A stretch of DNA of 64,000 nucleotides from Cliona cf. orientalis (lineage: Eukaryota > Porifera > Demospongiae > Clionaida > Clionaidae), in the NCBI GenBank assembly GCA_963930775.1, contig OZ005695.1, positions 1,798,001 to 1,862,000 on the forward strand. The letters are read 5' to 3'. The translations under genes and the position numbers were made by a program. Below the pieces are notes generated by a model, which was not told the origin of the DNA, did not search any database, and saw only the letters and a list, made by a program, of their open reading frames with translations. Shown here in pieces: positions 1-64,000 of the stretch (the stretch's first letter is position 1; each line of letters starts with the position of its first letter).

Positions 1-313
1 TTTAATTAGTGCTCGTCATGGTCTTGTTTGGTTGCTGTGGAGAAATTGAGCACATGCATGTACATGTAATGCTGAGCACCTATTAGACATACAACGTACA
101 TGTACATGTAACTTGCTAATAATATTTTTTTTGGCTGGTATGGGAAAAGGGAGGGGGAGGGTATTGTCCTGTTTAATCAGAAGCAGAAATTTTGACGCAC
201 TGAAGTTTTGGTATGTGGTTACATTTTCTGGAGCACCCGGAATACACTAATGAGTAACCAACTGTCGGTCATTAAATTCAACCCAATTGGGAAAAGAGGC
301 CATTAGCCAGATC

Positions 314-465
314 TACCATGTTTAGAATGCAAGCTAAATAACTACGATTTTGAATTTCACAAGATTTTCTGGTAAAGGTCGTTATACGCTCCATTAAGAT
401 ACACTATGAGAATCCTACAATGCGAATTTTCTTGTGCTAATTAGATCATTAGCATAAACATGGTA
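314..465. mobile_element. MITE-like inverted-repeat element, family 1, copy 1
   Basis: The ends are inverted repeats (TACCATGTTTA at the left, AGCATAAACATGGTA at the right) with no coding content between. A related element lies at 12862-13046 inside a LIG1 intron, so this is a dispersed non-autonomous family. It occupies most of the gene-free first 530 bases, where I see nothing else. The element boundary is where the inverted repeat stops; no target-site duplication was confirmed. Confidence 0.6.
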
Positions 466-534
466 GTTACATATACCCTCTTTCTCCCAGTCTCTCTTAT
501 ATAGTTCACTACTACAGCTGTGTATATAAGCTAC

Positions 535-2467
535 TTACTCACATGTGCTTGTTGCTGTTGTTGAAGATGTTCTGATGATGTTTTCTGGCTTTTCAGTCCA
601 GAGCTTGTGATTGGTGCGAGCAAGGAACCTTTTCAGAGCACCACACGTCATACACCTGACAACAACGTGTCTTTCACGGTGAGCTGAATGGTAAAAATTG
701 CAAGCATCCAGTGCAAATCATCATTCATAAGGCAGTTAATCTCATCAGAGACTATCAATTACTGCCATGGTCCTTCAGGAGAGGGGGGGGGGGGAATCAG
801 ATAATTGTTAAGAAATTCCAGGGAAATCAGCCTCAGGCCAGGATCTGTGTGCTCCCCACCCACTAAATCGTCCACAGCCTCTTTTTTAGGGTTCGTATGA
901 TCAACTGCATGGCTAGCTATAATTGTTTGTGCTATTTGAGCCAAGATCCAGTTTCATTGCTACTTTGTTCTGACTAAGATAGCAACGAAATTCTAACTGA
1001 AAGAATCGCAATACTGAATACCACTCATGAATACTTATGCAGTTCTTGGAATCCACCAGTCAAGACTACCTAACAACATTGTTATAACAACCGTGGCACA
1101 GTGGTATGGCAAGCGTCAGAACAGCCGGCATTTTAATAATAAGATGGTGCACCATCACCAAGTTTGTCACTAATCACTACTGCCTCTGTGCCACATGAAA
1201 CAGACAGCCATTAATTGCTCACATCATTATGCTGCAATGTTTATCCGAACGGCGCTAGCAGAAACAATAACAAAATGTGTCGATGAATGTGAATTTTATT
1301 GCCCAGCCAATTAAACTCCTGGGAGGTTTCTATAGCAAGCTATGTTATACATAAAGCATAGGTAGTAGTGGTTTACCTGAAATACACGAGATAGTTACTA
1401 TAGTAAACCACGAGGGCGAAGCCCGAGTGGTTTGCATAGTAACTGTCGAGTGTATTTCAGTGGTAAGCCACTACTACCTATGCTTTATGTGGCTTGTATC
1501 ATGTTCTAACTGCCAGCCATGTTCTAACTACCATGTTCTAACTTCCAATCATGTTCTAACTACTACTACCTGTGGTCTGGGTTAGATAAACTACAAGCGG
1601 TGCCTTTGATCTGTATGGCTTCCATGATACAAATAATTATGCCCTCTGCTATTTTAATTGCATTGTGAAGTGCATCTGATTATGCTTACCAGTGGCTGCA
1701 CTGGTTTCTAAGAACTGTTGTTACAAATTAGGGCATGCAATTATGGAGGAATTTTCATAATCATGATTAGGTATAGGGCATGATTGATTTAGGAACTGAA
1801 CCACTGAATAGTTGCTGTGCTGCATGCCATCTACCATACAACTTGATACAAGGCTCTGTATTTATACTGTGATGGTGGCATATAGCCTCGTCCCCAGGCC
1901 CTCTCATGTTTTGCATGCAACATTAAAAGCTGGGAGACTAAATCGAGAGAGGCCTAGGGACGAGGCTAGTTGTATAAGCAGATATAAGACAAAGGGTGAC
2001 GTACATCTTATCCTGTGAGTACAAGTGATTCCGGGTACTAGGAGTGTGTCACATGACTTGCATATGGTCCTCTTGATGCTCGGATCTCTGCAAAGAGAGC
2101 CATAATAATCAATATATTTATTATTGTCACTGATTGTTCGAGTATAATGTTATGTACTTACAATAGGCTTACAGTTTGAGAACTAATCTCTTGCTAATGG
2201 TTTTCATGGTGTGGATGTAGAACCTTGCTAGCTGGGGCTGTGCTGGAGTGGTGCACAGTGCTGTGGAAGCAGCCTGTACATGTAGTGAAAGATAGTAAGA
2301 AAAAGGCGACCATTACCAACCGAACGATCTGACGACCATTACCTAAAGACAATAGTTTTACGGCTCATGCTGCCTGGACGTACCTGATAGAGATAGTTCA
2401 TCCTTTGAAAGGCCTCCTTATGTGCGATCCCTGCCTGCTTACCACCCTTCTTCTGTTTCTTTCCCAT
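535..2467 (-). CDS. RPP21: Ribonuclease P protein subunit p21 (RPP21-like), 138 aa, 4 exons
   Basis: Protein subunit of nuclear RNase P, which trims 5' leaders of precursor tRNAs. Exons on the minus strand: 2384-2467, 2173-2273, 2005-2087, 535-683; all junctions are GT-AG and the total of 417 nt closes in frame. The N-terminus ends exon 1 with EAFQRMNYLYQ, followed by LARFYIHTMKTISKRLVLKL, DPSIKRTICKSCDTLLVPG and the last-exon RCMTCGALKRFL. These match the vertebrate RPP21 order, including two CxxC pairs (CKSC, CMTC) that bind zinc. Human RPP21 is 154 aa, so the length is normal. Introns 1 and 2 are about 100 bases, but the last intron is 1.3 kb and full of inverted-repeat relics. It shares a promoter with COX10. 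Confidence 0.9.
1349..1490. repeat. Fold-back (long imperfect palindrome) element
   Basis: A left arm starting ACATAAAGCATAGGTAGTAG is mirrored by the right arm ending CTACTACCTATGCTTTATGT. Further matching blocks (TGAAATACACGAG with CGAGTGTATTTCA) continue toward a GC-rich centre near 1420. The whole 140-bp unit could fold into one hairpin. It lies in the last RPP21 intron and has no coding content. It is followed at 1499-1562 by four short repeats of CATGTTCTAACT. Confidence 0.7.
1883..1968. mobile_element. Short MITE with TAGCCTCGTCCC inverted ends
   Basis: The left end TAGCCTCGTCCCCAGGCC is inverted at the right end as GGCCTAGGGACGAGGCTA. Single-ended matches to the same motif occur near 11745 and 16125, so it is a repeated family in this genome. 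Located in the RPP21 last intron. Confidence 0.6.
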
Positions 2468-2739
2468 ACTCAGCTTCTCTGGTGTGTGTTATTTAGAACA
2501 TCATTCTCAACCGAGTCTGGATCCGGTTCCGTGTCCAGATCGTCGGGTCAGAGTCCAAATCGGGAATGAGACCGAACGAGCACGTTGTGTTTGCTCTCTA
2601 AATGGAGCACACCAAATGGATGTGACCACGAGTTCATAACCTTCCAGCTTGCATTCCTGGCTGATGCAAGACCATGGAGCTAATCTGTGGTAAGTAATAT
2701 ATGGGATCCTTTGTTTAACAGCTGGATAACTACTTTTCC
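2468..2739. promoter_or_regulatory. Shared divergent promoter of RPP21 and COX10
   Basis: Only 272 bases separate the RPP21 start codon (2467, minus) and the COX10 start codon (2740, plus). Both genes must therefore draw 5' UTR and promoter from this one interval. I see no clear TATA box placed for either gene, as is usual for housekeeping bidirectional promoters. Confidence 0.6.
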
Positions 2740-4489
2740 ATGATGATTTCAGCTTCCTGTAGAAGACTGCTGCATAGAAATGGCGTCCACTACTCCCATC
2801 ATCAAATGCAGCGAGCCCCCACTGTAGCAAAACTTCTCCAGATGTTGAGTAGATGGCCTGCCAAGCAGTTATTCTGTGCGTCAGCATCACTAAATAAGCT
2901 CAACCAGCCAAAGCTAAAGGAAGAAAACGAACTCTCGTCGTCTGATTTGACACACCCACAACCACGCCAACCTGGTGTGTTGCCCCCCGACCACACACAT
3001 GCTAAAGAAGATAGCAAGCTGGGATCCCATAGCCATGCAGTAGCTGCTGGTTCTAATGCAGTTGATGGTACACTTCATGAATATGAAGACGGTCAGGCAT
3101 GGACGGAGGAGAGGTCAAAGGTGGTGGTAGGGGAGCCGGGGAGGGAGGAGCAAAGAGAAGAGGGAGACGAGGAATGGTCTCACACGGATCTTAGCTGGAG
3201 AAAGTTGCCGTCTATCTATCTCAAGCTCTCTAAATCGAGACTTACAGGTACAAGTATAACTCGTAATACGTGTACATGCACACCTTTTCCTAAAATAGGA
3301 TGTTCAAAGATTTGATTTATACAGCACTTGCACATTAGTTACGTACTCATATCAGAATATTATACCTTATTCAGATCTACAGACTGTGTATACATTCAGC
3401 TCTGTTAACTGGCATGTCCACTGCCTATAGAATGTATGTCTACTTAGAGTCACTATTCCCCTCTTTTCAGCTCTAGTTGTTCTCACCTCTCTTGGTGGCT
3501 ACACCATGGCTCCCGGTGCTGTTGACCCAGCCACCCTCCTCTGGGCTGTGACCGGTACGGCTCTCTGTTCAGCGTCGGCCAATAGCTTCAACCAGTGGAT
3601 GGAGGTTGCCTATGACTCGCTCATGACACGAACCAAGAATAGGGTACTGGTCAGAAAGCTAATCAGGTGAGTGTGCACTCTTAGTACTGCTTCTAAATTG
3701 TTGCATGGACTCTCTTAGAATTCTGCTATGCTGGCTCTTACATTTACTCTCACTCATTCACTCTCTTTCCTTCCCTTCCATTCTCTCTCTGTCTTACTCT
3801 CTTTCTCCCCCCCCCCCTCCTCTCTCTCTCTCCATCTATATACACACAGTCCCCACCATGCCTTGACGTTTGGCATCACTACAGGCATCGCCGGTGCTGC
3901 TGTTCTCTGGCAGCTGGTCAACCCCGTGACAGCTGCTCTTGGTGTAGCTAATGTCCTCCTCTATGCTGGCATCTACACACCTCTCAAGCGAGTTACCATC
4001 GTCAATACATGGGTCGGTTCTATTGTTGGAGCAATTCCTCCTCTAATGGGCTGGTCAGCTTGCACAGGAGGTAGCCTAGAGCCCGGAGCCTTTGTGCTAG
4101 CGGGAATCCTCTTTGCTTGGCAGTTTTCTCACTTCAACGCTCTGAGCTGGAGCCTCCGATCGGACTACAATCGTGCCGGCTACCAGATGATGGCTGTCAC
4201 GAACCCTGATCTCTGTAGGAGGGTGGCCCTTCGTTACAGCTTGCTAACGATCCCCATTTGCACAGCTGCCCCCGTATTCGACGTCACGACGTGGTGGTTT
4301 GCCGTCGACTCCCTGCCCGTAAACTGCTGGCTCAGTGTTTTGGCGTGGCGTTTCTATAGAGACTCGGATTTCAAGTCGTCCCGGAAGCTGTTTCATTTCA
4401 CACTCTTTCACCTGCCTCTGCTCATGGGACTGATGCTGCTCAACAAAAAGACTTGGTCACACCCCAAGAAAGAAGAATCAGATAGATAG
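2740..4489 (+). CDS. COX10: Protoheme IX farnesyltransferase, mitochondrial (COX10), 447 aa, 3 exons
   Basis: Adds a farnesyl tail to heme b to make heme o, the first step of heme A synthesis for cytochrome c oxidase, in the inner mitochondrial membrane. Exons 2740-3247, 3471-3666, 3850-4489 sum to 1344 nt and keep frame. The first ~125 residues are an Arg/Ser-rich mitochondrial leader plus a weakly conserved acidic linker. Family hallmarks follow: YLKLSKSRLTALVVLTS, the polyprenyl-diphosphate site NSFNQWMEV, and RTKNR, then PHHALTFG and the hydrophobic UbiA-type segments. Human COX10 is 443 aa. A second Met directly follows the first, so the start could be 2743. The gene ends convergent to LIG1, 483 bases away. 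Confidence 0.93.
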
Positions 4490-4972
4490 CAGCACAAGTG
4501 TTGTAGTGTTTATTATAGGCATTAATTTTTGTCCTTATTCCACTCTGTTCCTTGTTCATCATAGGCATTTTGTCCCTGTTCCATTCCATTTCTGTCTCTA
4601 GTCCAAAATTTCATTACTAGTTGATATACAATTGTATGTATGTTCACTTCATAGTGCATTATTATGTTATTTACCACCAGAAGTTAGGCACTATAAAAAT
4701 AATAACTTGGCACTTTCCATGTTTTTTTGTAAAAGCACTTCCTTAACCCCTTTGTTTACCACAGTTGAAATCAGTGCACGATATATACAAGAGTATTAAA
4801 TTTTAGAGACGAAGATATTAGTACACATGACATTTGTACAATATAAAACAACATACAATTGAGGTGGACCGGAGGTGTAAATATTCAGACAATAGATTAA
4901 TTATAGGACAGGGGTATAATTATAATTATTTTGTGATAATAATTTTTCTTACAATAGTGTATAATCATGCTA
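4490..4972. other. Convergent 3' intergenic region of COX10 and LIG1
   Basis: AT-rich spacer holding the 3' UTRs of COX10 (plus) and LIG1 (minus). No further gene, RNA or repeat was recognised here. Confidence 0.5.
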
Positions 4973-7900
4973 TCAGTAGAAGTCCTCAGGGTCGTGTGTA
5001 GCTGTGCTGGCCTTGGCCGTGTTCTGCTGGCTGCGGTACATGTCAGCCACCTGCTGTCCGGTGGTCGCCTCCTCCGGCTTCTTGTCCTCTCGGATGCGAA
5101 GGAAACGAGGGAACCGAAGGGAAATCCCCTTCTCTGGATCAACCTATATCCACGATAAGAGCACAAGTACTGTCATAATTACCGTAATTCCTTCGGTATC
5201 TCTAGTCAGCAATTATTCGATACCTATACTGGAATGAATTATGTGGCTTACAATTCCAGCAGCTGCAGTGTAGACTGGAGAGATTGATAAATCAGCTGCC
5301 TTCACTTCCCAAACCTACCAGAAAATTAATGATTATTATACGGATCAAAATTGACAATGTACCTCGTAAGTAAAGGGGAAGGCAAACTCACCTGCACAGC
5401 GTCAAACCAGTGATCTGGAGTGACACCATTCTCATTGAAGCGATAGTAGGATTTGGGTTTTTCAATGACGTGATCCTTCAGAAACTTAGTGTGTTGCTCC
5501 AGCTCGTCATCTTTGAAGCCTGTGCCAATCTGAAGGAGAGGAGGAAGGGACAAGAGAGAGAGAGAGAGAGAGATCAAGAATGTCCAAGAGATGTGAGTAG
5601 TTTCAAAGCAGTAGCTCAGAAAATTTAAACTGACCTTACAGATGATCTGAAATTCCTCACTGTCCTCGTCATAGCAAGCCAGCAGAAATCCTCCATACCT
5701 GCCCGTTCTCTTCCCAGTGCCATGGAAACCACCGACTACCACCAGGTCCAGCGTATCACCAACTCCCTCTAGGTAGTCCTTCTTCAGCTGAGGAGCAAGT
5801 TCATGCATGATTGTGTGAGTGGTGATAGTCAGCGTGTGCTCATGTGGGTGGCTGTTTCAGTGTGAGAGGCACAAAATTATGGTTTGGTGTGTGTTCATGA
5901 GCTGATATGGTAGGAGCCAAGGATAGCAAATTTAATTTTAAACACGACATGCGCAACATAGCTATAGGGCCTATAGACCCCAGTCTATAAGCCCTTGATG
6001 GCATGTACATGTATACTCACATACTTGACGTTTTAGTTTCATTCAAGCAAGACAATCTGTGGTTACCTTAGGGCTACGATTATTTGCGGGTACAAATTTT
6101 AGTGGATTTCAGAAATAGCGCATTTAGCGGGTACTCATTTTAGCGACTTTTTCAAAATTAATATTCTATATCGAAAAATTAATGTTGAAAAAATTAATAT
6201 TCGTGGGTACAATTTTTAGCGAAAATTAGGCAAATTGCTAATTTCGCTAAATTTAGTACCCGCAAACAAAAGTGTCCTTAAGGTAATACATACATGTACA
6301 TCAGCAAACAAAAGTGACACAGCGACAAAAGGAGAAGCAAAAAAATTAACGTAACCACCTATGCTAAAATTAATAAGCAGTGAATTGGCCGGAGCTAATG
6401 CTTCCTTGCTCTTGACTGAGAGATTCCTCCTCTGATCTGTCATAGTACTCCTCGGCGTAGCGATAAATGTGGTCCGGTTCATCTCTCTGTCTATACTGGT
6501 ACCTCCTCGCAATGATAGTGTATAATATAAGCCCAGCAATCCCCACGGCGACGTTCAGGATATAGTAGAGAAAACCACAACTTGGAAAAGAGCTACCGGG
6601 ACTCCACTTAGTGAAGGGAAGAAACGTAAGGAGAGCTCCAAAAAGGTTGAAGAAGCCCTTGACGGCAAAGAAGGTGCCAATCAGTAGTCCCTTCATGGCG
6701 TGGGGACTCTGACAGCAGATGAACTCAAAGGAGCCACTTAAGATCAACGCATACGCAATGGCGTTGAGAAAATTTGGAAACAGAACAAGGTTGACTACTA
6801 ATCTCGATTGGTATACACCAAGGGAGTGACCATGTAGAAAGCAATGCTCAGGTTTATGGCCAAACATATCAATTAACAAGTGGCAAGCAATTGACAATGT
6901 GAGGATAATTCCACCCAGTCCCATTCGTTTGAGGGCCCCGGGGATACACCTATAGAAGATGGGTCTCACTAGGAGGAGATAGAGGGGGAGCAGGATAACG
7001 ATAAAGACTGGGACCAAGGCTCCAGCTCGTGATATAACCATGATGTAATAGTCATTTTCCTGATTTGTGTCGGAGCAAATGCCATTGTACTGCAAGGAGA
7101 AGGTGGCACGATAGAGCGCAGTGGCTGCAGTGTCTAGGGAAAATATTGGGCCAAAACTAACCAGTACAAGTAAGATCCCAAGCAATGTCTTGACGTCTTC
7201 AACTTGTTCGGTAGTAAAGGGCCCACCGTATTTCTGCTTGCCAAGGTCGAGCCTGGAAGGAAGCTCATCTTCACAGTAAGTGAAAGCACTGCGTCGTATT
7301 GGGTTCTTATGCTTAGCTGCAAATTTGAGCACACCGTAGATTAGCTTATACGGATTTCTCGCTGCTGCAGTATCATTGAAAAACCACTCTTCTCGGTTGG
7401 AATCACTTGCCGAGAGAGACGCACCAAGCAATAGGACAAGCAATACTACCACAATTGCACCGCCTCCATGTACCAGTTGAAATCCTAACTCTCCACAGAG
7501 ATTCCCGACGAAAATGAATGGTACTTTGGCCAACGCTTTTCCTCCAAACCTTGTCCATATGTACCAGATGATGTAGAATATGGACTGCTCGGAAGGTGCG
7601 TCTTGAAGCTGATCAATTCCAAACTGGACCACATTGGCTTTGAACGAAACCAAGCCAAACATAACCGGGATAGAAAACACTAGCAGTGTATAAAACAGAT
7701 CGTGCAGTCTGGAATCGCCTCCCAAAGCAAAAAGGTACATCACTGCTAAAATACCACAGGCCATCAGAGTGACTTCGCTACAGAACATAAGCCAAAGGCT
7801 TCTTGTGACCGCCTTATATCTCCCGTACCTTGTGTCAGCGAGATACCCAGCCAGAGGGTAGAAGAGTAGAATGAAGGCATTGACCGCATAGTTGGTGCTT

Positions 7901-10900
7901 GAGACTTTGATTCCGGGACCGAATATGGCAGAAAGAAGGTAGGAGTCGGGATTAATGCTCAGGAGACTTTCAAACGCAAATCCCACGATAAAGTTCCAAA
8001 ATAAGATGAGGCAAACGGCTCTCGACTGCAAACGATATTTTTGCAAAGTTCTGTAAATGTAACAGCGCAACGGTGCACAAAATTTAATATCTCGTTCTTC
8101 AGGTACCTGTACCTGTGTGTCCCGATGTTGACGCTTGTTTTTGCGGCGAGGGTTACTAGAGATACCATTATCATCGTCATTGTTTCTGATCAGCACTTGA
8201 AGCTGTGAGTCACTTACGGTAGCCATTATTAATCTGTATACTTTGGCCTTAAAGCAACTGCTACATGTACTTATAGCACGGCTTCAAAAAGATACCATTC
8301 CCCCCCAAAAAAGGATGCTAAAATATTGTGAAGTGGTTTATGAAAACAGTATATCCCTCAAAGACAAATTGACTATTGAATGCATATGCATCACATTGCA
8401 CATGTTGACAAACCTTCAGCCAGTTATGGGAGCGTCTTGCGATTTCGTAAGTTGCATCTTTGTCCAGTGTTTTCACCATCAACCCTTCACAGTTACCTAT
8501 ACGAAGCATCAGTATAATAAAACAATACAATAATAGCATAATATTATTATAAAGCATATTCTGAGGAACAAGACTAGGATAGCCATGAAACAGAAACTAA
8601 GTACGGTCCGGGTGGTACAAAGTTCACCCATCACCACATCAGAGCCTCCATGCACATGTGTGTACGCTAACTAGAGATCAATGTACTCTTTCATAATAAT
8701 GGACAGTATCATGGCATGTTACCGTGTAGCCGGAAATATTGGCGGGAATTAAATTTGGCGGTTGAGGCCAAAATCGCTATTGCAAGAATATTGGCGGATT
8801 TAAATTTGGCGGTTCAGTATGGGATCGCCATACGTATATATGCGAGTAGGAAATTTGGTGGATTTTAATTTGGCGGTTGTAATATAGACCGCCAAACTGC
8901 CAAATTTATATAATTCCCAGCCAAATTTTCCGGCTATATGGCATTATAGAGTACCACTATGCATGATTCACTGATTGTATACAGACCTTTGATGGATTCC
9001 TCCATGAACTCCTGAATCTCATCCACACTACTTGTGTCCATGGACTCAGCAAACATAAACTCCTAACCACAATAATGTATCATGAAATATGAGCTTTAGC
9101 TTAATATGCACACTTAATGTTAGACCTACCCCGTCAATATGATTGAAGGATGATTTGAGAAGCTCTCTTCTGGTCTGGAACGGTTCCCTCACTAAGGACT
9201 GCATCAAAGGTACATGTAACTGCTATCTATTAATGGTTATTACATACTATATAGCTTAAATATTTCATCGGACAAAAAGTTTTCCAAGCCTAGCTATACA
9301 TACATTTGTATACGTAGCTAGCTACACAATGGTAAATTTTGCCAATGTGGTAAAGGTCGCCATATCTTTTATGCAATCATTAACACACGACAAAGGATAA
9401 AAGTTTTGCCAATGAGAGGTGGTGGTGAAATTGGCAAAATTATTGTCCTGATGAAAAATTCTGGCTACATATAATAGTATACCTTTCCATTGAGGTAGAG
9501 GAGGTCAAAGGCGAACACACACACTTGTACTTTGATGTCAGAAATGTCGGCATCCTAAAAATTATTAAGGGAATCCGTAATTAGAGTCACCCCTCCATTA
9601 GTTATTAATAATTGATTAACCTTTCTCTTTCTCGTGCTCAGAACCTGGAATGGGAGTATCTGTCGCTTTTCAATGTCCCAGGCAACAGCTTCTGCGTCTA
9701 TCACACACGACTGTACCGAGTCCTTTAACACCTGCAGTAGTGCATACATGAGAAGATATACATAAATGAGATTTATTTATGTCCGTGCACGAGTCACAAG
9801 TATTAACACAAAGTGTACTTCATACCAAAAATTAATCACAAAATCTTCACAATCAAAATCTTGCTTAATTTTGAGCTAATTACAATAATATTTTGTGTTC
9901 CTTATAATGTGTTATAGAACAAAGATAAGTACATTAGTAACAAAGTTTTACATGACAAGGGTTATCCTACATTCCATTTCAACAAAGAACAGTTAATCTG
10001 TTGTCCATGAATGGATACAAATGTTCCAGGCATTGCAACATACAGCAAAAGCATGCCCGCTATGGAGACAGTGCAATTTGAACATTTGCTACACATGTAC
10101 ACATATACCAATACTGTAGTATAATATACACCCAGGATAAGCTTGCAGCTACACCAAAACACTTGTTTTCCATACAACATGCTCATTCACTCCGAAATCC
10201 CATGATATGTCGGCCATATAGAGAACCAAAAATATATGACATGTGACTAGTTACATATCTCATTTAAAGATTGCTGGTTGGCAACTGTAAGTCTCTTACT
10301 CAAGGAAAGATGATGTCTGAATTACAAAGCGTGCAACAAGGTAAGGATAGTTTTAGTTAATAACCAACTAAGTGGCCTTGCTATGTCTAAAAAGCAACAT
10401 ATGCAACATAATGTGTCATGCACAATGGCAAAAAAGATTTCTTTAGAGATATTCCTCCATGAAGCTGCTAGGGTTTTTGTATAGGTTATTCCATAACTGG
10501 AAGTTTCTTAATTTTATCTAGCTATAAGGAGGTTTGAAGAAACTGAGAGAGATGATGTCTATGGTCAGATGAGTTCAGAGCCAGAGAGCAACAGTGGCGA
10601 TGGTGGTCACGGACAAGCAACACACAATCAAATCGAACTACAAGACCTCGAGGAAAATAAACCAGAAAAGCATCGTCCTACTTCCTACCTGAAGCGAGCC
10701 TTGGTCCAAGAGAGAGACGATGATGGTAGCCTCTATAACTTCAGGGGATTCATGTTCTTCTGCTTTGGAGCACCAGGAGTATCCCCACACTGGTACAGTA
10801 AGTTCTGTACACTACCTTAATTGTTACTATGCAAAACATAATTTGTGCTATTAAAGTACATATGGGTGTAAGAAGAAAATTCATTTAGTTGTTGGGAAAA

Positions 10901-13900
10901 AATGGTAGACTTTTGTTGTACTTTTCACTTCAACAGGCTGCCTTTTGTTCTTCTACCATGTGCTACTGTTCACTGTGGGTATAGGCACTATCATTCTCGG
11001 AGGCATATCACTAGGTAAGACATTATAAAGACTTCTACCTTGCACTACTAGCAAAAATTTACCATTTATACATTCATTCATTCTCAATTCTAAATCTGTA
11101 GCTCTACGAGAGGAAATGTCCCATACAAAGCAGTTCCTATTCGCTGACATCCTATCCATTCTTGCTGGAACTCTCTACCTCTTGGCTGCCTTCTACGGAG
11201 GCTGTATCTGGACGTGGAGAACGACATTCCTCCCATCACGCTGCACTCGGAGCGTCTTACCTCTCAGCATCATCGCCTGGCTGCTATCAATCTCTCACGT
11301 TGCGTTAGTTGCAGCTTTCGTATCGGTCATGATCAACTACGGTCAAGATATCATCAGTGGCGATTTGAAGTTCAGTCTGAATTTGCTGTCACTGTGGACG
11401 CTGGGTGGTCTTGTTGTGTGGGCCTGCTGCTTCTTAGTCGGGATGATACCCACCATCATGCTGTTCAGGAGGAAGTACCGGCCTCGAGACTGACTGATGG
11501 AGTGACTGAGTGCATGACGATCGAACTTGCTCACATCAACAAACTCACCTTTTTCTTTTACTGATCAATAGATTATACTAAGCCGTTTCAATACCATGCA
11601 TTGCACCGTCATTACTATAGTATTTTTTTGGCGTTTCAGATGCATTCGAGATTGGGTTATAAAGAAAGTATTCAATAGTGAAAATGAGTTAAAGGGCATT
11701 GATTATAGAGTATATATTTACAACCGTACAAAAGTACTAGTGACCTCATCCCCAGGCCCATTCCCAGCTTTTCAATGTTGTAATGATGAGGCCAACGGAA
11801 ACAATATGTATAATGTCTCAATTACCTTGGGCATTCTAGCGATGATGTCTGGGTACTTAGACGTGTTATTCTCGGAGTTTCTGCTGTAAACCCTTGTCTC
11901 TCCTCCCTCCAGAACGTGGATCTGGGCCCTCTCTCCATCGTACTTCCACTCGCAGGTGAACTTTGCACTCTCAAACCTCTTGAGAACCTCCTGGACTCCC
12001 TTCGTGGGGTGGGCCAGCATCGGTTTTAGGGGAATCCCCGGCGTCAGGGCACAGTGCTCTGAGAGTTTTTCCACCCCATGAGAGATCAGGGCCGGAATCA
12101 GTACACCATAGTTTGGCATCTCACTGCACATACATTATGTAATACAGTATGAGGATATACATGTACACATACATATACATGTACATAATAATTCCTATAT
12201 GTAGCAAAATTGAAGTGCGAATTATAAAGAATGCACATGTAGAACTTGGTGCACTCCCTCTTACCAGTAGCTTGTCTTGACCTTGAGTGCAGCATCATCT
12301 AGCTGCTTCTGAAACTCAGAGCCACTCTTACTGGCATCCACCACAGCAGGGGGCCACTCTACCAACAACAGCAAATATCAAATCATAATACTCGTTTCCT
12401 CGGATGAAGGTGACAATACATGTACATGTATAATAATATTATTATGCGTTTGTACCTTGATCTGGTGGGCTGTAGACAGCTGCGTGTCCAATGGCAACGA
12501 GAACAGACTGCTCAGCCAGTCCAATCCGAAGCTTCCCTCCCAGGGATCTACATGTACATGTATAAACTCATACATGTGAGCAGATTATCAAAATTTTGAT
12601 ATGGAAATTTTTCAGTAAATTACATGATTGGGTGTCAGTCATGATCACTATAGTTACAATTTACTTATTACACTTGTCTGGGTATTATTTTAACACAGAC
12701 CGTAACTAGCTAGTATAGTTGACATTGAAAAAGGGCAATTAAATCAGGGTCATCCTCACCTGATGAGGTACCTAGCCTCAGAGTGTTTGCAGGCAACGAA
12801 CAATCCCTTGATGCTGTCCACTTTCTTAGTCATGGACTGCATGGGCACAAAATAATTTAATTACCGTATTTATGCTAATAAAACGCATGATCTAATTAGC
12901 GCAAGAAAATTCGCGTTCTAGGATTTTTCATAGTTAATATGAATCTTAATATGTTATCTTAATGGAGCGTGTGATGATCTTTACCAGAAAATCACACGAA
13001 ATTTAAAATCGTTTTTAGATTGCGTTCTATTAGCATAAACATGGTACATTTGCCATGGACTACATGGTGACAGACTAAGTATCATTATTGGCTCACAGCA
13101 CTCCCAGACATGGAGGCAATGTCTTTCAGCTTTGAGTAGACTCCAGGTACTGTCAGTCGAGGGGGAGCAAACATCATACGCTGTGTACTGCGACTGGTCT
13201 GAGGGAACGGAGTGCATAATAGTATGATATGAATGTGTGTGGTGTACATGTATCATAATACCGTAAATCGTGAATATTTCGTTGTTAAAATATTTTCTGA
13301 TAGCCTGGCTTGTGCGAAAATTAAACGCACGAGGCGCAATATTAATGATAACGCGGTACAGGGTCGTTTTGTTTGTCCGAAAATTATTTAATTTATCGCA
13401 TGAAATATTTTAGACACGAAATATTCGCGATCTACGGTACTAATAATAATAGTGAAGTTGCAAAGTAGTGCCTCACCTCGGCGACTATTCCCAGGTCTCC
13501 CTTGGCCACTGCCTCTGTCTTGATCTGCTGGACACTCCTCCCAGTGGCTCCAGCTATGGCCTTCATCAGTATTGACTCTCCTATGCCAAGCTCTAGACCC
13601 TCATAGGCTGGGGCCAGCTGAAAGATGATTGGAGAGATATATGAATTTAATTGGATAATTGCATCAACGCAAAGATATTGGCCAATTTGGTACGGGATCG
13701 TCATACATATGTACACGCATTATATTATATATATTATATGAGACTTGGGATTTGGTTTAAATTTTCATATACTGACAAATTTCAATTTCCCTAGATCTAT
13801 ACATATAGCTAACCTTGTTGAGGCAAAGGTAGACACACGGAAGCACTTCATTCGGGGATAGGAGTATCACAGATCGAAAGAGGTTAGTCAAAGTAGAGAT

Positions 13901-13990
13901 AATCTTCAATCTTTTGGATTCCTCTTCGATCTTTTCAAATGTCCTGGCCACAGCCAAATAGGGGACCCTGTACACAGGGAAGGGTGTTAG

Positions 13991-14036
<46 letters not shown>

Positions 14037-16015
14037 AAGGGAGGGAGGGAGGGAGAAGAGAGGGAGAGAGAGGAGAGAGACTGACTTTTGTCCTCTCTTC
14101 CAGCAGGCATCATCCACTGGGTGAAAATTTGCCTTTGAAGGGTCAAAGTCCACATCACCACCTCCTTCTTTCTTTTTCTTATCACCCAACTTACTGTCAC
14201 TGTCACTTCCTGACGGTTTGCTATATACACATACAGCACAAAAGATACAAAACCACATCAAAGACTATCTATGACAACCACAGCAGAGTGGCGCAGTGGG
14301 AGCGTGCTGGGCCCATAACCCAGAGGTCGATGGATCGAAACCATCCTCTGCTAGTATACTTTTTTTCTTTGATCTTACCATTTCTCTAGATCCACTTTGG
14401 TGCACTTCTCTTTCTCAGATTTTTCTTTTGGTGCTATAAAATTGACAACAAATGTAATAAATTCGGCATATAACTTTACATGGAAATTTTGTATATTTTG
14501 GTAAGGGTATTGAATAACTAACAGTGCTACAGTACACGAGTGCATACAATACACTGCTATACATACCAAAGAAAGGGTGAATTTTTTGTTTTGTTTTCTT
14601 GTTGTCTTTTTTGTCCCTCTTCTTCTCCCCTGATGATGCTTTAGTAGGAGGAGGGGTAACAGCTGCTGTCTCCTCTGTCTTAGAGCTGCCATCATCATCT
14701 CTGTTAGCTGAGTCTGCTTCCATGCTGGTGACCACAGCTGCTTCTACAGCTTGTGCTGATGTAGCTTCAGGGTCAGCTTCATTCTCTTTCTCACTTTGAG
14801 GTGACTCATTCTCGGTCTTTGAAGGAGGAGAAGAGTGTGTATGTGTACCACCTTGAGTGGTATTGGTGTCTCCATTGTCATTGAGGGAACCGCTGGATTC
14901 TTTTACAGTCTTGGGAGATGAAGAGCTACTCATGTGCCCGTTCGATTTTCTGACTGGTGACTTCTTAACAGCTCTTGGTCCAACCTTTCCAGTGTGTTTA
15001 CGAGCTGGGTACGTAATACAAAAAAATTCAACCAGTGCACAAACCAGCTTACATGTATGTACATGTACATGTATTATACCTGTAGCTCTTTTAGGTGGAG
15101 TTTTTAACAGAGCTTGGTCCACTCCTTCTGGTGGGTGTGGCTTTGCGGTAGGGGCTGCTGTTGATGTTTTCTCTGAGGAGTGCCCATTAACCTTTCTCTC
15201 ACCAGATCCTTCAGCCTTTAGTACATGTACATGTATTACGAATATGCGTGTGCATGTGTACACCCATAAAATTATGTGCTAAGGTACTAGCATGTCATTG
15301 TATGGTCACAATAGATAACAGAATATCATTCTAAACCTTGCTTTCATGCTCTACATGTAACTATGGTACCTCTTCTGATGTGACAATTTTCTTCTCGTCG
15401 GAGTCGCAAGTGCTCGTATCCATTTTCTCACTTTCACCATCATCATCACCATCATCTCCTCCCTTCCTCACACCCCCACCATCCTCACCCCTCACACCAT
15501 CACCATCCTCACCCCTCACACCATCTCCACCTCCCACCACCTTCTCCTCCTCCTCTTCATCACTGTCGATGATCACTCGACGTCGTTTCGATTTTGATTT
15601 GAAAACTGGCGATTCAGCAGCGCTTGTGATAGGCCCCTTGGTAGTGGTGGAGTTCTCTGGACTGTCATCAGCTGTGTCTCTTGTGTCATCTGTATCAGAG
15701 ATTGGCCTCTTCTTACCGGCTAGGGAGCTCGAGCTGCTGCTGTTGGGTTTGGCTCCCTTTCCCTTCGTAGAGGAAGGGCTGAAGAATGCTCTAGTTACAG
15801 GAGAGAAGAGATGGTGCTGATCTCTCTAGATCTTCTACAACTCTTTCTCACACCTACACTGGCTCCGCCCCTTAATCATTACCCAGACATTGGATAAGCT
15901 GAAGGACAACAGATCAGATCTATCTATAGCTATATTTATATAAGATACTGTTGCCGACAATGCTGGTTCTATTTAATATCGAGTCTATGACTTACAGGAT
16001 ACCCCTTTGTGCCAT
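4973..16015 (-). CDS. LIG1: DNA ligase 1 (ATP-dependent replicative ligase), 1032 aa, 22 exons
   Basis: Seals Okazaki fragments and repair nicks. Exons, 5' to 3' on minus: 15996-16015, 15370-15790, 15080-15215, 14567-15004, 14379-14433, 14086-14220, 13814-13967, 13477-13617, 13097-13198, 12760-12836, 12456-12547, 12265-12358, 11826-12123, 9621-9731, 9483-9554, 9130-9198, 8987-9062, 8414-8496, 5635-5787, 5392-5529, 5252-5314, 4973-5143; 3099 nt in frame. Exon 1 is only 20 nt; joined to exon 2 it gives QRGILAFF, a clean PCNA-binding (PIP) box. A long charged, low-complexity region follows. Nucleotidyl-transfer motifs are present: KYDGER with the AMP-accepting lysine near residue 682, [31 protein letters not shown] and [11 protein letters not shown]. 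Human LIG1 is 919 aa; the excess is in the N-terminal region. The introns host two other protein genes and a tRNA. Confidence 0.95.
6063..6284. mobile_element. MITE-like element in a LIG1 intron
   Basis: Terminal inverted repeats: TTACCTTAGGG with TTTGCGGGTAC on the left, and GTACCCGCAAAC with CCTTAAGGTAA on the right. AT-rich interior with repeated AATTAATATT blocks and no ORF. It lies just 3' of the nested transporter gene. Confidence 0.6.
6370..8226 (-). CDS. Intronless POT/SLC15-like multi-pass transporter, 618 aa, nested in a LIG1 intron
   Basis: A single uninterrupted ORF of 618 codons with about 10-12 hydrophobic segments from residue ~70 to ~570, a charged 60-residue cytosolic N-terminus and a charged C-terminus. 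The segment [10 protein letters not shown] followed by FYIIWYIW resembles the ADQF...FYW signature after helix 4 of proton-coupled oligopeptide transporters, and [14 protein letters not shown] resembles the helix 2-3 loop of the major facilitator superfamily. The family call is by motif likeness, not a strong match; the canonical ExxER proton-coupling motif is not visible. It lies wholly inside the 2.6-kb LIG1 intron 5788-8413 on the same strand. The lack of introns in an intron-rich neighbourhood suggests retroposition. Substrate unknown. Confidence 0.7.
   Translation of the reverse strand: MATVSDSQLQVLIRNNDDDNGISSNPRRKNKRQHRDTQVQVPEERDIKFCAPLRCYIYRTLQKYRLQSRAVCLILFWNFIVGFAFESLLSINPDSYLLSAIFGPGIKVSSTNYAVNAFILLFYPLAGYLADTRYGRYKAVTRSLWLMFCSEVTLMACGILAVMYLFALGGDSRLHDLFYTLLVFSIPVMFGLVSFKANVVQFGIDQLQDAPSEQSIFYIIWYIWTRFGGKALAKVPFIFVGNLCGELGFQLVHGGGAIVVVLLVLLLGASLSASDSNREEWFFNDTAAARNPYKLIYGVLKFAAKHKNPIRRSAFTYCEDELPSRLDLGKQKYGGPFTTEQVEDVKTLLGILLVLVSFGPIFSLDTAATALYRATFSLQYNGICSDTNQENDYYIMVISRAGALVPVFIVILLPLYLLLVRPIFYRCIPGALKRMGLGGIILTLSIACHLLIDMFGHKPEHCFLHGHSLGVYQSRLVVNLVLFPNFLNAIAYALILSGSFEFICCQSPHAMKGLLIGTFFAVKGFFNLFGALLTFLPFTKWSPGSSFPSCGFLYYILNVAVGIAGLILYTIIARRYQYRQRDEPDHIYRYAEEYYDRSEEESLSQEQGSISSGQFTAY
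8720..8946. mobile_element. MITE-like element, GGCGG-rich family, copy 1
   Basis: It begins TACCGTGTAGCCGGAAATA and ends with the inverse ATTTTCCGGCTATATGG. Inside are repeated AAATTTGGCGG and ATTGGCGG units in both directions. A second copy with the same internal order lies at 45746-45950 in an UNC13-like intron, so it is a dispersed family. In a LIG1 intron. Confidence 0.7.
9264..9462. mobile_element. MITE-like element in a LIG1 intron
   Basis: Ends are inverted (TTTCATCGGACAAAAAG left, TTGTCCTGATGAAAAA right) with internal inverted GCCAA blocks. No coding content. Confidence 0.5.
10310..11493 (+). CDS. Four-segment membrane protein, 258 aa, nested antisense in a LIG1 intron
   Basis: Exons 10310-10340, 10522-10797, 10937-11014, 11102-11493 total 777 nt, in frame with GT-AG junctions. 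The first ~80 residues are polar and acidic. Four hydrophobic stretches follow: [38 protein letters not shown], a stretch around [20 protein letters not shown], and one around [20 protein letters not shown]. The protein ends in a basic RRKYRPRD. I do not recognise a family; tetraspan proteins share this layout but the tetraspanin CCG signature is absent. Two adjacent ATGs (10310, 10313) could start it. The gene sits between LIG1 exons 9731 and 11826 on the opposite strand. Confidence 0.7.
12862..13046. mobile_element. MITE-like element, family 1, copy 2
   Basis: Starts TACCGTATTTATGCTAATA and ends TATTAGCATAAACATGGTA, matching the element at 314-465. Located in a LIG1 intron. Confidence 0.65.
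13259..13439. mobile_element. MITE-like element with TACCGTAAATCGTGAATATT ends
   Basis: The right end is the inverse, AATATTCGCGATCTACGGTA. It occupies the short LIG1 intron between exons 13097-13198 and 13477-13617 almost completely, so a recent insertion into an existing small intron is likely. Confidence 0.65.
13996..14033. repeat. (AG)n microsatellite in a LIG1 intron
   Basis: About 19 AG units, followed by GGGA-rich sequence to about 14055. It gives spurious Arg-Glu and Ser-Leu reading frames on the two strands. Confidence 0.95.
14282..14353 (+). tRNA. Initiator tRNA-Met (CAT)
   Basis: A 72-base sequence from AGCAGAG to CTCTGCT plus discriminator A. The acceptor stem AGCAGAG:CTCTGCT pairs perfectly, anticodon arm is CTGGG/CCCATAA/CCCAG with CAT at 14314-14316, and the T arm carries the animal initiator form GATGGATCGAAACCATC. 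The intron-less gene is followed by a T-run near 14361-14370 that would stop RNA polymerase III. It sits in the LIG1 intron between exons 5 and 6, opposite to LIG1 transcription. Three copies or fragments of it recur in the Ig array. Confidence 0.93.
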
Positions 16016-16140
16016 GCCAGTGTGTTCCAAATAGATCCCGCCAACTTCCCACCAATAACCGGTAGGGTCAAAGGTTGCGCATGCGTAGTACGTTCAATGT
16101 ATGATGTTTGACCTCTTTTGGAGCCTGGGGACGAGGTTAG
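16016..16140 (-). promoter_or_regulatory. LIG1 promoter with E2F-like and NRF1-like sites
   Basis: Directly upstream of the LIG1 start codon are a TTGGCGGGA element (16036-16044, minus strand), which is the classical E2F site of S-phase genes, and TGCGCATGCGTA at 16076-16087, one base off a full NRF1 palindrome. Both fit a replication gene. The same block is copied in the Ig array with varying decay. Confidence 0.6.
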
Positions 16141-16308
16141 TATTTTTTTCTCCCCACAATAATGTTTAGCTTATGATCCGTACAAACATTATCATTTATG
16201 ACTTGAATCTTATTGTATTTTTGCAGTAAATACAGAGTTCCAGTTCTATAATTTTCGTTAAAGTATTTATTTTTTCACAGTTAGTTCTGTTATTTCATTT
16301 GCTGTAGC

Positions 16309-17558
16309 TTACACTGGAGCCTCTGGTTTGCTCACCGGGCATTCGATAGGAGCTGATGCAGGACATTCTGTTTGTTCAAAGATCCCTCCACACTGTCCAC
16401 CTTGTCCAGATCTAGCCAGCTTGGCGTCGTAGCCTCCACCTGCATCTCCCATAGCCCCCAGATTTACCTCACCATTGGCCATGTTAGCTGATACAGCAAA
16501 ATTACTCTTGCCCGACCTTCTCCGCCTGTTAATAAGTACATCAAAAGTGCTCAGTTAGTGAATATTAAATCTTGACTACATAATATAATGAAGTTCATAA
16601 TTTTACTGACCAGCAGATGAACACGGTGATACTCACTGCAGCAATGGTTCCCACTACCAGGATCACCACCCCCACGACAATACCAATCACTCTGGAGCAT
16701 GTATGCAGTATCTCCGATGATGATTGTTCATTGATATCTGTAATATTATGTTCAATGGGGCTACTCCCAAGAGCTATAATATAATAATAATATAATAATT
16801 ATAATACTGTAGTTAGCTCTGGAGCACTAGCGCTAGCACTGCTATAGTAGCAGCATAATATAGTGCTAGTCTGAGTAGTAACAATCAGTGTTTCTATGCA
16901 TGGGCTCACTTGTTAAAAGTTGACTGGTTGTAGCTATACTTGGCCATGCAGTGGTCAGAGGTGGTATCCAGTCCACTATAAAATTTAATTATAAGCTTGT
17001 AAAAACTAGCAGTTGATGACGATGCAAACCACTCACCTATGTTCACATACACAGTCACAATGTCACCAGCAGCATTGGGCACCTCACAGCGAAAACGACC
17101 TCTCTCTGATGGATTACCAAAACGATGCAAGCGTACTGCCCCACTAGTCCTATCTCTGGAGAAAAAATTTCTAGTGGGATCAATAGCAGACTCCTGCATT
17201 AAGCTCCCAACTTGAGTCCCATTAGGGCGGTACCAGTGTCCCTGAGCTACACCATCTGATGCACTTGAAGCTCTACAACAATCACTTCTGTCAGTGTTGC
17301 AATATAGACTGCTAGGGCGTGTACCAATAGCACTGGCTAGGACATAGCCATCGCTGGGGATAGTCTCTCCGTTGAGCGAGAGGGTCACTCCTGGTAGTAC
17401 AAAGCACAGCTAATTAAGGTTAGTCAGCCACTCTCATAGATAAACCACTCACCTCCATGGCCAGGCTGTCCACTGACAAATGAAATACTAGTAGTCACAA
17501 ACAGCAGTGCAGTAAGCAAGAGTGAAGTTTGCAAGCATTGATTCTTGACTATAGCCAT
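16309..17558 (-). CDS. IgA: miniature Ig-type membrane receptor, 267 aa, 4 exons
   Basis: Exons 17453-17558, 17037-17390, 16611-16737, 16309-16525 on minus; 804 nt in frame. Residues 1-31 form a signal peptide ending near FVSGQ. Residues 36-153 are one Ig-like module with YCNTDRSDCC, GHWYRPNGT and RFRCEVP (paired Cys and core Trp). Residues 170-195 are one membrane helix (GIVVGVVILVVGTIAAV), then a basic stop RRR and a ~70-residue tail. The Ig exon has the same 354-nt length and close sequence to the first module of IgD, and the membrane exon is also the IgD size (127 nt), so IgA looks like IgD with the middle modules lost. The tail aligns with IgB-D but five of its six tyrosines are changed or cut off, and a stop replaces the final YATADEI block. 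First gene upstream of LIG1, same strand. Confidence 0.82.
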
Positions 17559-17699
17559 AGCTTCTTTAAGAGTGCTTTCTGATTTTTTTTGGTGCATATA
17601 TATCGACCAATTATTTATAATAGATGCATAACTACGATCATTCCATGGCGTGGATGCGCAGAATGAATGTGTGGACTAACGTGACATAAGCAAAGGGTT

Positions 17700-17977
17700 G
17701 CTGCACCCTATTAAATTTGTCCCCAACCAAGATAAACAATACTGTTTAGCTAATATCTGTGTAAATAGTATCAATCTGAAACCACACATGACATTATAAG
17801 AACTGCAGTAGTGCAATGGCAGTAATAATAATATTATTATTGTCATGCTTGCAGATATTGTAAACATTGAAGTGTTGTCTCAGTTCCACTATCAGTGGTT
17901 TTAATATCAGTTCTAGCACACACTGGAGTCTCTGATCTGGTTTACTCACTGGGAAATTCATAGGGAGCTGGACATTC
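17700..17977 (-). pseudogene. Remnant of an Ig-receptor 3' end (3' flank plus tail exon)
   Basis: The stretch CCAAGATAAACAA...TTTAGCTAAT matches the sequence downstream of IgB-D, and 17900-17977 matches tail-exon sequence (the inverse of GCTCCAGTGT...CCAGTGAGTAAACC) with small gaps. No open frame remains. It is joined directly to a LIG1 fragment at ~17978, so it marks a duplication breakpoint. The promoter of IgA must lie in or next to it. Confidence 0.65.
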
Positions 17978-18500
17978 TGGTCTTTTTATCACCTAACTTA
18001 CTGTCACTGTCACTTCCTGACAGTTTGCTGCAAACACATACAGCACAAAAAGATACAAAACCACATCAAAGATGATCACTGATAACATCAGCAGAGTGGC
18101 GCAGTGTGCTGGGCCCATAACCCAGAGGTCGATGGATCGAAACCATCCTCTGCTAATATTTTTTTTCTTTGAACTAATTACCATTAAATTTTCTCTTGAT
18201 CCACTTTAAATTGGTGCACTTCTCTTTTTCAGACTTTTGTCTTGGTGCTATAAAATCGACAACAAACGAAATAAGTTCGTTAAGGTAGGGTTCGTTAATA
18301 AGTTGGAGGACAGCAGATCAGATCAGTAGCGACTATATTATTATAAGATACTGTTGCCGACAACGCTGGCTCTAGTATCGAATTAAAGGTACAATTAACA
18401 AAAGTCTGTGCCACTTACATGTACAGGATAGCTACCCCTTTGTGTCATGCCAATATGTTCCAAATAGATCCTGCCGACTTCCAGTAGGGCTATAGGTTGC
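17978..18500 (-). pseudogene. LIG1 5'-end fragment, copy 1 in the Ig array
   Basis: Contains, in LIG1 order, the 3' part of an exon-6-like stretch (GTGACAGTGACAGTAAG), a damaged initiator tRNA, an exon-5-like stretch (~18190-18245; GAAGTGCACC and GGATCAAGAG), intron-1 sequence, and an exon-1-like start ATGACACAAAGGGGTA at 18448. Exons 2-4 are missing, with the same deletion joint as in the other copies. An insertion after AGGGGTA disrupts the PIP-box coding. Not expressible as ligase. Confidence 0.8.
18090..18155 (+). pseudogene. Initiator tRNA-Met pseudogene with D-arm deletion
   Basis: Matches the intact tRNA at 14282-14353 but lacks six bases in the D arm (CGCAGTGTGCTGG instead of CGCAGTGGGAGCGTGCTGG). 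Acceptor stem, CAT anticodon arm and T arm are kept. The D arm cannot form normally, so it is probably non-functional. Confidence 0.8.
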
Positions 18501-18840
18501 GCATGCGTAGATAGCAGAATGATGCACAACATATTTGCACACGTGATCGCAGTCAGAGTGCACTTGAATATAGCTATAAACGTGACATAAACAACTGGTG
18601 TACTAGGTATTTAGACTTTGTCCCTAGCCAAGATAAACAAATAATGTTTAGCTAGCTAATACTGTTATCTGTAGCTACAAACATTGTCATTAAATTTTAT
18701 GATCTGAATCTAGCTACAATACTAAAATTAATGCGGAAGTATATACAATGTCATGCTACAGCATCTGATGCTGTATAATTTCTGTAACATTAAAGTGCTG
18801 TTTTTCCAGTTTTAGCGATTTCATCTGCTGTAGCATATAG

Positions 18841-21800
18841 CTACACTGGAGCCTCTGGTTTACTGACAGGGAATTCATATGGGAGAGCTGCTCCAAGATA
18901 TTCTGTTGGTTCATAGGTCCTTCCACTTTGTCCTGACCTAGCTAGCTTGTTGGGATCTTCATACTCTCCACTTACATCTCCCAAAGCCCCCAGCTTCACC
19001 TGACCATAGGCCATATTTGCTGACACAGCAAAATTGCTCTTGCTCGACTTTCTCCGCCTGTTAAATATATCAAAAGTGCTCACAGAATAATACTTGCCAA
19101 TAGTGACTGTAGTGAAGTTCAGTTCATACCAATCTCAATTGCAAGATCATAATAATATTTATACATCACTGACCAGCAGATGAACACTGTAATAGCAGTC
19201 ACTGCAGCAATGATTCCCACTACTAGGATCACCACCCCCACAGCAATACCAACCTCACTGGAGCTTCTGCACGATGTCTCCGATGACGACTGATCTATGC
19301 AATTCATCCAGAAAATCAATACAGGTTTGGGATATTAGCTAGCTAGCTATTATGTCGCTAGTTCACCTGCAGTTGTCACAGTTGCAGTGATAAGTGCACT
19401 GGGCAACTGAGTTGACTCAGAGCGGATAGATACAGATCCCACTTGACTTGAATTTAGCCCTATGCTGGTGACAAACGAAGGAAGAAGAAGATTTTGCCCA
19501 TTGCCAAAGAAGATCCTGTATCCAATAATAGCAGGGGCAGCATCTGATGGAGGACTCCAGCTGATCTCCACTGGGGCAGAGGAACCAGACTGAGTAGCTA
19601 CAACATCCATAGGGGGAGCAGAAGCTGAAGAAAAAGATTATTAGGTTAATAATAATTACATACAGAACAGATTTAGTATACCTTGCACAATAAAGTTAGC
19701 AGAATTTAACACTTGGTCGCTGGTCCCTCTTATTGTGCATGTGTATGTTCCTGGTGCCCTACCACTGACCATAAGGACGCTGCTGTACGTAAGAGAAGGT
19801 GGAGGCATCAATCACTACTAGAGGATCAGTATTGTCCAACAAGAAATCATCTTTCATCCAAACCACACCACTGGCTTGTCCACCAATGGAGTTACAGGTG
19901 AGAGAGAAGCTGATATTCATAGAATCTTTATCGGATATGAACTCAAAGTTAATTTGAACCATTACACCTGCACAAATGTCACTCATACTTTAATATAAAT
20001 GGCAATAAATGGTCATGACTTACGAAGATGTACAGTGATTTCAATAGTATTATTGCTGAGCACTTCAGATCCAGTGAGGTAGGTTGCAGTCGATTGTTGT
20101 CTGATAGTAGCTATACAGGTGTAGCTTCCCGAGTCACTCCTCCCAAATGAGTTGAGCTGGTTGGTGTAGGTGAAGGTTGTGCCTCTCGTTGTGTTAGACA
20201 GACTGAGTATGGTTCCATTTGGGTGGATCAGCTGTGCGGACACCATCAGCAGTGGGAGATCAGACTCCAGTATTGTTGAGTTTAACTCCACAGTACAGGT
20301 CACAGTGACAGTGGATGTAGCATCTACTGGAGTACTTGTGACAAGCACAGAGGCTGTGGAGGGGACTGCAGGAGAAAGAGATTATGATTATCACGTACTT
20401 TATCACTCTGCTTACTCTAGAAGTATACTAACCTATTAGTCTGATGTCTTTAGTATGACTGAGCATTATCCCATCCACGGTGATCTGGCAGGTGTACCGA
20501 CCAGCATCAGACAGACGGAGAGAAGAGAAGAAGACAGTTGATCCCGTTTCAGAGAGCACAGTGTCATCTCTCCTCCATTGGTATGCACTGACAGGACCGC
20601 TAGCTCCAGTGACTTCACAGGTGAGAGAGTAGCTCTGTCCTAGAGCTGGAGTGGCTACACTACCTGTGATAAGTACACTGATGCTGGTAGCTGAATGTCG
20701 GAGGTGAAGGGTGGGGGTGGAGAGAGATCGTAAAAATCACAAAAAATTTAACAACTCACTGATTGTGGTACAGATTCTCTGTGTAACATCTAGGGCATCA
20801 GGTACCACACAACAGAACAGCCCAGTTGGTATGAAGACATTAGTATTGAGGCGGTTCAGGTTGACTGCTCCATCATCTCCCCTGGTTCTATAAAATGATG
20901 TAGCCCTGCCTGGAATTGGAACAGCTGTCCCATTAGGAAAGAGCCACTCTCCAAATCTGTTTGGTACAGTTGCACAACATGGCCTTCTATCAGTGATGCA
21001 CTGGAGTCCAGTGTTGGATGTAGTGTCCCCAATCTCATTGGTGGAAATGATACTGTTATTAGAATAGACTGCTCCCCTCAGAAGGAGGTGGACACCTGTA
21101 TGGGCATTTGAAAGAATAGTCTAAGAAAGAGGGTTGAAGAGATGTCTGCGTGTGTGCATGTGTGTGTCTGGTATATGACACTATTATAATATTAATATTA
21201 TTGTGTGAGTGATCTAGATATTAACTATATAGCCTCACCGGTGGTAACTCTGAGTGTTTCAGATTGTGAACTGCTGCTAGAAAGGAATGGATTTGAAGGT
21301 GATGGACTAATAGCAGCCATGCAGGTATAGACTCCAGAGTCTCTCCTCCCAAATGAGCTGATTGTCACTGCAGTAGTGTAGGTGGCTCCGGACACTGATG
21401 GAGTAGTGGTAGTCAGTGGACTCCCAGCTGGATCTCTCAATTGAATATTCATAGCCACTGGGACATCTATTGCTGGGTCCAAGTCAGCCATGCAGGTCAA
21501 AGTAACAGTGGATCCAATTGGACGAACCATGAGTGGGTTAGTTTGATTCGTTGAGATCCTGATTACTGTTGGCCCAGGCACTAAGTTGGAATAGCTATTA
21601 ATAATTGAAGATAATGGCTCTAAAGATAACGTCAACCTACAAGTCAGTCGAATACCCACAAAGTTGGATGAAGCAGTGCTAATGGGATCACTGGTGACAG
21701 TGGCTTGACAGGTATAGCTTCCAGCGTCAGAGAAGGTGAGAGGAGAGAAGGAGAGAGTAGCATCTGATACCGCTGTACCATTCTTTAACCACTGGTAGGT

Positions 21801-22502
21801 CACCATAGCATCAGTGAGGCCCTCAGCTAAAGTGACTGTACAGGTGAGGGAGAACATTGATCCTACCATTGGAGTAGCTGCACTTGACACAACACTGACA
21901 GAGTCTGGATAAGGATATGTAATTTTCACACTAAGTTATACCCTTAGCAATTTACCATAATTATTATCTAGTGTATAATTATTGATTAACCAACTCACAG
22001 ATTATGGCACAGATTCTTTGCGTAACATTTAGGGCATCAGGTACCACACAGCAGAATAGCCCAGTTGGCATGAAGACATTAGTATTGAGGCGGTTCAGGT
22101 TGATTGCTCCATCATCTCCCCTGGTTCTGTAAAATGAAGTAGCTCTGCCTTGAGTTGGAACAGCTGTCCCATCAGGAAAGAGCCACTCTCCAAATCTGTT
22201 TGGTACAGTTGCACAACATGGCCTTCTATCAGTGATGCACTGGAGTCCAGTGTTGGATGTAGTCTCCCCAATCTCATTGGTGGAAATGATACTGTTGTTA
22301 GAATAGACTGCCCCCCTCAGAAGGAGGTGGACACCTGTGTGTGTGTATGTGAATAGAAGGAGGGTTGAATGTGACGTGTGTGTGTAATTAAATGTGTGAG
22401 TGTGATAAATTACTCACCTGTGGGCTGTCCACTGACCACTGTAGTTGCAAACAGCAGCACAGTAAGCAAGAGTGAAAGTTGTGAGCATCGATTATCAACC
22501 AT
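18841..22502 (-). pseudogene. IgB: Ig/FN3 receptor gene with frameshift and early stop, 11 exons
   Basis: Exons on minus: 22418-22502, 21999-22334, 21641-21904, 21239-21580, 20760-21095, 20433-20690, 20024-20365, 19682-19967, 19367-19624, 19174-19294, 18841-19057. Order: signal peptide; double-cysteine Ig module (a), Ig b, Ig c, a, Ig d, e, f, one FN3 domain, membrane helix, tail. All internal exons are phase 1-1 and splice sites look good. Exon 19682-19967 is 286 nt where paralogues have 282: an extra GTAC sits next to TCTTAC near 19785 and shifts the frame into a quick stop. Without that break the chain would be ~946 codons. The tail also ends early at TAG (18841-18843), followed in frame by the ancestral 16 residues. 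Could be a recent pseudogene, a secreted form, an allele, or an assembly error. Confidence 0.7.
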
Positions 22503-22664
22503 AGCTATAGCTTCTTCAAGGGTGTATATTTTCTGATTTTTGTTGGGTGCGGACCAATCTATATAATGCTAATATGGCCACTATGATGGTTCCACAGCTT
22601 GGATACGCAGAATGAATATGTGCACTAGGTATAAACGTGATATAAACACAGGGTTGCTGCTTCC

Positions 22665-22806
22665 CATTTGTCACCAGCCAAGATATTGTTTAGCTAATGT
22701 CTATGAGAACATTGTCAACCTGAATCTGAAACCACATGATACAATAATTTTAAATAAATATATAGGAAATGAAGTAATGATTTTCTGTTGTAGCATACAC
22801 TGGAGC
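22665..22806 (-). pseudogene. Short remnant of an Ig-receptor 3' end
   Basis: Matches the 3' flank of the Ig genes (AGATATTGTTTAGCTAATG) and the tail-exon end (GTAGCATACACTGGAGCC, inverse of GGCTCCAGTGTATGCTAC). It then breaks off into AT-rich sequence leading to the next LIG1 fragment. Confidence 0.55.
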
Positions 22807-22959
22807 CTTTACTAGAGACTCTAATTTTTTTTTTTTGTATTTGTATATAATAATTTTGCATGATGATATGCATAAAATAGCAAAAGCTAATACGAGTATG
22901 TACCCACTAGCTATATTACAAGATTAATAGTAAGGTAAAAATAAGAACTTTTGCTACAT

Positions 22960-23440
22960 ACACAATACAGAACAAAAGATACAAAACCACATCAAAGATG
23001 ATCACTGATAACATCAGCAGAGTGGCGCAGTGGGAGCGTGCTGGGCCCATAACCCAGAGGTCGATGGATCGAAACCATCCTCTGCTAATATTTTTTTCTT
23101 TGTACTTACCATTAAATTTTCTCTTGATCCACTTTGGTGCACTTCTCTTTCCCAGACTTTTGTCTTGGTGCTATAAAATCGACAACAAACGAAATAAATT
23201 CGTTAAGGTAGGGTTCGTTAATAAGTTGGAGGACAGCAGATCAGATCAGTAGTGGCTATATTATTATAAGATACTGTTGCCGACAACACTGGCTCTAGTA
23301 TTGAATTGAAGGTACAATTAACTAAAGTCTGTGCCACTTACATGTACAGGATACCCCTTTGTGTCATGTCAATATGTTCCAAATAGATCCTGCCGACTTC
23401 CAGTAGGGCTATAGGGTGCGCATGTGTAGATAGCAGAATG
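22960..23440 (-). pseudogene. LIG1 5'-end fragment, copy 2 in the Ig array
   Basis: Same composition as copy 1: intact initiator tRNA, exon-5-like block near 23115-23170, the shared deletion joint, and exon-1-like ATGACACAAAGGGGTATCCT at 23367 with codons QRGIL still readable. Exons 2-4 are absent. The promoter block survives, but its E2F-like element is mutated (GTCGGCAGGA). Confidence 0.8.
23016..23087 (+). tRNA. Initiator tRNA-Met (CAT), duplicated copy
   Basis: Base-for-base the same 72-nt initiator tRNA as 14282-14353, including full acceptor, D, anticodon (CAT) and T arms, followed by a T-run within about 10 bases. It travels inside the duplicated LIG1 fragment and appears functional. 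Confidence 0.9.
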
Positions 23441-23713
23441 ATGCACAACATGTTTGGTTTCATGGCACACGTGATCGCAGTCAGAGTGCACTTGAATATA
23501 TTATAAACGTGACATGAATAACTAGTGTAGGTTGCTAGCTATTTAGACTTTGTCCCTAGCCAAGATAAACAATTGCAAATAATGTTTAACTAGCTAATAC
23601 CAGTATCTGTACAAACATTGTCATTATGACCTGAATCTACAATACTTTGTATAATGCGGAAGTATCTACAATACCATATGCTATAGCATCTGATGCTGTT
23701 AATTTTTGTAACT

Positions 23714-26700
23714 TTAAAGTGCTGTTTTCCCAGTTTTAGTGATTTCATCTGCTGTAGCATACACTGGAGCGGCCTCTGGTTTACTGACAGGGAATTCATA
23801 CGGGAGAGCTGCTCCAGGATATTCTGTTGGTTCATAGGTCCTTCCACCTCCCCCAGACCTAGCTAGCTTGTCAGGATCCTCGTACTCTCCACTTGCATCT
23901 CCCAAAGCCCCCAGCTTCACCTGACCATAGGCCATATTTGCTGACACAGCAAACTTGCTTTTGCTCGACTTTCTCCGCCTGTTAAATATATCGAAAGTGC
24001 TCACAGTTAATGCCAGAATAATATTTGCCAATAGTGACTATAGTGAAGTTCAGTTCATACCAATTTTAATGCAAGTTCATAATAATAATATTATAGTTTA
24101 CACATCACTGACCAGCAGATGCACACTGTGATAGCAGTCACAGCAGCAATGGTTCCCACTACCAGGATCACCACCCCCACAGCAATACCAACCTCACTGG
24201 AGCTTCTGCATAATGTCTCCGGTGATGATTGATCTATGCAATTCATCCAGAAAATCAATACAGGTTTGGGATATTAGCTAGCTATTACATGTATGTCGCT
24301 AGTTCACCTGCAGTTGTCACAGTTGCAGTGATAAGTGCACTGGGCAACTGAGTTGACTCAGAGCGGATAGATACAGATCCCACTTGACTTGAATTTAGCC
24401 CTATGCTGGTGACAAACGAAGGAAGAAGAAGATTTTTCCCATTGCCAAGGAAGATCCTGTATCCAATAATAGCAGGGACTGCTTCCGATGGAGAACTCCA
24501 ACTGACCTCCACTGGGGCGGAGGAACCAGACTGAGTGGCTACAACATTCACAGGAGGACCAGAAGCTGAAGAAAAATTTATTGGGTTAACAATAATTACA
24601 TACAGAACAGATTTAGTATACCTTGCACGATATAGTTAGCGGAATTTAAAATTTGGTCGCTGGTCCCTCTTATTGTGCAGGTGTATGTTCCTGGTGCCCT
24701 ACCACTGACCATAAGGACGCTGGTGTAAGAGTGGGTGGAGGCATCAGTCTCAACTAGAGGATCGGTGTTATCCAGTAAGAAACTATCTCTTGTCCAAACC
24801 ACACTACTAGCTTGTCCACCAGTCGAGTTACAAGTGAGGGAGAAGCTGATATTCACAGATTCTTTATCGGATATGAACTGAAAGTTAACTTGAACCATTA
24901 CACCTGCATGGACGTCACTCATAAATTTATAAAATTAAAGGCAATGCATGAATAGTCATGACTTACGAACAGTGATTTCAATAGTATTACTGCTGCGTAT
25001 TTCAGATCCAGTGAGGTAGGTTGCAGTCGACTGTGGCATGATAGTAGCTGTACAGGTGTAGTTTCCAGAGTCACTCCTCCCAAATGAATTGAGCTGGGTG
25101 GTGTAGGTGAAGGTTGTACCACTCACACTGACAGTGTTAGACAGACTGAGTATAGTTCCATTTGGGTGGGCCAGCTGTGCGGACACCATCAGCAGTGAGA
25201 GATCAAACTCCATTATTGCTGAGTTTAACTCCACAGTACATGACACAGTAATGGTGGATGTGGCATCTACTGGGCTAGAGGGGGTACTTGTCATAGACAC
25301 AGAGGCAATGGAGGGGACTGCAGGAGGAAGAGAAGCTGAAGATTATCACTTTATGGATCTACTAACCTGTTAGTCTGATATCTTCAGTATGGCTGAGCAT
25401 CATCCCATCCACAGCGACCTGGCAGGTGTACTGGCCAGCATCAGACAGACGGAGAGAAGAGAAGAAGAGAGTTGATCCTGTTTCAGAGAGCACAGTGTCA
25501 TCTCTCCTCCATTGGTATTCACTGACAGGACCACTGGTTCCACTGACTTCACAGGTGAGGGAGTAGCTCTGTCCTGGAGCTGGAGTGGCTACACTACCAG
25601 TGATACGTACAGTGAAGCTGGGAGCTGAATATTAAATTAAGCGGAGGGAAATGGGATTATACCATTATCACTCAAATTTAATCAACTCACAGATTGTGGC
25701 ACAGACTCTCTGCATAACATCTAGGGCATCAGGTACCACACAACAGAACAACCCAGTTGGCATGAAGACATTAGTATTGAGGCGGTTCAAGTTGACTGTT
25801 CCATCATCTCCCCTGTTTCTGTAAAACGATGTAGCTCCGCCAGGAATTGGAACAATTGTCCAATTAGGAAAGCGCCACTCTCCAAATCTGTTTAGTCGAG
25901 TTGCACAACATGGCCTTCTGTCAGTGATGCACTGGAGTCCAATGTTGGATGTAGAGTTAATCTCCCCAATATCAGTGATGAAAATAACACTGTTGTTAGC
26001 ATAGACTGTCCCCCTCAGAAGGAGGTAGACACCTGTATGTGTATGGGTGTTTGAAAGAATATTCTAAGAAACAGGGTTGAAGTGATATCTGCACGTGTGC
26101 ATGTGTGTGTGTGTCTGGTATGTGATACTATTATAATATTATTATGTGAGTGAGTCTAGATTTAAATTAACTGACAGTAAAAACTATAGCCTCACCGGTG
26201 GTAACTCTGAGTGTTTCAGATTGTGAACTGATGGAAAGGAATGATGGACTAACAACAGCTGAGCAGTTATAGACTCCAGAGTCACTCCTCCCAAATGAGC
26301 TGATTATGGCTGCAGTGGTATAGGTAGATCCAGACACTGATGGAGTAGTGGTAGACAGTGGACTCCCAGCTGGATCACTCAACTGAATATTCACAGTCAC
26401 TGGGACATCTATTGCTGGGTCCAAGTCAGCAGTGCAGGTCAGAGTAACAGTGGACCCAATTGGACGAATCATTAGTGGGTTAGTTTGATTCGTCGAGATC
26501 CTGATCACTGTTGGCCTAGGCACTAAATGAGAAATAATAATATTGTAGTTGCTATTAATTGAAGATAATGGCTCTAAAGATCACATCAACCTACAAGTCA
26601 GTCGAACACTCTCAGAGTTGGATGAGGCAGTGGTAATGGGGTCACTGAGTAGACTAGAGGTGATAGTGGCCTGACAGGTGTAGCTTCCAGCATCAGAGAA

Positions 26701-28791
26701 GGTGAGAGGAGAGAAGGAGAGAGTAGCCATTGTCTGATCTGATACCACTGCACCATTCTTAAGCCACTGGTAGGTCATCATAGCATCAGTGAGCCTCTCA
26801 ACTAAAGTGATAATACAGGTGAGGGAGTACATTGATCCTACCATCGGAGTAGCTACACTTGACAAAACACTGACAGAGTCTGGATAAGGAGATGTAATAT
26901 ATATAATTAAAGTAAAGCAATTTACCATAATTATTATCTAAAAATTGATTAATCAACTCACAGATTGTGGCACAAATTCTCTGCATAACATTTAGGGCAT
27001 CAGGTACCATACAACAGAACAGCCCAGTTGGCATGAAGACATTAGTATTGAGGCGGTTCAGGTTGACTCTTCCATCATCTCCCCTATTTCTGTAAAATGA
27101 TGTAGTCCCATAATAATATAGATTTGGAACAGCTGTCCCATTAGGAAAGAGCCACTCTCCAACTCTGTTGTTCGGTACAGTACAACATGGCATTCTATCA
27201 GTGATGCACTGGAGTCCAGTGTTGGATGTGGAGTTAGTCTCCCCAATATCGGTGATGGAAATGATACTGTTGCCAATATAGACTTCCCCCCTGAGAAGGA
27301 GGTAGACACCTGTATGTGTGTATACGTATGTGCGTTAAACAGTTTGAAAGAATAGAGAGGGTTGCATGGGAGTGATGTGTGCGTGTGTGTGGATGTGAGT
27401 GTGTCCCTTTAATTATATGTGAGAGAGTTAGCTCTACAATCAAATCAACTGACAATTATTGTAGCCTCACCAGTGGTAACTCGGATTATTACAGATTGCG
27501 AACCGCTGCTGGACAGGAATGAATTTGAAGATGATGGAGTAACAGAAGCTGAGCAGTTATAGACTCCAGAGTCATTCCTCCCAAATGAGCTGATTGTGGC
27601 TGCAGTGGTGTAGGTGGCTCCAGAGACTGATGGAGTAGTGGTAGCCAGTGGACTCCCAGCTGGATCTCTCAGCTGAAAATTCACAGTCACTGGGACATCT
27701 ATTGCTGGGTCCAAGTCAGCTGTACAGGTCAGAGTAACAGTGGATCCAACTGGACGAACCATTAGTGGGTTAGTTTGATTCGTCGAGATCCTGATCACTG
27801 TTGGCCTAGGCACTAAATGCGAAATATTGTAGTTGCTATTAATTGAAGATAATGGCTCTAAAGATATCGTCAACCTACAAGTCAGTCGAACACTCTCAGA
27901 GTTGGATGAGGCAGTGGTAATGGGATCACTGAGTAGACTAGAGGTGATAGTGGCCTGACATGTGTAGTTTCCAGCATCAGAGAAGGTGAGAGGAGAGAAG
28001 GAGAAAGTAGCCATTGTCTGGCCTGATACTACTGTACTATTCTTAAGCCACTGGTAGGACACCATAGCATCAAGGAACCTCTCATGATCAACTAAAGTGA
28101 CTGTACAGGTGAGGGAGTACAGTGATCCTACCATTGGAGTAGCTACACTGGATGCAACACTGACAGAGTCTGGATAAGAAGGTGTAATTTACACACTAAG
28201 TTACACCCGAAAGTAAAATGAGTGTATTGTAAAAATGAATTAAGCAACTCACAGATTATGGCACAGACTCTCTGCGTAACATTTAGGGCATCAGGTACCA
28301 CACAACAGAACAACCCAATTGGCATGAAGACACTAGTATTGAGGCGGTTCAGGTTGACTGCTCCATCAGCTCCCCTGTTTCTGTAAAATGATGTAGCTCC
28401 ACCTTGAGGTGGAACAGCTGTCCCATCAGGAAAGAGCCACTCTCCAAATCTGTTTGGTTGAGTTGCACAACATGGCCTTCTGTCAGTGATGCACTGGAGT
28501 CCAGTGTTGGATGTAGAGTTAGTCTCCCCAATCTCAGTGATGGAAATAACACTGTTGTTATCATAGACTGTCCCCCTCAGAAGGAGGTAGACACCTGTAT
28601 GTGTGTATGTGAACAGAAAGAGGGTTGGGAGTAACGTCTGTGTGTGTGAGTGTGTGTGTGTGTGTGTGTTTGAGTGTGATAAACTACTCACCTGTGGACT
28701 GTCCGCTGATAAATGAAATGCTGGTAGTTACAAACAGCAGCGCAATAAACAAAAGTGAAAGTTGTGGGCATCGATTCTCAACTATAGCCAT
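23714..28791 (-). CDS. IgC: large Ig/FN3 membrane receptor, 1303 aa, 14 exons
   Basis: Exons on minus: 28692-28791, 28253-28594, 27879-28169, 27471-27812, 26962-27309, 26595-26879, 26196-26522, 25691-26032, 25367-25624, 24967-25317, 24622-24903, 24308-24565, 24113-24233, 23714-23978; 3912 nt in frame. Signal peptide 1-31, then Ig-like modules a-b-c (34-358), a-b-c (359-678), a (679-792), d, e, f (793-1089), FN3 (1090-1175), membrane helix (~1185-1213) and an 87-residue tail. Type a modules carry CITDRRPCC and GLFCCxVPDA; b to f carry DAGxYTCxA or DSGxYxC Ig cores. Tail: basic RRRKSSKSK, then AYGQ, EYEDP, TYEPTEYP, LPYEFP, APVYATADEI and C-terminal KTAL, a class I PDZ ligand. Intact and likely functional as an adhesion/recognition receptor (inference). 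Confidence 0.87.
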
Positions 28792-28929
28792 AGCTTCTTC
28801 AAGCTATAGGGTACTTTCTGATTTTTGTTGTATGCAGACCAATCTATATTACTATTAACTTAGTATGATCACTATAATGATGGTATGGATGCACAGAATG
28901 AACAAGTGCATTTAGCTACGTGATTGCTG

Positions 28930-29181
28930 CATCCCATTTGTCCCCAACCAAGATATACAATATTATTATTATTATTATTATTTAGCTAATACCTTTGTAA
29001 ACACTTTCAACCTGAAACTACTTGATATTGTATAAACAATGAAACTCCTTGATATTGTATAAACAATGCCATAATAATATTATTATTATTATAGGAATTA
29101 TAGTGGTGCCATGGCAGTGTATTATTATTATCATGTATGCAGACACTGTAAACATTGAAGTGTTGTCTTTCCACTGTCAGT
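28930..29181 (-). pseudogene. Remnant of an Ig-receptor 3' flank
   Basis: Matches the 3' flank seen next to IgA (CCCCAACCAAGATA, TTTAGCTAAT, GTAAACATTGAAGTGTTGTCT) but contains no tail coding. Interrupted by ATT-rich repeats. It abuts the copied UNC13-like promoter. Confidence 0.5.
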
Positions 29182-29314
29182 ACAGTATTGCGCATGCGCG
29201 ATACATGTGCCAACAGCAGAAAGTAAAATAATGTTGTGGGCGTGGCTGTGGATCTCGATAAGTAAGTGGTCAGCTGCGCCGGTAGTGCAAGCGCAAGATG
29301 GCCACTAACGGCAG
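29182..29314 (+). pseudogene. Copy of UNC13-like gene 1 promoter and first codons
   Basis: Parallels 34525-34657: CAGTATTGCGCATGCGCG, CCAACAGCAG, GTGGGCGTGGCT, then AAGATGGCCACTAACGGCAG with the start codon at 29298. Identity stops after ~17 coding bases, where the sequence switches to the 3' end of the initiator tRNA. The perfect NRF1-type palindrome is retained at 29189-29200. The frame continues only about 20 codons into the LIG1 fragment. Confidence 0.8.
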
Positions 29315-29700
29315 GAAACCATCCTCTGCTAATATTTTTTTTCTTTGTATTTACCATTAAATTTTCTCTTGATCCACTTTGGTGCACTTCTCTTTCTCAG
29401 ATTTTTGTCTTGGTGCTATAAAATCGACAACAAACGAAATAAGTTCGTTAAGGTAGGGTTTGTTAATAAGTTGGAGGACAGCAGATCAGATCAGTAGCGA
29501 CTATATTATTCAAGATAGATACTGTTGCTGATAATGCTGGGTCTAGTATTGAATTAAAGGTACACTTAACAAAAGTCGATCTGTGCCACTTAGCTACAGG
29601 ATACCCCTTAATGCCATGCCAATATTATATTCCAAATAGCTAGATCCCGCCAACTTCCATTAGGGTTATAGGTTGTGCATGCGTAAATAGCAGAATGGTG
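29315..29700 (-). pseudogene. LIG1 5'-end fragment, copy 3 in the Ig array
   Basis: Starts within the tRNA (only its last 17 bases, 29315-29331, remain), then exon-5-like block, the shared deletion joint, and an exon-1-like ATGGCATTAAGGGGTATCCT at 29617. The E2F-type TTGGCGGGA is intact at 29645-29653, unlike copies 1 and 2. No ligase product possible. Confidence 0.78.
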
Positions 29701-29962
29701 CACAACATAATATTTAGTTTCATGGCACACATGATCACAGTCATAGTGCATGCACTTGAATATATAAACGTGACACAATATTAAAACAACTGGTGTAGGT
29801 AGCTATTTAGACTTTGTCCCTATAGCCAAGATAAACAAATAATGTTTAGCAAATACCAGTGTCTGTACAAACTATGACCGGAATCTACAATACTAACTGT
29901 ATAATACGGAAGTATCTACAATGTCATGCTACAGCATCTGATGCTGTATAATTTCTGTAACA

Positions 29963-32900
29963 TTAAAGTGCTGTTTTTCCAGTCTTAGTGATTTCATCTG
30001 CTGTAGCATACACTGGAGCCTCTGGTTTACTAACAGGGAATTTATACGGAGGAGCTGCTCCAGGATATTCGATTGGTTCATAGTTCCCTCCACCTCCTCC
30101 TCCCCCACATTGTCCAGAGAGTCTAGCCAACTTGTCGGGATCCTCGTACACACTTCCCATAGCCTCCAGCTTCACCTGATCATAGGCCCTGTTTGCTGAC
30201 ACAGCAAAATCACTCTTGCCTGACTTTCTCTGCCTGTTAAGTACATGTACATCAAAAATATTAATGAATACTATAGGTTTTGCCAACAACGACTATAGCG
30301 AAGTTCATGTTTACAGTACTACTATTATAGTTACATCACTGACCAGCAGATGAACACTGCGATGGCAGTCACTGCAGCAATGATTCCCACTACCAGGATC
30401 ACCCCCACAGCAATACCAACCTCACTGTAACACGTGCAAGGTGTTTCTGATGATGATTGTTCATTGATATCTATGCAATTCATCCAGAAAATCAATAATC
30501 TTTGTGTATATATATAAGCTACGTAGTTCACCTGCAGTTGTCACAGTTGCAGTGATCAGTGCACTGGGTAGCTGAGTTGACTCAGAGCGGATAGATATAG
30601 ACCTAACTTGACTTGAATTTAGCCCTATGCTGGTGATATATGAAGGAAGAAGATGATTTTGCCCATTGCCAAGGAAGATCCTATATCCAATAATAGCAGG
30701 GGCAGCATCCGATGGAGGACTCCACCTGACCTCCACTGGGGCAGAGGAGTTGGATTGAGCAGCTACAACATCCATAGGGGGAGCAGAAGCTGAAGAAAAA
30801 TAATTAGCTAGGTTAGATGCATACACAACGGATTTATTATACCTTGCACAACAAAGTTAGTGGAATTTAGAACTTGGTCGCTGGTCCCTCTTATTGTGCA
30901 TGTGTATGTTCCGGGTGCTCTACTACTGACCATAAGGATACTGCTGTAAGAGAGAGTGGAAGCATCAGTCACTACCAGAGGATCGGTGTTGTCCAACAAG
31001 AAACCATCTCTTGTCCAAACCACACCACTAGCTTGTCCACCGGTGGAGTTACAAGTGAGGGAGAAGCTGATATTCACAGAATCTTTATCGGATATGAACT
31101 GAAAGTTAACTTGAACCATTACACCTGCATGGGCGTCACTCATAAACTTATAAATGGCAATGAATAGTCATAACTTACGAATAATGATTTCAATAGTATT
31201 ACTGCTGCGTATTTCAGATCCAGTGAGGTAGGTTGCAGTTGATTGTGGTCCGATAGTAGCTGTACAGGTGTAGTTTCCAGAGTCACTCCTCCCAAATGAG
31301 TTGAGCTGGGTGGTGTAGGTGAAGGTTGTACCACTCACAGCGTTAGACAGGCTGAGTATAGATCCATTTGGGTGGGTCAGCTGTGCAGACACCATCAGTA
31401 GTGGGAGATCAGACTCCAGTATTGCTGAGTTTAACTCCACAGTACAGGTCACAGTGACAGTTGATGTAGCATCTACTGGGCTAGATGGAGTACTTGTGAC
31501 AGACACATATGCTGTGGAGGGGACTGCGGGAGGATCCGGAAGAAAAGCTGAAGATTATCACTTTATAGATCTACTAACCTATTAATCTGATGTCTTTAGT
31601 ACGACTGAGCATCATCTCATCCACAGTGACCTGACAGGTGTACTGGCCAGCATCAGATAGATGGAGAGAAGAGAAGGAGAGAGTTGGTCCTGTTTGAGAG
31701 AGCACAGTGCCATCTCTCCTCCATTGGTATTCACTGACAGGACCACTGGCTCCACTGACTTCACAGGTAAGGGAGTAGCTCTGTCCTAGAGTTGGAGTGG
31801 CTACACTACCAGTGATACGTACAGTGAAGCTGGTAGCTGAATGTCAAAGATGGGAAAAGAAATTATAATTATCACACAAAAATTTGACCAACTCACAGAT
31901 TGTGGCACAGACTCTCTGTCTAACACCTAGGGCATCAGGTACCTCACAACAGAACAGCCCAGTTGGCATAAAGACATTAGTATTGAGGCGGTTCAGGTTG
32001 ACTGCTCCATCATCTCCCCTGGTTCTATAAAATGATGTAGCACTGTTTATAGTTGGAACAGCTGTCCCATTAGGAAAGAGCCACTCTCCAAATCTATTTG
32101 GTAAAGTTGCACAACATGGCATTCTATCAGTGATGCACTGGAGTCCAGTGTTGGATGTAGAGTTAGTCTCCCCAATATCGGTGATGGAAATGATACTGTT
32201 GCCTGTATAGACTGTCCCCTTCAGAAGGAGGTAGACACCTGTATGTGTGTATGTATTAAATAGTTTGAAAAAACAGAAAGAAGGTTGGGAGTGACATGTA
32301 CATGTGTGTGGATATAAGTGTGTCCCTATAATAATATTACTATTTAATATGTGAGAGAGTTAGCTCTACAGTCAAATCAACTGACAATTATTATTATTAT
32401 AATATTGTAGCCTCACCAGTGGTAACTCTGAATGTTTCAAGTAGTGAAACAAAAGAATTTGAAGCTGATGGACTAACAGTAACTGTGCAGGTATAGACTC
32501 CAGAGTCACTCCTCCCAAATGAGCTGATTGTGGCTGCAGCGGTGTAGTTGGATCCAGATACTGATGGAGCAGTGGTAGCCAGTGGACTCCCAGCTGGATC
32601 ACTCAACTGAATATTCACAGTCACTGGGACATCTATTGCTGGGTCCAAGACAGCCATGCAGGTCAGAGTAACATTGGATCCAATCGGATGAACCATTAGT
32701 GGGTTGGTTTGATCCGTTGAGATCCTGATCACTGTTGGCCTAGGTACTAAAATTAGTTAATGAGTGACATTGGTAAGGAGCTATGAGGACCCCTAGTATT
32801 TAAGAAAGACCTACAAATCATGATCAGTTGAAGACTCTCAGTGTTGGATGAGGCAGTGGTAATATGACTTATGAGTAGACTAGAGGTGACAGTGGCCTGA

Positions 32901-34125
32901 CAGGTGTAGCTTCCAGCATCAGAGAAGGTGAGAGGAGAGAAGGAGAGAGTAGCCATTGTCTGATCTGACACCACTGCACCATTCTTTAACCACTGGTAGG
33001 TCATCATAGCATCAGTGAGCCTCTCAGCTCCAGTGACAGTACAGGTGAGGGAATACATTGATCCTACCATTGGAGTAGCTACACCGCTGGATACAACATT
33101 GACAATGATGGTTGGGTCTGGAGATGAGAAGATGCATGCAAGATATCAACAAATCATTTAAGTTTATACTCACTCTCTACATTGAGGCCCCAGGATGCTG
33201 ATGCTGTAGCATTAATATCGTCAATTGTAGCTCTGCATGTGTATGTCCCAGTATCAGAGGCTGACAGTAGGTTAAATGTCAGTGTGCTCATGTTACCAGT
33301 TGTCACCACTCCAGATGTGATCATGTTGTCATGCATCAGCCAGGTTATCATTGGCTGATCAGCTGACCCAGTCACAGTAACAGTACACTCAAGACTGTAG
33401 CTCTCCCCAGCAGTGTTTCTACTGGAAGATGTGACAGCAACATTGATAGTTACAGGAGGCGGTGAAGCAGTTGTTAGTGGAATCTCTGTTGCTGGTGGTG
33501 TGCTCCCTGGAGTATAATATACCCAAGTGGTCGGTGGTTCCTCTAGAGTGGTCCCAAAAAGTTAATAATATTGTAGAACTAGCAGTTGATGATGATACAA
33601 ACCACTCACCGATATAAACAGCTATAGTCTCATTGGCACCATCAACATCGGGTACCTCACAGTAAAAATGACCTCTCTCTGATGGATTACCAAAACGATG
33701 TAAGCGTACTGCCCCACTAATCCTATCTCTATAGAAAAAATTTCTAGTGGGATCACTAGCAAGCTCCTGTGAGAAACTCCCAACTTGAGTCCCATCAGGG
33801 CGGTACCAGTGACCCTGAGCCACACCATCTACGGCATCTGAACCTCTGCAACAATCACTTCTGTTAGTGTTGCAATAAAGACCACTAACACCAGCACCAA
33901 TATCACTGGCCCAGACATCGCCTTTATGGTGGATAATCACTCCATTGAGCGATAGGTAAACTCCTGGTAGTATGAAACGCAGTTATTAGTCAGCCACTCT
34001 CAGATATTAATTCACTCACCTGTGGGCTGTCCACTGACAATGTCAACTGAAATGCTGGTAATGACAAATAGCAGCATAGTAGACAAGAATGAATGTTGTG
34101 AGCATTGATTTTCTACCACAGCCAT
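29963..34125 (-). CDS. IgD: large Ig/FN3 membrane receptor, 1114 aa, 12 exons
   Basis: Exons on minus: 34020-34125, 33610-33963, 33174-33542, 32815-33117, 32417-32746, 31897-32238, 31579-31836, 31179-31523, 30843-31124, 30532-30789, 30344-30470, 29963-30233; 3345 nt in frame. Signal peptide 1-33. Module 36-153 is the IgA-type domain (YCNTNRSDCC, GHWYRPDGT). Residues 154-276 are a Thr/Pro-rich linker plus an Ig domain not found in B or C. Then come Ig b, c, a, d, e, f (277-896), FN3 (897-982), membrane helix (~998-1022) and an 89-residue tail. Tail motifs: RAYDQ, VYEDP, a seven-Gly run, NYEPIEYP, PPYKFP, APVYATADEI and C-terminal KTAL (class I PDZ ligand). It is the array member nearest the UNC13-like genes. 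Ligand unknown. Confidence 0.87.
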
Positions 34126-34239
34126 AGTGTCTTCAAGCGTGCTTTTGATTTTGTTGGGTGTGTAATGGTTCCACGGCACACACAAAGAATGAACACGCAC
34201 ACACTTAAAGTGTCATAAACAACAGGTCGCTGCATCCTT

Positions 34240-34465
34240 TTGTCCCCAACCAAGATAAACAATACTGTTTAACTATTATATCTGTGTACTCAAAATCATA
34301 GCCGTATATATACGACATTATAGGAATACAGTAGTGCTATGTCATGCATGCAGACACTGTAAAAGAATCATACTGAAGTTGTATTTTTCCACAGTTTGTG
34401 ATATCATCCTGCTGTAGCATACACTGGAGCCTCTAGCTTACTCACTGAGAAATTCCTAGGGAGCT
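34240..34465 (-). pseudogene. Remnant of an Ig-receptor 3' end next to UNC13-like gene 1
   Basis: Contains the 3' flank motif CCCCAACCAAGATAAACAAT and a tail-exon remnant at ~34371-34465 (GTAGCATACACTGGAGCCTC through CTCACTGAGAAATTCCTAGG), with frame lost. It is the outer end of the array and probably the ancestral unit boundary. Confidence 0.6.
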
Positions 34466-34524
34466 AGTTACCAGCATGGATTGTAATAGCGTGGGGATAT
34501 AATCCATGTTACCAGTAATCTATG

Positions 34525-34639
34525 CACAGTATTGCGCATGCGCGCCAACAGCAGGAAGCACAAAATTTGTAGTGGGCGTGGCTATGGCTGTCAATATTAA
34601 AGTAGTCAGCTAGCTGGTGGTACGTAGCTACATAGCAAG
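34525..34639 (+). promoter_or_regulatory. Promoter of UNC13-like gene 1 with NRF1-type palindrome
   Basis: TGCGCATGCGCG at 34533-34544 is a perfect NRF1-type site about 100 bases before the start codon; a GTGGGCGTGGC GC-box lies between. A duplicated, diverged copy of this interval is at 29182-29297. Confidence 0.6.
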
Positions 34640-43410
<8,771 letters not shown>

Positions 43411-43672
43411 TTAATGTTTTTAGAAATCAGATTTATATCAGCTGTTGCCGTTAAAATTTAAGCAGTCTTTTGTCAATTACCATTCATGCAATTGAATGAA
43501 GCATCTATTAATTTTTATCATGCAGTTGAATGATTGCCATGCTCATGCAGTGACATGTTTACTGCAAGGATAATCTATGAATTTAAAACTTAATAATGGC
43601 TTGCTTGCAACTGTTTGGTTGCATCATACTTGCATGGACAAGAATGCATGATACAAATTTTATGCTACTACC

Positions 43673-43721
43673 ATAGATAATTTAGACTATGTACACGTAC
43701 ACGTAGTCTAAATTATCTATG
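43673..43721. repeat. Inverted repeat downstream of UNC13-like gene 1
   Basis: ATAGATAATTTAGACTA is mirrored by TAGTCTAAATTATCTAT around a short TGTACACGTACACG loop. Located between genes 1 and 2. Confidence 0.85.
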
Positions 43722-43730
43722 CTACTACTA

Positions 43731-44005
43731 AGGCCACTCCAAATAAATTTCCTGTTTCTCGTCCACCGCCCGCATCCTTTTCTGGGATGACACGAAATTT
43801 TCCATTATCAGTACTTTTGCATGTATGCAATATCCGCATTTACTTTTGTACACGTAGTATACTTGCCTCAAGTGAGTGATAATTAATTAGTTTAAGTGTT
43901 TCCTGTAGGCCTTGCTACTGTGTAAATAATGGAATTTACCGCCCGCCCGCATACTACATTAGTTGTTTCCAGGACGGGAAACAGGAAATTTATTTGGAGT
44001 GGCCT
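43731..44005. mobile_element. MITE with ~33-bp AGGCCACTCC inverted ends
   Basis: Left end AGGCCACTCCAAATAAATTT plus CCTGTTTCTCGTCC; right end is its inverse, GGACGGGAAACAGG plus AAATTTATTTGGAGTGGCCT. Interior non-coding. It occupies much of the 1.07-kb spacer between UNC13-like genes 1 and 2. Confidence 0.8.
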
Positions 44006-44030
44006 AATATTATGACATTGTGTATCAAAT

Positions 44031-44088
44031 AGCATTTCCATGGAGTGCAGAGACTAAATAGCATTTCCATGGAGTACAGAGACTAAAT
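44031..44088. repeat. Tandem duplication, 2 x 29 bp
   Basis: Two adjacent copies of AGCATTTCCATGGAGTGCAG plus AGACTAAAT, differing at one base. Upstream of UNC13-like gene 2. The rest of the spacer to 44484 presumably holds its promoter; no clear element recognised. Confidence 0.9.
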
Positions 44089-44484
44089 CGGATTAGCAGT
44101 GTCTAATTTAGAATCCTATGTGGCTGCAATTAAATCCATATCAAAGTCAAAGTATGCAATGCTTATGGCGAGCCAAAATCACTGTAGCTATGGAGCCCCA
44201 CCCACTATTACTCACGGTTGCTCAATACCCCATGAATTTATTTAACCTCCCAAATATCAGAAGTTTTAGCTGACTCAGCTGATGTGTGTGTGCGTGTGGC
44301 CAGTCCGCAAACTGAAACCACTTTGGGTCAGGTCACTGCAGCGCAGCGCATCTCAACGACGGTGGCATTCAGCTGGGTCAGCCCGAGGGGTTATCCCTAG
44401 CTGTTACACAGGAGTCAGAAACCTGTAGACTGCTTCATCTGACTCGGAAACCTAGTGAACTAAATCTACCTTCTGAAACTCACG

Positions 44485-46725
44485 ATGGCTAGTGTGAGCA
44501 GCAGTGATGATACGCAAGAGACCATGGAGGCATCGCAAGAAGCACCACCGAGCCTCCCGGCTGAGCGGAGTCCGCGCCAGAGAATTGGGACCATGGATAA
44601 GAAGTGGAAAGATCAAATAAAGAAAGACAAGACAATCTACAAGCATCTGTCCGAGTTCGTGGAGAAGAGAAGAAAGTAAGTTTTTCTGAGTATCTTGGAA
44701 CAAAATAGCCACTGAGGACTGTATAAAATTAACAGTCATGCAGTCATGCTGGTTCTGATTCTGTTGTTCGTTTATGAATTTGTTGCTTAGGATGTACGAT
44801 GACCTTGACGATCTCCTGGAGAAGAAGGCACGTGTGTGCTCGCTCTCAACGGCAACTCTAAAGGTGAATATTCCACACCGTCAATGACCAATTTCTTTGT
44901 TCAATTATAATCAGTACCATTTAGAAGCGGCACTGTAGCTCTATATGTGATGACGTGTGATTGTTCCCCTAATGTCCTGTGTTTACACACCGGATGAGTG
45001 GGCGGGGGGGATCCTCACCTGGAAATATCAAATTTGAGACGAGATTAGATCATCCATCCACAAATTTTGATAACCGTAGTATAATTTCCAAGAAGAAGAA
45101 TGCTTGCACTGTAGCAGACTAGCTTAGCTGGTATAAAAGAGGCTCGGTAGGATCGACATCTATCATTCTGTCCCCCCGCCAACCTCGATCGAAAATACGG
45201 CGAATTTCTTTAACGGATCTTCTGATTATCAAGATGAAACTGCTTGCTCATAGTACTCCACCCAGCCCTAGCCCTACGTCTATGGTGGGCGAGATATAAT
45301 AATGCATGCACAACTCATGCAAATGCTCTGTGTACCCTCTGTCAATCAGTGTGACTTAATTCTTTTCTTTTTTCGTGTTGCAGGAGAAGAAGACATCGGT
45401 CGTTACGGAGCCCGATTCACCTCATACGAAACACGAGTTTGTTCGCAAGGCGTTTATAAAACATGATGAGGTAAGTAGCTAATAATTGTATATACTTGTG
45501 AGGTTCTTGAAGTCTGTAGACTATGTAAGAATCTCAATTAATTATTAGTAGTTTTGAATTAACCAACCATGTTGTACTCTTGGCTGATACCTTTGATGTC
45601 ACATCAGGTGCAGCAAGCTATTGAGGTCGCCTTGGAAACCAGCTGCAGGGTTCATGGTTCACAAGAAGGAGTGACAAGAAAAGAGATTCTGGAATTCGTA
45701 CAGAAGGTATTGATCAATCTCCTAAGTAGGATTGCATAGTAATAATACCGTATAGCAAATATTGGCGGGAATTAAATTTGGCAAATAACCCCAAAATCGT
45801 TATTGCAAGTTTAAATTTGGCGGTTTGGTATGGGATCACCATATGTATATATATATGTGAGTAGGAAATTTTGCCGGATTTTAATTTGGCGGTTGTAATA
45901 TAGACCGCCAAATTTTTTTCCCCACCAAATTCTCCGGCTATACGGGATTATACATTGATATCTAAGGTGGCCATGGGTCATCATACCAGCTAATCAGCCA
46001 TGACATTTGGTCAGTAGATACGACCTAATTCTTTGGGGGAGGAAAATGTGTTTCTATCACCCATGACGTCATTGTGATAAATCATTGCATATTGTTGTAT
46101 TCTACAGAAGTTTGATTTAACTTGGAAACAAATTGAGGCAGTTGAAGAAAGGGCTAGCCAACAGGTACTGTACATAATATTATATTATTATAGCTACTGT
46201 CTTGTATTCATAGTTGACGTGCATACCATACATATATGCCCAAGTAGGAAAATCATCATACCTCTGGCACTACTGTTTATATAACTGTGACGCATACACA
46301 TACTCCCAAGTAACCACCTCTATCCATCGCATATAATATTATGTTATTTACAAGGAACACCCCTCCCTAAAATAGCTAACCAACTGATTATCCTTGTGCC
46401 TTTCTCTTACTTCCATTTGTAGCCACAGTTACAGCTGATGTGCAAAGGTAAGAGCACTTTAGGTGTACATGTATGTATAGTTGACACTACACGAAACCCG
46501 ATCTCTATCATACTGATGCAGTTATCAGAGCTACAGATCTCAAGGTCAAATCAGGAAATGGTGAGCTAGAATTGATAATTAATTTGTGCTATAATTAGTT
46601 ATAGATAGTGTACATGTATTATCTGACCCCTGGGCATGGGTGATCACTTGAGGTCATCATAAAAAAAATCTTAGAGTTGTATTCATTTAGCTTATGCACA
46701 TGGATGTGTGTGTATGCATCTCTCT

Positions 46726-46804
<79 letters not shown>

Positions 46805-49800
46805 GTTCAATTCCCACTGGGCCCTACTGTTATGACTTTTGAGAAGATTATTTCACCCGGCCCCAATTGCTCCAGCATGCCTAGGCATAATAATATTATC
46901 AATTGGGTCCTAGCTTTATTTTGGCTGGGAGTGGCAAAAAGAGGGAAAAAGTAATATCAGATAGCGACAATAAGTTGGTAAGGTCTTAGGGTGCAATAGT
47001 GGGGTAATAATAATTATTATGCATTTCAACGAATTCCTAGCCCAGCTCCAGGATTCTGGGAACAATGCCAAAACTCGCCTGCTCATTTTGTGCCTCTGCA
47101 AAATGCCTAGTCCTTACATGCAGACTAGGGGGGAAGACCACGTTCAACTTAATTAGTGGAAGATCTATATATTATATTATTAATATGTGTACACGTGTGA
47201 GCCTGAGTGTCTGTGCGTCAGAATGTCTGTCTGCGTGTGTGCTCGAGAGACGCTTTACTAGAAGTTATTAACTGCGATTACCTTCCTTTCTGTATGCGTT
47301 TATAGTAATATTCCCGCTCTAAGCTAGATAGGGTGCTTGAGATATAGTTCACCGAGCATAGATCCCTCGATACTCCCTGGAAATCCTATTTTTTTTGATT
47401 GAAACACCCACCAATAGTTAACATAGTGGTAATTTGATGCTTCTTCTTGTGTGAGGGCCGGGTAACTTCATCAAGAGAAGAAGGATTTTAGATCATCACT
47501 TAAATGCATTTTAGCTCCTTTTCCTTCCAGGACTGCCCCATCTGTCTTACATAACTTTATTATGGAAAGGAAGTGATCTATGACAAAAATGTGAACGATT
47601 TCTGTTAAATCTAGTGGGTGACATCCTAGTCTATCAAGGTGGACCCATCCTGGCGTTTGTACTCTCCACCTGGGGGGGGGGGGGGGGGGGGGGGGGGGGG
47701 AGGGACAAGGAAAGATGCTATCGATCCTTCTCTGACTCAGGTGCATACATAGCTAAGCCTTTTTGTATGACACTGTGCGATCAAACTGAAGCTCTGTGTG
47801 GGTGGGACTTTTATAGACTAGTCCAAAATCGTGTCTCATATAAATAAACAACATACTTAGTGTTATGATACTATGGCTATACTTTTGAGTGTACGTGTAC
47901 ACACCTACATGTACGTGTAGTTGGTTCACACCTAAAATGTATGCCAGTTTGTAGTTGCCCAAGTGTGATAAAAGAGCTTCAAAGACAATGGATTGCCAAC
48001 ACCGCGAACATCATACATTGTTTTGTCTGTCAATATTGCTTGCACTCAAGCTTATATTACTGTATTACTGTATGTGCCGCATAGGCGTTGTGTACACCTG
48101 TAAATAATTGTGATACATGTTATGCACTCATGTAGCCACTCTGAGTGCTCGTTTCATGAAATGGACTAAGCTTCCAAGCTTGCGTCCTTAATTGCACTCT
48201 TAAAACCACCAGGTGTACCAATTACTATTGGACAGCCAGCAGTGTGCTGGTGGGTAGCTATCTGCGTCCTTGATTGCACTCTTAAAACGACCAAGTGTAC
48301 CAATTACTGTTGGACAACCAGCAGTGTGCTGGTGGATAGCTATCTGCTCAGAGTTGTTCGTTGTAGAAAGCTACACAGCATTCCATTCCTATCTACAGTG
48401 TATGTACATCTATCCCCACTCCCAGCACAATCCATAGAATCTTGTCTCTAGGCATGGATACTCCCACACACACATTTGTATAATAATAATAATTCCCTGA
48501 TCAGTCTGCTGTCTTCCTGGACTGAGACAACGGTAGCCAATCAAGTGATATAACAGCAATTAGGCTTGATTTAGTGGGCGTATTGCAGTCACGTTGTCCA
48601 GCATAAAAAAGCAGTTCTTGACAGGACATGGGGAATACCCTAATTGGTGTGTGATTGTTTTCATAATCCATCATAATCCTTCTAGGATCTCATCAGCGAA
48701 ATCCTTACTGTCGCGTCGGAATATTGAACCAGAAGCATTACCAGCCCAGTTCGGATTTCAAATTCTTATCAGAGTGGCAGAAAGTGGGCGAGCTTGACGA
48801 CGTTAAGGAGACCGCCTTCAAGACAGGCACACTGAAGCCTATCTGGAATGAGGACCTATTGCTGTGAGTCACTCCATTAAATTGATATTGGCTGTCTTGC
48901 TGTGTAGTGCTTGTAATATTATAATCTTTCTGGGGACTTTCTGGTTCATTATCTAAGAAAATGATTGTCTACTCATCACTGGCATTATAGTACTACAACT
49001 AAGATTGTGTTATGTGCTTTACAGTAACCGTTATTAGTGAGTAATTGTGTATGCAATTATTTATCAAGTAGTGCAAAAATGTTGGGGAATTGCCATTGAT
49101 GATGAATGTTCATTCGTAATTGTAGGACCGTTGGTAACATTGAAGAGGATGTAGTCGTGATCGAAGTATGGTAAGCAATCATAGAACCACAACATGCATG
49201 TATGCATAACATTGCAAGCTAGATACTCAATGAAAATTCCCATCTTAAACTAAAGGGATCATCCACCATCAGAAGGTGCTTCAAAGAAGAGGAAAACCAA
49301 AAGCTTCAAAGGACTAGGGTGAGAATGATAATTTCTGATTACATTTTCTCTCCTAGCTGGCTTACAGATGTAGGTGGGATGAAGGGTGTGTGGTGCTCTA
49401 GTACAGTTCGGTTGCTTTTATCACCAACATGAATAAACATTAAGGCCCCATCCATATTAGGCTATGCCTGAACTATAGTATATAATTATTATATTATGCT
49501 AATAATATGTTAGCTATATGTATAATAATAATTTATTATAATAATGACTGGGATTTGCCGATTCTTAGGGCTCATAGCAAAGAGCATTTCATTGGTTGGA
49601 TGTTTCACCCTCTCCTCCTCGTGCCCATTGCCGGAGCTGAGTTGAAGTTCACTCTAATGTCTCGCAGCAAGAAGCCACTAAACGGCTTCATCACTCTGTT
49701 CTTGAGCATTCAGGGAAACACTGAAGAAAAAGCTCTACAGGTACATGTATGCTCAATTCAGACTCTATTGTTACTGAAATATTCACTATATGGACAAGCA

Positions 49801-52800
49801 TTCGTGTCCATGTGGTAGAAATCACAAGTAATTTTTAAGCATGCACCCATGGATATTTGCCTATACATGTACCTGGGACTCTATGGTAAATATAAGTGTT
49901 TACCCTTTCTCTGCTGTATTCAGACGAGGCTCAATGATCATCACGTTCTAACTCGGGCCCTGATTGATGATTATAGTAAGGATGAGGATGGAGAGCGTAA
50001 TCTAGAGTGGAGCGGAGAGCTTGGCACAGAGTCGGAGAGACTGCTCGAGTATCATGGTGTTCTGAATGGGTTGAACAAGTTGCAAATAGCCAGTGTGTAA
50101 GTAACGTGAGCTATAATATTACGTATTCTGGTACTGTTAATATTTATGTTGTTTTATAATTGATGGGAAAACGTATGGTACAGGATTGTAAAAACTTTCA
50201 AAATGAAAGATTTTTGTTTCACAATAAGAAAAGTATATTTATCCAGATGTACAATGTCATACTAGTGTATTTACTAATAGATGTTGCATGGCTTGTGATC
50301 CAGGTGCACACATCATAGCATTACGATAGTTGTCCTCTCTGTTTGTCTATTTGTCTTGCTACCATGCTACATGTAGCTGCTACACCTTGTTTACATGATT
50401 GTAGCAAATTTGTAACTTGGCTTCTTGGCTGCTGACCTGGCATGGCATGGCATGCGCCCACGGTACAGTTGCACACACATTCTTGTGGTTACTCCACTCC
50501 ATACCTGTAGCTATAATGATAAGCATATAAGTTTGTTGCTAGCTTTCTTATGTAGCAGAGACCTTGATGCACTGAGGATTTGCAACTCTATAATTTTTGC
50601 AGGCACTTCTCAGAGCTGTTTAGGTACCACAAGTACGAGACTGACTCGGTAGACTTGAAAGCATTCATTGACGTGATCAAGAGGATGAAGCAGCTGGAAG
50701 TGCTGTTTCCAGGACAAGGGGCTAATGATACATCCCTTGATGCTACAAGCATTGGCTCCGATGGTTCCTCCTCCAAACCCTCAGATACATTTGAAGAAAT
50801 TGATTCAGTTTGGGTAAGTGTAGAATGCACATCAGTCCGAATATAGGGGAATTTGCTTCACAGCATTATAAATGAGCGAGGGGGCCTCATGCATACTAAT
50901 TAAATGCCGGTATTGGGAGTGAGGGTCTGGACGTGTTATTATAAGCTATGTCAAGTGCATAAATGCCGTATTGATCTTTCTATAGGTGGATAGGCTATTT
51001 TCGGATTTGCAATTGCTGGAGGCAGATCTGATGGATACAATGAACGACCATATCCGACTGGTGAATTTTGGATTTGGAGGGGATCCAGAATCAATATACC
51101 CACACTTGAGGTAGATCTTGATCTCAACTTAGTGCCTTTCATGATGCTTTTTATCATGTAATTGTATGCTTTTATCATGCAGCCTATTGCTGGAGTTGTA
51201 CACGTTCAAACCTTTTACTGACCAAATGAAGCCAAAGAAGGAGCTTCGTAGACAGCTTGAGAAATGCATTGAACCCTCTGTGGACAGCTGGTTCAGGATG
51301 CTCAAAACAACTGTTATGCCTACTCGTGGGGTATGGAACTAGTTAAGAATAATAATAATTTCAGCATGTGATCATGAAATGATAATTTTGTTACAGACTG
51401 AGCCGAAAGAGCTGAGAGATCTGTGTGTGTATTGCCTCACTTGGAGTGAAAGAGTGGTAGAAAAGCTGATTCTTAACGACACATTTACTCAGTACAGCAT
51501 TGAATACAATAGTTACCAGGGTACTGAACATTGTGTTAGCCACATTTATTTCCGTACAGGGCTGACGTAGACTACTTCTCTTTGTACTTGCTCTCCTTGG
51601 ATGGGCAGGTGAGATGCCTAATGCCCTAGCTCTCCGACGACATTTTGCATTATATTGTGATTTTTGTTGCCAGTTGAGTAAAGAAGTGAGCGAAGGGCTA
51701 AAGAAATATCCCACGCACAACCCAGATACCATCACATTCGAGATTTACACCCATTTTCAAAGATTGGTGGAAATATCAGAAAATGCAGATGAAGAGTAAA
51801 TGAGTTGCTATTTATACTAAATCCTCGCACAGTGTTTATTCACTCTACATGTTTTTACATGTAGCATTCGGGCCAAGCTCACAATTCTTGGATTTCACAA
51901 GTGGTTTCAGGAGTTTGTACCAGGCTGGATTATAGTAGCCACTGATAAGTGTGACTCTCGTATCAGACAGGCTATCGAGATTGATGAGATTATCAAGATT
52001 ACCGACGAGCTACAAATGTCTGCATCTGCCGTTGATACCAACGGATTTCTTCTCCAAATGGCAACCTTCTGGCAGCACCTTGATTGGCCAGTTGCCTCCG
52101 AGGCTTATGGCTATGCTGTCTCTTTAGTTCAAAACATGTGCAGCAGTGTCAACCTCTTTATAGACGAGGTATACAGTGGCTTGAGACCCGAGGACCTGCA
52201 TGATGAGCAAGGAAGGTTCAAGGTGTCTGAAAAGGTAAGATAAAATCATTTTTCCCAAGGCACTTTTGTTATAGCAGCCTATAATATGTTTGTTGTGGCT
52301 GGGATCCCTACTCTACCAGTGATATGATCACATACTCCACACAATTGGTGCATGCATGCATATTCTCCCATGGACTCACCATACATTTTGTGTAACTTTG
52401 CTACACATGCCCTAGAAGTTACCGTAGTGTCCCTGGGTAAGCACCCATGGGTGGTTAAACATAACTCACTATTTTGGCCCACATGGGCTTACCCGGGATA
52501 TAAATTCCATACGTTTGTATAAAAGCTGCTATATTGTCATGACCCTTGAAACGCGGCATATGGGTGCTTACCCGGGAGTGGGCACTTGCCCGGGACACTA
52601 CACTACTCTACTCTCTCCACTATACCATTCGGAGAAATGCGTAATTAATTTTTTATTATGTATAGCTTTGTCTTGTGCTGAACAACATGTTTCACGTACG
52701 AGAGCACCTGAGTGGAATGCCAAAGCACATGGAGTTGGAGAAGCTGTACAACATGCTGCGTGAGGAGGACGAGAAAAAATACTCGCTAGCCGAAGAAGGT

Positions 52801-54641
52801 GGACCAGATGTCGGAGATATGGACTTTGACCCCATGATGTCCCTCAATGTCAAAGCCAAGAGCCTATTCAAAGAATTGTTCGAAAGTGCCGATGAGGATA
52901 TTATGAATAAAATCAATGAGCTTGTCAAGAAGATATGTCAAAAAGTAAGAGTATAAAATAATAAGGATAGCTATACATGTACCGATACTTCTTTCACTCC
53001 TCTTGTAGATACTGCCAGATATTAAAGAATATATCAATCAAATAATAGTTTCCAATGATAACGATGAACTGGTGAGTGAAAAAGTATATAAACCCCCCTC
53101 TCTCTTATCCCTCCACTCTTTCTCTCTCTCATTACCTCTCTCTCTGTCTCCCCATCTATCTGTCTCTTTCTTTCCTCCGCTCTCTCTCACTCTATGTTCT
53201 TTGCCATAATACTATATTAATCCTGACTTTAAATTTTCTTAGGTTATTTCTTCACTGTTTGATTACTTGATGGAAAATTTGGTCACTCTTGGAAACAATC
53301 TGTTGCCACCTGTATTTCAAAAGTAGTTATACTAATGTAGTCTATATGAATAGCCATATTATTATTATTATTATTATTTTACTCTAGTATCACTGCAACA
53401 CTGTGGGAGGTTTCAGTAGAGGCAATTGCTGAGGTTGTGAATGACTCACACAAGAGGCATCTCTCTGTGTACACACAACTACGTAGCACTCTCAACTCAC
53501 TGAAGGACTTCTACTACTGTGATGGAGCAGGAGTCAGTGGCACGGTCTTGAATAGTGAAGCATACTCTGTACGTTATCCCATTCATTCTCAATTTCCAAT
53601 AGCTTTGATAAGTATGACTTAGTGGCAATATTAACTTAAAGGTCTATGACTCATAAGCCCTCCTAGCATTACTCTTAGCGGCTTTGAACAGCTGTGAAGG
53701 CCTTGGGGACAAGCAGTGTATGATTTACGTACTCCAAAGGAATTAGTGCATTAATTTTGCATTGAAATTTCACTTGTATGATGTGTTCATGCCTGCTGCA
53801 ATTAAAATTAATGTTGCTCTGCAGTCTCTGAAATCCAAGTTAGACATCCTTGGAATGCCAACAGATCAGCTCATTGTCCTCTTCTACTCTGATTTCCTGG
53901 ATCATCAACAAAAGCAAAGCAAAGCAGAGAAATTTGGCGAACTTCTTGTGAGTGCTGGTTTCATTAAGGCATCATCAGCAATCGAAGTAACTGTGATACA
54001 TGGTGAAAATATGGGTAAGCTTTCTGCGTAATAATTGTGTGCCACAATGTTATGGTGATCAAGTATTATTATTAATTTTTTTTTCTTTAGAAATGATTAG
54101 TGAGCCGTACATCAAACTTAGGCTCTCCTCAGTCTGCCAAGCATCAGACAAACACTGGAAGACAAAATCGGTGAAAGGAATGCAGAAAGCCCCAATCTTT
54201 GATGAAGACATTAAACTGTATGTAGCACCCATAGAGTAAATGAAGTAATGATAGTGACTGTTTCACTATTCGCTTAGGTCTGTAACTGAAGCAGAAATGA
54301 ACTCGGAAGGTTCTTTGGTATTTTTCTACCTTTTAGATAGAAAGTTGAGGAACAGAGTGCCCCACGGAATGTGTGTTCTTGACTGTAAGAAGATCCCACA
54401 ACTAGCTGCTAAATCCAAGTCGTCCATCATGGAGCCCATTGGTCCCGAAAGGAAGAACTTTAGGCTGCCTTTGTTCCGTTTCACTGAAGAGACACCTTGT
54501 CTCAAAGAGCTGGCTATGCGAGCGGATAAGAAGGATTCAGTAGCATCAAACTTTCTGAAAATAAATGAGCTGCTTTTGACTCACCTTCCTCATTTGAATC
54601 CTCACCAAAGGGTCAAACTTGGCACGTTAAGGAAAAACTGA
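44485..54641 (+). CDS. UNC13D/BAIAP3-like exocytosis protein 2, 1201 aa, 26 exons
   Basis: Exons: 44485-44675, 44791-44863, 45384-45470, 45608-45706, 46108-46164, 46423-46447, 46522-46560, 48686-48863, 49126-49170, 49256-49318, 49569-49740, 49924-50096, 50603-50813, 50986-51110, 51183-51330, 51397-51491, 51560-51608, 51674-51795, 51865-52234, 52666-52944, 53009-53071, 53243-53322, 53388-53568, 53825-54014, 54091-54217, 54278-54641; 3606 nt in frame. Same order as gene 1: charged N-terminus (KRRK, YDDLDDLLEKK), AIEVALETSCRV block, first C2 (NPYCRVGILNQK, KPIWNEDLLL), MUN-type region (TMNDHIRLVNFGF, FLLQMATFWQHLDWPVASEA), second C2 (EPYIKLRLSS, HWKTKSVKG). The N-terminus is longer than in genes 1 and 3. 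A GSKxxK-like basic cluster (SKKRKTKSFKG) lies after the first C2 core. Expected to act in regulated secretion at the plasma membrane. Confidence 0.87.
45746..45950. mobile_element. MITE-like element, GGCGG-rich family, copy 2
   Basis: Begins TACCGTATAGCAAATATTGG and ends CTCCGGCTATACGGGATTA, with the same internal TTTAAATTTGGCGG, TATGGGATCxCCATA and GACCGCCAAA blocks as 8720-8946. In an intron of UNC13-like gene 2. Confidence 0.7.
46719..46801. repeat. (CT)n microsatellite
   Basis: About 80 bases of CT repeats in the 2.1-kb intron 46561-48685 of UNC13-like gene 2. The rest of this intron holds a poly-G tract (47672-47700) and a duplicated segment; no gene seen. Confidence 0.95.
47672..47700. 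repeat. Poly-G tract, about 29 bases
   Basis: An uninterrupted G run, then AGGGACAAGG. Possible collapse or expansion in assembly; G-quadruplex capable. Confidence 0.9.
48181..48344. repeat. Tandem duplication, 2 x 82 bp
   Basis: Two adjacent copies beginning TGCGTCCTTxATTGCACTCT and ending near TAGCTATC, differing at several scattered bases. Intronic in UNC13-like gene 2, about 340 bases before the first C2 exon. Confidence 0.85.
52425..52601. mobile_element. MITE-like element with TAGTGTCCC ends
   Basis: TAGTGTCCCTGGGTAAGCAC on the left is mirrored by GTGGGCACTTGCCCGGGACACTA on the right, with GGGCTTACCCGGG inside. It sits in the intron between exons 52234 and 52666 of UNC13-like gene 2. 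Confidence 0.65.
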
Positions 54642-55229
54642 GCAACCAATAATTTTCATTATAGCAAGGATATTATGTTGTTGTCAGTTGAGTTTTTGTA
54701 TTGCATTATTGTAGTTGTACCTTTTGGAGTCAGTGTTGTAGAATGAGTTATCCGCCATGGTTATGATTATTATTATGCTATCATAATGACTAATAATTAA
54801 TAATTATAATTATTATTATCTATCTCATTTAGCATTGCTGTTATTATTTCCAAAGTCTAAGACATCTGGTGGAGAATCGGGTTATACCAGCCAGGAGAGC
54901 ATAAGATTTGAAAATTAATGTAATGTGCTTACGTGGGTGTGTTGTGCATCTGCATGTTTACTATGATTTATAGCAAATGGAGATGCCATAATCAGCTGTG
55001 AGCATTAATTTAATGTAATTGGCATGTGATATGATACACATGCCAGATCCCTTTTGGTTGATCATGTGCACGTGCCACGATAGCCAGGCCAGGTTCACAT
55101 GCAGCCATCGATCCTTCATAAAACACTGAAACCCACTTAAGCCAGCCAGCTACAATTAGGCTGCAGTGGGAAGTATATATCGTAACTGACACAGTAGGTA
55201 GCAATTATTGTGTGGAGAGAGCTATAGTG
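54642..55229. other. Spacer between UNC13-like genes 2 and 3
   Basis: AT-rich sequence with ATTATT repeats near 54760-54830. It must contain the gene 2 3' UTR and gene 3 promoter. No GCGCATGCGC palindrome is present here, in contrast to gene 1. Confidence 0.45.
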
Positions 55230-58200
55230 ATGGCCACCAATAGTCTGCCTCCACTTTATGAAGACCTCCATAGGAGCATGAACACCAGCAAGTATTGGCA
55301 GGAGCAGTTTCGGAGGAGAAAAACAATCGACAAGGAAATTTCAGAACATGTTCAGAGAAGAAGAAAGTAAGAGTGAAATGAACCATGATTCATTACTAGC
55401 TGCTAGTGGGTGCTTGCATGTTCTAGCTAGTTACTGGTGGCATATTCAAACTATGATGGTTTGTGTGACTGTGTGTTTTAGGCTCTATGATGATCTAAAT
55501 GATTTTCTGGAGACAAAGGAACGAGTGATCTCTATCACACGGATTATGTCAATGGTAAGACTGTCAAATCATAACTGTAGTATTGATGGCAGGTTTGCAT
55601 GGATGAGGATATGTTTATTATTCTAGAGAGACAGTCATAATAATATCTTGCTTGCTCAATATGAATATTGCAGAGAAAACGATTCAGTGCTAATGTCACT
55701 GATGATGATAAATCAAAATTAGACCTTGCAACTCCTAAACTGTTCATCAGACCAAAGCAGGTACAAATTTATTATTATTTCAACGGCCTCATGCACATTA
55801 AATTTTATTGTTATGTCTTACAGGTGGAAGAAGCTATTGAGATTGCCTTGGAAACCAGTTGCAGGGTTCATGGTTCACAAGAAGGAGTGACAAAGAAAGA
55901 AATTTTGCAATTTGTGAAGAAGGTTTTCAATCTTACGGAGAAGCAGGTGGATGAGGCTGAAGAAAAATCAAGCCAGCAGGTGATTTGCATTTCTAGCTAC
56001 CTGAGTCAATTATCTTGGAATTGAATTCCCATTTTTTTTAATCTTTCAGCCGACTAAATTGCAGCTGATATGCAAAGGTTAGTGAATTAGCCATGTTGAG
56101 TGATAGCTAATTATGATAAATCTTTCCTCCTGAAGTGATCAAGGCCACTGGTCTGAAACCTAAACCAGGAAATGGTAAGTATGATATTGTGTATTATACA
56201 CCAGTGGCGTAGGAAGATGTTTTTTAACAGGGGGGCTGAAAGTAAGCAGGTGAAGACTCGCTTTACGCGCACATAGCGCGCGAAAGCTAGGGGGGTCTGG
56301 GGGCATGCTCCCCCAGGAAAATTTTGGAGTTTTAGACCTTCTGAGAGCTTTTCTAGTGCATTTTCAAGGACATTCTGGACTCTTAGCTTGTCACATGTGA
56401 ACACAGATCAGTAGTGACTAATGATCTGTGTTCACATGTGACAATTATTGATATCTACACACCGTGGGGCTAAAATAAATGGATACAGTGAATAGGAAAA
56501 AAAATACCATCTCATTGTAGCTTTACAATTCCAGGAGAGGGAGCAGTATAATACAATTTAAGCCTGGATGAGAGTGTACACTGGCGTAAGAACCAGGGGG
56601 GCTGTGGGGGCAATTGCCCCCCCAGTCATAAGATTGGGGGGGGGGGGGGGGGCAGAGCCCCTCTGATTTTTAGACGGCTGTACAAGCCAGGGGGTGGGGC
56701 TCACCCTCCGAGGTTTGCACTTCTTTTTCATCTGTTGCCACAATCAGGGTTGAGTTATTCATGATTGTGGTCATGACTGTCCTAGCTATACTCTTACCTT
56801 CCCACATATCGGGCATGCAATTGTTTACCCACACTAATGCTAGGGGTTGATCGTTAACTAGCCTATAAATGGGAAAGTGGGATACGCTATGGCTATGGGT
56901 AGGAGGTGTATCCTGTGTATGCTAGTCTGGCCCTTAGGCAGTCACGTACTTTCAATACAACATGCTATGCATGATGCTGATAATAATAATTATAGAAATT
57001 CTGAATCGAACATACGGTGCCATGTGTGAGCACTTCCACACCTGACTAGTAGTCTTCCGGTAGAGGTAACCAAATCATCTCGCTTGAGCATCCGGCTGTC
57101 ATTATATCATCAGCTGTCCCAGACTGTGTACCAACAACTTCCATCAGTACCTCTAATTAATCCGACTGCCTTCCAAGAATCTACGTGTAGCAGGAATGGT
57201 TTCCATGGTTACCTGTGGTATATTTGGTAAGTGTGCAGGCAGTTCTGCAGCGTACTGCGTCACACAAATCCTTATAGCTGCCACATATTCCCTTCTAGTA
57301 TTACCAGCATTCTAATGGTATAGCATTGCAGCCCGAAACTTTGTATAATTATCTCTTTGGTACATCCTTGGGTACACACACAACAAATATAGTTCTTTTT
57401 GTTGGCACAGATTGTTATCGGGATTTCTCAAGTGTGCCAACATCTTAGGCAGCTATTTATGCACTTGAGTGATTATTTTTAGTACGTAGTGTTTGACTGC
57501 ATGCATGAGCGTATACTGCTACTTGTTTTAACAACTTTCAAGTATTTGGAACCATTGGATAGGTTATTTCCTACTGAGATAAGTAGGGGGTTGATTATTA
57601 ATTATTATGATTACTGATGCCACGTAAATTTTGGCAGTCTTATTGTTATGGTGTATCTGTGAATTAACAGCTCAGCAGAGAAACCCTTTCTGTCGTATTG
57701 GGATTCTGAACCAGAAGCACTATCACCCTGGCTCAGAGTTCAAGACGATGTCAAAGTGGCAGAAAAGCGGAGATGTCACTGAAATTGCAACCACAACGTT
57801 CAAGACATCCACATTGGAACCAGTATGGAATGAAGATATTCAACTGTAAATAATTATTACTGATGGTAACATAATAAACTGTATGAATATTTTCCTAATT
57901 TTCTGCAGTGCTTTTGTGGGTAATGTAGAAGAAGATGTGGTGGTTGTAGAAGTGTGGTAAGTAGATCATTAGTGGTATTTTCATAAGGGTGTTATCTCAT
58001 TGCTTCATCAGGGATCAACCTTCAGAGGAAGCTGCCAAAAAGAAGCTTAAGAACAAGCTACTAAAAGGACTAACGTATGTGTAGCTCCCCCCCCCCCTGC
58101 ATGCCCCCCCCCCCCCCCCCCCCCAATCCCCGCCAGTCAGCGACTCTGCATTCCTGCATTCATATGCATGGAATATATATGATCATTGATATGCTTTAAC

Positions 58201-61200
58201 TTATAATTATACAGGCCTCCCGACAAGGAGGATTTCTTAGGCTGGATGTTTCACCCGCTCATTCTTGTGCCCATTGCTGGGACCGAGCTGAAAGTCACTC
58301 TGATGTCTAAGGGCAAGAAACCTCTAAATGGGTTCATCACTCTCTTTCTAAGCATCCAAGCCGACATCGACAATAAATTATTGGAGGTACAATGACGCAC
58401 TCTAATTTTAAAATAATAATGCACTGTCTGGCCCATGGCTTGGGCTTCTTGGCGTGTTAATAGTATCTTCCCTCGTGTACATGTAGACTCGCCTTGATGA
58501 GCATCATCTTCTTACTCGAGCGCTGATAAATGAATTGAGCAGGACTGAGGATGGGGGACGAGATCCAGACTGGAATGGAGAACTTTGTTCATACTCGGAA
58601 AAGCTACTCAAGTATCATGGAGCAATGAACAGGCTCAATAAGCTACATATGGCCTGCATGTAAGAAAAATGATACATGCCTCGGAGTATAAGTCACTTTA
58701 ATATTAAATTTTAGACGTTTTTCTGAGCTATGGAAGTATCACCAGTTCAGTGCTGTTGTCAATATGAAAACATTCACTGGTGTGATCAAGAGAGTAAAGA
58801 AGTTTCAGTTTCTCTTCCCACTTACGTTGAGCTCTGGTGCATCTCCTGACGTGGATTCTTTGCTTGATTCTCCTCTGTCTAGTCTCCATTCCAGTCCATC
58901 ACTCAGCCTCAGTCTGACTCGAAGGTCTCTAGAGCCAGAACTAGATACACGATGGGTTAGTCGTACTAGCTGTTATTAGTCACAACCAATTAATTTTGTT
59001 ACTTTAATTTCATCTTCAGGTGGACCAGCTATTCTCTGAGTTACAAATGCTGGAATCCGAACTTATGACAACAATGAATGATCACATTCGTCTCGTAAAT
59101 TTTGAGTTTGACGGGGACTTAGAAAAACTCAACCCATACTTAAGGTATGATTTCAGGATCGCACCATTACTACTGGTATTATGCTGCCTATTATTATCTT
59201 CCTCATAGTGCACTACTTGAGCTGTACACATTCAAGGCTTATGTGAATCAGATGAATCCACCAAAGGAACTCGGTAGACTGCTAGAGAAATGCATAGAAA
59301 TGTCAGTGGACAGCTGGTTCTCTCTGCTCAAGAGAACAGTCATGCCTACTGGTGGGGTAAGACAGTCACTGTGGATGAACAAAATAATATAATAGTTATG
59401 GCTATTTCATGTTGATATTATTGATGCAGACTGAGCCAAGAGAATTGAGAGATTTATGCATCTACATTCTTTCATGGAGTGAAAGAGTTCTAAATGAGCT
59501 CAATCTGCATCCCACTTTCACACAGTGTGTTTAAGAGAAACTACACCGAGATGCATTAATTGTTTTCCTTTTCTATAGAGCTGGAATTGATTATTTCACA
59601 CTCTACATAATGTTTTTAGACGAAAAGGTATACGTAGATGACATTAGTTGTAATCATCTAACTAATTCATTTCTGAATTTCTCTCGCACAGCTCAGTGAG
59701 GAAGTCCAGAAAGTGCTAAAAGATTACAGAAGGAAGAGACCGGACACAATCACATTTGAAATCTACACAACATTCCAACAGCTAGTTCAATTATCAGAAA
59801 ATGCACAGAAAGAGTAGGTGTATACATTTACACTTAATCTCCTTAATCTTTCTGATATTAATCATTAACTTTCTTCTAACGCTTCTTTACTTCAACAGCA
59901 TACACTTGAAGCTCAATATCCTCAACTTCCACAAGTGGTTTCATGGTTTTGTTCCCGGGTGGATCAATGTAGCCACGGAGAAATGTGAATCTCACATCAG
60001 ACAAGCTATTGAACTCGACGAGATCGTCAAAATCACAGAAGAATTGAAACTCTCCTCATCCGCTGTAGATACAAATGGATTTCTATTACAGATGGCAACC
60101 TTTTGGCATCACTTAGATTGGCCTATGGCTTTTGAAGCCTATGCTTATGTGATATCCTTGGTCGAGAAGATATGTAACTGTGCCAACCTCTACATTGGAG
60201 AGCTGTTTGCTAGTCTGAGCCCTGAAGACTTGCGTGACGATCAGGGAAGATTCAAAGCTTCTGAAAGAGTAAGCCAGCCATGAAATTGACTCAGTTACCT
60301 CTAAGAAATATGTATAATATTATTATTACCATAGTACATGCACGCATGCTGCACATTAATTTGGCTATATCTTTTTTTTACCTTATCACTCATGTAGCTT
60401 TGCTTGGTTTTGAATAACATGTTTCATGTTCGGGAGCACCTGACTGAACTGCCAGAGCACATGAAGCTGAAGGAACTCTACAGCTGGCTTCGAGAGGAAG
60501 ACCTGAAACGATACCTGCTGGTTGAAGATGGAGGTCCAAAAGTGAGTGAAATGGACACAGATCCTCTGATGAGCTTTGATGTGAAAGCTAGAAACCTGCT
60601 GACTGAATTGCATTCCAATGCTGATGAAGATATCATGAAGAAAATTAGTGATGTTGTCAAGAAAGTATGTCAAAATGTAAGCAAATCTCTATAGCACTAC
60701 TGAATGTCTATATGATTAGTTAGTGAATTTTTTTTTCCTCAGATTCTTCCAGATATTCAAACTCTTATCTATGTGATAGTGAACAGTAACCCCACAGATA
60801 ATGAAGATATGGTATGTCTATTGCCAGTTAAAGTGATAAAATTTAATAGATAGCTATCTGATCTCTCATTAATTTATTATACAATCAACGTCATGTATTT
60901 TGTAGATTATAGCACCACTATTTGACTACTTAACTCAAAATCTGATCATTCTTGGAGGAAACCTTCTACCACCAGCCTTTGGGAGGTAAACAGGATACCC
61001 CTAGTAATTACTAAAACTTGATTTATGATCTACAATGCCATACGGTATTACCAGCATCACCACAACGCTATGGGAAGTCACTGTTGAAGCAATTGATCAG
61101 ATCACGGAACTTTCTCGTCAAAAATCTCAACATGTACGCTTAAGGTTGTTCAACACTCTCAAGGCACTGAGGGAGTTTTACTACTGTGATGGAGCTGGAG

Positions 61201-62181
61201 TCAATGGAACAGCCTTGGACACTCAAGCATACTTTGTAAGTTGATATAGTTTAATCATGATCTGGGTAATCATATCATCTTGCTATCTCTCTCTCACTCT
61301 CTCTCTCCCTCTCCACAGTGTCTTGTATCCAAATTAGGCATCCTTGCAATGACAACAGACCAGCTCATTCTTCGTTTCTACTATGATCTGATGACCTGTC
61401 AGCAGGAGGAGACGAGGGGGGAGAGGAAGTTCGAACTGGTGGTCAGCGTTGGCTACATTAAAGAAAAATCTACTGTTGAAGTGACAGTAATACATGGCGA
61501 AAATATGGGTGGGCTAAATTACTGTTGCTTCTATTAGATAGCTACGCATTGTGTCACGGTAATAAATTATTATACAGAACTGATCCACGAGCCATATATC
61601 AAGCTGAGACTCTCTTCAGCCTGCAAGGCATCATACAAACACTGGAAAACAAAGCCAGTGAAGGGAATGCAGAAAGCACCCCTATTCAACGAGGATATTC
61701 AACTGTAAGCAACTAATGAAATTATCTAAATTATGTTAACTTTTGCCATCATGTATATTATACATGTAGGCCAGTGCCTGAAGAGGAAATGAATTTTGAA
61801 GGATCCCTTGTGCTATTTTATCTACTTGATAAGAGATTAAAGAGCAGAATCCCCTTTGGAGTGTGTGCCATTTCTTGCAAGAAGATTCCCCGTCTCTCTG
61901 CCTCATCCAAATCTTCTCTGATTGACCCCACAGCTCCACAGAGAAAGACATTCCGATTACCAATGTTCCGTTTCAACACAGAAACTCCGGCTCTCGCTGA
62001 GCTGATGGAAAGAGCTAATAATTTCAGAGACGGAATGGCAGTGAACTTTTTGAAAGTCAACCAGTTGCTTCTCAGTCACATTCCCCACTCACCTAACTAT
62101 CAACCCCTCAAGGATAAAATTGGTAGCATGATTTATGGAAAACTTGAGCTAATGCTACGGCGAAACAGTACTACAAGCTAA
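55230..62181 (+). CDS. UNC13D/BAIAP3-like exocytosis protein 3, 1212 aa, 25 exons
   Basis: Exons: 55230-55366, 55482-55554, 55674-55760, 55824-55979, 56050-56077, 56136-56174, 57671-57845, 57909-57956, 58012-58074, 58215-58386, 58487-58659, 58715-58955, 59020-59144, 59209-59356, 59430-59524, 59579-59627, 59692-59813, 59899-60268, 60398-60676, 60743-60811, 60906-60985, 61055-61235, 61319-61508, 61578-61704, 61770-62181; 3639 nt in frame. Domains as in genes 1 and 2: first C2 (NPFCRIGILNQK, EPVWNEDIQL), MUN-type helices (TMNDHIRLVNFEFDG, NFHKWFHGFVPGW, FWHHLDWPMA), second C2 (EPYIKLRLSS, HWKTKPVKG). Exon 55824-55979 spans two exons that genes 1 and 2 keep separate. The C-terminus is extended by ~16 residues. 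The start ATGGCCACCAATAG resembles gene 1 rather than gene 2. Confidence 0.87.
56200..56660. mobile_element. Transposon-relic region with a 23-bp inverted repeat
   Basis: Two GTGGCGTAGGAAG / CTGGCGTAAGAACC starts, each followed by GGGGGGCTG and a GGGGGC...GCCCCC hairpin, typical of decayed DNA-transposon ends. A perfect 23-bp inverted repeat (56388-56410 with 56422-56444; TTGTCACATGTGAACACAGA...) lies between, and a poly-G run at 56636-56652. In the 1.5-kb intron 56175-57670 of gene 3; nothing coding seen. Confidence 0.55.
58087..58125. repeat. Poly-C tract in an intron of UNC13-like gene 3
   Basis: C runs interrupted only by TGCATG, inside the short intron 58075-58214. Confidence 0.85.
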
Positions 62182-62436
62182 TCATTATTATTTTTACAAT
62201 TATGTCAAATCTATGGTCAGATTCAGATTAATGATGTTGTGTATGTTCAGCCAATCATGCATGTAGTAGAATCTCAGACTAGTGCATGCTAGTGGGTAGT
62301 CTGGCCTCTCCATATTACATGAGATTAGGAAAGAGGAGTGTGCTGGGGGGAGGGTCCAGTTTGCTGAAACCACATCCTTGGGCGTGGCCTAGTGAAGTCA
62401 CAGTACTACAGTCAGCACTGACTCATCAGCGAGGTC
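62182..62436. other. Spacer between UNC13-like gene 3 and the HSD17B12-like gene
   Basis: Only 255 bases, holding the 3' UTR of the former and promoter of the latter on the same strand. No distinct element recognised. Confidence 0.45.
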
Positions 62437-64000
62437 ATGGAGCTAGTGGAGCGGACTAAGCCGTATCTTCCTCATATAAGGTAAGTTTCTAGCTTGTTAT
62501 ATCGTATTAACAGGGCTCAGAATCACTCAGAATATTTCAAACCGGTGCATGCCAGAATGATGTAGTACTAGAAGGGGGAGGAGTAGATATTATGGCTTCA
62601 TCACAGTAGTAGATTTCTCTGTATCTTTGTAAAAACGTATTACTTGAAGTCCTGGGGTCCAATTTTGGATTTGAGTTTAAAAAACAATCCTAGCATTTGA
62701 AGATCGAAAAATACAGTCTTGAGAGCAACCTTTGCCCACTATATGACCTGTGGACTCTCATATTTAATTAATATGATCTATTGTATTTGTACAGGAATGC
62801 GTTGGCCTTACTTGGAGCTGGCTATGTTCTCAAGCGTGTTTTGCAAGAGAGCTATATCCTTGCCAGTGGCATGCGTGCCTACTTCATGGCTCCAAGAGGC
62901 CTTGCCAGACTGAACCTGAGGAAGTATGGACAGTGGGCAGGTATTAAAAGATTCACACGGGATTTGATGCCATTAACAACTCTTAATTGCCAACTGCAGT
63001 TGTAACTGGAGCTTCAGAAGGAATTGGAAGAGGTTATGCCCTTGAGGTGAGTCTGATCAGTATAGTTTAAAGTTCACCCTGTTTAATGGAGTATTAGATT
63101 TTTATACTATTCACATGCATGGCATTGTGCAATGGTACTATTAAATTTGAATAGTGTTTGTGAGAATTCAAACTCTGATTGATTAATATGACAATGTCAT
63201 AGTGATATATCATTAATTTTGTCGAATATCTAGAGCACATGATGTTAACTGCATGCAACACTCGCACATAATTCACATGTACAGCTGGCAAGGCAAGGTC
63301 TAGATGTGGTCATAATGAGCCGCTCACAAGAAAAGCTCCAAGCGGTTGCTGACGAAATAAGTACGTAAATTTATAGTATCACGAGGAGGCTAACTGCCGC
63401 TATGATGTGTTAAATTACATACTCCCTCTTTATACTATGTTCAGGGAATCTATACAATCGCAAGGTGTTAATTATTCCAGTGGACTTTACCAATGGTCAA
63501 CCGGTGTATGAAAATATTGCCAAGCAACTAGCAGGTCTTGACATAGGCATACTTGGTATGTGGTGTAAGGTATTAGTAGTAATATTTTGTATCTACATGT
63601 AGCTGTACAGGTAGACAGATGACACTGTACTTGAACCATGCTTGGAGATACTAAGTTTTTTGATAGCTAATTAGTATTCCTGAGTATAGCTTAATAATTT
63701 TTGACATTAATTTTTTGTTGTCCTGTCGAATGCAGTTAACAACGTTGGTCTGAGCTACCTTCATCCAGACTACTTCTTAGAGGTACCAGAAATGGTTAGT
63801 ATTGTGAGAATATATACATCTATTACTGGTTAGTAACTCTTCTTTGTTTTCAGAGACACCGAAATATCATAGAGCTCAACTGTCAAGTTATGGTGCAGGT
63901 AATCATTTCAAATTGACCAACAGACTATCATCTATTGTCACGTCAATTATGTTCATGCTTCATAATAGATGACGTATTTGCTGCTACCACGAATGGTGGA
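62437..64000 (+). CDS. 17-beta-hydroxysteroid dehydrogenase 12/3-ketoacyl-CoA reductase-like (5' part, runs off the window)
   Basis: Short-chain dehydrogenase of the HSD17B12/HSD17B3/KAR group, which reduces 3-ketoacyl-CoA in very-long-chain fatty acid elongation, or steroids, in the ER. Exons 62437-62480, 62795-62940, 63000-63046, 63285-63360, 63445-63555, 63736-63794, 63854-63898, 63969-64000+. The cofactor site VTGASEGIGRGYA, the LDVVIMSRSQEKL strand, VDFTNG and the NNVG motif are present in family order. An N-terminal hydrophobic stretch (ALALLGAGYVL) would anchor it in the ER. The catalytic Tyr-x-x-x-Lys region lies beyond the window. Which of the B3/B12 paralogues it is cannot be settled from this part. 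Confidence 0.88.

What the first reader, a model, noticed from the sequence alone, without database searches (positions are those of the whole stretch)
16309..34125. Tandem array of four Ig/FN3 receptors with signalling tails: candidate recognition locus
Seen: four same-strand paralogues share signal peptide, Ig-like modules of several recurrent types, FN3 (except IgA), a GVxILVVGxIAAV membrane helix and a tyrosine-rich tail. All internal exons are phase 1-1 so modules can be gained or lost without breaking the frame, and module number varies from 1 to 10. Known: cnidarian and tunicate allorecognition loci (Alr, FuHC/fester) are clusters of polymorphic Ig-like transmembrane receptors with such tails. 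Inference: this could be a sponge self/non-self or cell-adhesion receptor locus.
Basis: partly seen in the sequence, partly recalled or inferred. Interest (0 to 1): 0.9.

Follow-up and report, generated by a model that had tools for sequence, protein, structure and literature searches.

The report
Sponge family of diversifying Ig receptors
Four neighbouring sponge genes belong to a large, fast-evolving family of cell-surface receptors whose outer domains vary at antibody-like loops, which makes them strong candidates for recognising self, neighbours or microbes, although which of these they do has not been shown.

Summary
Corrections: IgA's tail has one tyrosine, IgB is probably broken, and the TM/tail intron is phase 2. 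The genome matches the demosponge Cliona cf. orientalis. This is not "the" locus. The genes belong to a family of at least 63 loci with its tail or FN3 module, in 25 groups (10 single), 29 loci on scaffold C15. Outer modules V1, C2, C3 and V2 show positive selection; C4, C5, C6, FN3 and tail do not; 40 null simulations stayed below the positives. The V module has no Pfam match above cut-off but folds confidently (pLDDT 89.9). V2 variability concentrates in three segments placed like antibody CDR1, 2 and 3, also in database homologues. Tails keep AYxxV in 28 of 29 loci. Best reading: a germline-diversified recognition-receptor family. Allorecognition and microbe or symbiont sensing both remain open, because no allele data could be reached.

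The parts
29963..34125 (-). IgD gene: SP, V1, C1, C2, C3, V2, C4, C5, C6, FN3, TM, tail; 12 exons, open frame of 1114 aa
   Evidence: splice-site scan and assembly; Pfam Ig_3 2.2e-44
23714..28791 (-). IgC gene: SP, V2a, C2a, C3a, V2b, C2b, C3b, V2c, C4, C5, C6, FN3, TM, tail; 14 exons; the V2-C2-C3 trio is repeated inside the gene
   Evidence: (spacing about 1.27-1.29 kb); first 678 aa
18841..22502 (-). IgB gene, probably broken: SP, V2a, C2a, C3a, V2c, C4, C5, C6 (frameshifted), FN3, TM, tail (stop before last Tyr motif)
   Evidence: C6 is 286 nt instead of 282; frame is restored if C6 is skipped; stop shown
16309..17558 (-). IgA gene: SP, V1, short hinge exon, TM, tail with 1 Tyr; no FN3
33610..33963 (-). 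V1 module of IgD (outermost domain)
17037..17390 (-). V1 module of IgA (only Ig-like domain of that gene); aligns with V2 at 35% identity
28253..28594 (-). V2a module of IgC, the domain modelled by AlphaFold2 (pLDDT 89.9); most variable segments at residues 43-49, 58-66, 103-108
26962..27309 (-). V2b module of IgC
25691..26032 (-). V2c module of IgC
31897..32238 (-). V2 module of IgD
21999..22334 (-). V2a module of IgB
20760..21095 (-). V2c module of IgB
30532..30789 (-). FN3 module of IgD (copies in IgC 24308-24565 and IgB 19367-19624)
   Evidence: Pfam fn3 E 1.4e-4, below cut-off, on the IgB copy; 49 matches in the genome at E<=1e-10
30344..30470 (-). TM exon of IgD (IgC 24113-24233, IgB 19174-19294, IgA 16611-16737)
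29963..30233 (-). cytoplasmic tail exon of IgD with AYxxV, YEDP, YEPx and VYAT motifs (IgC 23714-23978, IgB 18841-19057, IgA 16309-16525)
19780..19800 (-). 4 extra bases that shift the frame in exon C6 of IgB
   Evidence: 286 versus 282 nt; seen directly
18090..18840 (.). 3' flank duplicated with the gene (copies about 23016-23713 and 29340-29962), carrying a tRNA-Met copy in two of the three
   Evidence: repeat families D10, D18, 96% between the first two copies and 68% to the third; tRNAs

Best explanation
These four genes are members of a large germline-encoded family of IgSF cell-surface recognition receptors in the demosponge Cliona cf. orientalis. SHOWN: tandem duplication, differing module number along phase-1 exon borders, mosaic similarity between neighbouring genes, broken copies, positive selection detected in the outer modules V1, C2, C3 and V2 but not in C4, C5, C6, FN3 or tail, and V2 variability concentrated in three segments. 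INFERRED: the V domains bind variable ligands through BC, C'-C'' and FG loops at one tip, C modules and FN3 act as spacer and stalk, and binding leads to phosphorylation of the conserved tail tyrosines, mainly AYxxV (a Y-x-x-[ILV] core motif), which dock SH2 proteins. IgA (one V domain, nearly Tyr-free tail) would be a decoy or a partner-dependent chain; IgB a decaying copy. The ligand class (conspecific cells, microbes or symbionts) is not determined.
For: Gene models. Census: 47 tail loci, 49 FN3 matches, union 63 loci in 25 groups, 29 on C15, which is 3.9% of the genome. The module order V1-C1-C2-C3-V2-C4-C5-C6-FN3-TM-tail recurs at C15 7.89-7.93 Mb. Family-wide pooled pairwise dN/dS: V1 0.79, C1 0.87, C2 0.82, C3 0.70, V2 0.56, C4 0.56, C5 0.62, C6 0.33, FN3 0.38, tail 0.45. 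Site models M1a/M2a, 2dlnL: V2 101.6, C2 60.4, V1 40.2, C3 30.3; C4 5.1, TAIL 2.9, C5 2.0, C6 0.3, FN3 0.3. The four positives stay significant after masking gap-near columns and with separate trees for the two halves summed, while C4 and C5 stay negative. 40 null simulations reached at most 12.8. V2 sites with PP>0.9: 45, 46, 59, 62, 63, 65, 106, all 7 inside the three variable segments; 6 of the 7 recur in the gap-masked run. Of the 22 most variable V2 positions, 13, 16 and 16 lie in the three segments (22 residues) in three sequence sets. AF2 model pLDDT 89.9. AYxxV in 28 of 29 tails.
Against: No expression, ligand, signalling or allele data. The site test is a home-made script on paralogues sampled by similarity to the window; broken copies were dropped, and mosaicism inflates such tests (2 of 12 recombinant C3 simulations exceeded 5.99; V2 itself was not simulated). 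The first halves of C2 (p 0.061) and C3 (p 0.61) alone are not significant. The pairwise gradient is not smooth: V2 (0.56, dN>dS in 4 of 345 pairs) is no higher than C5 (0.62), and the TM exon had dN>dS in 14 of 64 pairs and was not site-tested. 9 of the 22 most variable reference V2 positions lie outside the three segments, and V1 variability is spread more widely. Loops tend to vary in any Ig domain. Strict ITIM occurs in 3 of 29 tails, ITAM and hemITAM in 0 of 29. The three window V modules seen in the protein database (P0001, P0121, P0151) are each listed as one member sequence on two contigs; if those contigs are the two haplotypes, this speaks against allelic diversity there.
Confidence: 0.72

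Rival explanations
1. Allorecognition: the family decides fusion or rejection between sponge individuals, with polymorphic V domains of opposing cells compared and signals sent through the tails.
For: Sponge graft responses are specific and repeatable, which is taken to indicate a polymorphic genetic system (passage of PMC5450542). Clusters of IgSF genes with probable pseudogenes hold the allorecognition genes of Hydractinia (passages of PMC11067881). Botryllus FcoRs have a V-type Ig domain, TM and a tail that can carry Y-x-x-[ILV] (passages of PMC12065747). Selection in outer modules and a conserved AYxxV.
Against: No polymorphism data could be reached. No homology to Alr or fester was tested. 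Spread over 25 groups on ten scaffolds, the family looks less like a single histocompatibility locus, although Podocoryna ALRs also occur on several chromosomes. The Amphimedon grafting study saw no significant enrichment of cell-adhesion or aggregation-factor genes.
Confidence: 0.3
2. Innate sensing of microbes or of photosymbionts: germline-diversified receptors that bind bacterial or Symbiodiniaceae surfaces and trigger phagocytosis or tolerance.
For: Some Ig-domain genes change expression after microbial-pattern exposure in two other sponges (passages of PMC6208332). Symbiodiniaceae sequences were found in the reference specimen (PMC12639293). Positive selection in the outer modules fits host-microbe conflict equally well.
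Against: No expression data for this family. Long Ig/FN3 rods with Tyr tails are as typical of cell-cell contact receptors (general knowledge). IgD's tail matched no Pfam family, so no TIR, CARD or death domain.
Confidence: 0.3
3. Ordinary homophilic or heterophilic cell-adhesion molecules that duplicated and drifted under relaxed constraint, without a special recognition role.
For: PDB hits of IgD and of modules C1, C2 and C4 include titin, contactins, Dscam, CD22, sidekick and similar proteins. Pooled dN/dS is below 1 in every module. Several copies are broken.
Against: Relaxed constraint does not give site classes with omega above 2 that are significant only in the outer modules, nor entropy peaks inside an otherwise conserved V2 framework.
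Confidence: 0.2
4. Artefact: the selection signal comes from alignment error and gene conversion, and the hypervariable segments only reflect indel-rich loops.
For: Mosaic structure is real (p 0.001 in 2000 shuffles; C4-C5 intron K 0.064 between IgC and IgD against 0.29 and 0.36 for the other pairs). Many gaps lie near the V2 sites. Recombinant nulls can reach 12.8.
Against: Signals of 30 to 102 exceed each of the 40 null runs (V2 not simulated). Signals of 19.5 to 80.9 remain without gap-near columns, and 6 of 7 V2 sites recur there. Sister modules of the same genes are negative.
Confidence: 0.08

Closest known systems
Hydractinia / Podocoryna Alr family (allorecognition complex)
   Same: Single-pass IgSF surface proteins in clusters, with gene models thought to be pseudogenes, and in Podocoryna with outliers on other chromosomes (passages of PMC11067881 and PMC13119343).
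   Different: Here a recurring module order with one FN3 and a shared tail, in another phylum. No sequence or fold link to Alr tested. No allele or fusion data.
Botryllus fester / FcoR receptors at the fuhc locus
   Same: FcoRs have a V-type Ig, two C2-type Igs, one TM and a tail that can carry Y-x-x-[ILV] core motifs, in a family of 53 loci so far (passages of PMC12065747).
   Different: No sushi domain among the families listed for IgD and part of IgC; up to 10 Ig modules and an FN3; strict ITIM in 3 of 29 and hemITAM in 0 of 29 tails.
Geodia cydonium Ig-containing receptor tyrosine kinase and sponge adhesion molecules
   Same: Sponge surface proteins with Ig domains. PDB chains 8ovq ('Cell recognition molecule, long form') and 8qpx ('Receptor tyrosine kinase (Fragment)') match module C4 at 1.3e-7 and 6.7e-7. 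That these two are the Geodia proteins is recalled; the tool named no organism.
   Different: No closer than vertebrate or insect IgSF chains in the same list. No kinase domain found in IgD.
Dscam, contactins, CD22-type IgSF rods
   Same: Multiple Ig domains on a rod (FN3 too in the first two, recalled). Among the PDB hits of IgD and of modules C2 and C4.
   Different: Insect Dscam diversifies by alternative splicing (recalled); here diversity lies in gene copies and site-specific substitution. Splicing was not examined.
Antibody, VNAR and TIM V domains
   Same: Antibody V domains vary in BC, C'-C'' and FG loops (recalled), as V2 does here. Profile A2 hits NCAM2 at 6.3e-6 and, weakly, TIM-1 (0.017), TIM-4 (0.5-0.72) and a VNAR (0.67).
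   Different: No joining segments seen. Different cysteine set (vicinal CC plus B and F strand Cys). A single V2 sequence found nothing significant (best 0.33) and the broader profile A3 only 0.036.

Membership tests
Ig V-type domain (for module V1/V2) | B-strand Cys, C-strand Trp, F-strand Cys in a beta sandwich | tested here: met
   C34 invariant, W52 and C97 in 90% or more of 131 sequences. AF2 model with eight strands, pLDDT 89.9, pTM 0.83. Strand naming is by analogy; coordinates were not inspected.
Ig V-type domain (for module V1/V2) | Recognised by a curated Pfam Ig model | tested here: not met
   V1: Ig_2 at E 0.1 only; V2: no family. Of the 7 diverse members of A2, 1 matched an Ig model, at 0.11.
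Ig V-type domain (for module V1/V2) | Structural match to solved Ig domains | not tested
   Fold search accepted no job. Sequence profiles against the PDB: NCAM2 6.3e-6 with A2, best 0.036 with A3.
Alr allorecognition family | Single-pass IgSF surface protein | tested here: met
   Signal-peptide-like start, Ig modules and one TM helix seen directly in the translations; no predictor was run.
Alr allorecognition family | Clustered genes with pseudogenes | tested here: met
   15 groups of two or more loci plus 10 single loci, 29 of 63 on C15. Lesions in IgB and in 3 of 6 tail-bearing C15 genes examined.
Alr allorecognition family | Sequence or fold homology to Alr1/Alr2 | not testable with these tools
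   No Alr sequence was at hand; fold search unavailable; PMC9546547 not held.
Alr allorecognition family | High allelic polymorphism that predicts fusion or rejection | not testable with these tools
Botryllus FcoR | V-type Ig, sushi, two C2 Ig, TM | tested here: not met
   No sushi domain among the 16 families listed for IgD.
Botryllus FcoR | Tail with ITIM, hemITAM or Y-x-x-[ILV] core motif | tested here: met
   Core motif in 28 of 29 tails; ITIM in 3 of 29; hemITAM in 0 of 29.
Sponge Ig-type receptor tyrosine kinase | Cytoplasmic kinase domain | tested here: not met
   Tails of 71-89 aa in the four window genes end the gene; IgD and its tail matched no kinase.
Sponge aggregation factor | Calx-beta and wreath domains (recalled) | tested here: not met
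   None among the families listed for IgD and part of IgC.
Germline-diversified recognition receptor (general kind) | Positive selection at the ligand-binding end only | tested here: met
   with null runs. Which end binds is inferred; C1 and TM were not site-tested.
Germline-diversified recognition receptor (general kind) | Allelic or copy-number variation between individuals | not testable with these tools
   9 V proteins on other long ENA contigs were sought here: 46 matches at E<=1e-30 from 45 scored of 491 candidates, at most 82% identical. Their species is unknown.

The most novel reading that the evidence does not exclude
A sponge possesses its own antibody-like recognition system: at least 150 and perhaps several hundred germline V domains (150 of 150 scored candidates matched, 491 candidates), with three CDR-like hypervariable segments, carried on Ig/FN3 rods with tyrosine-motif tails, concentrated in a megabase-scale region and used to tell self from non-self. 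If so, this would be the long-sought genetic basis of sponge allorecognition, and variable V-domain loops as recognition surfaces would reach back to early animals or have arisen independently in sponges.
Probability: 0.25. Interest if true: 0.95.

Novelty: new variant of a known kind. Interest (0 to 1): 0.7.

Why it matters
The genes behind sponge self/non-self discrimination are unsettled: aggregation factors are the usual candidates (recalled), and the Amphimedon grafting study saw no significant enrichment for them. This family has features expected of such a system (many copies, broken copies, mosaicism, selection in the outer modules, a conserved tail motif) and sits in a public chromosome-level genome with a deposited alternate haplotype, so the idea can be tested at once. 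Whatever the function, a V-like domain with three hypervariable segments under diversifying selection in a sponge bears on how old the use of V-domain loops for recognition is. The V module has no Pfam match above cut-off, so Pfam-based annotation will undercount it.

Tried and rejected
Considered and rejected: (a) a single dedicated locus, because the loci lie in 25 groups on ten scaffolds; (b) a receptor tyrosine kinase, no kinase domain in IgD; (c) an aggregation factor, no matching domains; (d) the tRNA-Met copies as a SINE: only 8 matches genome-wide, so they look like tRNA genes carried along by the duplication; (e) an intron gained in C6 on C15: the split at 7931.4-7931.7 kb is an insertion with stop codons and an internal palindrome, judged by eye.

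Led nowhere or weak: the first AlphaFold run with a low-diversity alignment gave pLDDT 53.8 and was set aside for the diverse one. Comparing exon with translated intron flank for database proteins left 16 pairs of 288 proteins, pooled divergence 0.207 against 0.148, but pairs were picked by flank similarity, so it is not used. Papers: 10 searches showed no description of this family in their listings; only open-licence papers are held. Of every paper cited I saw only search listings and passages.

Rows dropped: one search used 40 of 51 rows (those with E up to 0.007) and all rows; 16 of the 49 FN3 matches had no tail within 1.5 kb and may belong to other genes. One search used 29 of 30 tail loci (L034 shows only the end of a tail). 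Entropy used 42 of 47 reference V2 copies. Module sets exclude copies with stops or under 85% of the model. The random-placement figure for the three segments (1 of 200000) was computed after the segments had been chosen, so it is descriptive and not used as proof.

Full report
WHAT IS THERE. The window is part of a 216.8-Mb genome (G000:C7:1798001-1862000). All ten scaffold lengths I could see agree with Table 3 of the Cliona cf. orientalis genome note (PMC12639293, passages only): 37.5, 14.8, 9.99, 9.97, 9.79, 9.46, 8.93, 8.40, 8.35 and 7.76 Mb. The host is therefore very probably this demosponge; totals and scaffold numbers differ (216.8 Mb in 149 against 217.17 Mb in 307), which I take to be small scaffolds left out. 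On the minus strand between 34125 and 16309 lie four genes, IgD, IgC, IgB and IgA. Their exons are modules: signal peptide; two V-like types (V1, V2); six C-like Ig types (C1-C6); FN3; TM; tail. Orders: IgD SP-V1-C1-C2-C3-V2-C4-C5-C6-FN3-TM-tail; IgC SP-(V2-C2-C3)x2-V2-C4-C5-C6-FN3-TM-tail; IgB SP-V2-C2-C3-V2-C4-C5-C6-FN3-TM-tail; IgA SP-V1-hinge-TM-tail.

CORRECTIONS TO THE OBSERVATION. Ectodomain introns are phase 1 (in IgB, if C6 is left out), but the TM/tail intron is phase 2. IgA's tail has one tyrosine, against 5, 6 and 6 in IgB, IgC and IgD, and IgA is the only one of 29 tails without AYxxV. IgB carries 4 extra bases in C6 and an in-frame stop before its last tyrosine motif; skipping the phase-1 exon C6 would restore the frame, so IgB is either dead or makes a shortened receptor, unless the assembly errs here. 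FN3 is below Pfam's cut-off but at E 1.4e-4.

FAMILY AND GENOME CONTEXT. Searching the genome with IgC's tail gave 51 matches at E<=10 from 51 candidates. A second, diverged tail gave 42 at E<=0.01 from 54 candidates, and FN3 gave 49 at E<=1e-10 from 67 candidates. Merged (40 of the 51 rows, all of the others) these are 47 tail loci, 33 of them with FN3 within 1.5 kb, and 63 loci with either module, in 25 groups (15 of two or more, 10 single) on ten scaffolds; 29 loci are on C15, which is 3.9% of the genome. V2 matched all 150 scored of 491 candidates; V1 matched 74 at E<=1e-10 of 150 scored, 463 candidates; both have dense runs on C15 between 7.3 and 8.3 Mb. Such counts are lower bounds. The 50 kb at C15:7885001-7935000 repeats the order V1-C1-C2-C3-V2-C4-C5-C6-FN3-TM-tail. 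Of six tail-bearing genes there, two have every module from V1 to tail unbroken, three show a lesion (a stop in the tail; frameshifts in C3 and C6 of one gene; an insertion in C6), and for the sixth no C6 or FN3 was found. A relative at C15 8.12-8.137 Mb carries related V and Ig modules, FN3 domains, a TM and a different tyrosine-rich tail. So the window holds a four-gene group of a family that gains and loses genes.

DUPLICATION AND MOSAICISM. Long direct repeats at 4.9-6.2 kb spacing include the 3' flanks. Divergence is uneven along the genes: IgB and IgC introns are nearly identical from C6 to the tail (K 0.056-0.063) but reach 0.6 upstream, while IgC and IgD share the C4-C5 intron (K 0.064) against 0.29 and 0.36 for the other two pairs. 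The order of informative sites is less random than shuffles allow (p 0.001 in 2000 shuffles), in keeping with gene conversion or unequal exchange.

SELECTION. In the window, pooled dN/dS is V2 0.81, C2 0.77, V1 0.64 (one pair), C3 0.60, C4 0.58, C5 0.52, FN3 0.40, C6 0.22 (one pair). Over all copies in hand: V1 0.79, C1 0.87, C2 0.82, C3 0.70, V2 0.56, C4 0.56, C5 0.62, C6 0.33, FN3 0.38, tail 0.45, TM 0.64. The fall from tip to membrane is therefore clear but not smooth. I wrote M1a/M2a codon site models (FastTree topology, one global branch scale). 2dlnL was V2 101.6 (47 copies), C2 60.4 (26), V1 40.2 (13), C3 30.3 (21); C4 5.1 (23), TAIL 2.9 (17), C5 2.0 (19), C6 0.3 (9), FN3 0.3 (18). C1 (4 copies) and TM were not tested. 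After masking columns near gaps the values are V2 80.9, V1 37.1, C2 25.8, C3 19.5, C5 2.1, C4 2.7; with a separate tree for each half the sums are V2 111.3, C2 50.2, V1 37.9, C3 20.2, C5 4.2, C4 2.9, although the first halves of C2 and C3 alone are not significant. Null simulation gave at most 4.2 in 12 plain C3 runs; with half-specific trees at most 12.8 in 12 C3 runs (2 above 5.99), 3.4 in 8 C2 runs and 4.1 in 8 V1 runs. V2 was not simulated. Recombination can inflate the test but does not reach 30 to 102.

THE V MODULE. V1 and V2 match no Pfam model above cut-off. A single V2 finds nothing significant in the PDB (best 0.33). The profile of seven diverse V sequences finds NCAM2 (6.3e-6) and, weakly, TIM-1 (0.017) and other V domains; a broader profile gives only 0.036 at best. 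With 131 diverse sequences AlphaFold2 gives an eight-strand domain at pLDDT 89.9, pTM 0.83; a shallower alignment had failed (53.8). In V2 the sites with PP>0.9 are 45, 46, 59, 62, 63, 65 and 106; 45, 46, 59, 62, 63 and 106 recur with gap-near columns masked. Entropy is highest at 43-49, 58-66 and 103-108: 13 of the top 22 positions in 42 reference copies, 16 of 22 in 28 database members of one subfamily and 16 of 22 in 138 database V2 proteins lie in these 22 residues, while the E and F segments stay low (0.2-0.7). Other variable places exist (for instance 8, 17, 109, 112). By the B-strand Cys, C-strand Trp and F-strand Cys these are the BC, C'-C''/D and FG segments, that is CDR1-, CDR2- and CDR3-like. 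V1 is variable more widely. The database holds 1029 proteins matching the V profile at E<=0.001 of 1731 candidates. Nine of those on long contigs were sought in this genome: 46 matches from 45 scored of 491 candidates, at most 82% identical, so they come from other assemblies of unknown species or from the other haplotype.

THE TAIL. Tails of 29 loci keep AYxxV in 28 and YE[DN]P in 22. Strict ITIM occurs in 3 of 29, ITAM and hemITAM in none. The Y-x-x-[ILV] core motif is one that Botryllus FcoRs can carry (PMC12065747, passages). That the tail signals through SH2 proteins is inference.

HOW IT MOST LIKELY WORKS. A germline repertoire of receptors, each with a different set of outer modules and loops, is displayed on the surface. 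The V tip contacts a variable ligand, the C/FN3 part spaces it from the membrane, and the conserved tail reports contact. IgA, reduced to one V domain with a nearly Tyr-free tail, could act as a decoy or need a partner. Ligand identity is open; I give allorecognition and microbe or symbiont sensing equal weight (0.3 each), plain adhesion 0.2.

COMPARISON. It works like Alr, FcoR or other diversified IgSF receptors. It is not filed as a member of any: no sushi domain as in FcoR, no kinase as in the sponge RTK, no aggregation-factor domains, and Alr homology could not be tested. Hence 'new variant of a known kind'. No description was found in ten searches of open papers (listed in Tried and rejected), which is weak evidence of novelty.

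LIMITS. One individual, no alleles, no expression, no fold search, genome letters capped, and copies sampled by similarity to the window.

Noticed in passing
14282-14353, 18090-18155, 23016-23087: tRNA-Met(CAT) genes; the first and third match one query at 100%, the middle one is shorter (66 nt, 92%); two lie in the duplicated 3' flanks of the Ig genes. Eight matches genome-wide, three of them here.
   Followed up: yes
about 38000-64000, plus strand: Probably three tandem copies of a MUN-domain-like (Munc13 family) gene; ORF 59786-60283 matches Pfam MUN at 2.3e-4, below cut-off, with ORFs similar by eye at 40959-41570 and 51821-52243.
   Followed up: partly
3719-4489 (+), 6370-8283 (-), 11772-12134 (-): Ordinary neighbours: UbiA prenyltransferase (COX10-like, recalled), POT/PTR2 transporter, ATP-dependent DNA ligase.
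   Followed up: partly
C15:8122001-8137000 (L074, L075): Large relatives with V modules, many Ig domains, FN3 domains, TM and a tail with YETI, YEIL, YDDV and one ITAM-like pair.
   Followed up: partly
C15:7931409-7931744 (L073): An insertion of about 336 bases with an internal palindrome, transposon-like by eye, interrupts exon C6 of one family member.
   Followed up: no
C15, 7.2-8.3 Mb of 8.35 Mb: The densest region of V-module hits lies near the end of the scaffold, perhaps subtelomeric.
   Followed up: no
G000:C5:1989520, C3:10493186, C19:6309372: V-like modules within very long open frames (568-820 aa), so a related domain may also occur in genes of another build.
   Followed up: no
48181-48347: Two tandem copies of an 82-base unit, 92% matches.
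   Followed up: no
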